Source: a virus. From it: 38,230 nt of DNA. The first letter of the stretch is position 1; the number at the start of each line of letters is the position of its first letter. Where the stretch lies: IMG/VR virus record IMGVR_UViG_3300023109_000053, positions 1 to 38,230 of that record; one strand, written 5' to 3'. The notes below the pieces were generated by a model, which ran no database searches, was not told where the DNA came from, and saw only the letters and a list, made by a program, of their open reading frames with translations. The position numbers and the translations under genes are program-made. Shown piece by piece: positions 1 to 38,230 of this stretch.

Positions 1-625
1 ATGCTTCACCTAGCTCAAAATCAATTGCGCTTCCAGAAGTCCCATTGATTCCAACAACGGAGTAGTTCGTCACACTACGCGGCGAACTAGTACCAATACC
101 CACGTTGTTGTTGAACGAACTAACTCCTGCTGAGTCTATAGAGAAATGAGTATTCTGCTGATCGTCCAGAATGTTGAAGCCGCCAGTGCCTGCCTGCAAA
201 TATACTTTGTTGTCTGTTGAACGATGGCTCAAACCAGCGTTACCTGCCGCAGCAAGAGCGCCAGCCGTTAATATTATCGGGTTACTAGCCGTGACTGTAC
301 CACTAACGTCTAGAGCACTCAAAGTACCTACACTAGTAATATTTGTTTGAGCAGCAGTAGATAGAGTACCTGCAATAGAGCCACCAGACACATTTATGCC
401 TGCGCTAAATACAGGAATTTGATCCAAAGTCACAACCCCCGCACTAGAAATAGTTATAGAGTTCGTATCACTAGCAGAACCAATTGTTGCACCGTCTGCA
501 ATTACTAAACTACTCAGAGTACCTACACTAGTAATATTTGTTTGAGCAGCAGTAGACAAAGTGCCGTCTATAGCTCCTGTAGGGCTAGCACTGTCTGCTA
601 GTCTCCTTGAAATTGATTTTGCCAT
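1..625 (-). CDS. Tail fibre E, 3' end outside window
   Basis: The frame is open from ATG 623-625 to the window edge without a stop, giving at least 208 residues. It starts MAKSISRRLADSASPTGAID and has two copies of the unit GTLSTAAQTNITSVGTLS, encoded by a 39-base exact DNA repeat, then NNNVGIGTSSPRS, a standard fibre repeat. GGAGA stands before the ATG, and the start region has the same TAACTAATGGC junction as the other fibres. The C-terminal head that would define its receptor is not visible. Confidence 0.85.
   Translation of the reverse strand, partial: MAKSISRRLADSASPTGAIDGTLSTAAQTNITSVGTLSSLVIADGATIGSASDTNSITISSAGVVTLDQIPVFSAGINVSGGSIAGTLSTAAQTNITSVGTLSALDVSGTVTASNPIILTAGALAAAGNAGLSHRSTDNKVYLQAGTGGFNILDDQQNTHFSIDSAGVSSFNNNVGIGTSSPRSVTNYSVVGINGTSGSAIDFELGEA
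323..361 (-). repeat. 39-bp direct repeat, copy 1 (fibre E)
   Basis: Identical to 518-556 in the same orientation. It encodes STAAQTNITSVGT in the fibre E shaft, in frame in both copies. The pair is 195 bases apart, a whole number of codons. Confidence 0.9.
518..556 (-). repeat. 39-bp direct repeat, copy 2 (fibre E)
   Basis: Identical to 323-361. Recombination between the copies would remove or add 65 residues without breaking the frame. Confidence 0.9.
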
Positions 626-628
626 TAG

Positions 629-904
629 TTATTCTCCTAATATCTCTTGTATCTCAGACCGAAGAACTACTTCTCTCTCGTCAGTAACTTTTGGGTTAGC
701 TTCTTTAATGCTCTTAATATGGTTATACCACTGGCCAGTCTTAGCGTTCTCGCCTAGCTTTCCATCATTGATATCGTGCCATAATAGGTCAAGTTGATAT
801 TGCCATATGTTATATTGCTCTGTCCTTAGTGAAATGGGAGCATTGAGCTCTTCTAGCTTCTCTATTATTTCTATCGGTGGTGCTATTGGTTCTAATTCAG
901 TCAT
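629..904 (-). CDS. Fibre-associated chaperone-like protein (91 residues)
   Basis: A small acidic helical protein (EIIEKLEELNAPISLRTEQ, YQLDLLWHDINDGKL) lying between fibre D and the last fibre. The segment QWYNHIKSIKEANPKV with W59 matches the end of the 149-residue protein, so both probably belong to one fibre-assembly family. AGGA precedes the ATG. The stop lies just three bases before the next ATG, inside its ribosome binding site (GGAGAATAACTAATG). Confidence 0.7.
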   Translation of the reverse strand: MTELEPIAPPIEIIEKLEELNAPISLRTEQYNIWQYQLDLLWHDINDGKLGENAKTGQWYNHIKSIKEANPKVTDEREVVLRSEIQEILGE

Positions 905-912
905 AATTTTTC

Positions 913-2724
913 CTATGTGTAATAATTGCCGCTGGTCGCATTCATATTATGCGTTTCTACGACGAAGTTGAAATTGTACCCAGTAGGCGATTGCATCTTA
1001 ATATCGAAGGCCCATCCCGTATAGTAACTACTTGCTCCAGAATATGCTCTGAAACATAACTGGCCCGCGGATGTATAATAAGGCACTAAACTGTCGACTG
1101 TGCCAGATCCGTTATTCACAAATTGTGACCCAACAAGAGCTGTATTAGACCCAGCATATGCATATCCACTTCTTTGCATATCAATAACATGGCCTGAGTT
1201 ACCATATGCGTATCCATGGACTCTAGCTACGAACATGACACTATCAGTGTAGTAGATATTTGTTTTGATGTGCCAATATGGTAGAGATCCAGATCCAGTA
1301 TGAGCAGCTGCTACATTTAAATACTGAGTGCCACCAGTCATTCTATGTCTAATTCCACCAGCAACGGAAGTTCCACTTGAGTCAACATTAAGTACGCCAG
1401 CTTTTGCTCCTACTGTAGTGCCAACACTAACCCGCGCTTGGTTAGCAGTAGTCGCTGTGCCTACAACACCAAGGTTGCCACCGTTGTCCATTACGACATT
1501 GTTTGTGCCGTCATTAAGCAGCCTTAACGCATAAGTGTTGTTAGCGCCTATGTAAAGTTCATCACCTGCAGCAGATTTGATTGCTACTGCATTTGTCCCC
1601 CCGTTAACAATTGAGAAAGATGAGGTTCCGCTGGTATTAAGAGTCAAAGCCGTTGCCGTAACACTAGAATTAAAAGTAGTCACACCATTTTCGTCAATAG
1701 TCATACGCACAGTGCCAACACCAGAACTTCCTCCGGAGACCAGTTGAGTTATGGCGTTAGTCCCTGTACCTCCCATTTTGTAAGTCAATACATCAGATTG
1801 TTCTAGTACAAGCCTACGACCACTACCAGTACCCCCAATATGAATTTTTCCAGCAAAGTTACCTGATACGGGGTCAACAACTTCAAGGTTAGCAGTTGGA
1901 GCATCTGTTCCAATGCCCACTTTGCCATCAGACCCCTGTACAAACAAAGCGTGTGTGCTGTTGTCAGACTCAACTCGGAAGTCCATATCAACTCCCGCTT
2001 CATTAACAACGAGATCTTGTCCGCCGGCGGCGCTCGACAATAATGAAACAAAAGTTCCTGCTTTTCTTGTGGCTATTTCAAAATAACCATTATGACTAGC
2101 GGCAACACCATTATCACCGCCACCAGCAATACGCACTCCAGAAACTAAATCGCCGTTAGAGTCTTTTCTCCCTATCTGCAAATAAGTAGCGGCCACGCCC
2201 GAAGCGGAGTAGTCCCTGTAAAAACCTGCATTTTCGTGAGTACCAAGGACGTTGAACTTTTGAGGGTAAAGCGATGTACCAATACCCACACTACCTGATG
2301 CATCTATACGCATGCGCTCATTGCCGCCATTGACTTGAAAAATCATATCTGCGTTTGAGTATTGGCCAATAATTACGTCACCAGAGCTGCCTTGCTTCTC
2401 TATGTAAAAATAATCGCCACCACTCAAATTAGCCCCATCAGCATCAAGCCACACTTGTGCTTTTCGTGATGTTGCTGTAGCACTACCAATATTTCTAAAA
2501 CCACCTCCAGCATTGTTGGCTGCCGTTGCATCACCAGATCTTGCTGTGATTGTTAGGCTGTCACCAGCCGCGCCAGCAACTTCAAGCGGGTAGGAAGGCG
2601 AGACAGTGCCTATACCCACGCGGCTAGTAGAGACATCAACTACAAAAGTACCGTTGTCTATGTTCAGATCTACTGTACCATCTCCCGATGCCAGCATGCC
2701 TGTTGAAATTTGTGTTAAGGCCAT
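913..2724 (-). CDS. Tail fibre D (603 residues)
   Basis: It starts MALTQISTGMLASGDGTVDL and reaches a VGIGTVSPSYPLEV unit near residue 37. The shaft contains repeated fibre units, including DFRVESDNSTHALFVQGSD followed by KVGIG, a segment also found in fibre A. The C-terminal 150 residues are a separate aromatic- and glycine-rich domain (YWHIKTNIYYTDSVMFVARV, YTGWAFDIKM, FNFVVETHNM), probably the receptor-facing head; it differs from the heads of B and C. There is no S74 domain. The first 24 bases of its start region match the start of fibre C. Confidence 0.87.
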   Translation of the reverse strand: MALTQISTGMLASGDGTVDLNIDNGTFVVDVSTSRVGIGTVSPSYPLEVAGAAGDSLTITARSGDATAANNAGGGFRNIGSATATSRKAQVWLDADGANLSGGDYFYIEKQGSSGDVIIGQYSNADMIFQVNGGNERMRIDASGSVGIGTSLYPQKFNVLGTHENAGFYRDYSASGVAATYLQIGRKDSNGDLVSGVRIAGGGDNGVAASHNGYFEIATRKAGTFVSLLSSAAGGQDLVVNEAGVDMDFRVESDNSTHALFVQGSDGKVGIGTDAPTANLEVVDPVSGNFAGKIHIGGTGSGRRLVLEQSDVLTYKMGGTGTNAITQLVSGGSSGVGTVRMTIDENGVTTFNSSVTATALTLNTSGTSSFSIVNGGTNAVAIKSAAGDELYIGANNTYALRLLNDGTNNVVMDNGGNLGVVGTATTANQARVSVGTTVGAKAGVLNVDSSGTSVAGGIRHRMTGGTQYLNVAAAHTGSGSLPYWHIKTNIYYTDSVMFVARVHGYAYGNSGHVIDMQRSGYAYAGSNTALVGSQFVNNGSGTVDSLVPYYTSAGQLCFRAYSGASSYYTGWAFDIKMQSPTGYNFNFVVETHNMNATSGNYYT

Positions 2725-2736
2725 TAGTTACTCCTA
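2713..2736 (-). repeat. Fibre start junction repeat, copy at fibre D
   Basis: This 24-base block carries the preceding TAG, the ribosome binding site (GGAG), ATG and first codons. It matches 4934-4957 at 23 of 24 positions; shorter versions lie before fibres B and E. Confidence 0.85.
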
Positions 2737-3183
2737 GGGTTTTGGGTATGCCGCTTTTATTGCTTGAATTGCATCAATCCATGTTGTTGTACCATTAACA
2801 GCATCATCAAATCGCATTTCGTCTTGGTTGAGTAAATCGTATCTAGCTTTTCTATCTCTAGCATATTGATCAGCATTATAAGCTTCTTCACTCTCATATT
2901 TCTCTAATTCCCAAACTTCTGGAACCGCAGGATTCACATACTCGTTTTCAATTAGTGCTGCTCTTAACTCTGCTTCTGTCGGCTCAGTCCATCTTCCCTC
3001 TGAATCTGTTGTTCCAAGATCACGGTGGTTAGAGTAAAACCGTTCTAATCTTTGTTCATACGCAGAGTTTTCATCAATATCCTCTAAATCACGTATAGTA
3101 TTGAATACACCGGTAGCTGCAGCCTCATTTTTGTGAGTCTCTGTTTTAATTAGTAATAATTTTAGTTCGTCATTTAGTTCCAT
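2734..3183 (-). CDS. Fibre-associated chaperone-like protein (149 residues)
   Basis: This acidic, helical protein sits between fibres C and D. The end (RKARYDLLNQDEMRF followed by TWIDAIQAIKAAYPKP, with W135) resembles the tail of pfam16778-type phage tail assembly chaperones (R..LL..D....W..A/yR.aI...P). A matching end (QWYNHIKSIKEANPKV) occurs in the 91-residue protein, suggesting two members of one family. It probably helps fold or attach the neighbouring fibre; this is inference. AGGATAA precedes the ATG. Its TAG lies within the ribosome binding site of fibre D. Confidence 0.72.
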   Translation of the reverse strand: MELNDELKLLLIKTETHKNEAAATGVFNTIRDLEDIDENSAYEQRLERFYSNHRDLGTTDSEGRWTEPTEAELRAALIENEYVNPAVPEVWELEKYESEEAYNADQYARDRKARYDLLNQDEMRFDDAVNGTTTWIDAIQAIKAAYPKP

Positions 3184-3187
3184 TTTG

Positions 3188-4945
3188 TTATCCTATTTTG
3201 GCGATGTACCACGCAGAGTGCGCATTTCCGTAGACGGTAGATATTGAGGTATTACTGTTCTCAATACTAACGTGATCTCCAACGTTTAAATATCTTCCTA
3301 TGGAAGAAACTGCATCATGATTATTTGATACAGCGTGATTAGAGTGCCAGTGATGTATTTGACTTCCGTTTACAGCCCACCCTCCGTAAATATAGACATT
3401 AGCGGGGGCATACAAAAACTGCGCGAATAATGTATAAAATCCTGCCTTTGTTATTGTAATTCCCGGCCCATGAGTAGAATTAGTTTGAGGAGTACAATTT
3501 TGGGAGGCTGTTGTAGTAAGCGCAATTCCATAATTATTAGTTATAGAAGTAGGGTTTCCACTAATCGTGCCATATGCGTATGCTTTATACGGCATAGTTA
3601 CATCACCGCTGGAGTCTATTTTCATACGTTCTGAGCCAGCGTTAGTGTGGAACTTTAAGTTTCTAGAGCCGTCATAAGAAATACCACCGTCGAATGCATC
3701 TGAGTTGTTTGCGTTAGCTCTTGAGAATGCGTACCAACCTGTGCCAGTACCTACATAGTTAGCTATGCCGCCTGATGTACCGTTACCCACTACCAGATTA
3801 TTTGCATTGGCGTGGTTATTAGAGGGCGTTGACACACCAATACCCACGTTGCCTGATGAGTCTATTTGCATGCGCGGAATTGAGTTTGTGCGGAATGCCA
3901 TTTGGTCAATAGAATGAGCATACTCAATCATTCCAGCATACCTAGCAACGCCTGAAGTTGAATCGGCAAAAAGTAAGTAGTTTGTGTGGTTTCCTGTTGA
4001 AGCTATGGTAATACCGCCTTCAGCAGGGCCAGTAACAACTAAATCTTTTGCATAATAATCTGAAGGGTTAGAAACACCAATACCCACGTTGCCTGCAATA
4101 ATGACCTTCTTGGCTGTACCTCCAGACAGGCCTCCACTACCATCATTGTGACCATTAATCCATAGGTCTCCCCAAGCATCTAATGCACTGTTATGAGCAA
4201 ATATACCAGGCGATGAAATACTACCAGATTTATACACACCTGTAAACGCTGCCGAAGTTGCATCTCTAGCAACGACACTAGTCCAACCATCTGAATTGTC
4301 GTAAACATCTAAGTTTGCCGTAGGAACAGTTATTCCAATACCAACTTGGCCTGATGAGTCTATCGTCATGCGCGCTGTTGGTTGCGTGTTGTTCGCACTT
4401 GCGGTGTTAAACTCAATTGATGAGCCGCCATCAGCGCCGTTTAGATTTATATAAGCCGCTGAACGCGAAGCGTTTGTTATAACACCAGTTGTCCCAACTC
4501 TATTAACTGATAACTGTGCAATATCTCCTGAATTAACTAAATAGGCGGGTGTACCAGTGCCTAGCTGCACGTTGCCTGATGCGTCTATTCGCATGCGTTC
4601 TGTGGTGCCAGTTAAGAACTTCATGGCAGTATTTGTATGGCTCATTTCAATTGAACCAGCTACCGTGTACCCAGTACCGTAGGTAAACTGCACCCTACCT
4701 GCCGGATCATCTCCACCCGTGGAAGGTACGTTTAAGCGCAATGTCGCTTGCCTAGCACCGCTGGTAGACGTTGAACGGACTGTAGAAATTACTTCGCCAG
4801 TAGAAGATACATCTAATAAAGAAGCAGGCGAACTCGTCCCAATACCTACATTTTCACTAGCATCAATAGTTATGGCCGTAGCATTACCTCCATCGACGAT
4901 GCTGGGTGTGCTTGATAGTTCTATAGGTATTTCTGTTAAAGCCAT
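3188..4945 (-). CDS. Tail fibre C with C1q-like head (585 residues)
   Basis: It begins MALTEIPIELSSTPSIVD and SENVGIGTSSPASLLDVS, the same N-terminal module as fibre B. The shaft has many RM.ID.SG.VGIG units. The last 130 residues look like a C1q/TNF-type jelly-roll head: ITITKAGFYTLFAQFLY, VYIYGGWAVNGSQIHHW, GRYLNVGDHVSIEN, ending AHSAWYIAKIG. Such heads trimerise and often bind surface ligands, so this is the probable receptor-binding tip. It starts at a junction shared almost exactly with fibre D (23 of 24 bases). No S74 domain. Confidence 0.87.
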   Translation of the reverse strand: MALTEIPIELSSTPSIVDGGNATAITIDASENVGIGTSSPASLLDVSSTGEVISTVRSTSTSGARQATLRLNVPSTGGDDPAGRVQFTYGTGYTVAGSIEMSHTNTAMKFLTGTTERMRIDASGNVQLGTGTPAYLVNSGDIAQLSVNRVGTTGVITNASRSAAYINLNGADGGSSIEFNTASANNTQPTARMTIDSSGQVGIGITVPTANLDVYDNSDGWTSVVARDATSAAFTGVYKSGSISSPGIFAHNSALDAWGDLWINGHNDGSGGLSGGTAKKVIIAGNVGIGVSNPSDYYAKDLVVTGPAEGGITIASTGNHTNYLLFADSTSGVARYAGMIEYAHSIDQMAFRTNSIPRMQIDSSGNVGIGVSTPSNNHANANNLVVGNGTSGGIANYVGTGTGWYAFSRANANNSDAFDGGISYDGSRNLKFHTNAGSERMKIDSSGDVTMPYKAYAYGTISGNPTSITNNYGIALTTTASQNCTPQTNSTHGPGITITKAGFYTLFAQFLYAPANVYIYGGWAVNGSQIHHWHSNHAVSNNHDAVSSIGRYLNVGDHVSIENSNTSISTVYGNAHSAWYIAKIG

Positions 4946-4957
4946 TAGTTACTCCTA
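4934..4957 (-). repeat. Fibre start junction repeat, copy at fibre C
   Basis: Partner of 2713-2736, with one base difference at a synonymous position. The small gene upstream ends inside it. Confidence 0.85.
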
Positions 4958-5224
4958 TTCGCTTCCTGGAAGTGCATTTGCTGCTACTGCTGCTGCCTGG
5001 GCACTTTTTGCTGCGTCAGTATGAAAAGTATTGCACATTGCTTGTACTTCTGTGCTTTCTGCTGACCAATCATCTGAGGGGCTTACTACATGACGATGAA
5101 AAGATCTACTGACCTCTACATCATCTCTGCTGATTACCGTAGCGGTACGAACTTGGATTACTTTCCAGCCGCCCATGTCTACTACTTCGATCTTGTCTTG
5201 TACTGTTGTTTCGCTTAAAGCCAT
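4955..5224 (-). CDS. Small fibre-cassette protein (89 residues)
   Basis: A short protein starting MALSETTVQDKIEVVD, with a strand pair (WKVIQVRTATVISRDD), a SRSFHRHVVSP turn and an alanine-rich C-terminal helix (DAAKSAQAAAVAANAL). Close relatives by pattern occur next to fibre genes in marine phages. Function is unknown; a fibre assembly factor or a small virion protein is likely by context. AAGGA is well placed before the ATG. Its TAG is embedded in the next gene's ribosome binding site (TAGGAGTAACTAATG). Confidence 0.75.
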   Translation of the reverse strand: MALSETTVQDKIEVVDMGGWKVIQVRTATVISRDDVEVSRSFHRHVVSPSDDWSAESTEVQAMCNTFHTDAAKSAQAAAVAANALPGSE

Positions 5225-5244
5225 TTTATTTTCCTTTTATTATC

Positions 5245-5287
5245 GTGGCGTTATTGCCACCTGTCCGTGCCTAGAGTCCCCTAGGCA
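5245..5287 (-). other. Tandem hairpins between fibre B and the 89-residue gene
   Basis: TGCCTAG/CTAGGCA (5268-5287) and GTGGC/GCCAC (5245-5260) form two perfect stems of seven and five base pairs. Neither is followed by a U-run on the minus strand, so terminator function is doubtful; mRNA processing or stability is possible. Confidence 0.5.
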
Positions 5288-5297
5288 TAATGTGTTG

Positions 5298-6629
5298 TTA
5301 AACTGTGCGGTATGTTATTCCACCAATCATTGACCAACCAGAGTCAACCGGAATAGTGATCCAACCAAGATTAGATCCACTTTGATAAAACTGCATAGCA
5401 GAGGCGCCATGAGACATATACGGTGATACTTGTGTTCTTCCAGAACCAAGCAAAAGACTATCAAACATGCAGGAACCCGTTACAATCCGCGAGTTCGTTG
5501 TACCTCCACCAAGAGCAGAGTAAGGTAGACCTGTTAAGTTTATGCTTCCTGTTGCGTTTCCCCCACTAATACCTATATACCATGTTAGATGTACTAGATT
5601 CCCTATTTTAGTGTAAGATCCTAATGCCTGGCCCATAGTAGAGGTGCCGCCACTAGATCCAATCGCCACCGGGGTCCAAGTACCTTCTTCGTAATCGTCA
5701 AAAAGTGCACCTGTTCCAGAAGCCCCTGTAGCTCCACTGTAGCCGCTGGCTGAGAAATCTATGCCGTGTCCACTAGCAAAAGATAGATTGCCGTTTGGAA
5801 TATCTATATTGCCACTAGTTTCATGAATCCGCATTCTCAGAGTAGAGCCAGATGTAAAAAACGCTATTGCTCCAGAGGTTGATTGGATATTAAGCGAACT
5901 CGCGCCGCCCCATGCTGTTGAGTTTTGATTTGCCCCCCAAATATAGTTCAGTGCTGTACCAGATTTTAACTGTTGTTGAGCGTATTGATCAGTTCCTGTG
6001 GAAGTATTTTCGAGAGTAAACATGTGATTAGAGCCTACCACATGCAACTTCTGTGCTGGAGCCGTTGTTCCAATACCAACGTTGCCTGCTGTATCGACTA
6101 CCATTCTAAACGCACCATTATCATTATCGTATAGATACCATTTATCATTCACAGTAGCTACAGCATCGTTTCCGACTCCAATAACATATTTATGTCCAGT
6201 ACCTCGTAAGCCAAAATCAGTATAATCTCCTGCAACAGAATTGTGTATTTCTAAAGTTTGTGCGGGAGCAATGTTTCCGATACCAACTTGGCCTGATGAG
6301 TCTATACGCATTCTTTGTGAGCCAGCTGTACCAAAAACCATTACATCAGGTGTGCTGTGGCTATAACCCACATAGCCTCGATAACGCTCATCGCCTGTAG
6401 TCCCATCAGCGAACATAAGGTAGCCAGTAGCAGTACCCGCCGCACCGACTAAAGTAATACCGCCCTCTTCTCCGTGTGCTACAACTAATTCTTTAGAATA
6501 GTAACTATCAGGCGAACTATTACCGATACCCACATTCTCACTACTATCAATAGTTATAGCAGTAGCATTAGAATTATCTACAATTCCAGGAGTGCTTCCC
6601 ATCTCTTTTGGTATTTTTATTAATGCCAT
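5298..6629 (-). CDS. Tail fibre B (443 residues)
   Basis: It starts MALIKIPKEMGSTPGIVD, then NATAITIDSSENVGIG, the same module as fibre C. Repeated RMRIDSSGQVGIG-type units follow, then a C-terminal fibre domain marked by YEEGTWTPVAIG and GSYTKIGNLVHLTWY, a head common in marine phage fibres and probably the receptor-facing part. There is no S74 domain. GGAGAACAACTAATG couples it to fibre A. After its stop come two inverted repeats, then the 89-residue gene. Confidence 0.88.
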   Translation of the reverse strand: MALIKIPKEMGSTPGIVDNSNATAITIDSSENVGIGNSSPDSYYSKELVVAHGEEGGITLVGAAGTATGYLMFADGTTGDERYRGYVGYSHSTPDVMVFGTAGSQRMRIDSSGQVGIGNIAPAQTLEIHNSVAGDYTDFGLRGTGHKYVIGVGNDAVATVNDKWYLYDNDNGAFRMVVDTAGNVGIGTTAPAQKLHVVGSNHMFTLENTSTGTDQYAQQQLKSGTALNYIWGANQNSTAWGGASSLNIQSTSGAIAFFTSGSTLRMRIHETSGNIDIPNGNLSFASGHGIDFSASGYSGATGASGTGALFDDYEEGTWTPVAIGSSGGTSTMGQALGSYTKIGNLVHLTWYIGISGGNATGSINLTGLPYSALGGGTTNSRIVTGSCMFDSLLLGSGRTQVSPYMSHGASAMQFYQSGSNLGWITIPVDSGWSMIGGITYRTV

Positions 6630-9600
6630 TAGTTGTTCTCCAGTGCTGTTAGTCTTGCTTCTAATTCTTGTATTGTTGCTACCAGCAGAGGCACTAGTTT
6701 GCTATGGTCAATGCCTTGGTATTCTGGGTTACCGTCTGCATCTACTGCGTCTTTAGTGCCAACAACTGCCTCTGGTACAACGTCTGCAACCTCATGTGCT
6801 AGGAATCCGTCTACCGTGGTATTTGCATCTGCAATGAAATTAAACCGTGAAGGCTTGAGTTGCAGGAGGCGCTGTGTAGCACCTGTTATACCTACCACAT
6901 TTTCTTTTAGTCTGTAGTCTGACGATTGTACTATAACAATACTGCTTCCGGTTGTATAAATTTGACCACAAAGCCCGTTAGTGTTATAGAAAGCATGGTG
7001 AGTTAGAGCATTTGTTCCCCCAACAGCTGTAGCAATAAAGCCATAACCGCTAGCAACACCGCGATAAGCAAATCCAGTTTGTGAAGCACCTGGGTTAACC
7101 CCCGCTGATCCAATGAAGACATCACCACCGGAGTTTATGCGCATGCGTTCTGCTATCGCAGGACTTGCTATAGTACCGTTATTTGTACTAAATACAAGAT
7201 CTGCTTTAGTTCCAGCACCTCCAGCGGCTTCGTTCCAACTTCCAACTTTTTGAACTTCTATTTTGGCAGCTTGTCTGTGAACAACGCCAGTACTAGTACT
7301 ATAAGAGCATAGTTCATAAGATAAACCGTGTTTTATGTTTGCGTCATTGTTTCCATTAAAACCAACCCCACTTCCATCAAGTTTTAATATTAATTCATCA
7401 GCAATTGCTGAAGAAGCATCTATTTGTAATCTATTACCCGGCGAAGTTGTTCCAATACCAACGTTAGAGCCTGAAATTCGCATGGTTTCGCTTGTGTTGG
7501 AGCCACTCATTGTATGAAAACTAAGCTCAGAGGAAGTGTTGTCCGCTTGTGCCTCTGAACGTATTTGTGCGCGTCCACCTGTTCCAGCAGTCAAGCCTAT
7601 TATTGCGTCTGTTGCCCCTGTGTCTTCTTTAATATCAAGCAAAGTAGCAGGCGAACTCGTCCCGATTCCCACGTTGCCGTTGTTATCCACATGGAGTGGA
7701 ACAGTGTTGTCAGTAACATTGTGAAGAGAAAACCCTGAGTTTGCTACACCCGGTATAGAAGGTGTCAAATCCCATACCTTAGCGTTCGCTGTATTTTGGA
7801 AGCGTACAGACGCAAGGTCATTACTGAAATTTAAATGCAAACCCTTACTAGGACTGCCAGTACCAATACCTACCTTGCCTGATGACCCCTCCACAAACAG
7901 CGCATGGGTGTTAGCGTCAGACTCAACGCGGAAGTCTAAATCTGTGGAACCTTCATTAAAGACAGTTTCTGTTGGATTAAGCAATAATTTAGAAGTGCTT
8001 GTTCCGGCGGTCATAGTGTAAAACTCTACTGACCCATCCTCTGTTCCATCGGTCATGTCTTTTATTTGCGTAAAAACTTGCCCATACGCTATTTTTTCGC
8101 TGGCATCGTTTTCGCCATAAAAGTAAATAAGTCCAGTCGCATCGTTATCTGCCGGAGAAGCTGAATTTCTAAAAAACTCTAAAACAGGTCCAGCACTTGA
8201 ATCTGCGTCTGTAGAGACAAGAGTAAGATTACTAGAGTTATCTGTAGTAGTAGCTGTGATACCACCCGTTACTGCAAGAGTCCCGGGAGTAGTTAAATTA
8301 CCGGAAAGTTTAGCAGATGTAATACTATCATCAACAGGAACATTAACGTCCAACTGATTCATTGTCATACATTCTACGAGAGCACCCGTTGGAGGAGCTT
8401 CGCTAAAAGTTAATGTAGTCCCTGATATACTATATGTCGATTTATTTTGATATACACCGTTTACAAATACTTGTGTATTATTCTCATTGACTGGGGCAGC
8501 TGATAAAGTTAGAGTAGTATCGCTACCGTCACCAGTCATAGTGTTAGAAGTTAAGTTAGTTCCATTTACTGCGGGCGATAAACGATAGATAATAATACTA
8601 TTACCGTTTGCTGGAGCGGCAGAAAAAGTTAGTGTAGTAGTACCGCCAGAAGTAGCAATACTAAAAGCATTTTGCTGCTGAAATACACCCTCTATAAATA
8701 CTAGTAAATTGTCTTCTGAAGCTGCTGGGGTGGTGAGAGCATAAGCTGTAGTGCTGCCATTTCCTGTAAAGTTATCTGCAGCGAAAGAAGCTGCACCGCC
8801 TCCCCCAATTTCTCCCCAAGCATCAGTATACCCTTCAAACTTGCCGAGAGTACTATTGTATCGGAACTGTCCAGCGACTGCGGTAGGTCGTTGCGCTGTA
8901 GTACCTGCAGGCATAACAGCGGCGCCCGTATCAGCAGTCTTACTTACTCTTAAGCCAAGAGCAGTTGCTGTAGTAGCAGCAAAGTTTGCATCATCGCCTA
9001 AAGCTGCTGCAAGCTCGTTAAGAGTGTTTAAAGTGCTAGGAGCTGAATCCCCTAGAGCAGCAATTGCCACATCTACATAAGCGGTAGTAGCAACTTTAGT
9101 ACTATTATTACCTGCAGACTGGGTTGTTGCTGTGGTGGCAGTATTGATTGTGCCACTTAAATCACCTGAGAAAGTAGTAGCTGCTGCTGCGCCTGTAATA
9201 GTTACACCCGTTGCGGAAGTAGCAATCTTAGCGGCGTTATCATGATAAAGAGTAACAGCACCGTCGACTACAAAGCTGGCCATCGTTTCTGATGTACCTT
9301 TAGTGATATCTACTTGATTATTACTGGAGATTTTTAAGTTACCAGTACCAACGTCTTTAACGTAACTATTACTGGCATCATGGAAGATTTCTAAATCACC
9401 AGCATCTCCTGCGGTAAGTTTAGTATTATCTGGTAAATCTATAGTTGCGGCAGTATCTAATGTGACTGAGCGTCCTGATATTTCTACTTCTATTGCTGTT
9501 CCATTAGGAGGAGCAGTCGAAAAAGTAAGAGTAGTTCCGCTTACACTATAGTTTGATTTTGACTGATATACACCATCTATAAAAACACGGGTGTTATTCT

Positions 9601-10093
9601 CGTTGTCAGGATCTAAAGGCAGAGTATACGCAGTGGCAGTACCGTTGCCACTTAAGGTAGCTACAGATACATTGCCCTCTCCGATTTTCTTTTTAAAGGC
9701 AATAACTTGTAAAAAGTCACCCGTTGTAGCTGCTTCTGCCAGTACCACGCTTACGGAATTATTAGCTGTATAGTCTATACCGTTATCTAGTAGAACACCA
9801 TTCAGAAAAACTTGAACTGCGCTCGGCGTATAACCAAGCTGTACACTATTATCGTCGCCCCCGCTAAAGCTAGTTTGATTATTGGTTGCAGTAAACTGAT
9901 ACTCTACCATGATGGCATCGGCAGGTGCCGCAGCACTACCAAGCTGTACTACGGACTCCACACCACTGACACTCTTTTTAATGTAAGCTTTGCCGTCTAC
10001 GGTATTGATACCGATTTCGCCCAGATCTAAATCTGAGGTAGAGGGTATTCGACCAGCAACTGCTGATCGTTTTAATTTAATAGTTTGTGCCAT
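6629..10093 (-). CDS. Tail fibre A with C-terminal S74 chaperone (1154 residues)
   Basis: This is the longest fibre gene. It starts MAQTIKLKRSAVAGR and GEIGINTVDGKAYIK, as in fibre F, then carries repeated adhesin-like units (FTGNGSTTAYALTTPAA, and two copies of an SGTTLTFS..PP.G..VE unit), a TTQSAGNNSTKVATTAYVD fibre motif, and several VGIGT..P repeats. The end, from residue 1057, is a Peptidase_S74 intramolecular chaperone (SSDYRLKENV) with catalytic Ser1058 and Lys1063, a trimerisation and self-cleavage module, closing with a leucine-rich coiled coil (LLVATIQELEARLTALENN). AGGAGG precedes the ATG. Its TAA overlaps the ATG of fibre B by one base. Confidence 0.92.
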   Translation of the reverse strand: MAQTIKLKRSAVAGRIPSTSDLDLGEIGINTVDGKAYIKKSVSGVESVVQLGSAAAPADAIMVEYQFTATNNQTSFSGGDDNSVQLGYTPSAVQVFLNGVLLDNGIDYTANNSVSVVLAEAATTGDFLQVIAFKKKIGEGNVSVATLSGNGTATAYTLPLDPDNENNTRVFIDGVYQSKSNYSVSGTTLTFSTAPPNGTAIEVEISGRSVTLDTAATIDLPDNTKLTAGDAGDLEIFHDASNSYVKDVGTGNLKISSNNQVDITKGTSETMASFVVDGAVTLYHDNAAKIATSATGVTITGAAAATTFSGDLSGTINTATTATTQSAGNNSTKVATTAYVDVAIAALGDSAPSTLNTLNELAAALGDDANFAATTATALGLRVSKTADTGAAVMPAGTTAQRPTAVAGQFRYNSTLGKFEGYTDAWGEIGGGGAASFAADNFTGNGSTTAYALTTPAASEDNLLVFIEGVFQQQNAFSIATSGGTTTLTFSAAPANGNSIIIYRLSPAVNGTNLTSNTMTGDGSDTTLTLSAAPVNENNTQVFVNGVYQNKSTYSISGTTLTFSEAPPTGALVECMTMNQLDVNVPVDDSITSAKLSGNLTTPGTLAVTGGITATTTDNSSNLTLVSTDADSSAGPVLEFFRNSASPADNDATGLIYFYGENDASEKIAYGQVFTQIKDMTDGTEDGSVEFYTMTAGTSTSKLLLNPTETVFNEGSTDLDFRVESDANTHALFVEGSSGKVGIGTGSPSKGLHLNFSNDLASVRFQNTANAKVWDLTPSIPGVANSGFSLHNVTDNTVPLHVDNNGNVGIGTSSPATLLDIKEDTGATDAIIGLTAGTGGRAQIRSEAQADNTSSELSFHTMSGSNTSETMRISGSNVGIGTTSPGNRLQIDASSAIADELILKLDGSGVGFNGNNDANIKHGLSYELCSYSTSTGVVHRQAAKIEVQKVGSWNEAAGGAGTKADLVFSTNNGTIASPAIAERMRINSGGDVFIGSAGVNPGASQTGFAYRGVASGYGFIATAVGGTNALTHHAFYNTNGLCGQIYTTGSSIVIVQSSDYRLKENVVGITGATQRLLQLKPSRFNFIADANTTVDGFLAHEVADVVPEAVVGTKDAVDADGNPEYQGIDHSKLVPLLVATIQELEARLTALENN

Positions 10094-10109
10094 CTGGCCC
10101 TCCTAGAGT

Positions 10110-10123
10110 TGCGTATATACGCA
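10110..10123. repeat. 14-bp perfect palindrome before fibre A
   Basis: TGCGTATATACGCA is a perfect palindrome in the 42-base gap between fibres F and A, upstream of an AGGAGG ribosome binding site. It could be a small hairpin in the mRNA or a protein-binding site; no U-run follows. Confidence 0.4.
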
Positions 10124-10135
10124 GAGAGAGTTTAT

Positions 10136-11767
10136 TTAGAAAGTTCCGCCGTCCAGTGAGTTACCCCAAGAAGCAACACCCGAAGTATTCATACTCAATA
10201 AGTAGTCTGAAGTAGCTACATTGCCACTAGGTTTAACTAGTCTGGTGTATCCGCCATCTGATGCCTGACCAATAAGTATATCACCTATTGCTGTAGTAGA
10301 TATGTCTTTAATTCTAATAGTGTCTGAAGAAATCTCTGTAGTTATATTATCAGGATTTGCATTTATAGTATTTCCTGACTTAGTTAATCCATCACCTGCG
10401 GTGATTTGTCCTGCGCCGGAAAATTGAGATACGGTAAGGTTAGTGCTGCCTAAAGTAGGGGAACCATTGTGTGTAAATACAAAACCATTATTTGCAAGAG
10501 TACTACCTTCTTCTACAAAAGTAAATGTACCCCCGGTTATTTCTATATTGGTATCAGCATCTGTCGCTCTAGTAATTACAAAAGCAGTAGCCGCGTCCCC
10601 TGTGGTTGTAACGGTGTAGATACCATTTTGAGTAGCAGTTGTTTGATCTTTTACAAGTATTCTATTGCCTGTAGAAAGAGTCACACCATCTATTACTATA
10701 GCAGCATTTGAGCCTGCGGTTATAGTACCATTACCATTATTGTAGGTACCTGCTAAATTAGCAGTAGTTGCTACTCTAACCGATGCTTTAACGTCTAGAG
10801 ATTGGCTAATAGCATCTACATATTCTTTAGTTGCTAAAGAATCAGTCGTGAAACCAGATCTATCTTTGTAGCCAGAAGGAACTTTAACTGTCCCATTACC
10901 ATTAGGGGCTAGAGTAATATCACCATTGGCATTAGTTGAAGAAATAGTATTGGTATCTACCCGTATATTATCTACATCTAATTGAGTGATTCCTGCGAGA
11001 GCAGTAGTCGTAGAGCCTAGTGTAAGAGTACTAGATCCTAGTGTAATATTTGCCGCATTTACAGTAACAGTGTTATTTGTAATTGCAGTGCTAATACCTG
11101 CTCCTCCTGCAAATGCGAGAGTGTCAGTAACCAAAGATACTGTATCTGTTCCGGAAGTGCCGGAAATACCTAAAGTAGTAGAGATAGACTGGAAAGATAC
11201 TGCCCCACTACCATTCGTAATTAGAGCTTGCCCTGAAGTACCATCAGTAAGGGGTAGTGCGTATCCAGTACTTGCAACATTCCCAAAATGCAGCGCCTTG
11301 TTGAAAATAATCTTTTCAGCAGAGTTAGTAGTTACTAACGTAATGTAGTTATTAGTGCCTTCTGTAAACGTAATAGAAGTAGCAGAGTTGTCTACAATCT
11401 TAAACTCAGTCGCCTGACTAGAAGTATCTATAGTACCTGCATCAATATCTAAGTTACCAGAAGCTACTAGATCGATGTCTCCAGAGCCAGAAGTAATACT
11501 GTTAGCCCCTATAGTAAGATTAGCAGTTTTTAGCTGATCTACTTTACTATTAGAGTCTACAATAATAGAACTACTGGCTGTAAGGGTACCCGCAGTATGG
11601 TCCAACATATCTGTGTATAACTTACCACCAATAGCGATTACTGCACTGTCTGCAGGAGCACCAATCCATAATTTGTCACTGCTATCCGAATATGCTAGCT
11701 CGCCTTGGGCAAGAGAACTCGGTGCAGAAGTACTGGTACTGCGTTTGATTTTAATTGTTTGAGCCAT
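10136..11767 (-). CDS. Tail fibre protein F (543 residues)
   Basis: The N-terminus MAQTIKIKRSTSTSAPSSL leads into GELAYSDSSDKLWIG, the standard start of many phage fibre and tropism-determinant proteins; fibre A starts almost the same way. The rest is T-, S-, N- and A-rich beta repeat (LTLGSTTTALAGITQLDVDN and similar) including a GYKDRSGFTTDSLATKEYVD unit, with no S74 chaperone. The C-terminus is NSLDGGTF. GGAG lies seven bases before the ATG. It should be a trimeric shaft protein near the tail tip; receptor is unknown. Confidence 0.85.
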   Translation of the reverse strand: MAQTIKIKRSTSTSAPSSLAQGELAYSDSSDKLWIGAPADSAVIAIGGKLYTDMLDHTAGTLTASSSIIVDSNSKVDQLKTANLTIGANSITSGSGDIDLVASGNLDIDAGTIDTSSQATEFKIVDNSATSITFTEGTNNYITLVTTNSAEKIIFNKALHFGNVASTGYALPLTDGTSGQALITNGSGAVSFQSISTTLGISGTSGTDTVSLVTDTLAFAGGAGISTAITNNTVTVNAANITLGSSTLTLGSTTTALAGITQLDVDNIRVDTNTISSTNANGDITLAPNGNGTVKVPSGYKDRSGFTTDSLATKEYVDAISQSLDVKASVRVATTANLAGTYNNGNGTITAGSNAAIVIDGVTLSTGNRILVKDQTTATQNGIYTVTTTGDAATAFVITRATDADTNIEITGGTFTFVEEGSTLANNGFVFTHNGSPTLGSTNLTVSQFSGAGQITAGDGLTKSGNTINANPDNITTEISSDTIRIKDISTTAIGDILIGQASDGGYTRLVKPSGNVATSDYLLSMNTSGVASWGNSLDGGTF

Positions 11768-11786
11768 TTAGAACTCCAAAATAGCC

Positions 11787-12191
11787 TTAGAAGGCTCCTG
11801 CGTCTAGCGTATCAGAGTCGGGAGACTCGTTACCTACAATTATAGGAACCCAAGCAAAGACTCCTGAGCTAGTTTCGCGATAAACTTTTAACTGATTGTC
11901 ATCAGTATCGTACCAAGTATCCCCTTCTTCTACTGTAGCACCTGCGGGAGCACTAGTACTTCTGAAATCTTGATCTGCTAATTGCTTTAAAGCATCTTCT
12001 ACGTTTGTTGCTGTTATAGTATTATAGGGGGTGAAAGCAACGTTTTGTGCATCTGTATTGTTGATAGGAAGAGCTATATTATTAACTGTAACACTTACAT
12101 CGTCTGTAGTTAAGTCTATAGCTATATTATTTGTTGAAGTAACAGTTAAGTCAGTTACTTGTTCTGTAATTAGTATTGTATCTACGGCCAT
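11787..12191 (-). CDS. Small virion structural protein
   Basis: The 134-residue protein is rich in T, V, D and N with beta-like repeats (TDDVSVTVNNIALPINN). The segment NTITATNVEDALKQLADQ is a common motif at the ends of phage fibre connectors, and TWYDTDDNQLKVYRE resembles a recurring fibre-associated unit. The C-terminus SDTLDAGAF resembles the end of the next gene (NSLDGGTF), a tail seen on several phage structural proteins. It probably connects fibres to the BppU-like base. Exact role unknown. The SD sequence is weak, so coupling to the previous gene is likely. Confidence 0.7.
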   Translation of the reverse strand: MAVDTILITEQVTDLTVTSTNNIAIDLTTDDVSVTVNNIALPINNTDAQNVAFTPYNTITATNVEDALKQLADQDFRSTSAPAGATVEEGDTWYDTDDNQLKVYRETSSGVFAWVPIIVGNESPDSDTLDAGAF

Positions 12192-12193
12192 TG

Positions 12194-12535
12194 TTATCTC
12201 GTTACTTCTTGATTTATGGTTACCTTACCCTCAAGCAGTCTTTTAACTATAGCGTCACTGCCCGTATGAATCTCTAAGTCATAAAAATAGAGTCCAGCTG
12301 ACATAGCACTAGAAGTGCTTGCGGGAAGCTCCATTTTAAGAACACCATCAGAAGCTGGGTTAAGCACAGTACAAGTAAAAGTACCCGAAACACTGGCGGC
12401 TGTTTTAGTCGAGCGCATCTGTGCCCTGGCTGAGTAGCCGGTTAGATTTTTGGCGACACCGGACTCTTTGACAGTTAAGTCAATAGCAAAAGTCGATCCC
12501 TGGTCAATAACTAGGTCGTAATTAGCTGCGCTCAT
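12194..12535 (-). CDS. BppU-like N-terminal domain structural protein
   Basis: The 113-residue protein resembles the N-terminal, tail-binding domain of baseplate upper (BppU-like) proteins: YDLVIDQGSTFAIDLTV, then KNLTGYSARAQMRST, a central strand with LKMELPAS, and LYFYDLEIHTGS followed by LLEGKVTINQEV. In known phages this fold docks fibres onto the tail tip. Here it is a stand-alone gene and first after P3, so it may be the attachment base for the fibres encoded next. The start has GGAGA in range. Its stop is two bases before the next gene. Confidence 0.72.
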   Translation of the reverse strand: MSAANYDLVIDQGSTFAIDLTVKESGVAKNLTGYSARAQMRSTKTAASVSGTFTCTVLNPASDGVLKMELPASTSSAMSAGLYFYDLEIHTGSDAIVKRLLEGKVTINQEVTR

Positions 12536-12554
12536 TTAAATTCTCCATGATCAA

Positions 12555-12583
12555 ATTATAACAAAGGGGACTTGCGTAGTCAA
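12555..12583 (-). promoter_or_regulatory. Sigma-70-type promoter P3 (fibre genes)
   Basis: TTGACT at 12578-12583 and TATAAT at 12555-12560 with a 17-base spacer; one mismatch from consensus in the -35. GAAAAAATAATTC precedes it, as in P1 and P2. It would drive the BppU-like gene and fibre array; the leader is about 13 bases and contains GGAGA. Confidence 0.88.
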
Positions 12584-12596
12584 GAATTATTTTTTC

Positions 12597-13148
12597 TTAC
12601 CTCCATCTAGGGCCTTCCATCCAACAGACTAATGATAGTCTCTTTCCCTTTGTTACTTCAGTAACTCTGTGAACATTATAACTCGGAAATACTAGTATAG
12701 AGCCTTGATTTCTAATACCTCCAGGAGTTTCTATATTTTTAAATTGAAAGTCTCCTCCTTCGTAGTCATTTTCATCGGATAGCTGAATAATAATAGAAAG
12801 CTTTCTATCGTACATAGAATTACTGTCCCAGTTTATATCATGATGCCAGTTATAGAACGAGCCTTCTGTATACTCGCCAAACTGTACGGCGGGAGTCCAG
12901 TCAACATCAAATGCAAATGCATTCCTATTAGCCTCTAATAAATAAAAAGATACTAATTCTTTTATTTCTGGGGTATGTATCCAACTTATGCGTGTATCCC
13001 TAACAGTGTCGTCTGGAGCAAATTCATTACGCTCTGCTGCAAATACTGTAGCATCAAAAAAGTCAGCATTTTTATAACAAGTATCTATTATTCCTTCGCA
13101 CTGTTCTTTGCTTATTAAAGCATTCCAATATTGCCAATTATCTCTCAT
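12597..13148 (-). CDS. PKHD-type prolyl hydroxylase-like 2OG-Fe(II) oxygenase
   Basis: Starting at ATG 13146-13148 (TAATG overlap; a TTG six bases upstream is the alternative) gives 183 residues. The double-stranded beta-helix is clear: QFGEYTEGSFYNWHHD provides the H102-x-D104 iron pair, RKLSIIIQLSDEN and YEGGDFQF give the core strands, FPSYNVHRV gives H160, and R170 in GKRLSLVCW should bind 2-oxoglutarate. This arrangement is that of PiuC/P4H-type hydroxylases, which hydroxylate prolyl or similar residues using oxygen and 2-oxoglutarate. Given the collagen-like tip three genes upstream, the tip prolines are an attractive but unproven substrate. It is the last gene before promoter P3. Confidence 0.85.
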   Translation of the reverse strand: MRDNWQYWNALISKEQCEGIIDTCYKNADFFDATVFAAERNEFAPDDTVRDTRISWIHTPEIKELVSFYLLEANRNAFAFDVDWTPAVQFGEYTEGSFYNWHHDINWDSNSMYDRKLSIIIQLSDENDYEGGDFQFKNIETPGGIRNQGSILVFPSYNVHRVTEVTKGKRLSLVCWMEGPRWR

Positions 13149-13459
13149 TACCAAGTCTTCCCTGTAGTTACCCCGGTTCTATTTTGCTCTTCTGCTCTGG
13201 CGGTTATTACAGCTTCTAACGCTGCTACTTCATCTTCGCCTAGTGTAGCTTTAACCCATGTTATTGCATTCTCTTCGGTTATAGAAGCATATGCTGTCAA
13301 TGAGCTTAAATCGCTAAGGTCTAAATTAATTAGCCCTGATATTTTACAAGCCTTTGAGCCTTCCGTATGCGATATAGAATACTCTATAGCGTACACTATG
13401 TTTTCTTTGGATTCGTATGAGTCATACGATAATAATTTGTCTGCTGCCCAAGTTGCCAT
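13148..13459 (-). CDS. Small conserved-looking phage protein
   Basis: The start is placed at ATG 13457-13459 because GGAGA stands seven bases upstream and this avoids a deep overlap with the oxygenase gene; it gives 103 residues starting MATWAADKLL. The first half is beta-like (ENIVYAIEYSISHTEG), followed by a helical acidic C-terminal half (GEDEVAALEAVITARAEEQ). Similar-looking small proteins beginning MA.W occur among cyanophage and other marine phage structural clusters, but I know no function. It sits between two oxygenase-like genes, and its TAA overlaps the next ATG by one base. Confidence 0.7.
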   Translation of the reverse strand: MATWAADKLLSYDSYESKENIVYAIEYSISHTEGSKACKISGLINLDLSDLSSLTAYASITEENAITWVKATLGEDEVAALEAVITARAEEQNRTGVTTGKTW

Positions 13460-13460
13460 G

Positions 13461-13982
13461 TTATTCTCCTGCGTCAAAAAAGAAGGTCTGAAATAACCTT
13501 CCTGTTTCTTTGCTTGTACCAAATCCAGCTAGTACACTTCTGTGAAAAAGCTTGCCGTTATATAGTACAAGCCTGTTAAATATATTTCCTATAAAATTTG
13601 TTTGAGTCCAGTGCTCTAAGTTATTACAGTCTGGCTTATCTACTTTGGAGTCATAAGTTGCTGTTCCACTTTCTATAGGTGCATCGGGTGTTAGAAATAA
13701 AACCCCAGCCCATTCAGTAGAGTCACTATGAATCCAAGTAGAGTCTTGTACAGTAGTATATTGATAACAAGTATTGTATTCATTATTCCAGTTAAATAGT
13801 TTTTTATGTACTATTTCTTTCTCAAAGAAATCTTTTAAATAAGTACTTTGCTCTGTAGGCTCCGGTAATGATCTGCGCCCGGGATAGTTTCCTAAAGTAT
13901 CATAGCTTAAGCCGAGTGCATGCTGTCTAACATCTTCTGGATTATTATAAAAATCATCTATTACTATAATATTTGTTTTCAT
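13461..13982 (-). CDS. DUF6445-type Fe(II)/2-oxoglutarate oxygenase-like protein
   Basis: The start is taken at ATG 13980-13982, overlapping the upstream stop as ATGA, giving 173 residues starting [12 protein letters not shown]. The sequence follows the DUF6445 pattern: IDDFYNNPEDVR, GNYPGRRS, CYQY, then WIHSDSTEWAGVLFLTPDAP. The iron ligands of a double-stranded beta-helix oxygenase are visible as H85-x-D87 and the distal H157 (LFHRSV), with R172 as the probable 2-oxoglutarate-binding arginine. Members are common in phages and are thought to be hydroxylase-like, with substrates unknown. It lies 13 residues-worth of coding context from the tip gene in one coupled unit. Confidence 0.75.
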   Translation of the reverse strand: MKTNIIVIDDFYNNPEDVRQHALGLSYDTLGNYPGRRSLPEPTEQSTYLKDFFEKEIVHKKLFNWNNEYNTCYQYTTVQDSTWIHSDSTEWAGVLFLTPDAPIESGTATYDSKVDKPDCNNLEHWTQTNFIGNIFNRLVLYNGKLFHRSVLAGFGTSKETGRLFQTFFFDAGE

Positions 13983-14719
13983 ATGGTGAAGTCCGGAGTT
14001 GTGGTATTTAAAGGATGTGCCCATTTTGCGTCTGTTTTTGGAGAATCTTTCCAGTACTCATCAGGATTTGTTGTCGAGTACTCACCAAACGTTGCTATTC
14101 TATTGTATATTCCCATCATTTTACTCTGTGTTGGACGCTCTGCGCTTTGAACATACTCCCCAGCTGCCTCATTATAAAAAACGTTTTCATTCTGAGCAGG
14201 AGTTACATCACTCATATTTTGCCAATTTTTTCTTGCTCCTGGGCTTCCATGCCTAATCTTTACTTTTATTTCAGAATGAACGGATGTAAAGTATCTTGAA
14301 CCGTGATACTGCATGGCACCCATATACTTGCTATGTTTCTGTCCTCTGAGTTCTGGAGCCACTACATGTCCAACATTGGTTACGTGCTTAACTCCGTCAC
14401 TATCAATATAGAGCTCTGTTTCCGAGAAGCCTAGATTTACACCATCTACTTTATATAAAGTATAATTAAAATGAGTTGACTCTGGGCTGAGATTTCTTCC
14501 GTAAAATAAAGAAGTAATAAAATTCTTATCAAACATGTAAGCTAAATCCCTTTTTGTAATATCTTCTTCAGCTTTACTGAATGCTTTATAGCCCCACTTC
14601 ATATTTAGAAAGAAATCTCTTTCTGTCCACGGATACTTTTCAGCACTATAAACTACCCCCTCAGGGGTAGTTAAAGTAAGTGCATAATCCTGTATTATAT
14701 CTGGTATATTTAAGTCCAT
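13979..14719 (-). CDS. GNAT-like acyltransferase (tentative)
   Basis: The 246-residue protein has a segment resembling GNAT motif A: a strand ([10 protein letters not shown]) followed by [16 protein letters not shown], residues about 120-136, where the R-G-Q/x-x-x/H turn would hold acetyl-CoA phosphate. Upstream strands ([20 protein letters not shown]) fit the GNAT core. N- and C-terminal parts are not recognised. Acetyltransferases transfer an acyl group to an amine; substrate here is unknown. It overlaps the tip gene by ten bases, and its TGA overlaps the next ATG (ATGA), so it is made with the tip and the oxygenases and might modify the tip or a host target. Confidence 0.5.
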
Positions 14720-17700
14720 GTTAGTACCTTGTAGTTTATTCCTAATTCTTGATAATTTACTGTGTAATATCCTGCATCATCAATAGATACGAGATCGGGT
14801 CTTGTCTTAATAACCTCTTGGGCTATAACTCCTATGGTTGGGCCTGCTATCCCTAAACTATCCGCTAGTTCATTCCAATCCCAGGAGTATATATTTTGTC
14901 CCTTAAACCATTTTAAGAATTTTATATTTTTCTTTAGTCGTACATCACTGCTCTTATTATGAACAACAAAAGAGTTTGCAGTATAAGTACTTGTTCCATC
15001 TGTAGAAAGATTATATACTGTTTTTTCGCTCTCTTCTAAAGGTCTCTTGGTTAGAGCAGACAAAACTTCTTCGCCTCCTTCATCTTTTATTAAAATATCT
15101 CCAACCTGTAACTTTCCTACAAGTATATCTGCTACTTCTTTTCCGTCAATGATTGATGTTAGCTCGGGATCTACAGCTTTCCATCCGTCTTTTGTTAAGA
15201 ATGGGTGATTTGCAGTAAAGAAGGGCTCTTGTTCATTAATACCATATAAATCGTCAAACGGAAACTCAACAGACTCATTTTTGAGAACGGTATTAATACT
15301 ATCATTTTCACCCCTAACTTTATCTCCTGCCTTTACGTCCACAATATTTTTAAAGCTGCCATCTTGCAAACAAACAGGAGTACCTGCAATAAAACATCCA
15401 ATAGGGCCTATATCTATATCAACATAATAAGCAACACATGAGGCAGAAACATTATTGTACTTCATAGAACAAGTAGCTGCAACACTATTTTGACCGTTTC
15501 TAGTATTTGTCCAACCTGAAGGAGCAGTGCTTGCCCAACTTACAGTATCTGCAGTACTGGCAGAGCTAGCTACAACTGATGCCGTACTTGTTGTAGTTCC
15601 AGTTTGTCGTGTCCACGTAACAGTTTGGCTTGAACTTCTATTTGCAAAAGTTACACTGCTTTTGCTTGCTGAAACGGCCGTTGGAGATACTCCGCTAGGT
15701 CCTGGGGGGCCCTGGGGTCCTTGTGGTCCTTGACCGCCTGGAGGTCCTGGATTACCGGCACCGCCTGCAGGTCCTAAGGGACCGGCCGGCCCATTTGGTC
15801 CTTGTGGTCCTTGTGGGCCCGCGGGTCCTTGAGCTCCTGCAGGGCCTGTTGCGCCTTGGGGGCCCACTGGTCCCGTGCCTCCAGCAGCACCAGAAGGTCC
15901 TGTAGCACCTGTAGGGCCGGTATTACCTTGTGGTCCTTGGGGTCCCTGGGGACCAGGGGATCCTGTAAGCCCTTGAGACCCTGTAGGGCCTGTGGGGCCC
16001 TGATTACCTTGTGGACCTGTAGCTCCTGTTGGCCCTGTTTGTCCTTCAGTAATTAAAGGATCTCCAAAGCTGCCAGAGACTAAAGCAGTACTATTTAACG
16101 CTGTACCTATAATAGTGTGTGTTACACCCGTCACCCCGCCAGATATTTGAGTTGCATTTGCAAACCAACGGCTAGAAGTTTGTTCATCTACTGTGAACCA
16201 GTACCCTTGAGCTCCATTATAAAAAGTGGGGGTAAGCTTGGTCATATCAGATACCGCAGAGCTGCCCCCTGCAAATACTTGAACCCAAAAAGAAGTATCT
16301 GACTGAGGAACAGTGCTGCGACCAGTATGTGCCTGAGTAGCTGCCCAAACTTTACTACTATGCTGTATTACACTGCCTAGCGCATAAGTACCTCCGCTGG
16401 ACCAGTTTGATATAGAAGGGCTGTTATCGAGAGTTGTTCTCGCTGCTCCGTTATAGAATAAGAACGCACTTAACCCATCAGGTCCTGCTGCGCCTGCGGA
16501 ACCTGCTGCTCCTCCCGGGCCTTGAGCTCCGATGACTCCTTGTGGGCCTGTAGCACCTGTAGGGCCTGTAGGACCCCCTGGCCCTTGAGCACCAGGAACA
16601 CCCTGTGGACCTTGCTCTCCTGGGGCCCCGTCGGGACCAGGAACGCCTTGAGCGCCTTGTGGTCCTTGGATACCGCGCTTGCTCTTTGTTATAGTTTGAA
16701 CTCTCTGATAGGTATTAGCTCTACCTAAACTATCTGTTACAACTATAGTGAAGCTTACTGTGCCGACATCCTGAGTGAAGCCTGTAATTTCACCCAATGC
16801 ATAACTATTAGTTCCTATAGTAGGAGTGCTATCTATAGTTACGCCTGTTGAGGCTACTACACTCGTTACTCTGAAAGAAGGCTCCGTGTAGGGAGCTGTG
16901 CCGTCATAAGGAAGCTGAACATCTCCTATAAAAGCTGTAATGGTGGTGCCTGAGTTAGCAAATGAAGAAACTACTCCGTTTGCTTGTGCAATTATAGAAA
17001 CGTTATCATTAGTTAAATTTACTACAGGCGCATCTTGCGCTCCGTCTGATACGCCAACTTGTCCACCAGTCGCACTCGCAGGAAAATAAGTAGAGAATAC
17101 TTCTCTAGGAGCTACTCCTGAGCTTCTTTGACTAACTACCAGAACTGCGTATCTTACCCAATAGTAAAAAGTTTGCTTACCCGCACCTGTTACAGCGTCT
17201 GTAAATACATCTCCCTTTGAAATGCCAACAATTTTAGCATTAGACCTATTATTATCGTTAGATCTCCAGATCTGAACACTATAACTAGCTGGATTAAATT
17301 TAGTGATATTAGTCCAGCTAAGAGCGATGCCGCCTCGATCAGTTTGAGTAGCGGAAAGATTACTAGGAGCTGCCGGAGCTGGTAGATTTGCTGCTATGCC
17401 TTCTACTGCTACGATATCTCCTGGGTTATCGGCTTGAACTATGTAAGCATTCTCTTCGTGCTCTTCGGCGGTAACTTGTACTAAACAATTATTTTTAAAG
17501 TTTAAGTTAGTGATTCTAAAGTACTTATTAGTCCAGCCGAATCTAGGATGAGTTATTCTTATAACATCACCTGCAACTAATAAAATAGCCCAAGGTCCTA
17601 ATGTGAAGTTAATCTTAAGGCCTGCTCTAGATTGGTCTAAATATTGTTTAGCGTTTACTCTAGCATTGTAGTAATTAGTTACATAAGGGGAATCAACTTT

Positions 17701-20700
17701 GCCCTTCTTAGGAACCATTCTATCTTCTTTTAGATAGTTGGAATTAAATAGTACCACAGATCTTGGTTCAAATCTATTTTGAGGATCGTTTATATTAACG
17801 TCTACATGATTAAAAGTGCCTTTTTGACCTGCATCTTCTACATCTATACTACCTATTATGTCTAAGGCATTAATTTCATTTACTGCATAAGACTCACCTG
17901 CTGTGGAAGTATAAGAAGTAGCCCCGCCCGCCGCCGATTCAACGTCTAAAAAGTACTTACCGTTCGAGTATCGAATTAAACCATTGAAGTGCCCCAGCAT
18001 ACTGTTAATATTTGCAAATACAGGTCTTTTTGTATCAAGTACTACGTTAGTTTGGTGACGAGTAACCTCTCTTTGATTATGAGACTCCCATCCCATATAT
18101 CTCCAATACTTAACACTATCTGAATCATATAATTCATACCCAGAATTAAATAACTCGGAAGCAGTGTCATAAGACATTACTAGAGGATTTCCATCAAAGT
18201 TACCTATACCGGATCCTAAAGTAATAGTACTTGATCCACTACCTGAAACCTTTTCAAGATTGAAGGCGGTTACTACATTACTATTACTGTTAGCGCCACT
18301 TACTCCGTCCGCCGTTGCTTGGTATAAAGTACCTAGATTATAGTATAGTTCTCCGGTATAGAAGTATTTCCAATCTGCCCATCTATTACCAAGCTTTCCT
18401 ACTACGTCTGTAAAAGTAACTTGAGTTCTTGCAGTTCCATTAATTGTTACGGAAGAAACACTTTCCACAGTCCCTTGGAACAGTGTTTTTGAAGATACAG
18501 CATGTTTGTATACATCTCCTACGGTTATGGTTGCGGTAGTGCTAGATATAACTGTTACGTCAGATCTAGTATCGCACTTACGAGCTGCAGACAGGAAAGA
18601 ATCCATATCTAAATCGGCTTCTAAATCCAGACCCGCGCCATACCTAGAGCTGGTCATATAGTCTAAGAATTGAATTGCAGGGTTAATGCTTACTCTAATA
18701 TCATCGGCAGGAAATATCTTATAGGTATCTGAAGCTTTGGGAATATTATCATACTCCCATGCAGTATCTACAGTAGCAACTTTTGCTGAACCATTGTAAT
18801 CCGAAATAGTACGTCTTTGTACTGTTGTGCTACCATCTGCGTGTATATTTGTTAGCTCTATAGTTAAACCGTTATAGATATCATCAGTACTAGAAGCACT
18901 AGATGCTAGAGCTATACCGTCTCTTACAGTTACAAATTTATTTACAAGAGTCGAAGACCCTGTACCCGTACTGCCAAGACCTGAGATAACAGAACCTGAG
19001 TATGTAAACTCAAAACTGTTTAACCAATCAACTCCGCCTGTCAAGAAATTTCCGGTAGATGTTATTGATACTTTACGGCCTGCTGCTAGTGCTGCTTGAT
19101 ATGCTGCTGTTCCCGTACCTATATTGACTTCGGCCGAGTTATTATCGGAAGCTGCGGCTGCACTTGCTACTTGTCTCTGTAGAATCTCAGGAACTACGCC
19201 TGAGTTCTCAACGTGATTATGAGCTGCTACGTGATAGACTTTGCTACCACTTTGCATGTAAAAACTTGTTTCTGTAGTAGAACCTGTAGGATCACTAGCA
19301 AAGCGTACTCGTGTAGAAGTGGTTCCATCCATTCTAGTTAAAGTATATTTATCAGCAACAGTAGTAGTGGTAATAGTACTATTGTTACTAGTTTTTTTAA
19401 TAGTTACTGCTTCGCCTATATTAAACGAAGTAAGAGCAGTATCAGAAGACTCGTACCCTGCATGTTGCTCATAGGAATAATCATAATTATAGCATCTTAT
19501 TCCCTTACCCCTTACGACAAAATCTAAGGAAGGTATAGTTGTTTCACCTTCTCCAATTTCATAGTTTGCTACTACATACGCGGTATCTAGTAAAGCGTGA
19601 TTCGCTCCCCAGTAGTCTGCGGAGCCGCTGTAATACGTAGACCCTACTTTAAAATTACTAGCATTTTGTACGAGTACAGAGTTTGCTTTTTGCTCTGGCT
19701 TACCTGTATGTACAGTAAGACTCGCGGTCATAGGAGTGCTGAAAAAAGTAGATGTTTCATGGGTTAGACCAGAACCTTGGCTACTTGCGCCTCCTAAGTT
19801 AAAATTAGCTACAGGTAGATTTAAAGGCTCACTTCTAGCGTATGCTCCTCTGCCCTCTGAGTCCCATGTATTGAACCCTTGAGAAAATGAATGAGACAGT
19901 GCATTAAATGTTCCAGACCAACGATTCCTAGGTGTAAGAGTGTCCCCTCTATCCATTCGTCCGGAACAAAGTACGTCTATAGTGTTTTCAGATGTTTGGA
20001 CAGCGCGAGTATCAAAATCGTTAGAATCTATACATACTGAAGACGTGTCGTCCATGTAGATATCATAAATACCGCCTATCTCTCCCTCTGAGATTGCATA
20101 GGCCACAAAAACTTGTTTTGAGTCACTTGCTAAAGTGTCTACAAATACAGGTATGCTATCCAACTTATTTACACCATAAACCACGGGCAAATACTTTGCA
20201 TCTAGATTAAAGCGTAAATCTACTTCTCTGTCTACATCTACTTCGTACTCATAAGTTCTGTATTTCTTTGATCCTAACCAAGTTCTTTTCACAGTAGTTC
20301 TAATTCTACTTTCTTTAACCTGATAAGTAGAAACTAAATTAACAGCTTGCTCGCTATGTAAGAACCCTAAGTCAGTAGCATAGGACGGTCTATGAACGCT
20401 CTCTCTGTCTGGTCTATTATTTGCGTCTAAAGCTCTATGTTGGGCGTCAGAAGTAAGTCTACCACTAACTCTACTAAAATCTGACCAATGACTAGTGACA
20501 GACCACGACACACTGGCCGCAGAGGTAACATCATCAGTTAATTTTCCGGATGCAATTATACCTTTGAATAGTAGGTAAGGTTTGCCAATAATAAGTCCTT
20601 CAGAGTCTAGGTGCGCCTTATATACAAAAACATCTCTGTTTATGTAGCCGGCATAACTACTATCGCTACGAATATTTAGAATACCCTGAACTTCTGGACT

Positions 20701-21255
20701 ACAAAAATTTAAACTATAGACAACACCTGTTTCACTTGTAAGTGTGGACATACCTGTCACACTTGCAGTTTTATTGTCATTAGAAAAAGAGTTTATTCTT
20801 ATTTTTTTAGTATCATTATTACCGGAGCCACTTAGTAACTCTATTAAGTCTCCCTCTCTGAAGCCCGCTTCTACTAAATCTTGTGTAGCTGTAATGCTAG
20901 AAGCGGTTATATTTAGGCTAGTAATTAATGAGGTATTGAGAGCTGCAGCGGATACTTTTAAACTAATAGAAGACGTCTTAGCTTGAGTACTCTCTGACGT
21001 GTCCCCCACACTTATTAATTTATTTGCAATGTATGTTTGAGGTCCATTGTTATTATTTTGTACATCTTGTGACAGATCATCAAATACTATGTCTATAGAG
21101 CCGTCACTTATATAAGCGTAATCTGTTGCTTTACGGGCACTCTTGCCTCCTGTCGTTACGACAGGCTTTTCAAACTTAACAAGGTGTGCATACGCAAACG
21201 GTTCATTCTCTAGTAAAGAATCTACTAATCCGCTGTCTAAATCTCTTATTGCCAT
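14710..21255 (-). CDS. Giant tail-tip host-recognition protein with collagen, Hint and S74 domains
   Basis: The 2181-residue protein sits where lambda J lies. Residues about 855-875 ([19 protein letters not shown]) match the J-type tip hub, followed by hub strands to about 1285. A fibronectin type III domain spans about 1290-1375. Collagen-like G-X-Y repeats occupy 1528-1594 and 1738-1855. Between them, about 1605-1660, is a ChtBD3-like module (W..GGTY..GSVI..SSKVWAA...W). An Ig-like segment precedes Cys1954. Residues 1954-2100 form an intein-like Hint domain ([12 protein letters not shown] with His2017, FVVHN). Residues 2103-2181 are an S74 intramolecular chaperone with Ser2103 and Lys2108. 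It should sit at the tail end, bind the host surface, and process itself. It overlaps the GNAT-like gene by ten bases. Confidence 0.9.
14956..15396 (-). other. Intein-like (BIL/PT-type) Hint domain in the tip protein
   Basis: This segment encodes residues 1954-2100 of the tip protein. Block A begins CFIAGTPV with Cys1954, block B has TANH (Thr2014, His2017), and the end is [11 protein letters not shown] with His2099-Asn2100. At 147 residues there is no room for a homing endonuclease. The +1 residue is lysine, not Cys, Ser or Thr, which fits bacterial intein-like (type A) cleavage domains better than a splicing intein. Confidence 0.85.
15691..16044 (-). repeat. Collagen-like repeat tract 2 of the tip protein
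   Basis: About 39 consecutive G-X-Y triplets (residues 1738-1855), rich in GPQ, GPT, GPA and GAT. Such tracts form trimeric collagen helices and make stiff fibre shafts. The GC-rich DNA here contrasts with AT-rich surroundings. Confidence 0.93.
16474..16674 (-). repeat. Collagen-like repeat tract 1 of the tip protein
   Basis: About 22 G-X-Y triplets (residues 1528-1594). Several have proline in the Y position (GVP, GAP), the usual target of collagen prolyl-4-hydroxylases. Confidence 0.92.
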
Positions 21256-21980
21256 TACTGTACTTCTTCTAGGCTTAACGAAAACTGATATAAGTTATCT
21301 GTATTTAATGAATATTGTTGAACGTCTTTTGCTATTACTTTGATTAACGGATTATGAAAAACAAAGTCATCAGCTGCAGCTACTGCCTTCTGCAATCCTG
21401 GTACAAAATGAATTCTTACTTGACTAGAGGTAGGCTGTGGTTGTCCACTTTGATAATCACTACTATTCTCTACCCGAGTTACCATGTAAGTTTTGGTGTG
21501 ATTTGAGTTAGATCCGTCTATAGTAAATAAATCGCCAGGAAGAGGAGTTTTATTAGTAGTATTGCTATAACCACCTTTACCTAATAGAGCTTTGGTAGCT
21601 CCTGCAGCTAAAGTTGATGTAGCGTCTAGATTAACTGTATCTGTCCAATTAGCAAAAGATATATCTTGAGGGACTCTATGCTGAGGTAGAGACACATAAA
21701 AAGGGGTTAGACCACCTCTTTTACCTAAAATAAAAGTATAGATATTTTCAAAATCTGCTCTTATCATTGGATTATACTTAATGTTTATTGTCCACTTATG
21801 GGCGGCTACTGCACGTGCGAGCAGCCTTCCTGAGTTAGTAAAATCTTTAATAATGGGCTGATTAGAAGTCAGCTGGACTGACGCAAACCCCGGGCCTGCG
21901 TCTCCTGCTACTTGACCTGCTGTTCCAATAGCATTATTTGGATCAGGTAAAACATTTTGAAAATTTGCAAATTGTGCCAT
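21255..21980 (-). CDS. Distal tail protein / tail-tip adaptor (probable)
   Basis: This 241-residue protein lies between tape measure and the giant tip protein, the usual site of the distal tail (Dit-like) or lambda M/L-type proteins. It has a Gly-rich start, a strand-helix-strand unit ([21 protein letters not shown]), a [15 protein letters not shown] turn, and C-terminal strands ending [10 protein letters not shown]. Such proteins form the ring linking tube to tip fibre. Both ends are coupled by TAATG overlaps. Function rests on position and weak pattern, not on a firm signature. Confidence 0.68.
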
Positions 21981-24900
21981 TAGTATCTACTCACTCCACC
22001 TGCAGATTGTGTAAACGTTGAAGTGTCTACGTCTTCTACAAAGTCCTGCCCATATGTATTGGCGGCCTGTCTAATCATTCCTATGATATTTCCTCTTTGC
22101 GCGACAAGTAGGTCTTCTACTCCGGATGCGTCTACTGTATTGATATTGAAGCTCACATTACTTACTCCGCCTGCTGCGATGTCATCATTAGGAACTATTC
22201 TGCCTGGCATTTCAGGAACAAATAACTCTGGCCCTTGCTCTCCTACTACGAAGCCGGTATTGCCTCCTTCAGCTCTATTCTTGTATCCAGAGAAAGCGGG
22301 CTTAAATGAGTCCATGCCGCCAGTACCTGATTCTCCTCTAGAGTACGCAAGCTCTCCTCTTGCTCCTCTTGACTTAGCTAGATCGGCAGTGCTATTTCTA
22401 TCGCCGAGACTTACAGAAGAAGCCCCTCCTGCGGACCCAACCCCTGCACCGCCACCTTGATAGGAGCTGGAGGCTATTATACCCATCTGTTTAGCACCCA
22501 TAGCTACAACAAGTCCTGCTAACATTGCACCTACAATAGGCCCAGCTATAGGGCCTAACACTTGAGCGGAAGCATATGCTTGTAGTGCACCTGTAGCTGT
22601 AGCTATAACCGTTTGAGCCATTTGCATCTTTTTATTTTGTTCAAACGCTTTTTTCTTTTCTGCGTCTTTCTTCTTCTCCATAGAAGCCAGTTTGCCTAAT
22701 GATTCTTTTGACTTACCATCTCTCTTCTTCTCTGCTGCAATTTCATTGTCTATCTGGCGAATTCTTGCATCAGAAGCTGCTTTTTGTACTTCTGCATAAG
22801 TATTAAGCATAGCGCTTGCTACAGCCATACCCCCTATTATTTTTTGACTAAGGGAAGACTCGGAGTCTAAGTTTAGCAACGCATTTAATGATCCAGTAAC
22901 ATTTGCAATTCCGCCTGTTAGGGCTGCCATTAACTCGCCATTTTCTCCTAGTCTTTTAAACTGTGCGTGAAGGTTATCAAAAGTATCCGTGACCCCGCCC
23001 AATAGACCTTGAAAGTTTTTTAAGTGCTCTCCTTCTAAATAGGGAGGTATAGAGCCTATATCGGTTATTGCATCTCCAAGGGAAGAGCCGGATCTCCTAC
23101 TTAACTCATTAGCGGCTGCTACTTGTTTCGTAACCTTGGCTATTTCTAAACGGATCTCTAAAAGCTCTCTTTCTCTCTTTAGTCTTTCTTTTTCGGGTCC
23201 CTCACTCTGTATCATTATCTCCGCGTCTTTGAGGTGTAGATTATTTAAAGATTCTTGAACTTTTGCTTGAGCAGTTAAATTCTCTTTCTGATAGCCTACG
23301 GCCAGGGACGCTCTCAACGTATCTTTTGCGTTCTTGTGTTGGGCTTTCTGTAGCGCAATAAGTTTTTCACGAAACTCTTCGGTAGTAACGCCTGTCCCTG
23401 CTAAAGCCTCATTATATATTTTCAACGCTTCTGCCTGAGCCTCTAGGCCTAGTCCTAGTGTATCAATACCCCCTACTACTCCGTCCGCATTTGCCTTCAG
23501 AGAATTAAGCTCTCTAATTGCGACAAAAATATCTCCACTTCCCAAACTGTCCCTTAAAGAAGTTTTAATTGTCTTGAGACCTTCCCTTAAAGCTTGTAGA
23601 CCACTATTTACAGCAGCTCCAGCAGTTTCTAGCTCTATTAAAGTTTCTATGTCCGATTGCGTAAAAGCGTCCTTTGCTATTATACTTTGTAAGGTTGTAG
23701 CGTATTTGCTTGATACACCATCTAATGAAAGTAGAGCATCTTTTAGTGTAGTTATTGCGGCAGCCCTGTCAGTTTCTGAAAATAGTGCTCTTTCTACTAT
23801 TTTAGGTGGAGCGCCCGCGTTTACTGGATCCGTGCCTGTGGGTAGTTCGTTTTGCCCTGGTTCTAATTTACCTATACCTTCGCTATATTTCCTGGTGGCT
23901 AATAGAGCTTGTAAACTACTAGATACAGAGAGTTGGGTTACTGCTTTAGCTTGACTTCCTACTTTGTCTAGGCCCTCAGGCATCAGTTTCAACCCGTCAT
24001 TAATTTCATTTAAATCTGCTTTCAAGATAGCTACAGCCTCGTTAAAACGATCTAAAGCTTCTGCTGAAGCATTAGTATGCGCCGCATTATCTTGCATATT
24101 TTTAGCAAACGCTCCAAGCGAGGACCTATTATACGAATCAGCAAACGTAGTAGAAGCTGTGGAGAGGTAGTCAAACTCCTTTGCAAGGTTGCTAAGTACA
24201 GGCTTAGTTTCATCTAAGCCTTTATAGCCTGCTGCCATATCACTGATGAATTCTACCATAGGAAACTTCTTTGGAGAAACTTCATTTACAGCCTTTAAAA
24301 ACTTGTTAACTTTTTCAACTACGGAGTTTATAATCTGGTCCAGACCTTCAAGAATATTTCTAGCGGCGTCATTTAAGGATACTGCTATAGTATGGGGTAT
24401 GCCCCTAAAAACATCGATGACGCTATCAGAAAAGCTAAGAAATCCTTCTATTAAGTAGTTAATGGAGGGAGTTGCTACTTGTTTTATTTTATCCGCAAAA
24501 CTAACTATACTAATTGTTATATCATAGAAGTTCTCTTTAAGAGTCTTAAACATCTCTATTATCATTGTTAAAATGCCAATAAATCCTGCTAACTTAAATG
24601 CTGCACCAACTGCTTTTCCTACTAAGCCTATGCCTTTTGTGACTGTCTTTAGTGCGCCGACTCCTTTAGTTTTTAAGTAACCAAAAAATCTAGTGGCCTG
24701 TAGTCTGCCTACTACAAAAGTATCTTTTATTGCTCGCCCTAAAGTACGAGACTTTACTTCCATACTGGTAAAGGACTTGTTGAAATCTCTAACAAGTTCT
24801 ATATTTACACCCTTAAATACGCCTTTAGTAATTTCACCATGTCTTCTATAAGAATGCTCTGCATCTGCCAGTACTTTCTTTAGTTGTCCTTTCTGAGCAG

Positions 24901-26053
24901 GGGATAAAGCTACTCCTTGGTTTACTTTTTGAACAAGCTTACTTCCATCTCCTTTTGAAGCCTTTAACAGCTCGCTAGAGCTTGACTTTATAGAGGTTAT
25001 CTTTCTGGACTGTACATCTGCTTCTGCAGCTTTTACTGCGGCCCTGTACTCTTCGAGATCTTGTTTAGCCTTAGCTAAGCTTGTGCTAGACTGCTCTTCC
25101 ATCTCACTAATTTTATTTGTCAAACCTTCCATAGGTATAGCAGCTTTAAGAATGCTAAGCCCTAGCAATCCGAAAACGGCAACGGCAGCAGCTCCAGATC
25201 TATTAATAAGATTGGCTATACCTTCGAATAGGGGCAATACATATTGTGCTCCTGTCTTTACTAGGTCCTCTAAGGTTTTGGCTAATTTAACAAAAGGATT
25301 ACTAGCAGCCTCAACATCCCCAAACAAAGTATTAAGTTGTCTTTGAGTTTCTATCAGTACTGCTTGGCTTCTTTGAAAATCGTTTAACTCGTCTCTGTTT
25401 AGACTGATTGCTTCTGCGTATCTTCGAGTCGCATCCTCCAATCTTAGTGTAATACCTAATTCGTCTAATAGCTCTGGCTCAGCTTTTGAAGCACCCCTAA
25501 CTAATCTGTCAAAAGAGTCAGCAAAATCTCTACCCAATGCAGTAGAAGCTTTTCGTGCTCCCTTCGCTAAGTCTTCTAACTGCTTGGGGGAGAAACCCTT
25601 AGCTAATCCGATTGCGGAAGCGGAAGCTGCTTCTTGGAATCCAAGCATTCCATCAGATGCTTCTCTTAATCTATTAGTAATAGATCCTAGAGCTGCTCCT
25701 GTATTTCTAGCAAAAGCTAGTTGGGACTGCTCTAATATCTTTACATCTGCTGCATTTTTCAAAAATCCGAAAGCGGCAGTTAAAGCAAATATATTAGCAG
25801 CTAATACTGCATAAGCAGGTACTAGGCCTCCCCCAATTGTTTGAGCCTGTTTAGCAAAACCTTTAGTAGAGTTAGCCCCTAATTGTGCGGTGCCTTTTTC
25901 TAGCTTATTATAGCGGTTCTTTCTAGTACTTAGTCTATCCGTAGAATTAGACAGCTTATCGGTAGCGGCTGCTGCATTTTTTGCATCTTTTGCAACGACA
26001 TTAAGAGACCCGTTATCGTCTACTTTGATTGTCAACTTTACTGTATTAGCCAC
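21980..26053 (-). CDS. Tape measure protein
   Basis: The 1357-residue protein sets tail length; using about 0.15 nm per residue from known siphoviruses, the tail would be roughly 200 nm. It starts at GTG 26051-26053, overlapping the previous TAG. A charged N-terminal helical region precedes a hydrophobic segment at about 76-98. Further hydrophobic stretches are near 280-305, 485-510 and 1165-1190, alternating with long coiled-coil-like regions (many A, K, E, L). The C-terminal GEQGPELFVPEMPGRIVPN, around 1266-1285, is a common end motif of tape measures. No muramidase or peptidase motif is evident. The TAA overlaps the distal tail ATG. Confidence 0.93.
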   Translation of the reverse strand: MANTVKLTIKVDDNGSLNVVAKDAKNAAAATDKLSNSTDRLSTRKNRYNKLEKGTAQLGANSTKGFAKQAQTIGGGLVPAYAVLAANIFALTAAFGFLKNAADVKILEQSQLAFARNTGAALGSITNRLREASDGMLGFQEAASASAIGLAKGFSPKQLEDLAKGARKASTALGRDFADSFDRLVRGASKAEPELLDELGITLRLEDATRRYAEAISLNRDELNDFQRSQAVLIETQRQLNTLFGDVEAASNPFVKLAKTLEDLVKTGAQYVLPLFEGIANLINRSGAAAVAVFGLLGLSILKAAIPMEGLTNKISEMEEQSSTSLAKAKQDLEEYRAAVKAAEADVQSRKITSIKSSSSELLKASKGDGSKLVQKVNQGVALSPAQKGQLKKVLADAEHSYRRHGEITKGVFKGVNIELVRDFNKSFTSMEVKSRTLGRAIKDTFVVGRLQATRFFGYLKTKGVGALKTVTKGIGLVGKAVGAAFKLAGFIGILTMIIEMFKTLKENFYDITISIVSFADKIKQVATPSINYLIEGFLSFSDSVIDVFRGIPHTIAVSLNDAARNILEGLDQIINSVVEKVNKFLKAVNEVSPKKFPMVEFISDMAAGYKGLDETKPVLSNLAKEFDYLSTASTTFADSYNRSSLGAFAKNMQDNAAHTNASAEALDRFNEAVAILKADLNEINDGLKLMPEGLDKVGSQAKAVTQLSVSSSLQALLATRKYSEGIGKLEPGQNELPTGTDPVNAGAPPKIVERALFSETDRAAAITTLKDALLSLDGVSSKYATTLQSIIAKDAFTQSDIETLIELETAGAAVNSGLQALREGLKTIKTSLRDSLGSGDIFVAIRELNSLKANADGVVGGIDTLGLGLEAQAEALKIYNEALAGTGVTTEEFREKLIALQKAQHKNAKDTLRASLAVGYQKENLTAQAKVQESLNNLHLKDAEIMIQSEGPEKERLKRERELLEIRLEIAKVTKQVAAANELSRRSGSSLGDAITDIGSIPPYLEGEHLKNFQGLLGGVTDTFDNLHAQFKRLGENGELMAALTGGIANVTGSLNALLNLDSESSLSQKIIGGMAVASAMLNTYAEVQKAASDARIRQIDNEIAAEKKRDGKSKESLGKLASMEKKKDAEKKKAFEQNKKMQMAQTVIATATGALQAYASAQVLGPIAGPIVGAMLAGLVVAMGAKQMGIIASSSYQGGGAGVGSAGGASSVSLGDRNSTADLAKSRGARGELAYSRGESGTGGMDSFKPAFSGYKNRAEGGNTGFVVGEQGPELFVPEMPGRIVPNDDIAAGGVSNVSFNINTVDASGVEDLLVAQRGNIIGMIRQAANTYGQDFVEDVDTSTFTQSAGGVSRY

Positions 26054-26373
26054 TATTTTTTTCTCTTTAGCTTATCATGCTGCTTCTTTAATTGTTCAGA
26101 AGACTTTTTGATAGCTCTTGCGTCTAGCCAGGATAAAATATCTAAAAAGAACTCTTTATCCTCTATAACGTGCAACTCTAAGTAATAAACAAGATTCGTA
26201 TAATCTTTACCTACATATCCTATCTCTGGGTACATTCTGTCTCCCAGAGAATTAAAAGTACTTATAGCGTCAAGCACTATATCAGGGAAATCTTCCCATG
26301 CGGGAGGCACTTCTGAATCTATAGGCTCTTTGCCTAATTGCTCCATCATCATGAAGTACTTGTCTTGGGTCAT
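26053..26373 (-). CDS. Tail assembly chaperone, T-like
   Basis: The 106-residue protein lies between the G-like chaperone and the tape measure. It contains MMMEQLGKEPIDSEVPPAWEDFP, quoted here as EQLGKEP and PPAWEDFP, then a helical region with aromatic residues (NLVYYLELHVIEDKEFF) and a very basic C-terminus (KKQHDKLKRKK). That pattern recurs in marine phages just before the tape measure. It starts ten bases after the upstream stop with a poor ribosome binding site. Expression as the tail of a frameshifted G-T fusion is therefore attractive, though separate translation is possible. Its TAG overlaps the GTG start of the tape measure by one base. Confidence 0.68.
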   Translation of the reverse strand: MTQDKYFMMMEQLGKEPIDSEVPPAWEDFPDIVLDAISTFNSLGDRMYPEIGYVGKDYTNLVYYLELHVIEDKEFFLDILSWLDARAIKKSSEQLKKQHDKLKRKK

Positions 26374-26383
26374 CCCCGTTTCA

Positions 26384-26833
26384 CTATTCTGGAATAGTTT
26401 TTCCAGCCGGCTTATTGTTTGGCTTTTTTGATCTTGTACGAAAGTTTTCTAAATCAAAGACTACCTCATTGAGCCAAGTATCAAATTCAGTTGAGTTACT
26501 AACTAGTACTTCGGCGTTGTCTATAGTATATTCCACTTCTGTTCCAGGATCTGTACTTTCTGTATCTACTAAGATAAGAGTTTCTAAATGTTCTACAGTT
26601 AACCCTTTCCAGTTTTTTACGCTTTGCTTGGCAAATTCTATAATAAATCTTTCTTCGTCCAAGTTCTCTACGACCTGTCTAGTTTTTCTATCGAATTTGT
26701 TAGTAGTGCATTTTTTCCTCAATTGAGTTAATTCTTTTCTTGAAAGATTTGCTACTTCTACGGAGAATCCTTCTAATCCAGGAAAGTCCATCCATACGGC
26801 CTTAGTATCGACCATTAATTTTTTAAGTTCCAT
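26384..26833 (-). CDS. Tail assembly chaperone, G-like
   Basis: The 149-residue acidic protein lies directly before the tape measure region, where the lambda G / GT chaperone pair lies. It has a beta-rich start (AVWMDFPGLEGFSVEVANLS), a helix with RKELTQLRKKC, then EERFIIEFAKQSVKNWKGLTVE, a pattern seen in G-type tail chaperones that bind the tape measure. The C-terminal tail is basic and contains the candidate slip site (A-run 26424-26429, codons 135-137). If frameshifting occurs, a 259-residue fusion with the next gene is made. Not a virion component in known homologues. Confidence 0.72.
   Translation of the reverse strand: MELKKLMVDTKAVWMDFPGLEGFSVEVANLSRKELTQLRKKCTTNKFDRKTRQVVENLDEERFIIEFAKQSVKNWKGLTVEHLETLILVDTESTDPGTEVEYTIDNAEVLVSNSTEFDTWLNEVVFDLENFRTRSKKPNNKPAGKTIPE
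26421..26431 (-). other. Candidate programmed frameshift site between tail chaperones
   Basis: TCA-AAA-AAG-CC near the end of the upstream chaperone gives a six-A run. The downstream gene's frame is open from just after a TAG about 30 bases before this run, through the upstream stop, and into its ATG. A +1 slip of lysine tRNA from AAA to AAA is fully matched; -2 is the alternative. The -1 frame stops within four codons. The downstream ATG lacks a well-spaced SD sequence. Confidence 0.5.
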
Positions 26834-26849
26834 TTTTTAACTAAACTCC

Positions 26850-27740
26850 TCAGTTTGTTACATATTTAAATATTGTGGCTAGAGAACTTGAATTATCGGT
26901 AATTCTCCAGTCATAGTTTTGAACAAATACATCTCCCGTACCCATTCTATTTGTGAAAGTACTAGTTGCTGAACCTACCTGAAACCCTCTAAATTGAGTC
27001 CCTGAGAGTCCGTTCCCTGCTTTTATCTCCAAAGGCAAGGAGCTATTCCAGGTCTGTACATTACTAGTAGTTGTATCGGCAAGATACTGAGTGATAGAAC
27101 CCGCAAGTATTTTCTTTTTAATATAATACAAATCTGGGTACATAGTGTTTACAGCAGCAGCTACAGATAAAGAAGCGTTAACAGTTTCATAGGGTAACCA
27201 CTCTATATCATTCTGTAACTCGACCGTAACTGAGACAATATCTGTAAGGGAGGCACCACCTAATGTCACTTCCAATTTAGGGTTGGTAACAAAAGTTTTA
27301 GTGGCAGATCTAGACTGAAGATTACCTAATACAGATACTCCTCTAGTTAGTTTAGATGCTTCTCCTTGAATTGCAATACTCAGGGGTTGTGATCTCTCGA
27401 TTACAAAACTACCATTTGTCATTACACATTTTTCAAGCTTAAAAACATCTGTGGGTGTTTGAACATATATATCAAACGACGAAGTACTTATAAGCAAAGA
27501 CTCTACAATTGTAAAATCTGCTTCTTCTATGGCGTAGATTTCAAAGTCAAAATTAGCGGCCTTAGCTGTAGTAATTGAGCTTCCTTCAAAGTAATCGCCA
27601 GGGTTATGCAAAGTTTTCACTGCGTAACTCTTTTCTGCAAAGCTTTGAGACATAGATATATCTTTTACATCTAGCTTATAACGACTTCCGTTATGAACTA
27701 AGTAAACATCTGCTTCTCTCTTAAAATTATAACTTGGCAT
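26850..27740 (-). CDS. Second tail-tube-like protein
   Basis: The 296-residue beta-rich protein begins with paired strands (DVYLVHNGSRYKLDVKDISM) and continues with FEIYAIEEADFTIVESLL, a pattern shared with tube and tube-initiator proteins. Order (after the tube gene, before the chaperones) fits a second tube or tail-tube-like subunit. It could be a minor tube, a tail-tip adaptor ring, or the true main tube with the 428-residue protein as its partner. It is the first gene after P2, with a poor SD sequence. Function is by context plus weak fold resemblance. Confidence 0.6.
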   Translation of the reverse strand: MPSYNFKREADVYLVHNGSRYKLDVKDISMSQSFAEKSYAVKTLHNPGDYFEGSSITTAKAANFDFEIYAIEEADFTIVESLLISTSSFDIYVQTPTDVFKLEKCVMTNGSFVIERSQPLSIAIQGEASKLTRGVSVLGNLQSRSATKTFVTNPKLEVTLGGASLTDIVSVTVELQNDIEWLPYETVNASLSVAAAVNTMYPDLYYIKKKILAGSITQYLADTTTSNVQTWNSSLPLEIKAGNGLSGTQFRGFQVGSATSTFTNRMGTGDVFVQNYDWRITDNSSSLATIFKYVTN

Positions 27741-27756
27741 TGGTTCTTGGCTCTAA

Positions 27757-27773
27757 GAGAATAAAGCATTCTC
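27757..27773 (-). other. Leader hairpin between P2 and the second tube gene
   Basis: GAGAAT and ATTCTC form a perfect six-base-pair stem with a five-base loop in the short 5' leader of the P2 transcript. The gene that follows at 27740 has no clear SD sequence. The hairpin could modulate initiation or mRNA stability; this is inference. Confidence 0.4.
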
Positions 27774-27790
27774 ACTTTTGATGAATCTAT

Positions 27791-27819
27791 ATTATAAGGG
27801 AGGTAAGGAAAAATGTCAA
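27791..27819 (-). promoter_or_regulatory. Sigma-70-type promoter P2 (tail genes)
   Basis: TTGACA at 27814-27819 and TATAAT at 27791-27796 with a 17-base spacer form a perfect consensus, preceded by GAAAAATAAATC. It follows the terminator and would restart transcription for the second tube-like gene, chaperones, tape measure and tip. Confidence 0.9.
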
Positions 27820-27840
27820 GATTTATTTTTCCTTGGTCAA

Positions 27841-27864
27841 ATAAAAAGGGGCCGAAGCCCCTTT
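27841..27864 (-). terminator. Intrinsic terminator after the first tube gene
   Basis: AAAGGGGC and GCCCCTTT pair around a TTCG tetraloop (minus-strand sense), followed by TTTTTAT. This is a textbook rho-independent terminator on the minus strand, 20 bases after the tube gene stop and directly before promoter P2. Confidence 0.9.
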
Positions 27865-27883
27865 CATACCCAACAATTTTGTA

Positions 27884-29170
27884 TTATACGACAGCGCCGT
27901 GATAAATAATTGTTGCTTCATCTGTGCCTGCAATGGTTGTAGGCAGCGCCATGAAGTTCGTCTCAAGAGAAATAACGTCCTCAACAGAGTGAGTAGGAAT
28001 TTCCAAGTGACAAGTAGGCATATTTAATTCAAGACGAGGAGTACCAGAAGCACCACCAATCTTAAATACTAAAGCAAAAGAGTTAGTTACTACGTTTGTG
28101 ATACCACGTAAATCATCAAAGAAGTCCGCAGAAGCATTAGTAGCTGAAGTATCTTCCGTTAAGTAACAAGTAAAAGAACCTGATACAGAACGAGTGCCTG
28201 TGACGTGACCGATTGGCACGTTTACAATACCTAATTCTTCTGGAGTAATATAACTGATATTATTAGTAAAAGTCACGTTACCGCCTGTAAGAGTCAAGCT
28301 GTAGTTGGTTTCTAGCTCGTTGGCTCCGTCGGAGTCTGGGTCTCTAGTAGTAGGGGTAACACTTAATACTGTTAGACGATTACGAATAAAGTTATTAGTA
28401 GCTAGAACCGCTTCGTCTCTATAGGCAGTTCTTGCTTCCGCTCCATCAGTTACATTTGTAAGAACATATAAACGATAAGAATCATTAGCGTCTAACCATA
28501 CATCACCTATTGCAATAGTTCCGCCATCTTGAGTGGTGTCGCTGTGTACAGGGGCGGTGTTATCCTCATGAGTACTTCCAGTAAAGTCTAGTACTTCTGA
28601 AGCACTTCCAGACCAGTTAATAGTAGCAATACCGTCAATATCAAAATCAACGCTTGCTTCATTAACAGTAACATCTTTCAACTTCATCACTTTACGATTA
28701 TCAGAACCAAGTACAAAGTACACGTTAGCTGTGCCTAATGTGGATGAGTTAGAAGATCCTAAATTAATTGTACTAGAAGCGGTACCGGGTGTAATTACAT
28801 TAGTGCCGCCTGTATCGTAATCGAAAGCGGTAGCATCATAATTTTTTGCACCAGCAAATAAAGCCCAAAGAACTTCTTCTACTGCGTGAACTTCAGCTGC
28901 AGAATCTGCTTTTCCTGTGCCTGTCGTGCTTGATTTAAATGGTCGTACATATGTTGAAAAAGACCATTCGCCTGGTGCCAAAGAGTCGTTAAAAGCTCTC
29001 CTACCACGACGGCTGACTCCACCTGTAGACTCCATCTCGTTCAGAGTAATCTCTGTACTGTTTGTAGCTTGCGAGAAACTAAATCCATCTAGTACGGGAA
29101 CTTCCCATACAACGCCATCAAACTCAATAAACATCTTCGAGTCGCGGCTAAAATATAGTTGTTGTGCCAT
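27884..29170 (-). CDS. Major tail tube protein (probable)
   Basis: This 428-residue beta-rich protein lies directly after the tail terminator. It has features seen in marine siphovirus tube proteins: an early strand pair (KMFIEFDGVVWEVPVLDG), a positively charged turn (GVSRRGRRAFND), a long loop region, and C-terminal strands with SGSFTCYLTED and HLEIPTHSVEDVISLETNF. Tube subunits stack as hexameric rings around the tape measure. At 428 residues it is longer than most siphoviral tube proteins, so it may carry a decoration domain. It has a strong AGGAGA ribosome binding site and is followed directly by a terminator, consistent with high, discrete expression. Confidence 0.75.
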   Translation of the reverse strand: MAQQLYFSRDSKMFIEFDGVVWEVPVLDGFSFSQATNSTEITLNEMESTGGVSRRGRRAFNDSLAPGEWSFSTYVRPFKSSTTGTGKADSAAEVHAVEEVLWALFAGAKNYDATAFDYDTGGTNVITPGTASSTINLGSSNSSTLGTANVYFVLGSDNRKVMKLKDVTVNEASVDFDIDGIATINWSGSASEVLDFTGSTHEDNTAPVHSDTTQDGGTIAIGDVWLDANDSYRLYVLTNVTDGAEARTAYRDEAVLATNNFIRNRLTVLSVTPTTRDPDSDGANELETNYSLTLTGGNVTFTNNISYITPEELGIVNVPIGHVTGTRSVSGSFTCYLTEDTSATNASADFFDDLRGITNVVTNSFALVFKIGGASGTPRLELNMPTCHLEIPTHSVEDVISLETNFMALPTTIAGTDEATIIYHGAVV

Positions 29171-29231
29171 AGTTATCTCCTATGAAACTTGAAAAGACTT
29201 GGACGTGAACATTTGTTCGTGCCAGTATTTT

Positions 29232-29681
29232 CTAATAACGAACCTCTATAAGAATCTCTCCGACTCCTAAAGGCTCAAGTACACCTTCATCAGTATCAAT
29301 ACTGATTATAGTGATCTGTTGAACATTAAATATGTTATTCATTCTATCCGAGTACTGTATCTGAGAGCTCTCTTCTAGAACTGTCTCTACATCTTCCATC
29401 AATGCATTCAGTGCTGACTGCGCATCTTCTTCATTAACATAGCAACGAACAGTAACAGATAAAAACCTGTCTTTATACCCTCCGCCTTGATACTCTCTAG
29501 TTTCACTTCCTGCATTTAAATGTATTGCTGGGAACTCTTGTACTTCATCCCAGAATCGTAGAAAGGGGTGAACATTATTCTCTACATCAGATAAATATGC
29601 CCCAGACCCATTTATTTCTTTTAGCTTCTCTGATATAGCTTCTACTATATTTGCTCTTCTAGAAGTGTAAGTTCTTGTCAT
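29232..29681 (-). CDS. Tail terminator / tail completion protein
   Basis: The 149-residue protein matches the lambda gpU / HK97-type tail terminator in size, order and pattern: an N-terminal helix (ANIVEAISEKLKEING), a beta strand with FPAIHLNAGSETREY, a central helix (AQSALNALMEDVETVLEES), and a C-terminal strand pair in which a DEG turn precedes PLGVGEILIEVRY. Such proteins cap the finished tail tube and join it to the head. The start overlaps the upstream stop (TAATG), with AGGAGA within range. About 60 bases without a gene separate it from the tube gene. Confidence 0.8.
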   Translation of the reverse strand: MTRTYTSRRANIVEAISEKLKEINGSGAYLSDVENNVHPFLRFWDEVQEFPAIHLNAGSETREYQGGGYKDRFLSVTVRCYVNEEDAQSALNALMEDVETVLEESSQIQYSDRMNNIFNVQQITIISIDTDEGVLEPLGVGEILIEVRY

Positions 29682-31090
29682 TATACTCTCCTAGTATATA
29701 GTCTTCCTGTTAAAAATTGTGCAGCGATATTGCGTATAGAGGCGTCTATTAGAGGCCTGGGGTCTCTCTGAGGATCACTATATCTTGTGCCACTGCCTAC
29801 TTCATATACTTGATAGGGGTCTTTTTGATACGTATACCCTATGCTGGGAAATCCTTGTGTTGTAGTTGATACATCAGTAACTCTTGCGGATGAAGCAAAT
29901 CGTCCTGACTGATTTTGTAGTCTAGGAGGCCCCATCTTAGACGCAACCTCGTCTGGTAGTTTAGCATTTATTAATGCTGCTAAAGCTATCGGTGACATTG
30001 CTGTCTTTTGAGTCTTACTCGTAGTAACACTGTACTTGTTTCTTTTAATCTTCGAACGTTTAGCTTTCTTTGGCTTTTTATTGTCAGACTGTTTTCCTGA
30101 GTATTTCGTCTTTCCCTTTTCTTCTTTTGGCAAAGTAGTTTTACTAAACTTAATAGATTTTTTGCCTTTTAAAGACTTCTCAATTTCTTCTACAACTATA
30201 TGTAAGGCTCTATCCGTTACTTTCTCTGTTAAAGGTTTACTGCCCCCAGTATTAGCATACTGTTCTCCAAATTTTCCCTGCATGGCATGCTCAAAAAGTG
30301 CTTGTTCCAATTTACCTCTTATCTGCTTCCAGTCATATGCTTCTGAACCTGCAGGGTTACTACTTTGAGGGCCAATTGTTAAAGGTATCTCTAAAGTATC
30401 AGAAACACTATACTGTCCTACCATTTGCTCCTTTTGCCACACTGCTGTTACAGCTCCAAAATACTCCCCAATAGTGTTAGCTATAACCGTTGTCTGAGCT
30501 ACTGTAAAGTCACTGTTTATAGTATTTGACATTACGCGTTCATACAACTTGGATAGCGTAAAAGATCCTACAGTTGTTTTTTCTTCGTGAAGATTTTGAG
30601 TTCTTCTTCTAAAAACTTTCATACCCTCTGCTGAACCTATTCTTTTTCTACTCTGGGCTGATAGTTCTGGAGTATTCTTTAACTGCTTCCAACCTTGCTG
30701 CCATATTATTCTTTGTATAGAAGAGTGTAAGCCGCCAGGCTGTCGTACTATAATTTTATTGCCCTCTCTAACTACAGATCCTTTCCTTTTACCACGAGTT
30801 CTTGCATAGTAAGTTTCAAAGTTAGAGTAAACGTGAGAAGCAGCCATAACTGCAGCTTTCTCAATACCTTTTACTCTGTTTGCAGCAACTTCTGCCTCTT
30901 TAAAAGACTTCTCCCCGTAGATAGCAGCTATAGTATTATCTCTGTATAGAGTAACCAGGTCAGCTTCTGTTATTGTAGTAATGTGGGCTTGTCCACCCAT
31001 CTGGCTTCTAAGTACTGTATCCCATCGTCGCTTGTATTTAGGATCAGTTAAAAAATCCTTTATAAGCTTGTCTACAAGTGCTTTACTCAT
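29681..31090 (-). CDS. Neck / head-tail joining protein (probable)
   Basis: The 469-residue basic protein sits where head-closure or connector genes lie in HK97-like phages. The N-terminal half is helical with lysine- and arginine-rich stretches. Residues about 310-350 form a strongly basic, low-complexity linker (many K and S). The C-terminal segment (LQNQSGRFASSARVTDV, QGFPSIGYTY, VYEVGSGTRY, RDPRPLIDASIRNIA) resembles the virion connector or HK97 gp10-type proteins seen in marine phages. It is much longer than a typical 120-residue connector, so it may be a fusion or carry an extra domain. The start is coupled to the adaptor stop (TAATG). Function is inferred from order and the C-terminal pattern. 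Confidence 0.6.
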   Translation of the reverse strand: MSKALVDKLIKDFLTDPKYKRRWDTVLRSQMGGQAHITTITEADLVTLYRDNTIAAIYGEKSFKEAEVAANRVKGIEKAAVMAASHVYSNFETYYARTRGKRKGSVVREGNKIIVRQPGGLHSSIQRIIWQQGWKQLKNTPELSAQSRKRIGSAEGMKVFRRRTQNLHEEKTTVGSFTLSKLYERVMSNTINSDFTVAQTTVIANTIGEYFGAVTAVWQKEQMVGQYSVSDTLEIPLTIGPQSSNPAGSEAYDWKQIRGKLEQALFEHAMQGKFGEQYANTGGSKPLTEKVTDRALHIVVEEIEKSLKGKKSIKFSKTTLPKEEKGKTKYSGKQSDNKKPKKAKRSKIKRNKYSVTTSKTQKTAMSPIALAALINAKLPDEVASKMGPPRLQNQSGRFASSARVTDVSTTTQGFPSIGYTYQKDPYQVYEVGSGTRYSDPQRDPRPLIDASIRNIAAQFLTGRLYTRRV

Positions 31091-31680
31091 TAGTAGTTTT
31101 TGTACAAGTCTAACACTCGCTTAATGTGGTCTGGAAAAGCTACATTATTACGTTGGCTCGTAGAGCTCTGGTTCTGAATGCTAGCTGCACCAAGAGTTCT
31201 TCGCTCTTTGTGCTCGTCTTTTAAGTAGTAAGTAATTAAGTCAATTATTGCTAACTTTAGATCTTCTGGTACCGAGGCGTAGCCTGCCCTATAAACTACT
31301 TTTACGGACCCAGGACCACGAGGCCAGTTAACAGCACCACCGCTAGAATTAGTTCTAGAAATACTGTCGGTACTTTCATCGAGAAAATAGTCGAACGCCG
31401 TAGTAGTAAGAGTCGTATAATCTGTTCCATAAGAATCTCTCTCCTGAACTGAAACAATTGAATTTACGGGGCTTTCTGTTAGCTGAACTATATTGGTTCC
31501 CCACGTTATGTTAAATGATTCTTCTTTATTCGTAGAGTAGAAATCTACGAATGTATTACCACAATAAGTTTTTACTAATTGACTTACAGCCGGAACTAAA
31601 GCACTGATACGCAAGTCCTCTTTGGGACTTCCAATGCCTTCTGCTTCTTTATATTCTTCTAATGTTATTAAATTTGCCAT
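31090..31680 (-). CDS. Head-tail adaptor (gp6-like)
   Basis: The 196-residue protein has the pattern of the HK97 gp6 / SPP1 gp15 adaptor family. It has an N-terminal helical bundle (LITLEEYKEAEGI, then RISALVPAVSQLVKTYCG), a beta insertion in the middle (residues about 45-125, with TESPVNSIVSV), then RAGYASVPEDLKLAIIDLITYYL and a basic C-terminal helix ending VLDLYKNY. This protein docks under the portal and seals the exit channel. Its position just after the capsid gene fits. The start follows the terminator hairpin directly and no SD sequence is visible, an oddity that may keep its level low. Its TAA overlaps the next ATG by one base. Confidence 0.82.
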   Translation of the reverse strand: MANLITLEEYKEAEGIGSPKEDLRISALVPAVSQLVKTYCGNTFVDFYSTNKEESFNITWGTNIVQLTESPVNSIVSVQERDSYGTDYTTLTTTAFDYFLDESTDSISRTNSSGGAVNWPRGPGSVKVVYRAGYASVPEDLKLAIIDLITYYLKDEHKERRTLGAASIQNQSSTSQRNNVAFPDHIKRVLDLYKNY

Positions 31681-31690
31681 AAGTATATTA

Positions 31691-31720
31691 GTAAAAACTT
31701 GGGGGAGAATAAACTCCCCC
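31691..31720 (-). terminator. Intrinsic terminator after the capsid gene
   Basis: GGGGGAG and CTCCCCC form a seven-base-pair GC-rich stem with a six-base loop (31701-31720). On the minus strand it is followed by AAGTTTTTAC. No promoter is visible before the next gene, so it probably attenuates rather than stops transcription, lowering adaptor and neck expression relative to capsid. Confidence 0.65.
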
Positions 31721-31727
31721 AGGTTAA

Positions 31728-31756
31728 TAATCTGGAAGAGAGTATCTCCCAGATTA
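31728..31756 (-). other. Hairpin downstream of capsid gene
   Basis: TAATCTGG and CCAGATTA form an eight-base-pair stem around a 13-base interior that can extend pairing by AGA/TCT. It lies between the capsid stop and the terminator. No U-run follows, so it may stabilise the 3' end of the abundant capsid mRNA; this is inference. Confidence 0.5.
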
Positions 31757-31770
31757 AAGCAACCCTTAGC

Positions 31771-33831
31771 CTATTGGAAAGGGAAACGAACTGCAGGCTT
31801 ATTAGCACCCGCGCCAGCAACCAACTCGTTAAAGCCAAGAGACTGAGTTGCGACCAATACGGTACGCTGCTCTTTGACGATGTAGTCAGTTTCTACGTTA
31901 ACACCGCGCAAACGTGGAATCACATAGTTATCCATGTTTACAGCAAGAGCTGCAGTAGTAGTAGCTGCACCAGCGTTAGCCAAGTTGCTAACCAAACGAT
32001 CTGTAGCAATTACAGGTGATCCGAAGACCGTACCAACCATACCAGAAAGCTTAGTAGCCAAATCACTACCAACTTCTGTTACATCGGTAAATCCTGAAGC
32101 ATCAATCAAGTTGAAGTATGCATCAGTAGGAACGATGTAAGCTACACGGCTAGCTTCTAGACCGTACTTACCCATTTCCTTACGCATTGCAAGAAGGTTA
32201 GCAGGAGTTACAACACCAGTTGCTGAAGCATCTAGTGCGGTAAGAGCAGAAGCTGCACCGTAACCATTTGCATTGTCAGAACCATTCACACCTACTAGAC
32301 CTTTAGAGATGTTACCTGCACCAGCACCAACTAGTAGAGCTGAGTCAATAGCGATTGCGTGAGCACGTGCTAGAGCTGAGGTAAGCATAGGTAGGATTGA
32401 AATAACGATTTGCTCGTCAGTATCAGCAGGAATAAACGTGCTTGAAATCAATCTGTGTGCTTGCAAGATTACCTGATTAACATTATAGTTGTTATCAGAT
32501 GCGCCTGCTTCTTCCAAGTTGTTCGCAGCTGTATCAGCACCGCCAGCACTAAAGTTAGCAGCTTCGGTATCAGGAGCGATTGGTAGTACAGTAGCACCAC
32601 TTGAAACTTGAATTTCGCGGAACAAAGGTGCAACCTTCATTGCCTGACGAACTTCTTCTTCAAACTGGTTTGATACGATTACGTCAACACCAACAGCAGA
32701 ACCATCACCAGCAGTACCAGTATATGTTACGCCAGCTTTTTCTAGAGTTTCACGACCAAAGTTAGTATCCCAACCTTTGCCAGTAATCTTACCAAGAATG
32801 TGAGCAGACAATAAGTCGCCACCCATTGCTTTAGCATCTACGCCGTTTGTGCGGCCAGAGAAGTCACGCTTGCTAGTACGCATAGCTTCAAGCTCGGCTG
32901 ATTTTTCCATCAACGCAGACTTGTACTTTTCTAGTACTTCAGCAGTTTCAACACCTTTAGACGCGAAGTCTGCTTGCATGTCAGCCATTAAACGCTCGGC
33001 ACCTGATTGTACACCAGATACTACAGCAGTTTTAACTGTTTCTTCTTGTTGAGCTTTAGCTTCAGCGTCTGCTGCTTCCTTCTCAACGATTTCTTGTGCT
33101 GCGGCTTCATCCGCGGCTTTTTGTTCGGCTTGCTTCATAGCAATCTTGGTAGCAGTTTCTTCTGCTACTTGCTTTGCAAATGCGGCTAAGTCGATTTCTG
33201 GAGTATTAACTTCAGACATTTGTATCTCCTTTTGAACCTTTTCGGTTCCGTCCGGTGTATCACTAGCTACGCTAGAAGTATTAACTTCGTCTTTAGCCAG
33301 AGTCTGACCGGCTAGATCTACACGATTTGTGAAAGTTTTTTTGAATTCTTCATACTCGTCCATAGAGTCAAAAGATTTCGCTAGCGAGAAAGTAGCTTCC
33401 TGATTACAAGGTACGGAAACAACCGATACCTCAAATAATTCTGCGTCCTTTATCATTAATCCGTCAGTTTCCTTTATGAAATCAGCATCCTTGACTCGGA
33501 AACCAACAGAAAATGCTCCAAGGATACCTTCTTTTACTAATTCGCAAACATTAGCGGGTGCTGACTTGCTAATCCTTGCTTCTAACTCCAGGCCATTCTC
33601 TGTTACTTTAAGGCCTGTAGCACGACCGATAGGACGATCGTAATCATGATTGAAAAGAATAATAGGGTTCTTTTCGAAATTCTTTAAACCACCCTTTTCC
33701 CAAGCCTGAGCTGAGATAGAGTCGCCAGCACGATCGAAATCTGCTGTACTTGCCATACCGCGAATCATTACTGACCCGTCATCTACCGCATGGGTTTTGA
33801 AAGTTGAGGTTAGGTTAAAAATTTTATCCAT
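31771..33831 (-). CDS. Fused prohead protease (S78)-scaffold-major capsid protein
   Basis: One 686-residue ORF joins three head functions. Residues 1-150 are an HK97-type S78 prohead protease, with His62 in NHDYDRPIGRA and Ser108 in LGAFSVGF. Residues about 205-320 are Ala, Glu, Lys and Gln-rich and probably coiled coil, as in scaffolding or delta domains. Residues about 335-686 are the HK97-fold capsid protein (VSNQFEEEVRQAMKVAPLFR, then ALARAHAIAIDSALLVG and a C-terminal strand-rich domain). Maturation cleavage probably falls near residues 318-335. An internal start at Met205 (see separate entry) would make protease-free capsid subunits. The gene overlaps the preceding one by eight bases and is followed by two hairpins. 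Fusions of this type are known in some HK97-like phages. Confidence 0.92.
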   Translation of the reverse strand: MDKIFNLTSTFKTHAVDDGSVMIRGMASTADFDRAGDSISAQAWEKGGLKNFEKNPIILFNHDYDRPIGRATGLKVTENGLELEARISKSAPANVCELVKEGILGAFSVGFRVKDADFIKETDGLMIKDAELFEVSVVSVPCNQEATFSLAKSFDSMDEYEEFKKTFTNRVDLAGQTLAKDEVNTSSVASDTPDGTEKVQKEIQMSEVNTPEIDLAAFAKQVAEETATKIAMKQAEQKAADEAAAQEIVEKEAADAEAKAQQEETVKTAVVSGVQSGAERLMADMQADFASKGVETAEVLEKYKSALMEKSAELEAMRTSKRDFSGRTNGVDAKAMGGDLLSAHILGKITGKGWDTNFGRETLEKAGVTYTGTAGDGSAVGVDVIVSNQFEEEVRQAMKVAPLFREIQVSSGATVLPIAPDTEAANFSAGGADTAANNLEEAGASDNNYNVNQVILQAHRLISSTFIPADTDEQIVISILPMLTSALARAHAIAIDSALLVGAGAGNISKGLVGVNGSDNANGYGAASALTALDASATGVVTPANLLAMRKEMGKYGLEASRVAYIVPTDAYFNLIDASGFTDVTEVGSDLATKLSGMVGTVFGSPVIATDRLVSNLANAGAATTTAALAVNMDNYVIPRLRGVNVETDYIVKEQRTVLVATQSLGFNELVAGAGANKPAVRFPFQ
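33217..33231 (-). promoter_or_regulatory. Internal ribosome binding site and ATG for a capsid-only product
   Basis: Inside the fusion gene, AAGGAG (33226-33231) stands six bases before ATG 33217-33219 (Met205), in frame. This is one of the best ribosome binding sites in the window and lies just after the protease domain and before the scaffold helix. Initiation here would give a 482-residue scaffold-plus-capsid protein (31771-33219), solving the stoichiometry problem of many capsid subunits per protease. Confidence 0.72.
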
Positions 33832-34105
33832 TCTTTTTCCCCGTTTTTGCTTGGGCTAATTCCGTTAGAGGATCTTTATCCTCTTTTTTGTGAATAAGTT
33901 CCCATAGTTCCGGTTCGTATTTTTCAATCCAGTCTACTGCTCCGGTATACGTTCCCATCACTTTTACTATCTCTTTAGGAGATAGGAAAGCCGGTCTATC
34001 AAGGGCTCTCTTATACTCATTTAAAGAAACAACATATCCTTTCTCAGCAAAGTACATTCCTAATTCATGTACTAATCTGTGTTTTCTATTTCTAGTCACT
34101 GCCAT
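33824..34105 (-). CDS. Small conserved-looking head-region protein, unknown
   Basis: The start is taken at ATG 34103-34105 because AAGGTG lies six bases upstream; this gives 93 residues beginning MAVTRNRKHR and overlaps the portal gene by 14 bases. A longer form from 34153 would lie deeper inside the portal gene without support. The protein is basic at both ends with a central alternating helical pattern (LVHELGMYFAEKGYVVSLNEYKR is the longest ordered stretch, here partly quoted as LVHELGMYFAEKGY). No membrane segment, signal or known motif is seen. Its TAA overlaps the start of the protease-capsid gene by eight bases, so it is probably made with the head proteins. A packaging accessory or scaffold helper is possible, but I do not recognise it. 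Confidence 0.65.
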   Translation of the reverse strand: MAVTRNRKHRLVHELGMYFAEKGYVVSLNEYKRALDRPAFLSPKEIVKVMGTYTGAVDWIEKYEPELWELIHKKEDKDPLTELAQAKTGKKNG

Positions 34106-35294
34106 CTTCATCACCTTCAGTTGGTCTACCACCCTCATCTGGGTTGGCTGCACTTCCTGCTATATTGGCAGGAACTCTAACATCGTCTTGTCCATCTAAA
34201 GCTTCAAAGCCTAATCTAGTTCTGGCTTCATTGATAGTAATAATACCACCATTTACTAATGAACTATAGTACTGTGACTGATCTCTAAGCTCTGGTTGTA
34301 GAGCTGGGATATCTATGACTTCTTCTTTTATTTCGTATCCGAAGAAGCGGCTGTAAGCGTAGTTTATCTTTCTTACTATTGGTAAGATTGTTTCAAGATA
34401 ATACATTCTCATATTAGGACGAATGTTTGCATTGTTTCCTGAGTCTAATAAGATAGGCGGGATACCCAATGCTTTTAATATAATTGTTTCGTTTTCTGTA
34501 ATAGAAGATTGGAAGTCTAACTCTTTAAAGTTTACGTTAGAAATGCTATCAATCTCTATACCACCGTCAAGAATCAGAGGGCGCCTACCACCTGCGTCCG
34601 GACGATATCGAATGCTCCATGATTGAATCATTCGTTCTTTAATCTTTTCACTTAATGTATTTGGGCTTTTTAGTACTAGTCCTGGTACTGCTCCGTTCTT
34701 AAAGAAGTTATCTTGAAACTTTCTCATTGAAGCAGTAAGGGCCATTGTTCGTACAGCGGGCTTCAGTCTTGAAGTTCCTCGGAAGATAGAGTAAAAGGAG
34801 TTTTCCTTAACATGTATGATTTCGTCCGGGCCGTAGTCTACATCGTTATATGTGTACTTCTCTATAAATGTTTTTGGGTCTGCGTGTATTGTTACGCTAT
34901 CTGCAGGTAGATGATACAAATGAGCACCATCGTAGTATATAAAAATGTTTCCGTCTAGTAAATAGTCGGTAATTAGGTTTCTTTTAAAAGAGCTGACATC
35001 TTGAAATAAGTTAGGCTCTTTATTAAGTAGCTTATTTACGGTAGATCGTCTCATTCCTTTTTGAACGCCATTTGTTTGATTAGGCTGAACAACTACTGGA
35101 ATCTCTGCTACGTCATCTACAATCATATTAACGCCGCGATTAACAATCTCTAGCGTTTCATAGAACTGCTCGTAATTCTGAGTATACTCTCTAGAACCCT
35201 CTTTATCGTTACCAAAGTATTGCTGTATAGGATTCAATTTTTCCATATCGGCTTCTTCAGCCTTATTACCAAAAATGTTACTATACCATGCCAT
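34092..35294 (-). CDS. Portal protein, HK97 type
   Basis: This 400-residue protein forms the dodecameric ring at the capsid vertex through which DNA enters. The family is recognised by the conserved order: an early helical segment (VNRGVNMIVDDVAEIPVVV), LLDGNIFIYYDG near residue 115, a YHLPADSV strand, an EIIHVK strand, a stem helix with NGAVPGLVL, and an LGIPPILLD segment followed by an arginine-rich helix. Length is normal for the pfam04860-type portal. The C-terminal tail is acidic (EGGRPTEGDEDGSD). It overlaps HNH upstream by 14 bases and the next small gene by 14 bases, consistent with one transcription unit from P1. Confidence 0.92.
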   Translation of the reverse strand: MAWYSNIFGNKAEEADMEKLNPIQQYFGNDKEGSREYTQNYEQFYETLEIVNRGVNMIVDDVAEIPVVVQPNQTNGVQKGMRRSTVNKLLNKEPNLFQDVSSFKRNLITDYLLDGNIFIYYDGAHLYHLPADSVTIHADPKTFIEKYTYNDVDYGPDEIIHVKENSFYSIFRGTSRLKPAVRTMALTASMRKFQDNFFKNGAVPGLVLKSPNTLSEKIKERMIQSWSIRYRPDAGGRRPLILDGGIEIDSISNVNFKELDFQSSITENETIILKALGIPPILLDSGNNANIRPNMRMYYLETILPIVRKINYAYSRFFGYEIKEEVIDIPALQPELRDQSQYYSSLVNGGIITINEARTRLGFEALDGQDDVRVPANIAGSAANPDEGGRPTEGDEDGSD

Positions 35295-35643
35295 GCTTTT
35301 CTCTTTGAATCTCTACCCAATTTTTCTGCTTGTTTGCAGTGCCTAAGCTAGGGTTTCTCCCATAAATGGAATGTAACTGTAAGTGGTGAGCATTACACAA
35401 AGTTACCGTATGTTCGTATAACTCTGCTTGATGCTCTGCTATGAAGTCTTCTCTAAAAGAAAGCACATTCTTAGGGTCTAATTTGTTCTTTGCTACGTAA
35501 TCGTGTATAAGAGGAGCTAACGTATAAAAGTGGTGGAAGTCTAGTTTAACTTTCTCTCCACATATTCGGCATTCACTGCCTTTTTCATACTTGTTCTTTG
35601 CTTTGTCTCTTATGTATTTTACGATGTCTCTTTTTAAATCCAT
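35281..35643 (-). CDS. HNH endonuclease
   Basis: The 120-residue protein has the HNH (beta-beta-alpha metal) layout: a first zinc-type pair C-R-I-C-G (about 22-25), FHHFY (HH pair about 36-37), then LCNAHHLQLHSIYG near residues 92-105, which supplies the second cysteine and the catalytic and metal histidines. Phage HNH proteins next to terminase genes often assist DNA packaging or cos cleavage; that role is inferred from the location between TerL and portal. It is the first gene after promoter P1, with almost no leader and a weak SD sequence, so it may be poorly translated. Its 3' end overlaps the portal start by 14 bases. Confidence 0.88.
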   Translation of the reverse strand: MDLKRDIVKYIRDKAKNKYEKGSECRICGEKVKLDFHHFYTLAPLIHDYVAKNKLDPKNVLSFREDFIAEHQAELYEHTVTLCNAHHLQLHSIYGRNPSLGTANKQKNWVEIQREKHGMV

Positions 35644-35657
35644 TTTCTAATACCAGA

Positions 35658-35686
35658 ATTATATCGAGTTTAAGGTACCATGTCAA
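35658..35686 (-). promoter_or_regulatory. Sigma-70-type promoter P1 (head genes)
   Basis: TTGACA at 35681-35686 and TATAAT at 35658-35663 are separated by exactly 17 bases, a perfect consensus. An A-rich block (CAAAAATAATAT) directly upstream of the -35 matches the two other promoters in this window and resembles an UP element. It sits between the TerL stop and the HNH gene and would drive the head genes. The expected start is only about seven bases before the HNH ATG. Confidence 0.88.
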
Positions 35687-35708
35687 ATATTATTTTTGGA
35701 TGGTGTCG

Positions 35709-37010
35709 TTAGAAGCCACTGTTTGATGTTTCAAACGAGTAAAGGGCGTACCTTAGCGCGTCTGCCATGTGCGAGGCTCTGTTATGTTTTGGTTTTTCTT
35801 TAAGTAGATTCGGGTTAGGATCCCACTGGTACTGGTCAAGTGCTGCTAAAGTTTCTGTGCAAGTCTGGTCAATAAATAATCTGTCATTATCAACTATTCC
35901 CTCTACTCTCGCAATACCATCTAGTATTGACTTCTTTGCGTTAATAGTGCTAATATCATAATTTTGTGCAAAGTCGAATCGTGTCTGTTGAGCTGCGGAG
36001 TCAATAAAGATATAGTCTATATCCCACTTATCAATAAGTCTTTGTATTTCACCAGCGTGTTGCTCTGTTGTTTTTTCAGCATCTAAGTACTCATCTAGTA
36101 AGTAGAACTTCTCTTCATCCCAGTCATAGCCAATTACACAAAATGCTGTCGGATCTCTATAGCCTACGTCAAGGCCTGCAAATATATCAAGACGTTTAGT
36201 CTCCATTTGCTGAAAGTCCCCCGTGCACTTCTCGAAATCAAAGCTCCATACCTGACCTTCAAAGGTATTGAAGTCAGCCTCATACTCTTGTCGGAATTCT
36301 GCCTCAGACATACTCTTTCTAGCTTCTGAGATATCGCTCTCTGACATACGAGGATTAGACCTATAAGTAGCTTTTATAGATACCCACTCTGAAAACTGGT
36401 CATCAAAGCCTCTATCAAAAAACTCTGCAAACCAGTTGTTGCGACCCCGGGGTGTGGAGATAAAGATAGCTTTTGAATTGTCTTTATCTAGCGTGGGGCG
36501 TAGTGCTACGTTGAAAGCATCTTTACCATCAGCTAGTGCCGCTTCGTCAAAAATAATTAAATCGTAGGATCTACCAACACAAGAGTCAACTTGGTTTACT
36601 GATCCCATCCGGATTGTAGAGCCGTTAGATATTTCTATAACCTTATCTTTTGCGTTATCTTTGGTAACTTCCAGATCGAAGTGTTTGATTAACGTTCGCT
36701 GTAGATCAAAAGAAATTTGAGATAGGGCATAGTTGGGGGACATAATAAGAATATTGGAACCAGGAACAAGAGATACCAGTTGCCCAATAATATTCGCTAT
36801 ATAAGTTTTTCCCTGACGTCGTGAAACTGCAGCACAGACGAATCTGTACTTAGGAGAGTTGATTGCATTTATAATAGCTACTTGGGAGGGGAGTGCCTCA
36901 ATACCCAGTAAATCCATATAGGGCTCTACTGGGAGCTTGAGGAACTTATCGTGTGCTGGAAAGTCAAGAAGATAATCTGGGATTATATCTTGCCTGCTGA
37001 CTTCTATCAT
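35709..37010 (-). CDS. terL: Terminase large subunit (TerL)
   Basis: This is the ATP-driven DNA-packaging motor and headful or cos nuclease, acting at the portal. Numbered from ATG 37008-37010 (433 residues), Walker A is SRRQGKT at 63-69 and Walker B is LIIFDEA ending in D155-E156. A coupling motif follows (ISTPRGRNNW). The RNase H-like nuclease has three acidic residues visible: D281 (AGLDVGYRD), D337 (FIDSAAQ) and D417 (HMADALRYAL). This start overlaps the previous TGA as ATGA; an in-frame ATG at 37028 would add six residues but has poor ribosome-binding-site spacing. No small terminase subunit is recognised nearby; it probably lies beyond 38230. Length and motifs are normal for the family. 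Confidence 0.95.
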   Translation of the reverse strand: MIEVSRQDIIPDYLLDFPAHDKFLKLPVEPYMDLLGIEALPSQVAIINAINSPKYRFVCAAVSRRQGKTYIANIIGQLVSLVPGSNILIMSPNYALSQISFDLQRTLIKHFDLEVTKDNAKDKVIEISNGSTIRMGSVNQVDSCVGRSYDLIIFDEAALADGKDAFNVALRPTLDKDNSKAIFISTPRGRNNWFAEFFDRGFDDQFSEWVSIKATYRSNPRMSESDISEARKSMSEAEFRQEYEADFNTFEGQVWSFDFEKCTGDFQQMETKRLDIFAGLDVGYRDPTAFCVIGYDWDEEKFYLLDEYLDAEKTTEQHAGEIQRLIDKWDIDYIFIDSAAQQTRFDFAQNYDISTINAKKSILDGIARVEGIVDNDRLFIDQTCTETLAALDQYQWDPNPNLLKEKPKHNRASHMADALRYALYSFETSNSGF

Positions 37011-37435
37011 GCTTTGTACTTCCACCATTTCCCTTTTAGTAGTTTTATAGCTACTGTTAAGGGATTAAAATATCTTGTATCGAAAACGTATCCATAATCA
37101 ATCATATCTGCTTGAGTAACTACTCTGCCAAATATGTTGTCTGTCCAATCGTCTTCGATCCTTAAAACTGCGTGTCCTCTATGAGGCTCTTTAACATAGC
37201 AGTAAGTAATCTGTGCTTTATAACTTACGAGCATCCACCAAAACTTAAGTAAGCTTTCGTCGCAATACTGATACAAAGTAGTTAGTGCAAAATCTTCGCA
37301 GTCGCCTTTATATCGTTTTAGTGTTCCTTCGCCCTCTGGCTTCATAATATACCAAGCATCTCGCTTACCATACTGATCACCATCTTTGACGTAAATAAAC
37401 TTTTCTTTTAAAGAAACTACTTTCTGCTCATCCAT
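37007..37435 (-). CDS. Transglutaminase-like cysteine peptidase
   Basis: The 142-residue protein carries the signature of bacterial transglutaminase-like cysteine peptidases (BTLCP): GDCEDFA around Cys46, a GHAVL strand with His88, and acidic residues just after (D95, D96, D99) that can complete the Cys-His-Asp triad. No signal peptide or membrane segment is visible. Papain-like transglutaminase folds cleave amide bonds in proteins or peptides. Here the target is unknown: head maturation, peptidoglycan crosslinks or a host protein are all possible. It starts inside the EF-hand gene and its TGA overlaps the preferred TerL ATG. The start has no clear SD sequence, so coupling to the upstream gene is likely. 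Confidence 0.72.
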   Translation of the reverse strand: MDEQKVVSLKEKFIYVKDGDQYGKRDAWYIMKPEGEGTLKRYKGDCEDFALTTLYQYCDESLLKFWWMLVSYKAQITYCYVKEPHRGHAVLRIEDDWTDNIFGRVVTQADMIDYGYVFDTRYFNPLTVAIKLLKGKWWKYKA

Positions 37436-37731
37436 GCGGATACTCCCATATATGCGCCCACTACACCGGCCTGCGCTATGTAAAATAATCCTAGCAAGTC
37501 TGCTAGGGCTGCTACTCTTGATTCTGTTACTGCTGTGCTGAATAAAAGTGCGCTGAATCCAATCATAGATAACATTGCTACCCAGGCCATTCGTTTTTGG
37601 GCTTCTGACTTCTCTTCCCTCAATTCTATCTCTAGCATATCTTGGGCTCTTTTTATTTCTTCGTCGGACACAGTTCCGTCCCCATCTAAGTCAAATTGTG
37701 CGTATATTGAGTCTTTCTGTAACTGCTTCAT
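37417..37731 (-). CDS. EF-hand protein with two membrane segments
   Basis: The 104-residue protein opens with a single canonical EF-hand loop at residues 14-25 (DLDGDGTVSDEE), with D14, D16, D18, T20 and E25 in the calcium-ligand positions. A charged helix follows (about 26-47), then two hydrophobic segments at about 48-67 and 76-98, ending in a short basic tail. Two closely spaced membrane helices plus charged ends resemble holin-type topology, so a calcium-responsive membrane or lysis protein is possible; this is inference from layout only. The start overlaps the stop of the cysteine-rich gene (ATGA), and its own 3' end overlaps the peptidase gene by 19 bases, so the genes are probably translationally coupled. 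Confidence 0.75.
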   Translation of the reverse strand: MKQLQKDSIYAQFDLDGDGTVSDEEIKRAQDMLEIELREEKSEAQKRMAWVAMLSMIGFSALLFSTAVTESRVAALADLLGLFYIAQAGVVGAYMGVSAWMSRK

Positions 37732-37883
37732 TCACACTCACAGGGATCACACTCGCAAGGGTCGCAACAACCACAACACTCGTTAGGGGAGTCGCTACCC
37801 AATAACTTCATGATGTCTTTGCGTTGCTGTTCTATCCTTTCAGCTTGCTGTCTAAGTTCAAATTCTTGAAGATCAGTTCTCAT
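37728..37883 (-). CDS. 51-residue cysteine-rich small protein
   Basis: This short ORF is supported by an AAGGGG Shine-Dalgarno sequence six bases before ATG 37881-37883, and by its TGA overlapping the ATG of the next gene (ATGA). It also exactly fills an otherwise empty gap. The first 30 residues are charged and probably helical (many Q, E, R, K). The C-terminus packs eight cysteines into 15 residues: CCGCCDPCECDPCEC, residues 36-50. Such C-x-C and CC spacing with acidic residues suits metal (zinc or iron) binding or disulfide clustering. No signal peptide or membrane segment is seen. I do not recognise a family; a small metal-binding or virion-associated protein is possible. Confidence 0.72.
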   Translation of the reverse strand: MRTDLQEFELRQQAERIEQQRKDIMKLLGSDSPNECCGCCDPCECDPCECE

Positions 37884-37886
37884 AGA

Positions 37887-38230
37887 TTACCCCTTAACTA
37901 AGTTAATGATAAAGCCTATTATCAGAGGTACTAGAAAAATACATACCCCTATAGCTATAGTGCCTAGCTTAATCATATCGATTAGTTCTTTGCGCTCTTT
38001 TTGTTTGCGCTTTACTTCATCGAGTCTTCTTTTTCTAGCATTTGCTAGTTCTTGCATAGCGTCAGCGTACAAGGCCCCGTTGCCACTGATAGTGAAGAGA
38101 TCTTTAATCTCTTTCATAGTTTCGTCTATTTGCTTCTTAGTTAATGCAGCTTGAATAGCGTCTTTTTCAGTTAACTTACCTGAATTAGATAAAGTCTGTA
38201 AATCTACCTGCGCACTGCCTAAGCTAGTAA
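37887..38230 (-). CDS. Membrane-anchored charged protein, 5' end outside window
   Basis: The reading frame is open from the window edge to the TAA at 37887-37889, so the gene is cut off at its 5' end. An ATG at 38115-38117 could start a 76-residue protein, but no Shine-Dalgarno (SD) sequence precedes it and the frame continues upstream as plausible protein (LGSAQVDLQTLSNSGKL and onward), so I treat that ATG as internal. The visible part has a charged helical stretch rich in K, R and E (ARKRRLDEVKRKQKERKEL) followed by one hydrophobic segment (IAIGVCIFLVPLIIGFII) near the C-terminus, suggesting a C-tail-anchored membrane protein. It lies six bases upstream of the cysteine-rich gene. Its position beside other small membrane proteins would suit a lysis or envelope role, but I do not recognise the family and assign no function. 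Confidence 0.7.
   Translation of the reverse strand, partial: TSLGSAQVDLQTLSNSGKLTEKDAIQAALTKKQIDETMKEIKDLFTISGNGALYADAMQELANARKRRLDEVKRKQKERKELIDMIKLGTIAIGVCIFLVPLIIGFIINLVKG

Follow-up and report, generated by a model that had tools for sequence, protein, structure and literature searches.

An intein-like Hint domain next to an S74 self-cleaving chaperone in a phage tail-tip protein, predicted to be A-type BIL-like and part of a family with a basic +1 residue

Peptidase S74 domains are always the last module of a protein and normally work on a trimeric beta-stalk that lies immediately upstream. In the ICA domain of MYRF the catalytic residues are S578 and K583, and the phage counterparts of this domain use a Ser-Lys dyad with an arginine that stabilises the oxyanion (PMC3742443). 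Another type of self-processing is found in the A-type BIL domains, which cleave at their His-Asn end (PMC7765530) and are represented among solved structures by a domain of Clostridium thermocellum (2lwy). For BIL2 (6y75/6tmm), a domain encoded in the BUBL1 polyubiquitin locus of Tetrahymena, formation of a K(epsilon-NH2)-C-terminus isopeptide bond has been reported (PMC8616854). In phages, helicase and terminase inteins (Vibrio, Gordonia and other phages) lie inside conserved enzymes and need a +1 nucleophile for splicing.

The window (38,230 bases, from IMG/VR) belongs to a marine phage and encodes a tail-tip protein in which a Hint domain directly precedes an S74 domain. The features of the locus are the following.

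14710..21255, minus strand: tail-tip protein ORF of 2181 aa, with a J-like tip, two collagen-like stretches, a linker, Hint and S74
17506..17874, minus strand: Phage-tail_3 domain of the central tail tip, covering residues 1128-1250 (PF13550 above its cut-off at E 7e-7; central tail fiber J by phrog_31)
16468..16707, minus strand: first collagen-like GXY stretch, about residues 1517-1596 (PHROG stretches 1513-1605; sequence)
15676..16053, minus strand: second collagen-like GXY stretch, about residues 1735-1860 (PF01391, E 5e-19)
15397..15675, minus strand: linker between collagen-like stretch and Hint, about residues 1861-1953 (dN/dS 0.35)
14956..15396, minus strand: Hint domain, residues 1954-2100 (family HMM, Foldseek, dN/dS)
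15394..15396, minus strand: Cys1954, residue 1 of the Hint domain and predicted N-terminal nucleophile, start of CFIAGTPV (sequence)
15205..15216, minus strand: T2014-A-N-H2017, the TxxH of block B (sequence)
14956..14961, minus strand: H2099-N2100, the C-terminal His-Asn that closes FVVHN, with the Asn2100 codon at 14956-14958 (sequence)
14950..14955, minus strand: K2101-S2102 between Hint and S74 (basic +1 residue, the family signature)
14713..14949, minus strand: S74 intramolecular chaperone/self-cleaving domain, residues 2103-2181 (PF13884; dN/dS 0.19)
14932..14949, minus strand: S74 catalytic stretch SDVRLK with S2103, R2106 and K2108 (MYRF ICA spacing; alignment)
13979..14719, minus strand: gene of 246 aa overlapping the 3' end of the tip gene (counterpart in a related phage)

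Downstream of the tip genes, a DUF6445 protein is encoded at 13461..14024 on the minus strand (PF20043, E 1.5e-10). The same phage has a second S74 protein (6629..10093, minus strand), which consists of a T7-type fibre N-terminus, DUF4183 repeats and S74 and lacks a Hint domain.

A sequence-only reading of this locus had placed a Hint domain between Cys1954 and Asn2100, with TANH and FVVHN as further motifs, and these assignments and the coordinates 14956-15396 were exact. The domain comprises 147 aa without an endonuclease insert and is thus a complete mini-Hint that has Cys1, TxxH and, at its end, His-Asn. Curated profiles give it only weak matches. Of these, TIGR01443 (intein C-terminal region) alone exceeded its cut-off, and Hom_end_hint, Vint, PT-HINT and Intein_splicing all remained below theirs, PT-HINT (PF07591) reaching 20.0 bits against a gathering cut-off of 27.7. 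For this reason a separate profile was built from 14 diverse phage Hint domains, gathered from IMG/VR by the mid-domain motif T-x-[N/D/E]-H-P-F...G-W and leaving out the tip protein and its close relative L001, and it matched residues 1954-2102 at an i-E of 1.4e-42. In an AF2 model the Hint blocks had pLDDT values mostly of 86-97, with one loop region at 66-77, and confidence was low over S74 (about 55-64). The best solved matches in Foldseek were BIL2 (6y75, E 1e-10), the BIL domain 2lwy (6.6e-8) and the gp41-1 intein (2.6e-7); BIL2 was also the best profile match among solved chains (2.9e-13). The top viral fold matches, compared by fold and annotation alone, were phage proteins, among them the uncultured Caudovirales proteins A0A6J5M6E1 and A0A6J5QMR4 in BFVD, and some bear the annotation "Hint domain containing protein" or "Collagen triple helix repeat". 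A Hint domain in the tail tip, far beyond a chance match, is thereby confirmed.

By its sequence features, the tip Hint is a predicted A-type BIL-like domain of a phage family with a basic +1 residue. It has in common with 2lwy the fold, the length, Cys1, the block B TxxH, the C-terminal His-Asn, the lack of an obligatory Cys, Ser or Thr at +1 and the location in a variable, non-conserved protein region, here a cassette exchanged between two unlike tips. Unlike the A-type BIL domains, the phage family has an invariant basic residue at +1, lies in virion proteins, adjoins S74 in the present case and is known from sequence. The likeness to BIL2 extends to the arrangement of a Hint domain between independently folded domains, and lysine chemistry was reported for BIL2; the flanks of BIL2, however, are eukaryotic and ubiquitin-like, and the isopeptide formation reported for it is a candidate activity in the phage family. 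Homologues of the Hint domain were also found among the helicase and terminase inteins of named phages, but the tip carries Lys2101 where canonical class 1 inteins have Cys, Ser or Thr.

Directly behind the Hint domain, PF13884 (Peptidase_S74) matches residues 2103-2156 over profile positions 1-57 of 58 with 32.3 bits (cut-off 22). Of the profile families proposed in the sequence-only reading as a check, S74 was therefore recovered above its cut-off and PT-HINT was not, the Hint domain being captured by the phage profile. After Asn2100 the sequence continues K2101-S2102-S2103-D-V-R2106-L-K2108, and hence two residues separate Asn2100 from Ser2103, in line with the earlier view that Hint abuts S74. 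S2103 and K2108 form a Ser-Lys dyad five residues apart, which is the spacing of S578 and K583 in MYRF and agrees with the catalytic pair originally proposed, and the arginine is present as R2106. The motif SDxR[LF]KxNI was invariant in the other short (minimal) marine S74 domains that were aligned. With endosialidase ICA domains, the tip S74 thus shares the PF13884 match, the dyad spacing and the C-terminal position, whereas it is a short form and has a Hint domain directly upstream where those have a beta-helix stalk. The collagen-like stretches lie farther upstream, and a Hint domain in place of the beta-stalk could strain or block S74.

The Hint domain of the tip belongs to a group that was collected with a profile stripped of its Cys and His-Asn columns. 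The set comprised 70 distinct full-length domains (E <= 1e-10) after exclusion of one true-intein-like match. His-Asn was present in all 70 and Cys1 in every complete member; conservation of TxxH and GW is partly a result of selection by the search pattern, to which both belonged, and is not independent evidence. The residue after His-Asn was Lys in 66 and Arg in four domains, and when the set was reduced to 20 clusters at 70% identity, Lys was found at +1 in 18 and Arg in two, against a Lys background of about 10% and a variable +2 position. The ORF stops one to four residues past His-Asn in 17 of the 70 domains, 13 of them ending exactly in HNK*. Other members carry tandem Hint domains or a Hint just before another domain (HNK-PIAQSF in L165), and S74 follows in only two of the 70, namely the tip protein and L001. 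This Hint family in marine phage structural proteins is large and appears to have no curated profile of its own, and no description of it was found in the open-access literature, subscription papers lying mostly outside the search. Members with a basic +1 residue include L040, L043, L081, L082, L085, L116, L133, L145, L165, L169 and L174.

These counts bear on the meaning of Lys2101, which had been taken to argue against ordinary splicing and for a BIL type A-like domain. The A-type BIL character stands, as described above, but the lysine is no peculiarity of the junction, because Lys or Arg occupies +1 in 70 of 70 domains, most of them without S74. Neither does a non-nucleophilic +1 residue by itself exclude splicing, since BIL domains without a +1 nucleophile are reportedly still able to ligate. 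Similarly, the notion of two self-processing modules sharing one cut region holds insofar as Hint adjoins S74, but no joint mechanism is needed to account for it, because Hint domains of this family often lie at the very end of the protein (HNK*) and S74 is the last module, so that the closeness follows from the usual places of both. Overall, the earlier interpretation is partly supported.

A single close relative of the tip, L001, was found on another IMG/VR contig, where it is located behind lambda-like tail-assembly genes. The two proteins are 73% identical over residues 1528-2181, and L001 does not share the tip's N-terminal half. In both phages a gene of 246 aa overlaps the 3' end of the tip gene, and its counterpart at this position in L001 (8735..9475) has 64.6% identity to it. 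Judged from the shared part, the next gene and the unlike N-terminal halves, the collagen-like stretch, linker, Hint and S74 have therefore been exchanged between unlike tips as one cassette, and the 246-aa gene probably moved along with it. This gene had no Pfam match and no relatives in named phages, and it may act as a partner of the cassette or modify it. A simple pairwise estimate between the tip and L001 gave dN/dS values of 0.15 (Hint), 0.19 (S74) and 0.35 (linker), the linker being the least constrained part of the cassette; purifying selection acts on Hint and on S74. In L001 the first Hint motif reads CFVARTPV, with Arg at a position that is mostly Gly. The linker had no relatives among named phages, and a scan of bacterial genomes with the whole module gave none either.

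A survey of Hint-S74 neighbours, which had been suggested previously, did find the junction again in L001, but also showed it to be rare. The strict motif HNKxSDxRLKxNI occurred in two contigs among 2.9 million viral contigs, and an intact junction was recognised in only two tips, both with the same exchanged cassette. No further intact junction was detected in IMG/VR or in 84,980 genomes by scans with fixed motifs, spacings and codon choices, which fusions with longer linkers or altered motifs could escape. When HN (CATAAT codons) was allowed one to ten residues before S74, 30 contigs were obtained, and those read had a chance HN and no Hint. HN plus three residues before S74 gave one match, by chance, and the 84,980 genomes gave one chance match in a frame of 39 aa. 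Matches in Maribacter phages that seemed to span a Hint end into S74 were a beta-rich stalk without Hint. PHROG matches beginning before S74 were not counted as Hint-S74 fusions, similar matches to Maribacter tail proteins being stalk.

Another pair of proteins, L128 and L005, has homologous backbones (BLASTP 7e-16), with no relatives of the L005 backbone among named phages. L128 ends in an intact Hint domain with HNK*, and L005 (2562..4199, minus strand) contains ILIHNKWSDIRLKENI, which means that S74 follows right after HNK. This is suggestive of Hint and S74 occupying the same place on a related backbone. The first tail of L128 and the tail of L005 are apparently degenerate and Hint-like; an HMM search of the presumed degenerate Hint of L005 was not significant, and L005 was kept as only a possible second Hint-S74 fusion.

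If active, the tail tip would mature through two self-processing chemistries that are unrelated and act at a distance of two residues from each other. Reading from the arrangement of the modules, we consider it somewhat probable that a tip with this cassette undergoes S74-guided trimerisation and self-removal of S74, followed by A-type BIL-like processing of the Hint ends, Cys1954 and Asn2100. We infer the trimerisation and the two cuts, as well as the sequence in which the cuts happen and the biological purpose they serve. Three copies of the tip would associate via the collagen-like region and the S74 trimer, whereupon S74 would sense folding and cut itself off before Ser2103. The tip would be left with the end ...VVHN-K-S, similar in kind to the ends that many members of the Hint family have by design. 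The Hint domain would then process itself at Cys1954 and Asn2100, and as a result the tip would be trimmed at Gly1953 or the thioester passed to an amine. In this view S74 resembles a detachable chaperone that was appended to a C-terminal Hint, because the cut before Ser2103 would leave HN-K-S and so restore a usual family end, as 17 of the 70 domains end one to four residues past His-Asn. The homologous pair L128 and L005 and the S74 fibre without Hint in the same phage speak for this proposal as well, whereas the Hint in the place of the beta-stalk, the Arg in CFVARTPV of L001, the low AF2 confidence over S74, the HMM result for L005 and the occurrence of the junction in two sequences with one cassette count against it. 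An active tip would be a compact test case for the order in time in which S74, as a folding sensor, and an intein-like domain act, and the purpose of the marine phage Hint family, whether trimming, ligation or cross-linking, could be tested with one small expressed fragment.

Cyclisation of Asn2100 might instead be the main cut and free S74 with an N-terminal Lys2101, in which case S74 would serve as a trimerising chaperone whose own cut is redundant or is blocked by the adjoining Hint domain. The His-Asn required for such a release is intact, and L005 keeps HNK before S74 though its Cys1 side looks degenerate, but the S74 dyad and its Arg are intact and constrained as well. Moreover, release of a C-terminal domain is not the general purpose of the family, because 13 of the 70 members would free one lysine as the C-terminal product, and we regard this course of events as unlikely.

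Tails that look like degenerate Hint domains seem to be present close by among proteins of this sort, as in the first tail of L128 and in L005, and the Hint domain of the tip might accordingly have lost its activity and persist as a spacer or cap, with the tip unprocessed at the Hint ends and both modules structural relics. Against this stand the presence of Cys1 in all complete members and of His-Asn in all 70 domains, both recorded with a profile that omitted these columns, and the Hint dN/dS of 0.15, which make an inactive relic quite improbable.

By analogy with BIL2, the best structural match, the Cys1954 thioester might react with the side chain of Lys2101, or with a lysine on a different virion protein to which the tip would then be joined covalently, but this is very unlikely in spite of the prevalence of Lys at +1 over its background and next to a variable +2, as Arg, a poor nucleophile, at +1 in four of the 70 argues against lysine as an obligate nucleophile, HNK* proteins would yield merely a lysine-capped end, and the BIL2 nucleophile is located in the flanking ubl5 domain. 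A similarly small chance is given to the broader form, in which a +1 or partner lysine would join virion proteins by isopeptide bonds throughout the HN-[K/R] family and S74 would first align the trimer and then leave.

Other Hint-like sequences were seen alongside this family. Behind the first Hint domain, L085 (689 aa), L083, L102, L116 and others carry a second Hint-like segment (CFIKGTLITMADGT...GSHMV...), which has no final His-Asn and recalls B-type BIL domains. A separate Hint group (CFTADTRVW...VVHN[F/Y/M]) comprises L092, L095, L117, L161 and L178. The last part of these proteins resembles tape-measure C-termini, and tape-measure proteins of Ruegeria phages were matched; the single member of the group that was tested scores above the PT-HINT cut-off.

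Follow-up and report, generated by a model that had tools for sequence, protein, structure and literature searches.

A conserved putative nested start for the capsid precursor inside a fused prohead protease-scaffold-capsid gene of uncultivated phages

How does a phage whose prohead protease is fused to its shell protein avoid carrying a protease on each subunit? The question is raised by an open reading frame (ORF) of 686 aa, read from 33831 to 31771 on the minus strand of a 38,230-base virus record, the whole of which is called the window here. According to two papers, the HK97 prohead has 415 capsid subunits and about 60 protease copies (PMC12749128), and T5 has 775 copies of its capsid protein pb8 and a separate protease, pb11 (PMC5292684). 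The original prediction for this gene was that a nested in-frame start provides many capsid subunits and few proteases, in the form of a minor full-length fusion and a major capsid precursor of 482 residues. This dosage argument is consistent with the published copy numbers.

The 686-codon ORF was found to carry an S78 protease and a capsid part as predicted; its strand, which had been left unstated, is the minus strand. Protease, scaffold and capsid are all in one ORF, a tripartite arrangement of the Gifsy-2 kind with a protease of a different family. The protease part comprises residues 1-204 (33220..33831, minus), with the S78 domain at 22-157 and a variable linker at 158-204. Pfam PF04586 matched residues 22-157 (E 7e-16, 59.2 bits, cut-off 21) and NCBIfam TIGR01543 (proheadase_HK97) matched residues 37-152 (72.6, cut-off 59); phrog_80 was also assigned. 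Since the profile matches exceed the curated cut-offs, this part is a predicted S78 (HK97-type) prohead protease. The primary start codon (33829..33831, minus) overlaps the 3' end of the upstream ORF 33824-34153 and is preceded by GGGG 7 nt upstream, with a duplex energy of -5.7, weaker than that of the nested site.

The capsid part of the ORF gave no Pfam capsid match, and TIGR01554 stayed below its cut-off (19.8 vs 27.5 bits). A profile of 31 relatives, with no T5 sequence among them, matched the T5-type capsid 8ho3 among solved chains with an E value of 9.7e-79. T5-type capsids were also the top Foldseek matches of the predicted fold (E 8.4e-19; model mean pLDDT 62.7). Because the general HK97 capsid models are weak on this part, it was assigned to the T5 pb8 branch and is predicted to be an HK97-fold major capsid protein nearest to pb8 of phage T5. 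The HK97 capsid of the original prediction stands on sequence and fold likeness to T5-type capsids, and falls short where the general models miss their cut-offs. The scaffold-like helix claimed with it is seen as a long helix predicted at residues 215-290 and 296-320, in the same low-confidence structure model.

Alignment with T5 pb8 places a putative scaffold (delta-like) domain at residues 205-365 (32737..33219, minus). The T5-type PDB chains have a precursor of 458 aa and a mature form of 299 aa, from which cleavage in T5 is placed after residue 159. This position aligns here with the position after K365, a residue that was invariant in 13/13 and in 31/31 relatives. Cleavage after K365 would yield a mature capsid protein of 321 aa (31774..32736, minus). 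A precursor starting at Met205 (31774..33219, minus) would have 482 residues, the scaffold taking up about 161 and the mature capsid protein 321. In a multiple alignment (L175 not included) Met205 shares an invariant column with the N-terminal residue of each of five T5-like capsid proteins. By this homology, Met205 corresponds to the start of a stand-alone T5-like capsid gene.

At the protease-scaffold border the minus strand reads AAGGAG (33226..33231, codons K201-E202), ATACAA and ATG (33217..33219, Met205). The Shine-Dalgarno (SD) sequence lying six bases before an in-frame ATG, which had been the starting point of the original prediction, was thus confirmed. The duplex energy of the site with the 16S tail was -8.7 in the window, and the same value was the median for the nested ATG in 99 representatives (<92% identity). 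For 1295 other internal in-frame ATGs in these representatives the median was -1.0, and 0.46% reached -7.5 or lower. In 79 of 98 cases the primary start scored worse than the nested site. Local folding at the nested start was only a little weaker than in other places (mean z 0.37). Of the starts of the 28 window genes listed, only that of ORF 6629-10093 outscored Met205.

ORF 6629-10093 is one of several consecutive tail-fibre-like ORFs on the minus strand of 913-11767, the others being 913-2724, 3188-4945 and 5298-6629; VGIGT-type repeats were seen by eye. A 1154-aa tail-fibre-like ORF has an endosialidase-chaperone domain at its end. The same domain is C-terminal in a 2181-aa tail protein with collagen repeats (14710-21255, minus). 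Between these two domains of the 2181-aa protein a Hint/intein-like stretch (CFIAGTPV ... NHPF ... VVHN) was noticed by eye, unsupported by Pfam. Among the tail genes there is also a protein with a 2OG-Fe(II) oxygenase domain (PF13640; 12597-13154, minus), adjoining DUF6445 (13461-14024) and DUF7936 (13148-13522) proteins.

Conservation of the site in related fusion genes, on which the original prediction depended, was found at the level of nucleotides rather than residues. In the window and 80 IMG/VR relatives (63-100% identical), all fused, the Met205 column held Met in 81/81. AAGGAG stood six bases before the ATG in all of these except L046, which has GAGGAG, so that NAGGAG was present in 81/81. 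In a wider set Met was found at the column in 165 of 166 sequences; in the remaining one, L090, an ATG is found close by, and its AGGAG is in a different codon phase. The intermediate clade had Met at the column in 82/82. A conserved SD and start codon at a domain border, as in a nested in-frame start of the lambda C/Nu3 kind, were thereby found. The sequences are related, and the counts are therefore not independent events.

A broader comparison was made with 91 clusters at 80% identity, formed from the 414 fused loci among 426, some contigs being represented twice; the 426 loci exclude six T5-like references and two other phage records. An in-frame start with an SD energy of -5 or lower, at most 90 codons after the protease, was present in 90 of the 91 fused-gene clusters, compared with 14 of 272 control windows of equal size in the capsid part. 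With the limit at -6 the numbers were 68/91 and 8/272. L277 was the sole exception, with no candidate nested start. The sites of the distant group (B and Bcap) were weaker, 14 of 33 reaching -6 in Bcap. At the sequence level, conservation of the putative nested start is regarded as confirmed for a large set of uncultivated phages of a marine lineage. Contigs of metagenome-assembled genomes carry nine of the relatives; most of these genomes are labelled Gammaproteobacteria and two Parcubacteria. Binning of viral contigs is unreliable, and the labels name possible hosts at most.

The fusion itself was kept in 414 of the 426 loci; ten of the remaining loci are cut off at their 5' end by the end of the contig and two are split (L395 and L232). 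Among the 416 loci with enough upstream sequence, the fusion was thus kept in 414, a number to be read with the fact that most scans used a fused-protein query and kept the best 80 matches, which favours fused genes; two scans with a capsid-only query agree. In L232 the break is inside the capsid part and is uninformative on the nested start. L395 has 86% nucleotide identity to the fused L408, and only a few bases ahead of the SD its reading frame is shifted by one base (region 1850-2000 of L395), so that the protease frame stops some five codons beyond the capsid ATG. AAGGA and the ATG are kept, and the capsid frame is unbroken throughout. If the frameshift, which separates the two frames, is real, the capsid protein of L395 must start at the nested ATG. 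L395 is a single metagenomic contig, in which an assembly or sequencing error is possible.

RNA hairpins around the nested site are an addition to the original account. The one closest to the start, H2 (GAACC-GAAAA-GGTTC; 33234..33248, minus), ends 14 nt before the nested ATG. In the nucleotide alignment its arms lie 12-21 nt before the ATG in nearly all relatives of the close and intermediate clades, with letters that differ by lineage. A first scan for stems anywhere in the upstream 33 nt gave a modest excess (score of at least 12 in 51% vs 21%). The sharper scan, with the stem fixed adjacent to the SD, gave a score of at least 9 in 83/83 unique upstream sequences and at least 11 in 69/83. 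When the 5' arms were swapped, these scores were reached in 52% and 28%, and when codons were shuffled, in 21% and 7%. Held-out sequences scored at least 9 in 41/41 and 10/10 (51/51).

RNAalifold gave no pairs on alignment A4, which mixes two hairpin registers. The structure was recovered after the registers were split (alignment A5, 45 of the 83 unique sequences) and with a longer element (alignment A6). In the 45 one-register sequences 93.8% of cells were paired, and 33 changes on both sides were counted vs 8.3 in shuffles. The covariation of 0.480 compares with 0.208 +/- 0.024 in shuffled sequences (0/500) and at most 0.167 for slid partners. Opening of the SD, compared with shuffled upstream sequence, showed a small effect (0.589 vs 0.554; 49 of 60 examined, out of 83 unique sequences). 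In the distant group (B and Bcap, 41 sites) H2 was not above shuffles, with a score of at least 9 in 10/41 vs 18%. In the close and intermediate clades, covariation identifies H2 as a predicted RNA hairpin directly before the nested site.

Further upstream, hairpin H1 (33252..33311, minus) has the helices CCGGU/ACCGG, CUGGCUA/UAGCUAG and GAAGU/ACUUC; its sequence is conserved in many close relatives and absent in others. A regular expression for H1 matched 46 of 67 close-clade representatives, of which 45 were genuine, having the stretch GATCTAGCCGGTCAGnCTCTGGCTAA ... GCTAGTGAYACACCGG before H2. L053 was a false match and was removed from A6; three representatives were counted as being without H1 only because their stretch is identical to that of another. 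Unconstrained RNAalifold of 40 H1 sequences gave three stacked helices and part of H2 at -16.07 kcal/mol, with changes on both sides at 6 of 17 pairs. With the structure specified, 96.7% of cells were paired and the covariation was 0.192 vs 0.061 in shuffled sequences (0/500) and at most 0.062 when slid. The middle helix is uninformative on covariation because it hardly varies. The folding energy of the 117-nt stretch of the window was -33 kcal/mol (z -3.1). The exact core of H1 occurred at least 117 times in viral loci, in each case in this gene among the matches listed.

An alternative pairing of GCUAG with an upstream CUAGC is also possible for H1. Pairing of H1 with the SD was rejected, as the SD side varies without compensation, and an R1 match on the other strand of the window was discarded as the product of a near-palindrome. 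Rfam gave nothing at the gathering score in the window; the best sub-threshold match in the element was DUF2815 (15.2 bits vs 41.2 needed, E 1.9).

Synonymous differences were depressed at codons 101-130 and 161-220. An overlapping out-of-frame gene was dismissed as the source of this dip, the stop-free runs in the other frames differing among relatives. Within the protease coding region, codons 102-130 can form helices of 9 bp and 12 bp in the close and intermediate clades only (S1; 33442..33528, minus), and S1 was not seen in the distant group. The count of 245 G-U pairs to 13 A-C mismatches suggests that the sense-strand RNA is what folds. The four-fold sites were mostly a pyrimidine opposite G. 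The conservation index of S1 was 0.79, an index that also rises with plain conservation. In the pair counting, changes on both sides occurred at one pair only, with 9 such cells, and a slid control reached 10. As the index tracks plain conservation and compensation is limited to one pair, an RNA structure at S1 is suggestive only, its remaining support being the surplus of G-U pairs and the pyrimidine bias of the four-fold sites.

One explanation for these observations would be that only the fusion is made, that the protease releases itself at the protease-scaffold border and that AAGGAG-ATG is a relic of separate genes. S78 proteases do act on capsid precursors, and since T5-like phages have separate genes, the two may have become fused at some time in the past. 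A relic would be expected to decay, yet the synonymous positions of the site were kept while the linker diverged in length and sequence. On a FastTree tree of the representatives the third base changed 0 times at codon -4 and once at codon -3, the median over 55 K/E/Q columns being 14; three further columns with one change are all in the protease region around S1. The arms of H2, moreover, change in compensation, and a protease on every subunit would differ from the situation in HK97 or T5. This explanation is regarded as very improbable.

The conservation might also lie in the protein, with K-E-x-x-M kept as, for instance, a cleavage site and the likeness to an SD following from it. E202 and M205 are nearly invariant residues, and K-E is common in the distant group too. 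The codons fit this poorly. In the 99 representatives the start was ATG in 99/99 and codon -3 was GAG in 98/99 (GAA in L088), GAG making up about one third of Glu codons. Codon -4 was AAG in 50, CAG in 41, ACG in 6 and GAG in 2, so that the residue varies between K, Q, T and E while the third base is G in 99/99. Where a K-E pair precedes the ATG in clusters Lcap, B and Bcap, lysine is encoded by AAG in 29 of 34 cases; for K-E pairs at other places in these ORFs the figure is 42 of 257. Some relatives (L090, L388, L417 and L390) have the SD in a different codon phase. A protein-level cause is accordingly held to be even less probable than a relic. No better placed is the proposal that the internal SD and the hairpins pause elongating ribosomes for folding of the protease, or mark mRNA processing, instead of serving initiation: the hairpins do sit in the inter-domain linker and S1 could be a double-stranded processing site, but neither a pause nor a cut would require an ATG at a constant distance, whereas the ATG is kept in 99/99, L395 needs initiation at the nested ATG to make any capsid protein, and processing is compatible with nested initiation.

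The preferred reading, to which a probability of roughly 0.86 is given, is that the gene has two in-frame starts, giving a minor protease-scaffold-capsid fusion, by which protease would enter the prohead, and from the nested ATG a 482-residue precursor, the major product, of which the shell would be built. It is based on the fusion and its retention, the conservation of the nested site at the nucleotide level, the coincidence with the start of a stand-alone homologue and the covarying hairpin, all of them features of the sequence. From these we infer initiation at the nested ATG, the nested product as the major one, and the cleavage site. The nested start proposed originally is supported both by the nucleotide-level conservation and by the position of Met205 at the T5-like capsid start. 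Retention of the fusion (414/416) implies that the long protein is presumably needed, and retention of the nested site that the short protein is presumably needed as well.

In the proposed mechanism, one late mRNA region would be read twice in the same frame. Initiation at 33831 would give the full fusion, in minor amount from a leaky two-start gene, and initiation at 33219, with its strong SD and H2 directly upstream, would give the scaffold-capsid precursor homologous to T5 pb8. Because the fusion has the same scaffold and capsid domains, it would be expected to co-assemble into the prohead and bring the protease in at a set sub-stoichiometric ratio. The protease would then cut near K365, freeing the scaffold and itself. 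H2 would serve initiation, its likely role being to keep the SD unpaired or to slow or hold off ribosomes coming from the primary start; together with H1 and S1 it may also mark an mRNA processing site. In one model of translational coupling, described in a review, RNA structure is opened by upstream translation (PMC12548453).

A wider proposal, put forward tentatively and at somewhat under even odds, is that the junction doubles as a peptide linker and a dedicated intragenic RNA element (S1, H1, H2 and SD-ATG). This element would set the ratio of fusion to capsid protein by gating initiation or by mRNA cutting that leaves a capsid-only message, and unrelated tripartite genes such as that of Gifsy-2 would have reached the nested start independently. 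If the two-start reading is true, it would offer a simple answer to the question of how a protease on each subunit is avoided. The conserved hairpin lies within coding sequence and would represent a novel type of signal for controlling translation in abundant marine phages. If the nested product is made, annotation pipelines that report the long ORF alone would overlook the principal capsid protein.

Protease-capsid fusions as such are already known. PHROGs has entries for them, phrog_617 and phrog_4523 among others. The thaumarchaeal proviruses NCAV2-Pro1 and Nvie-Pro1 have a prohead protease fused to the capsid protein, in NCAV2-Pro1 a typical caudoviral one; these are archaeal, and a nested start is unmentioned in the accessible text of the paper (PMC6563490). 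In the full texts covered, which include few subscription journals, neither these hairpins nor a nested start within a fusion of S78 protease and capsid was found to be described.

The T5-like phages (Demerecviridae) have a homologous S78 protease (pb11) followed by a homologous capsid precursor (pb8) with an N-terminal scaffold domain. They differ in that protease and capsid are two neighbouring genes and no fusion product is made. The genes are 2-17 nt apart in five of six records and overlap by one base in the sixth (AAS21); folding of the six T5-like capsid starts gave no matching hairpin upstream of any. Lambda C/Nu3 and herpesvirus UL26/UL26.5 are protease-scaffold genes in which an in-frame nested product is the abundant partner, made in the herpesvirus from its own transcript. 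Unlike in the gene described here, the nested product consists of scaffold alone, with the capsid protein encoded by a gene of its own. The composite capsid gene of the lambdoid phage Gifsy-2 (L552 2472-4562) is, like the gene described here, a one-ORF fusion of protease, scaffold and capsid, with a ClpP-like protease of an unrelated family. Its strongest internal in-frame SD-ATG is Met221 (-8.8), which by our reading of the sequence, not by a profile, lies towards the end of the ClpP part; a second strong site, Met186 (-8.7), is inside the ClpP part. Gifsy-2 is a possible independent case of the nested-start solution.
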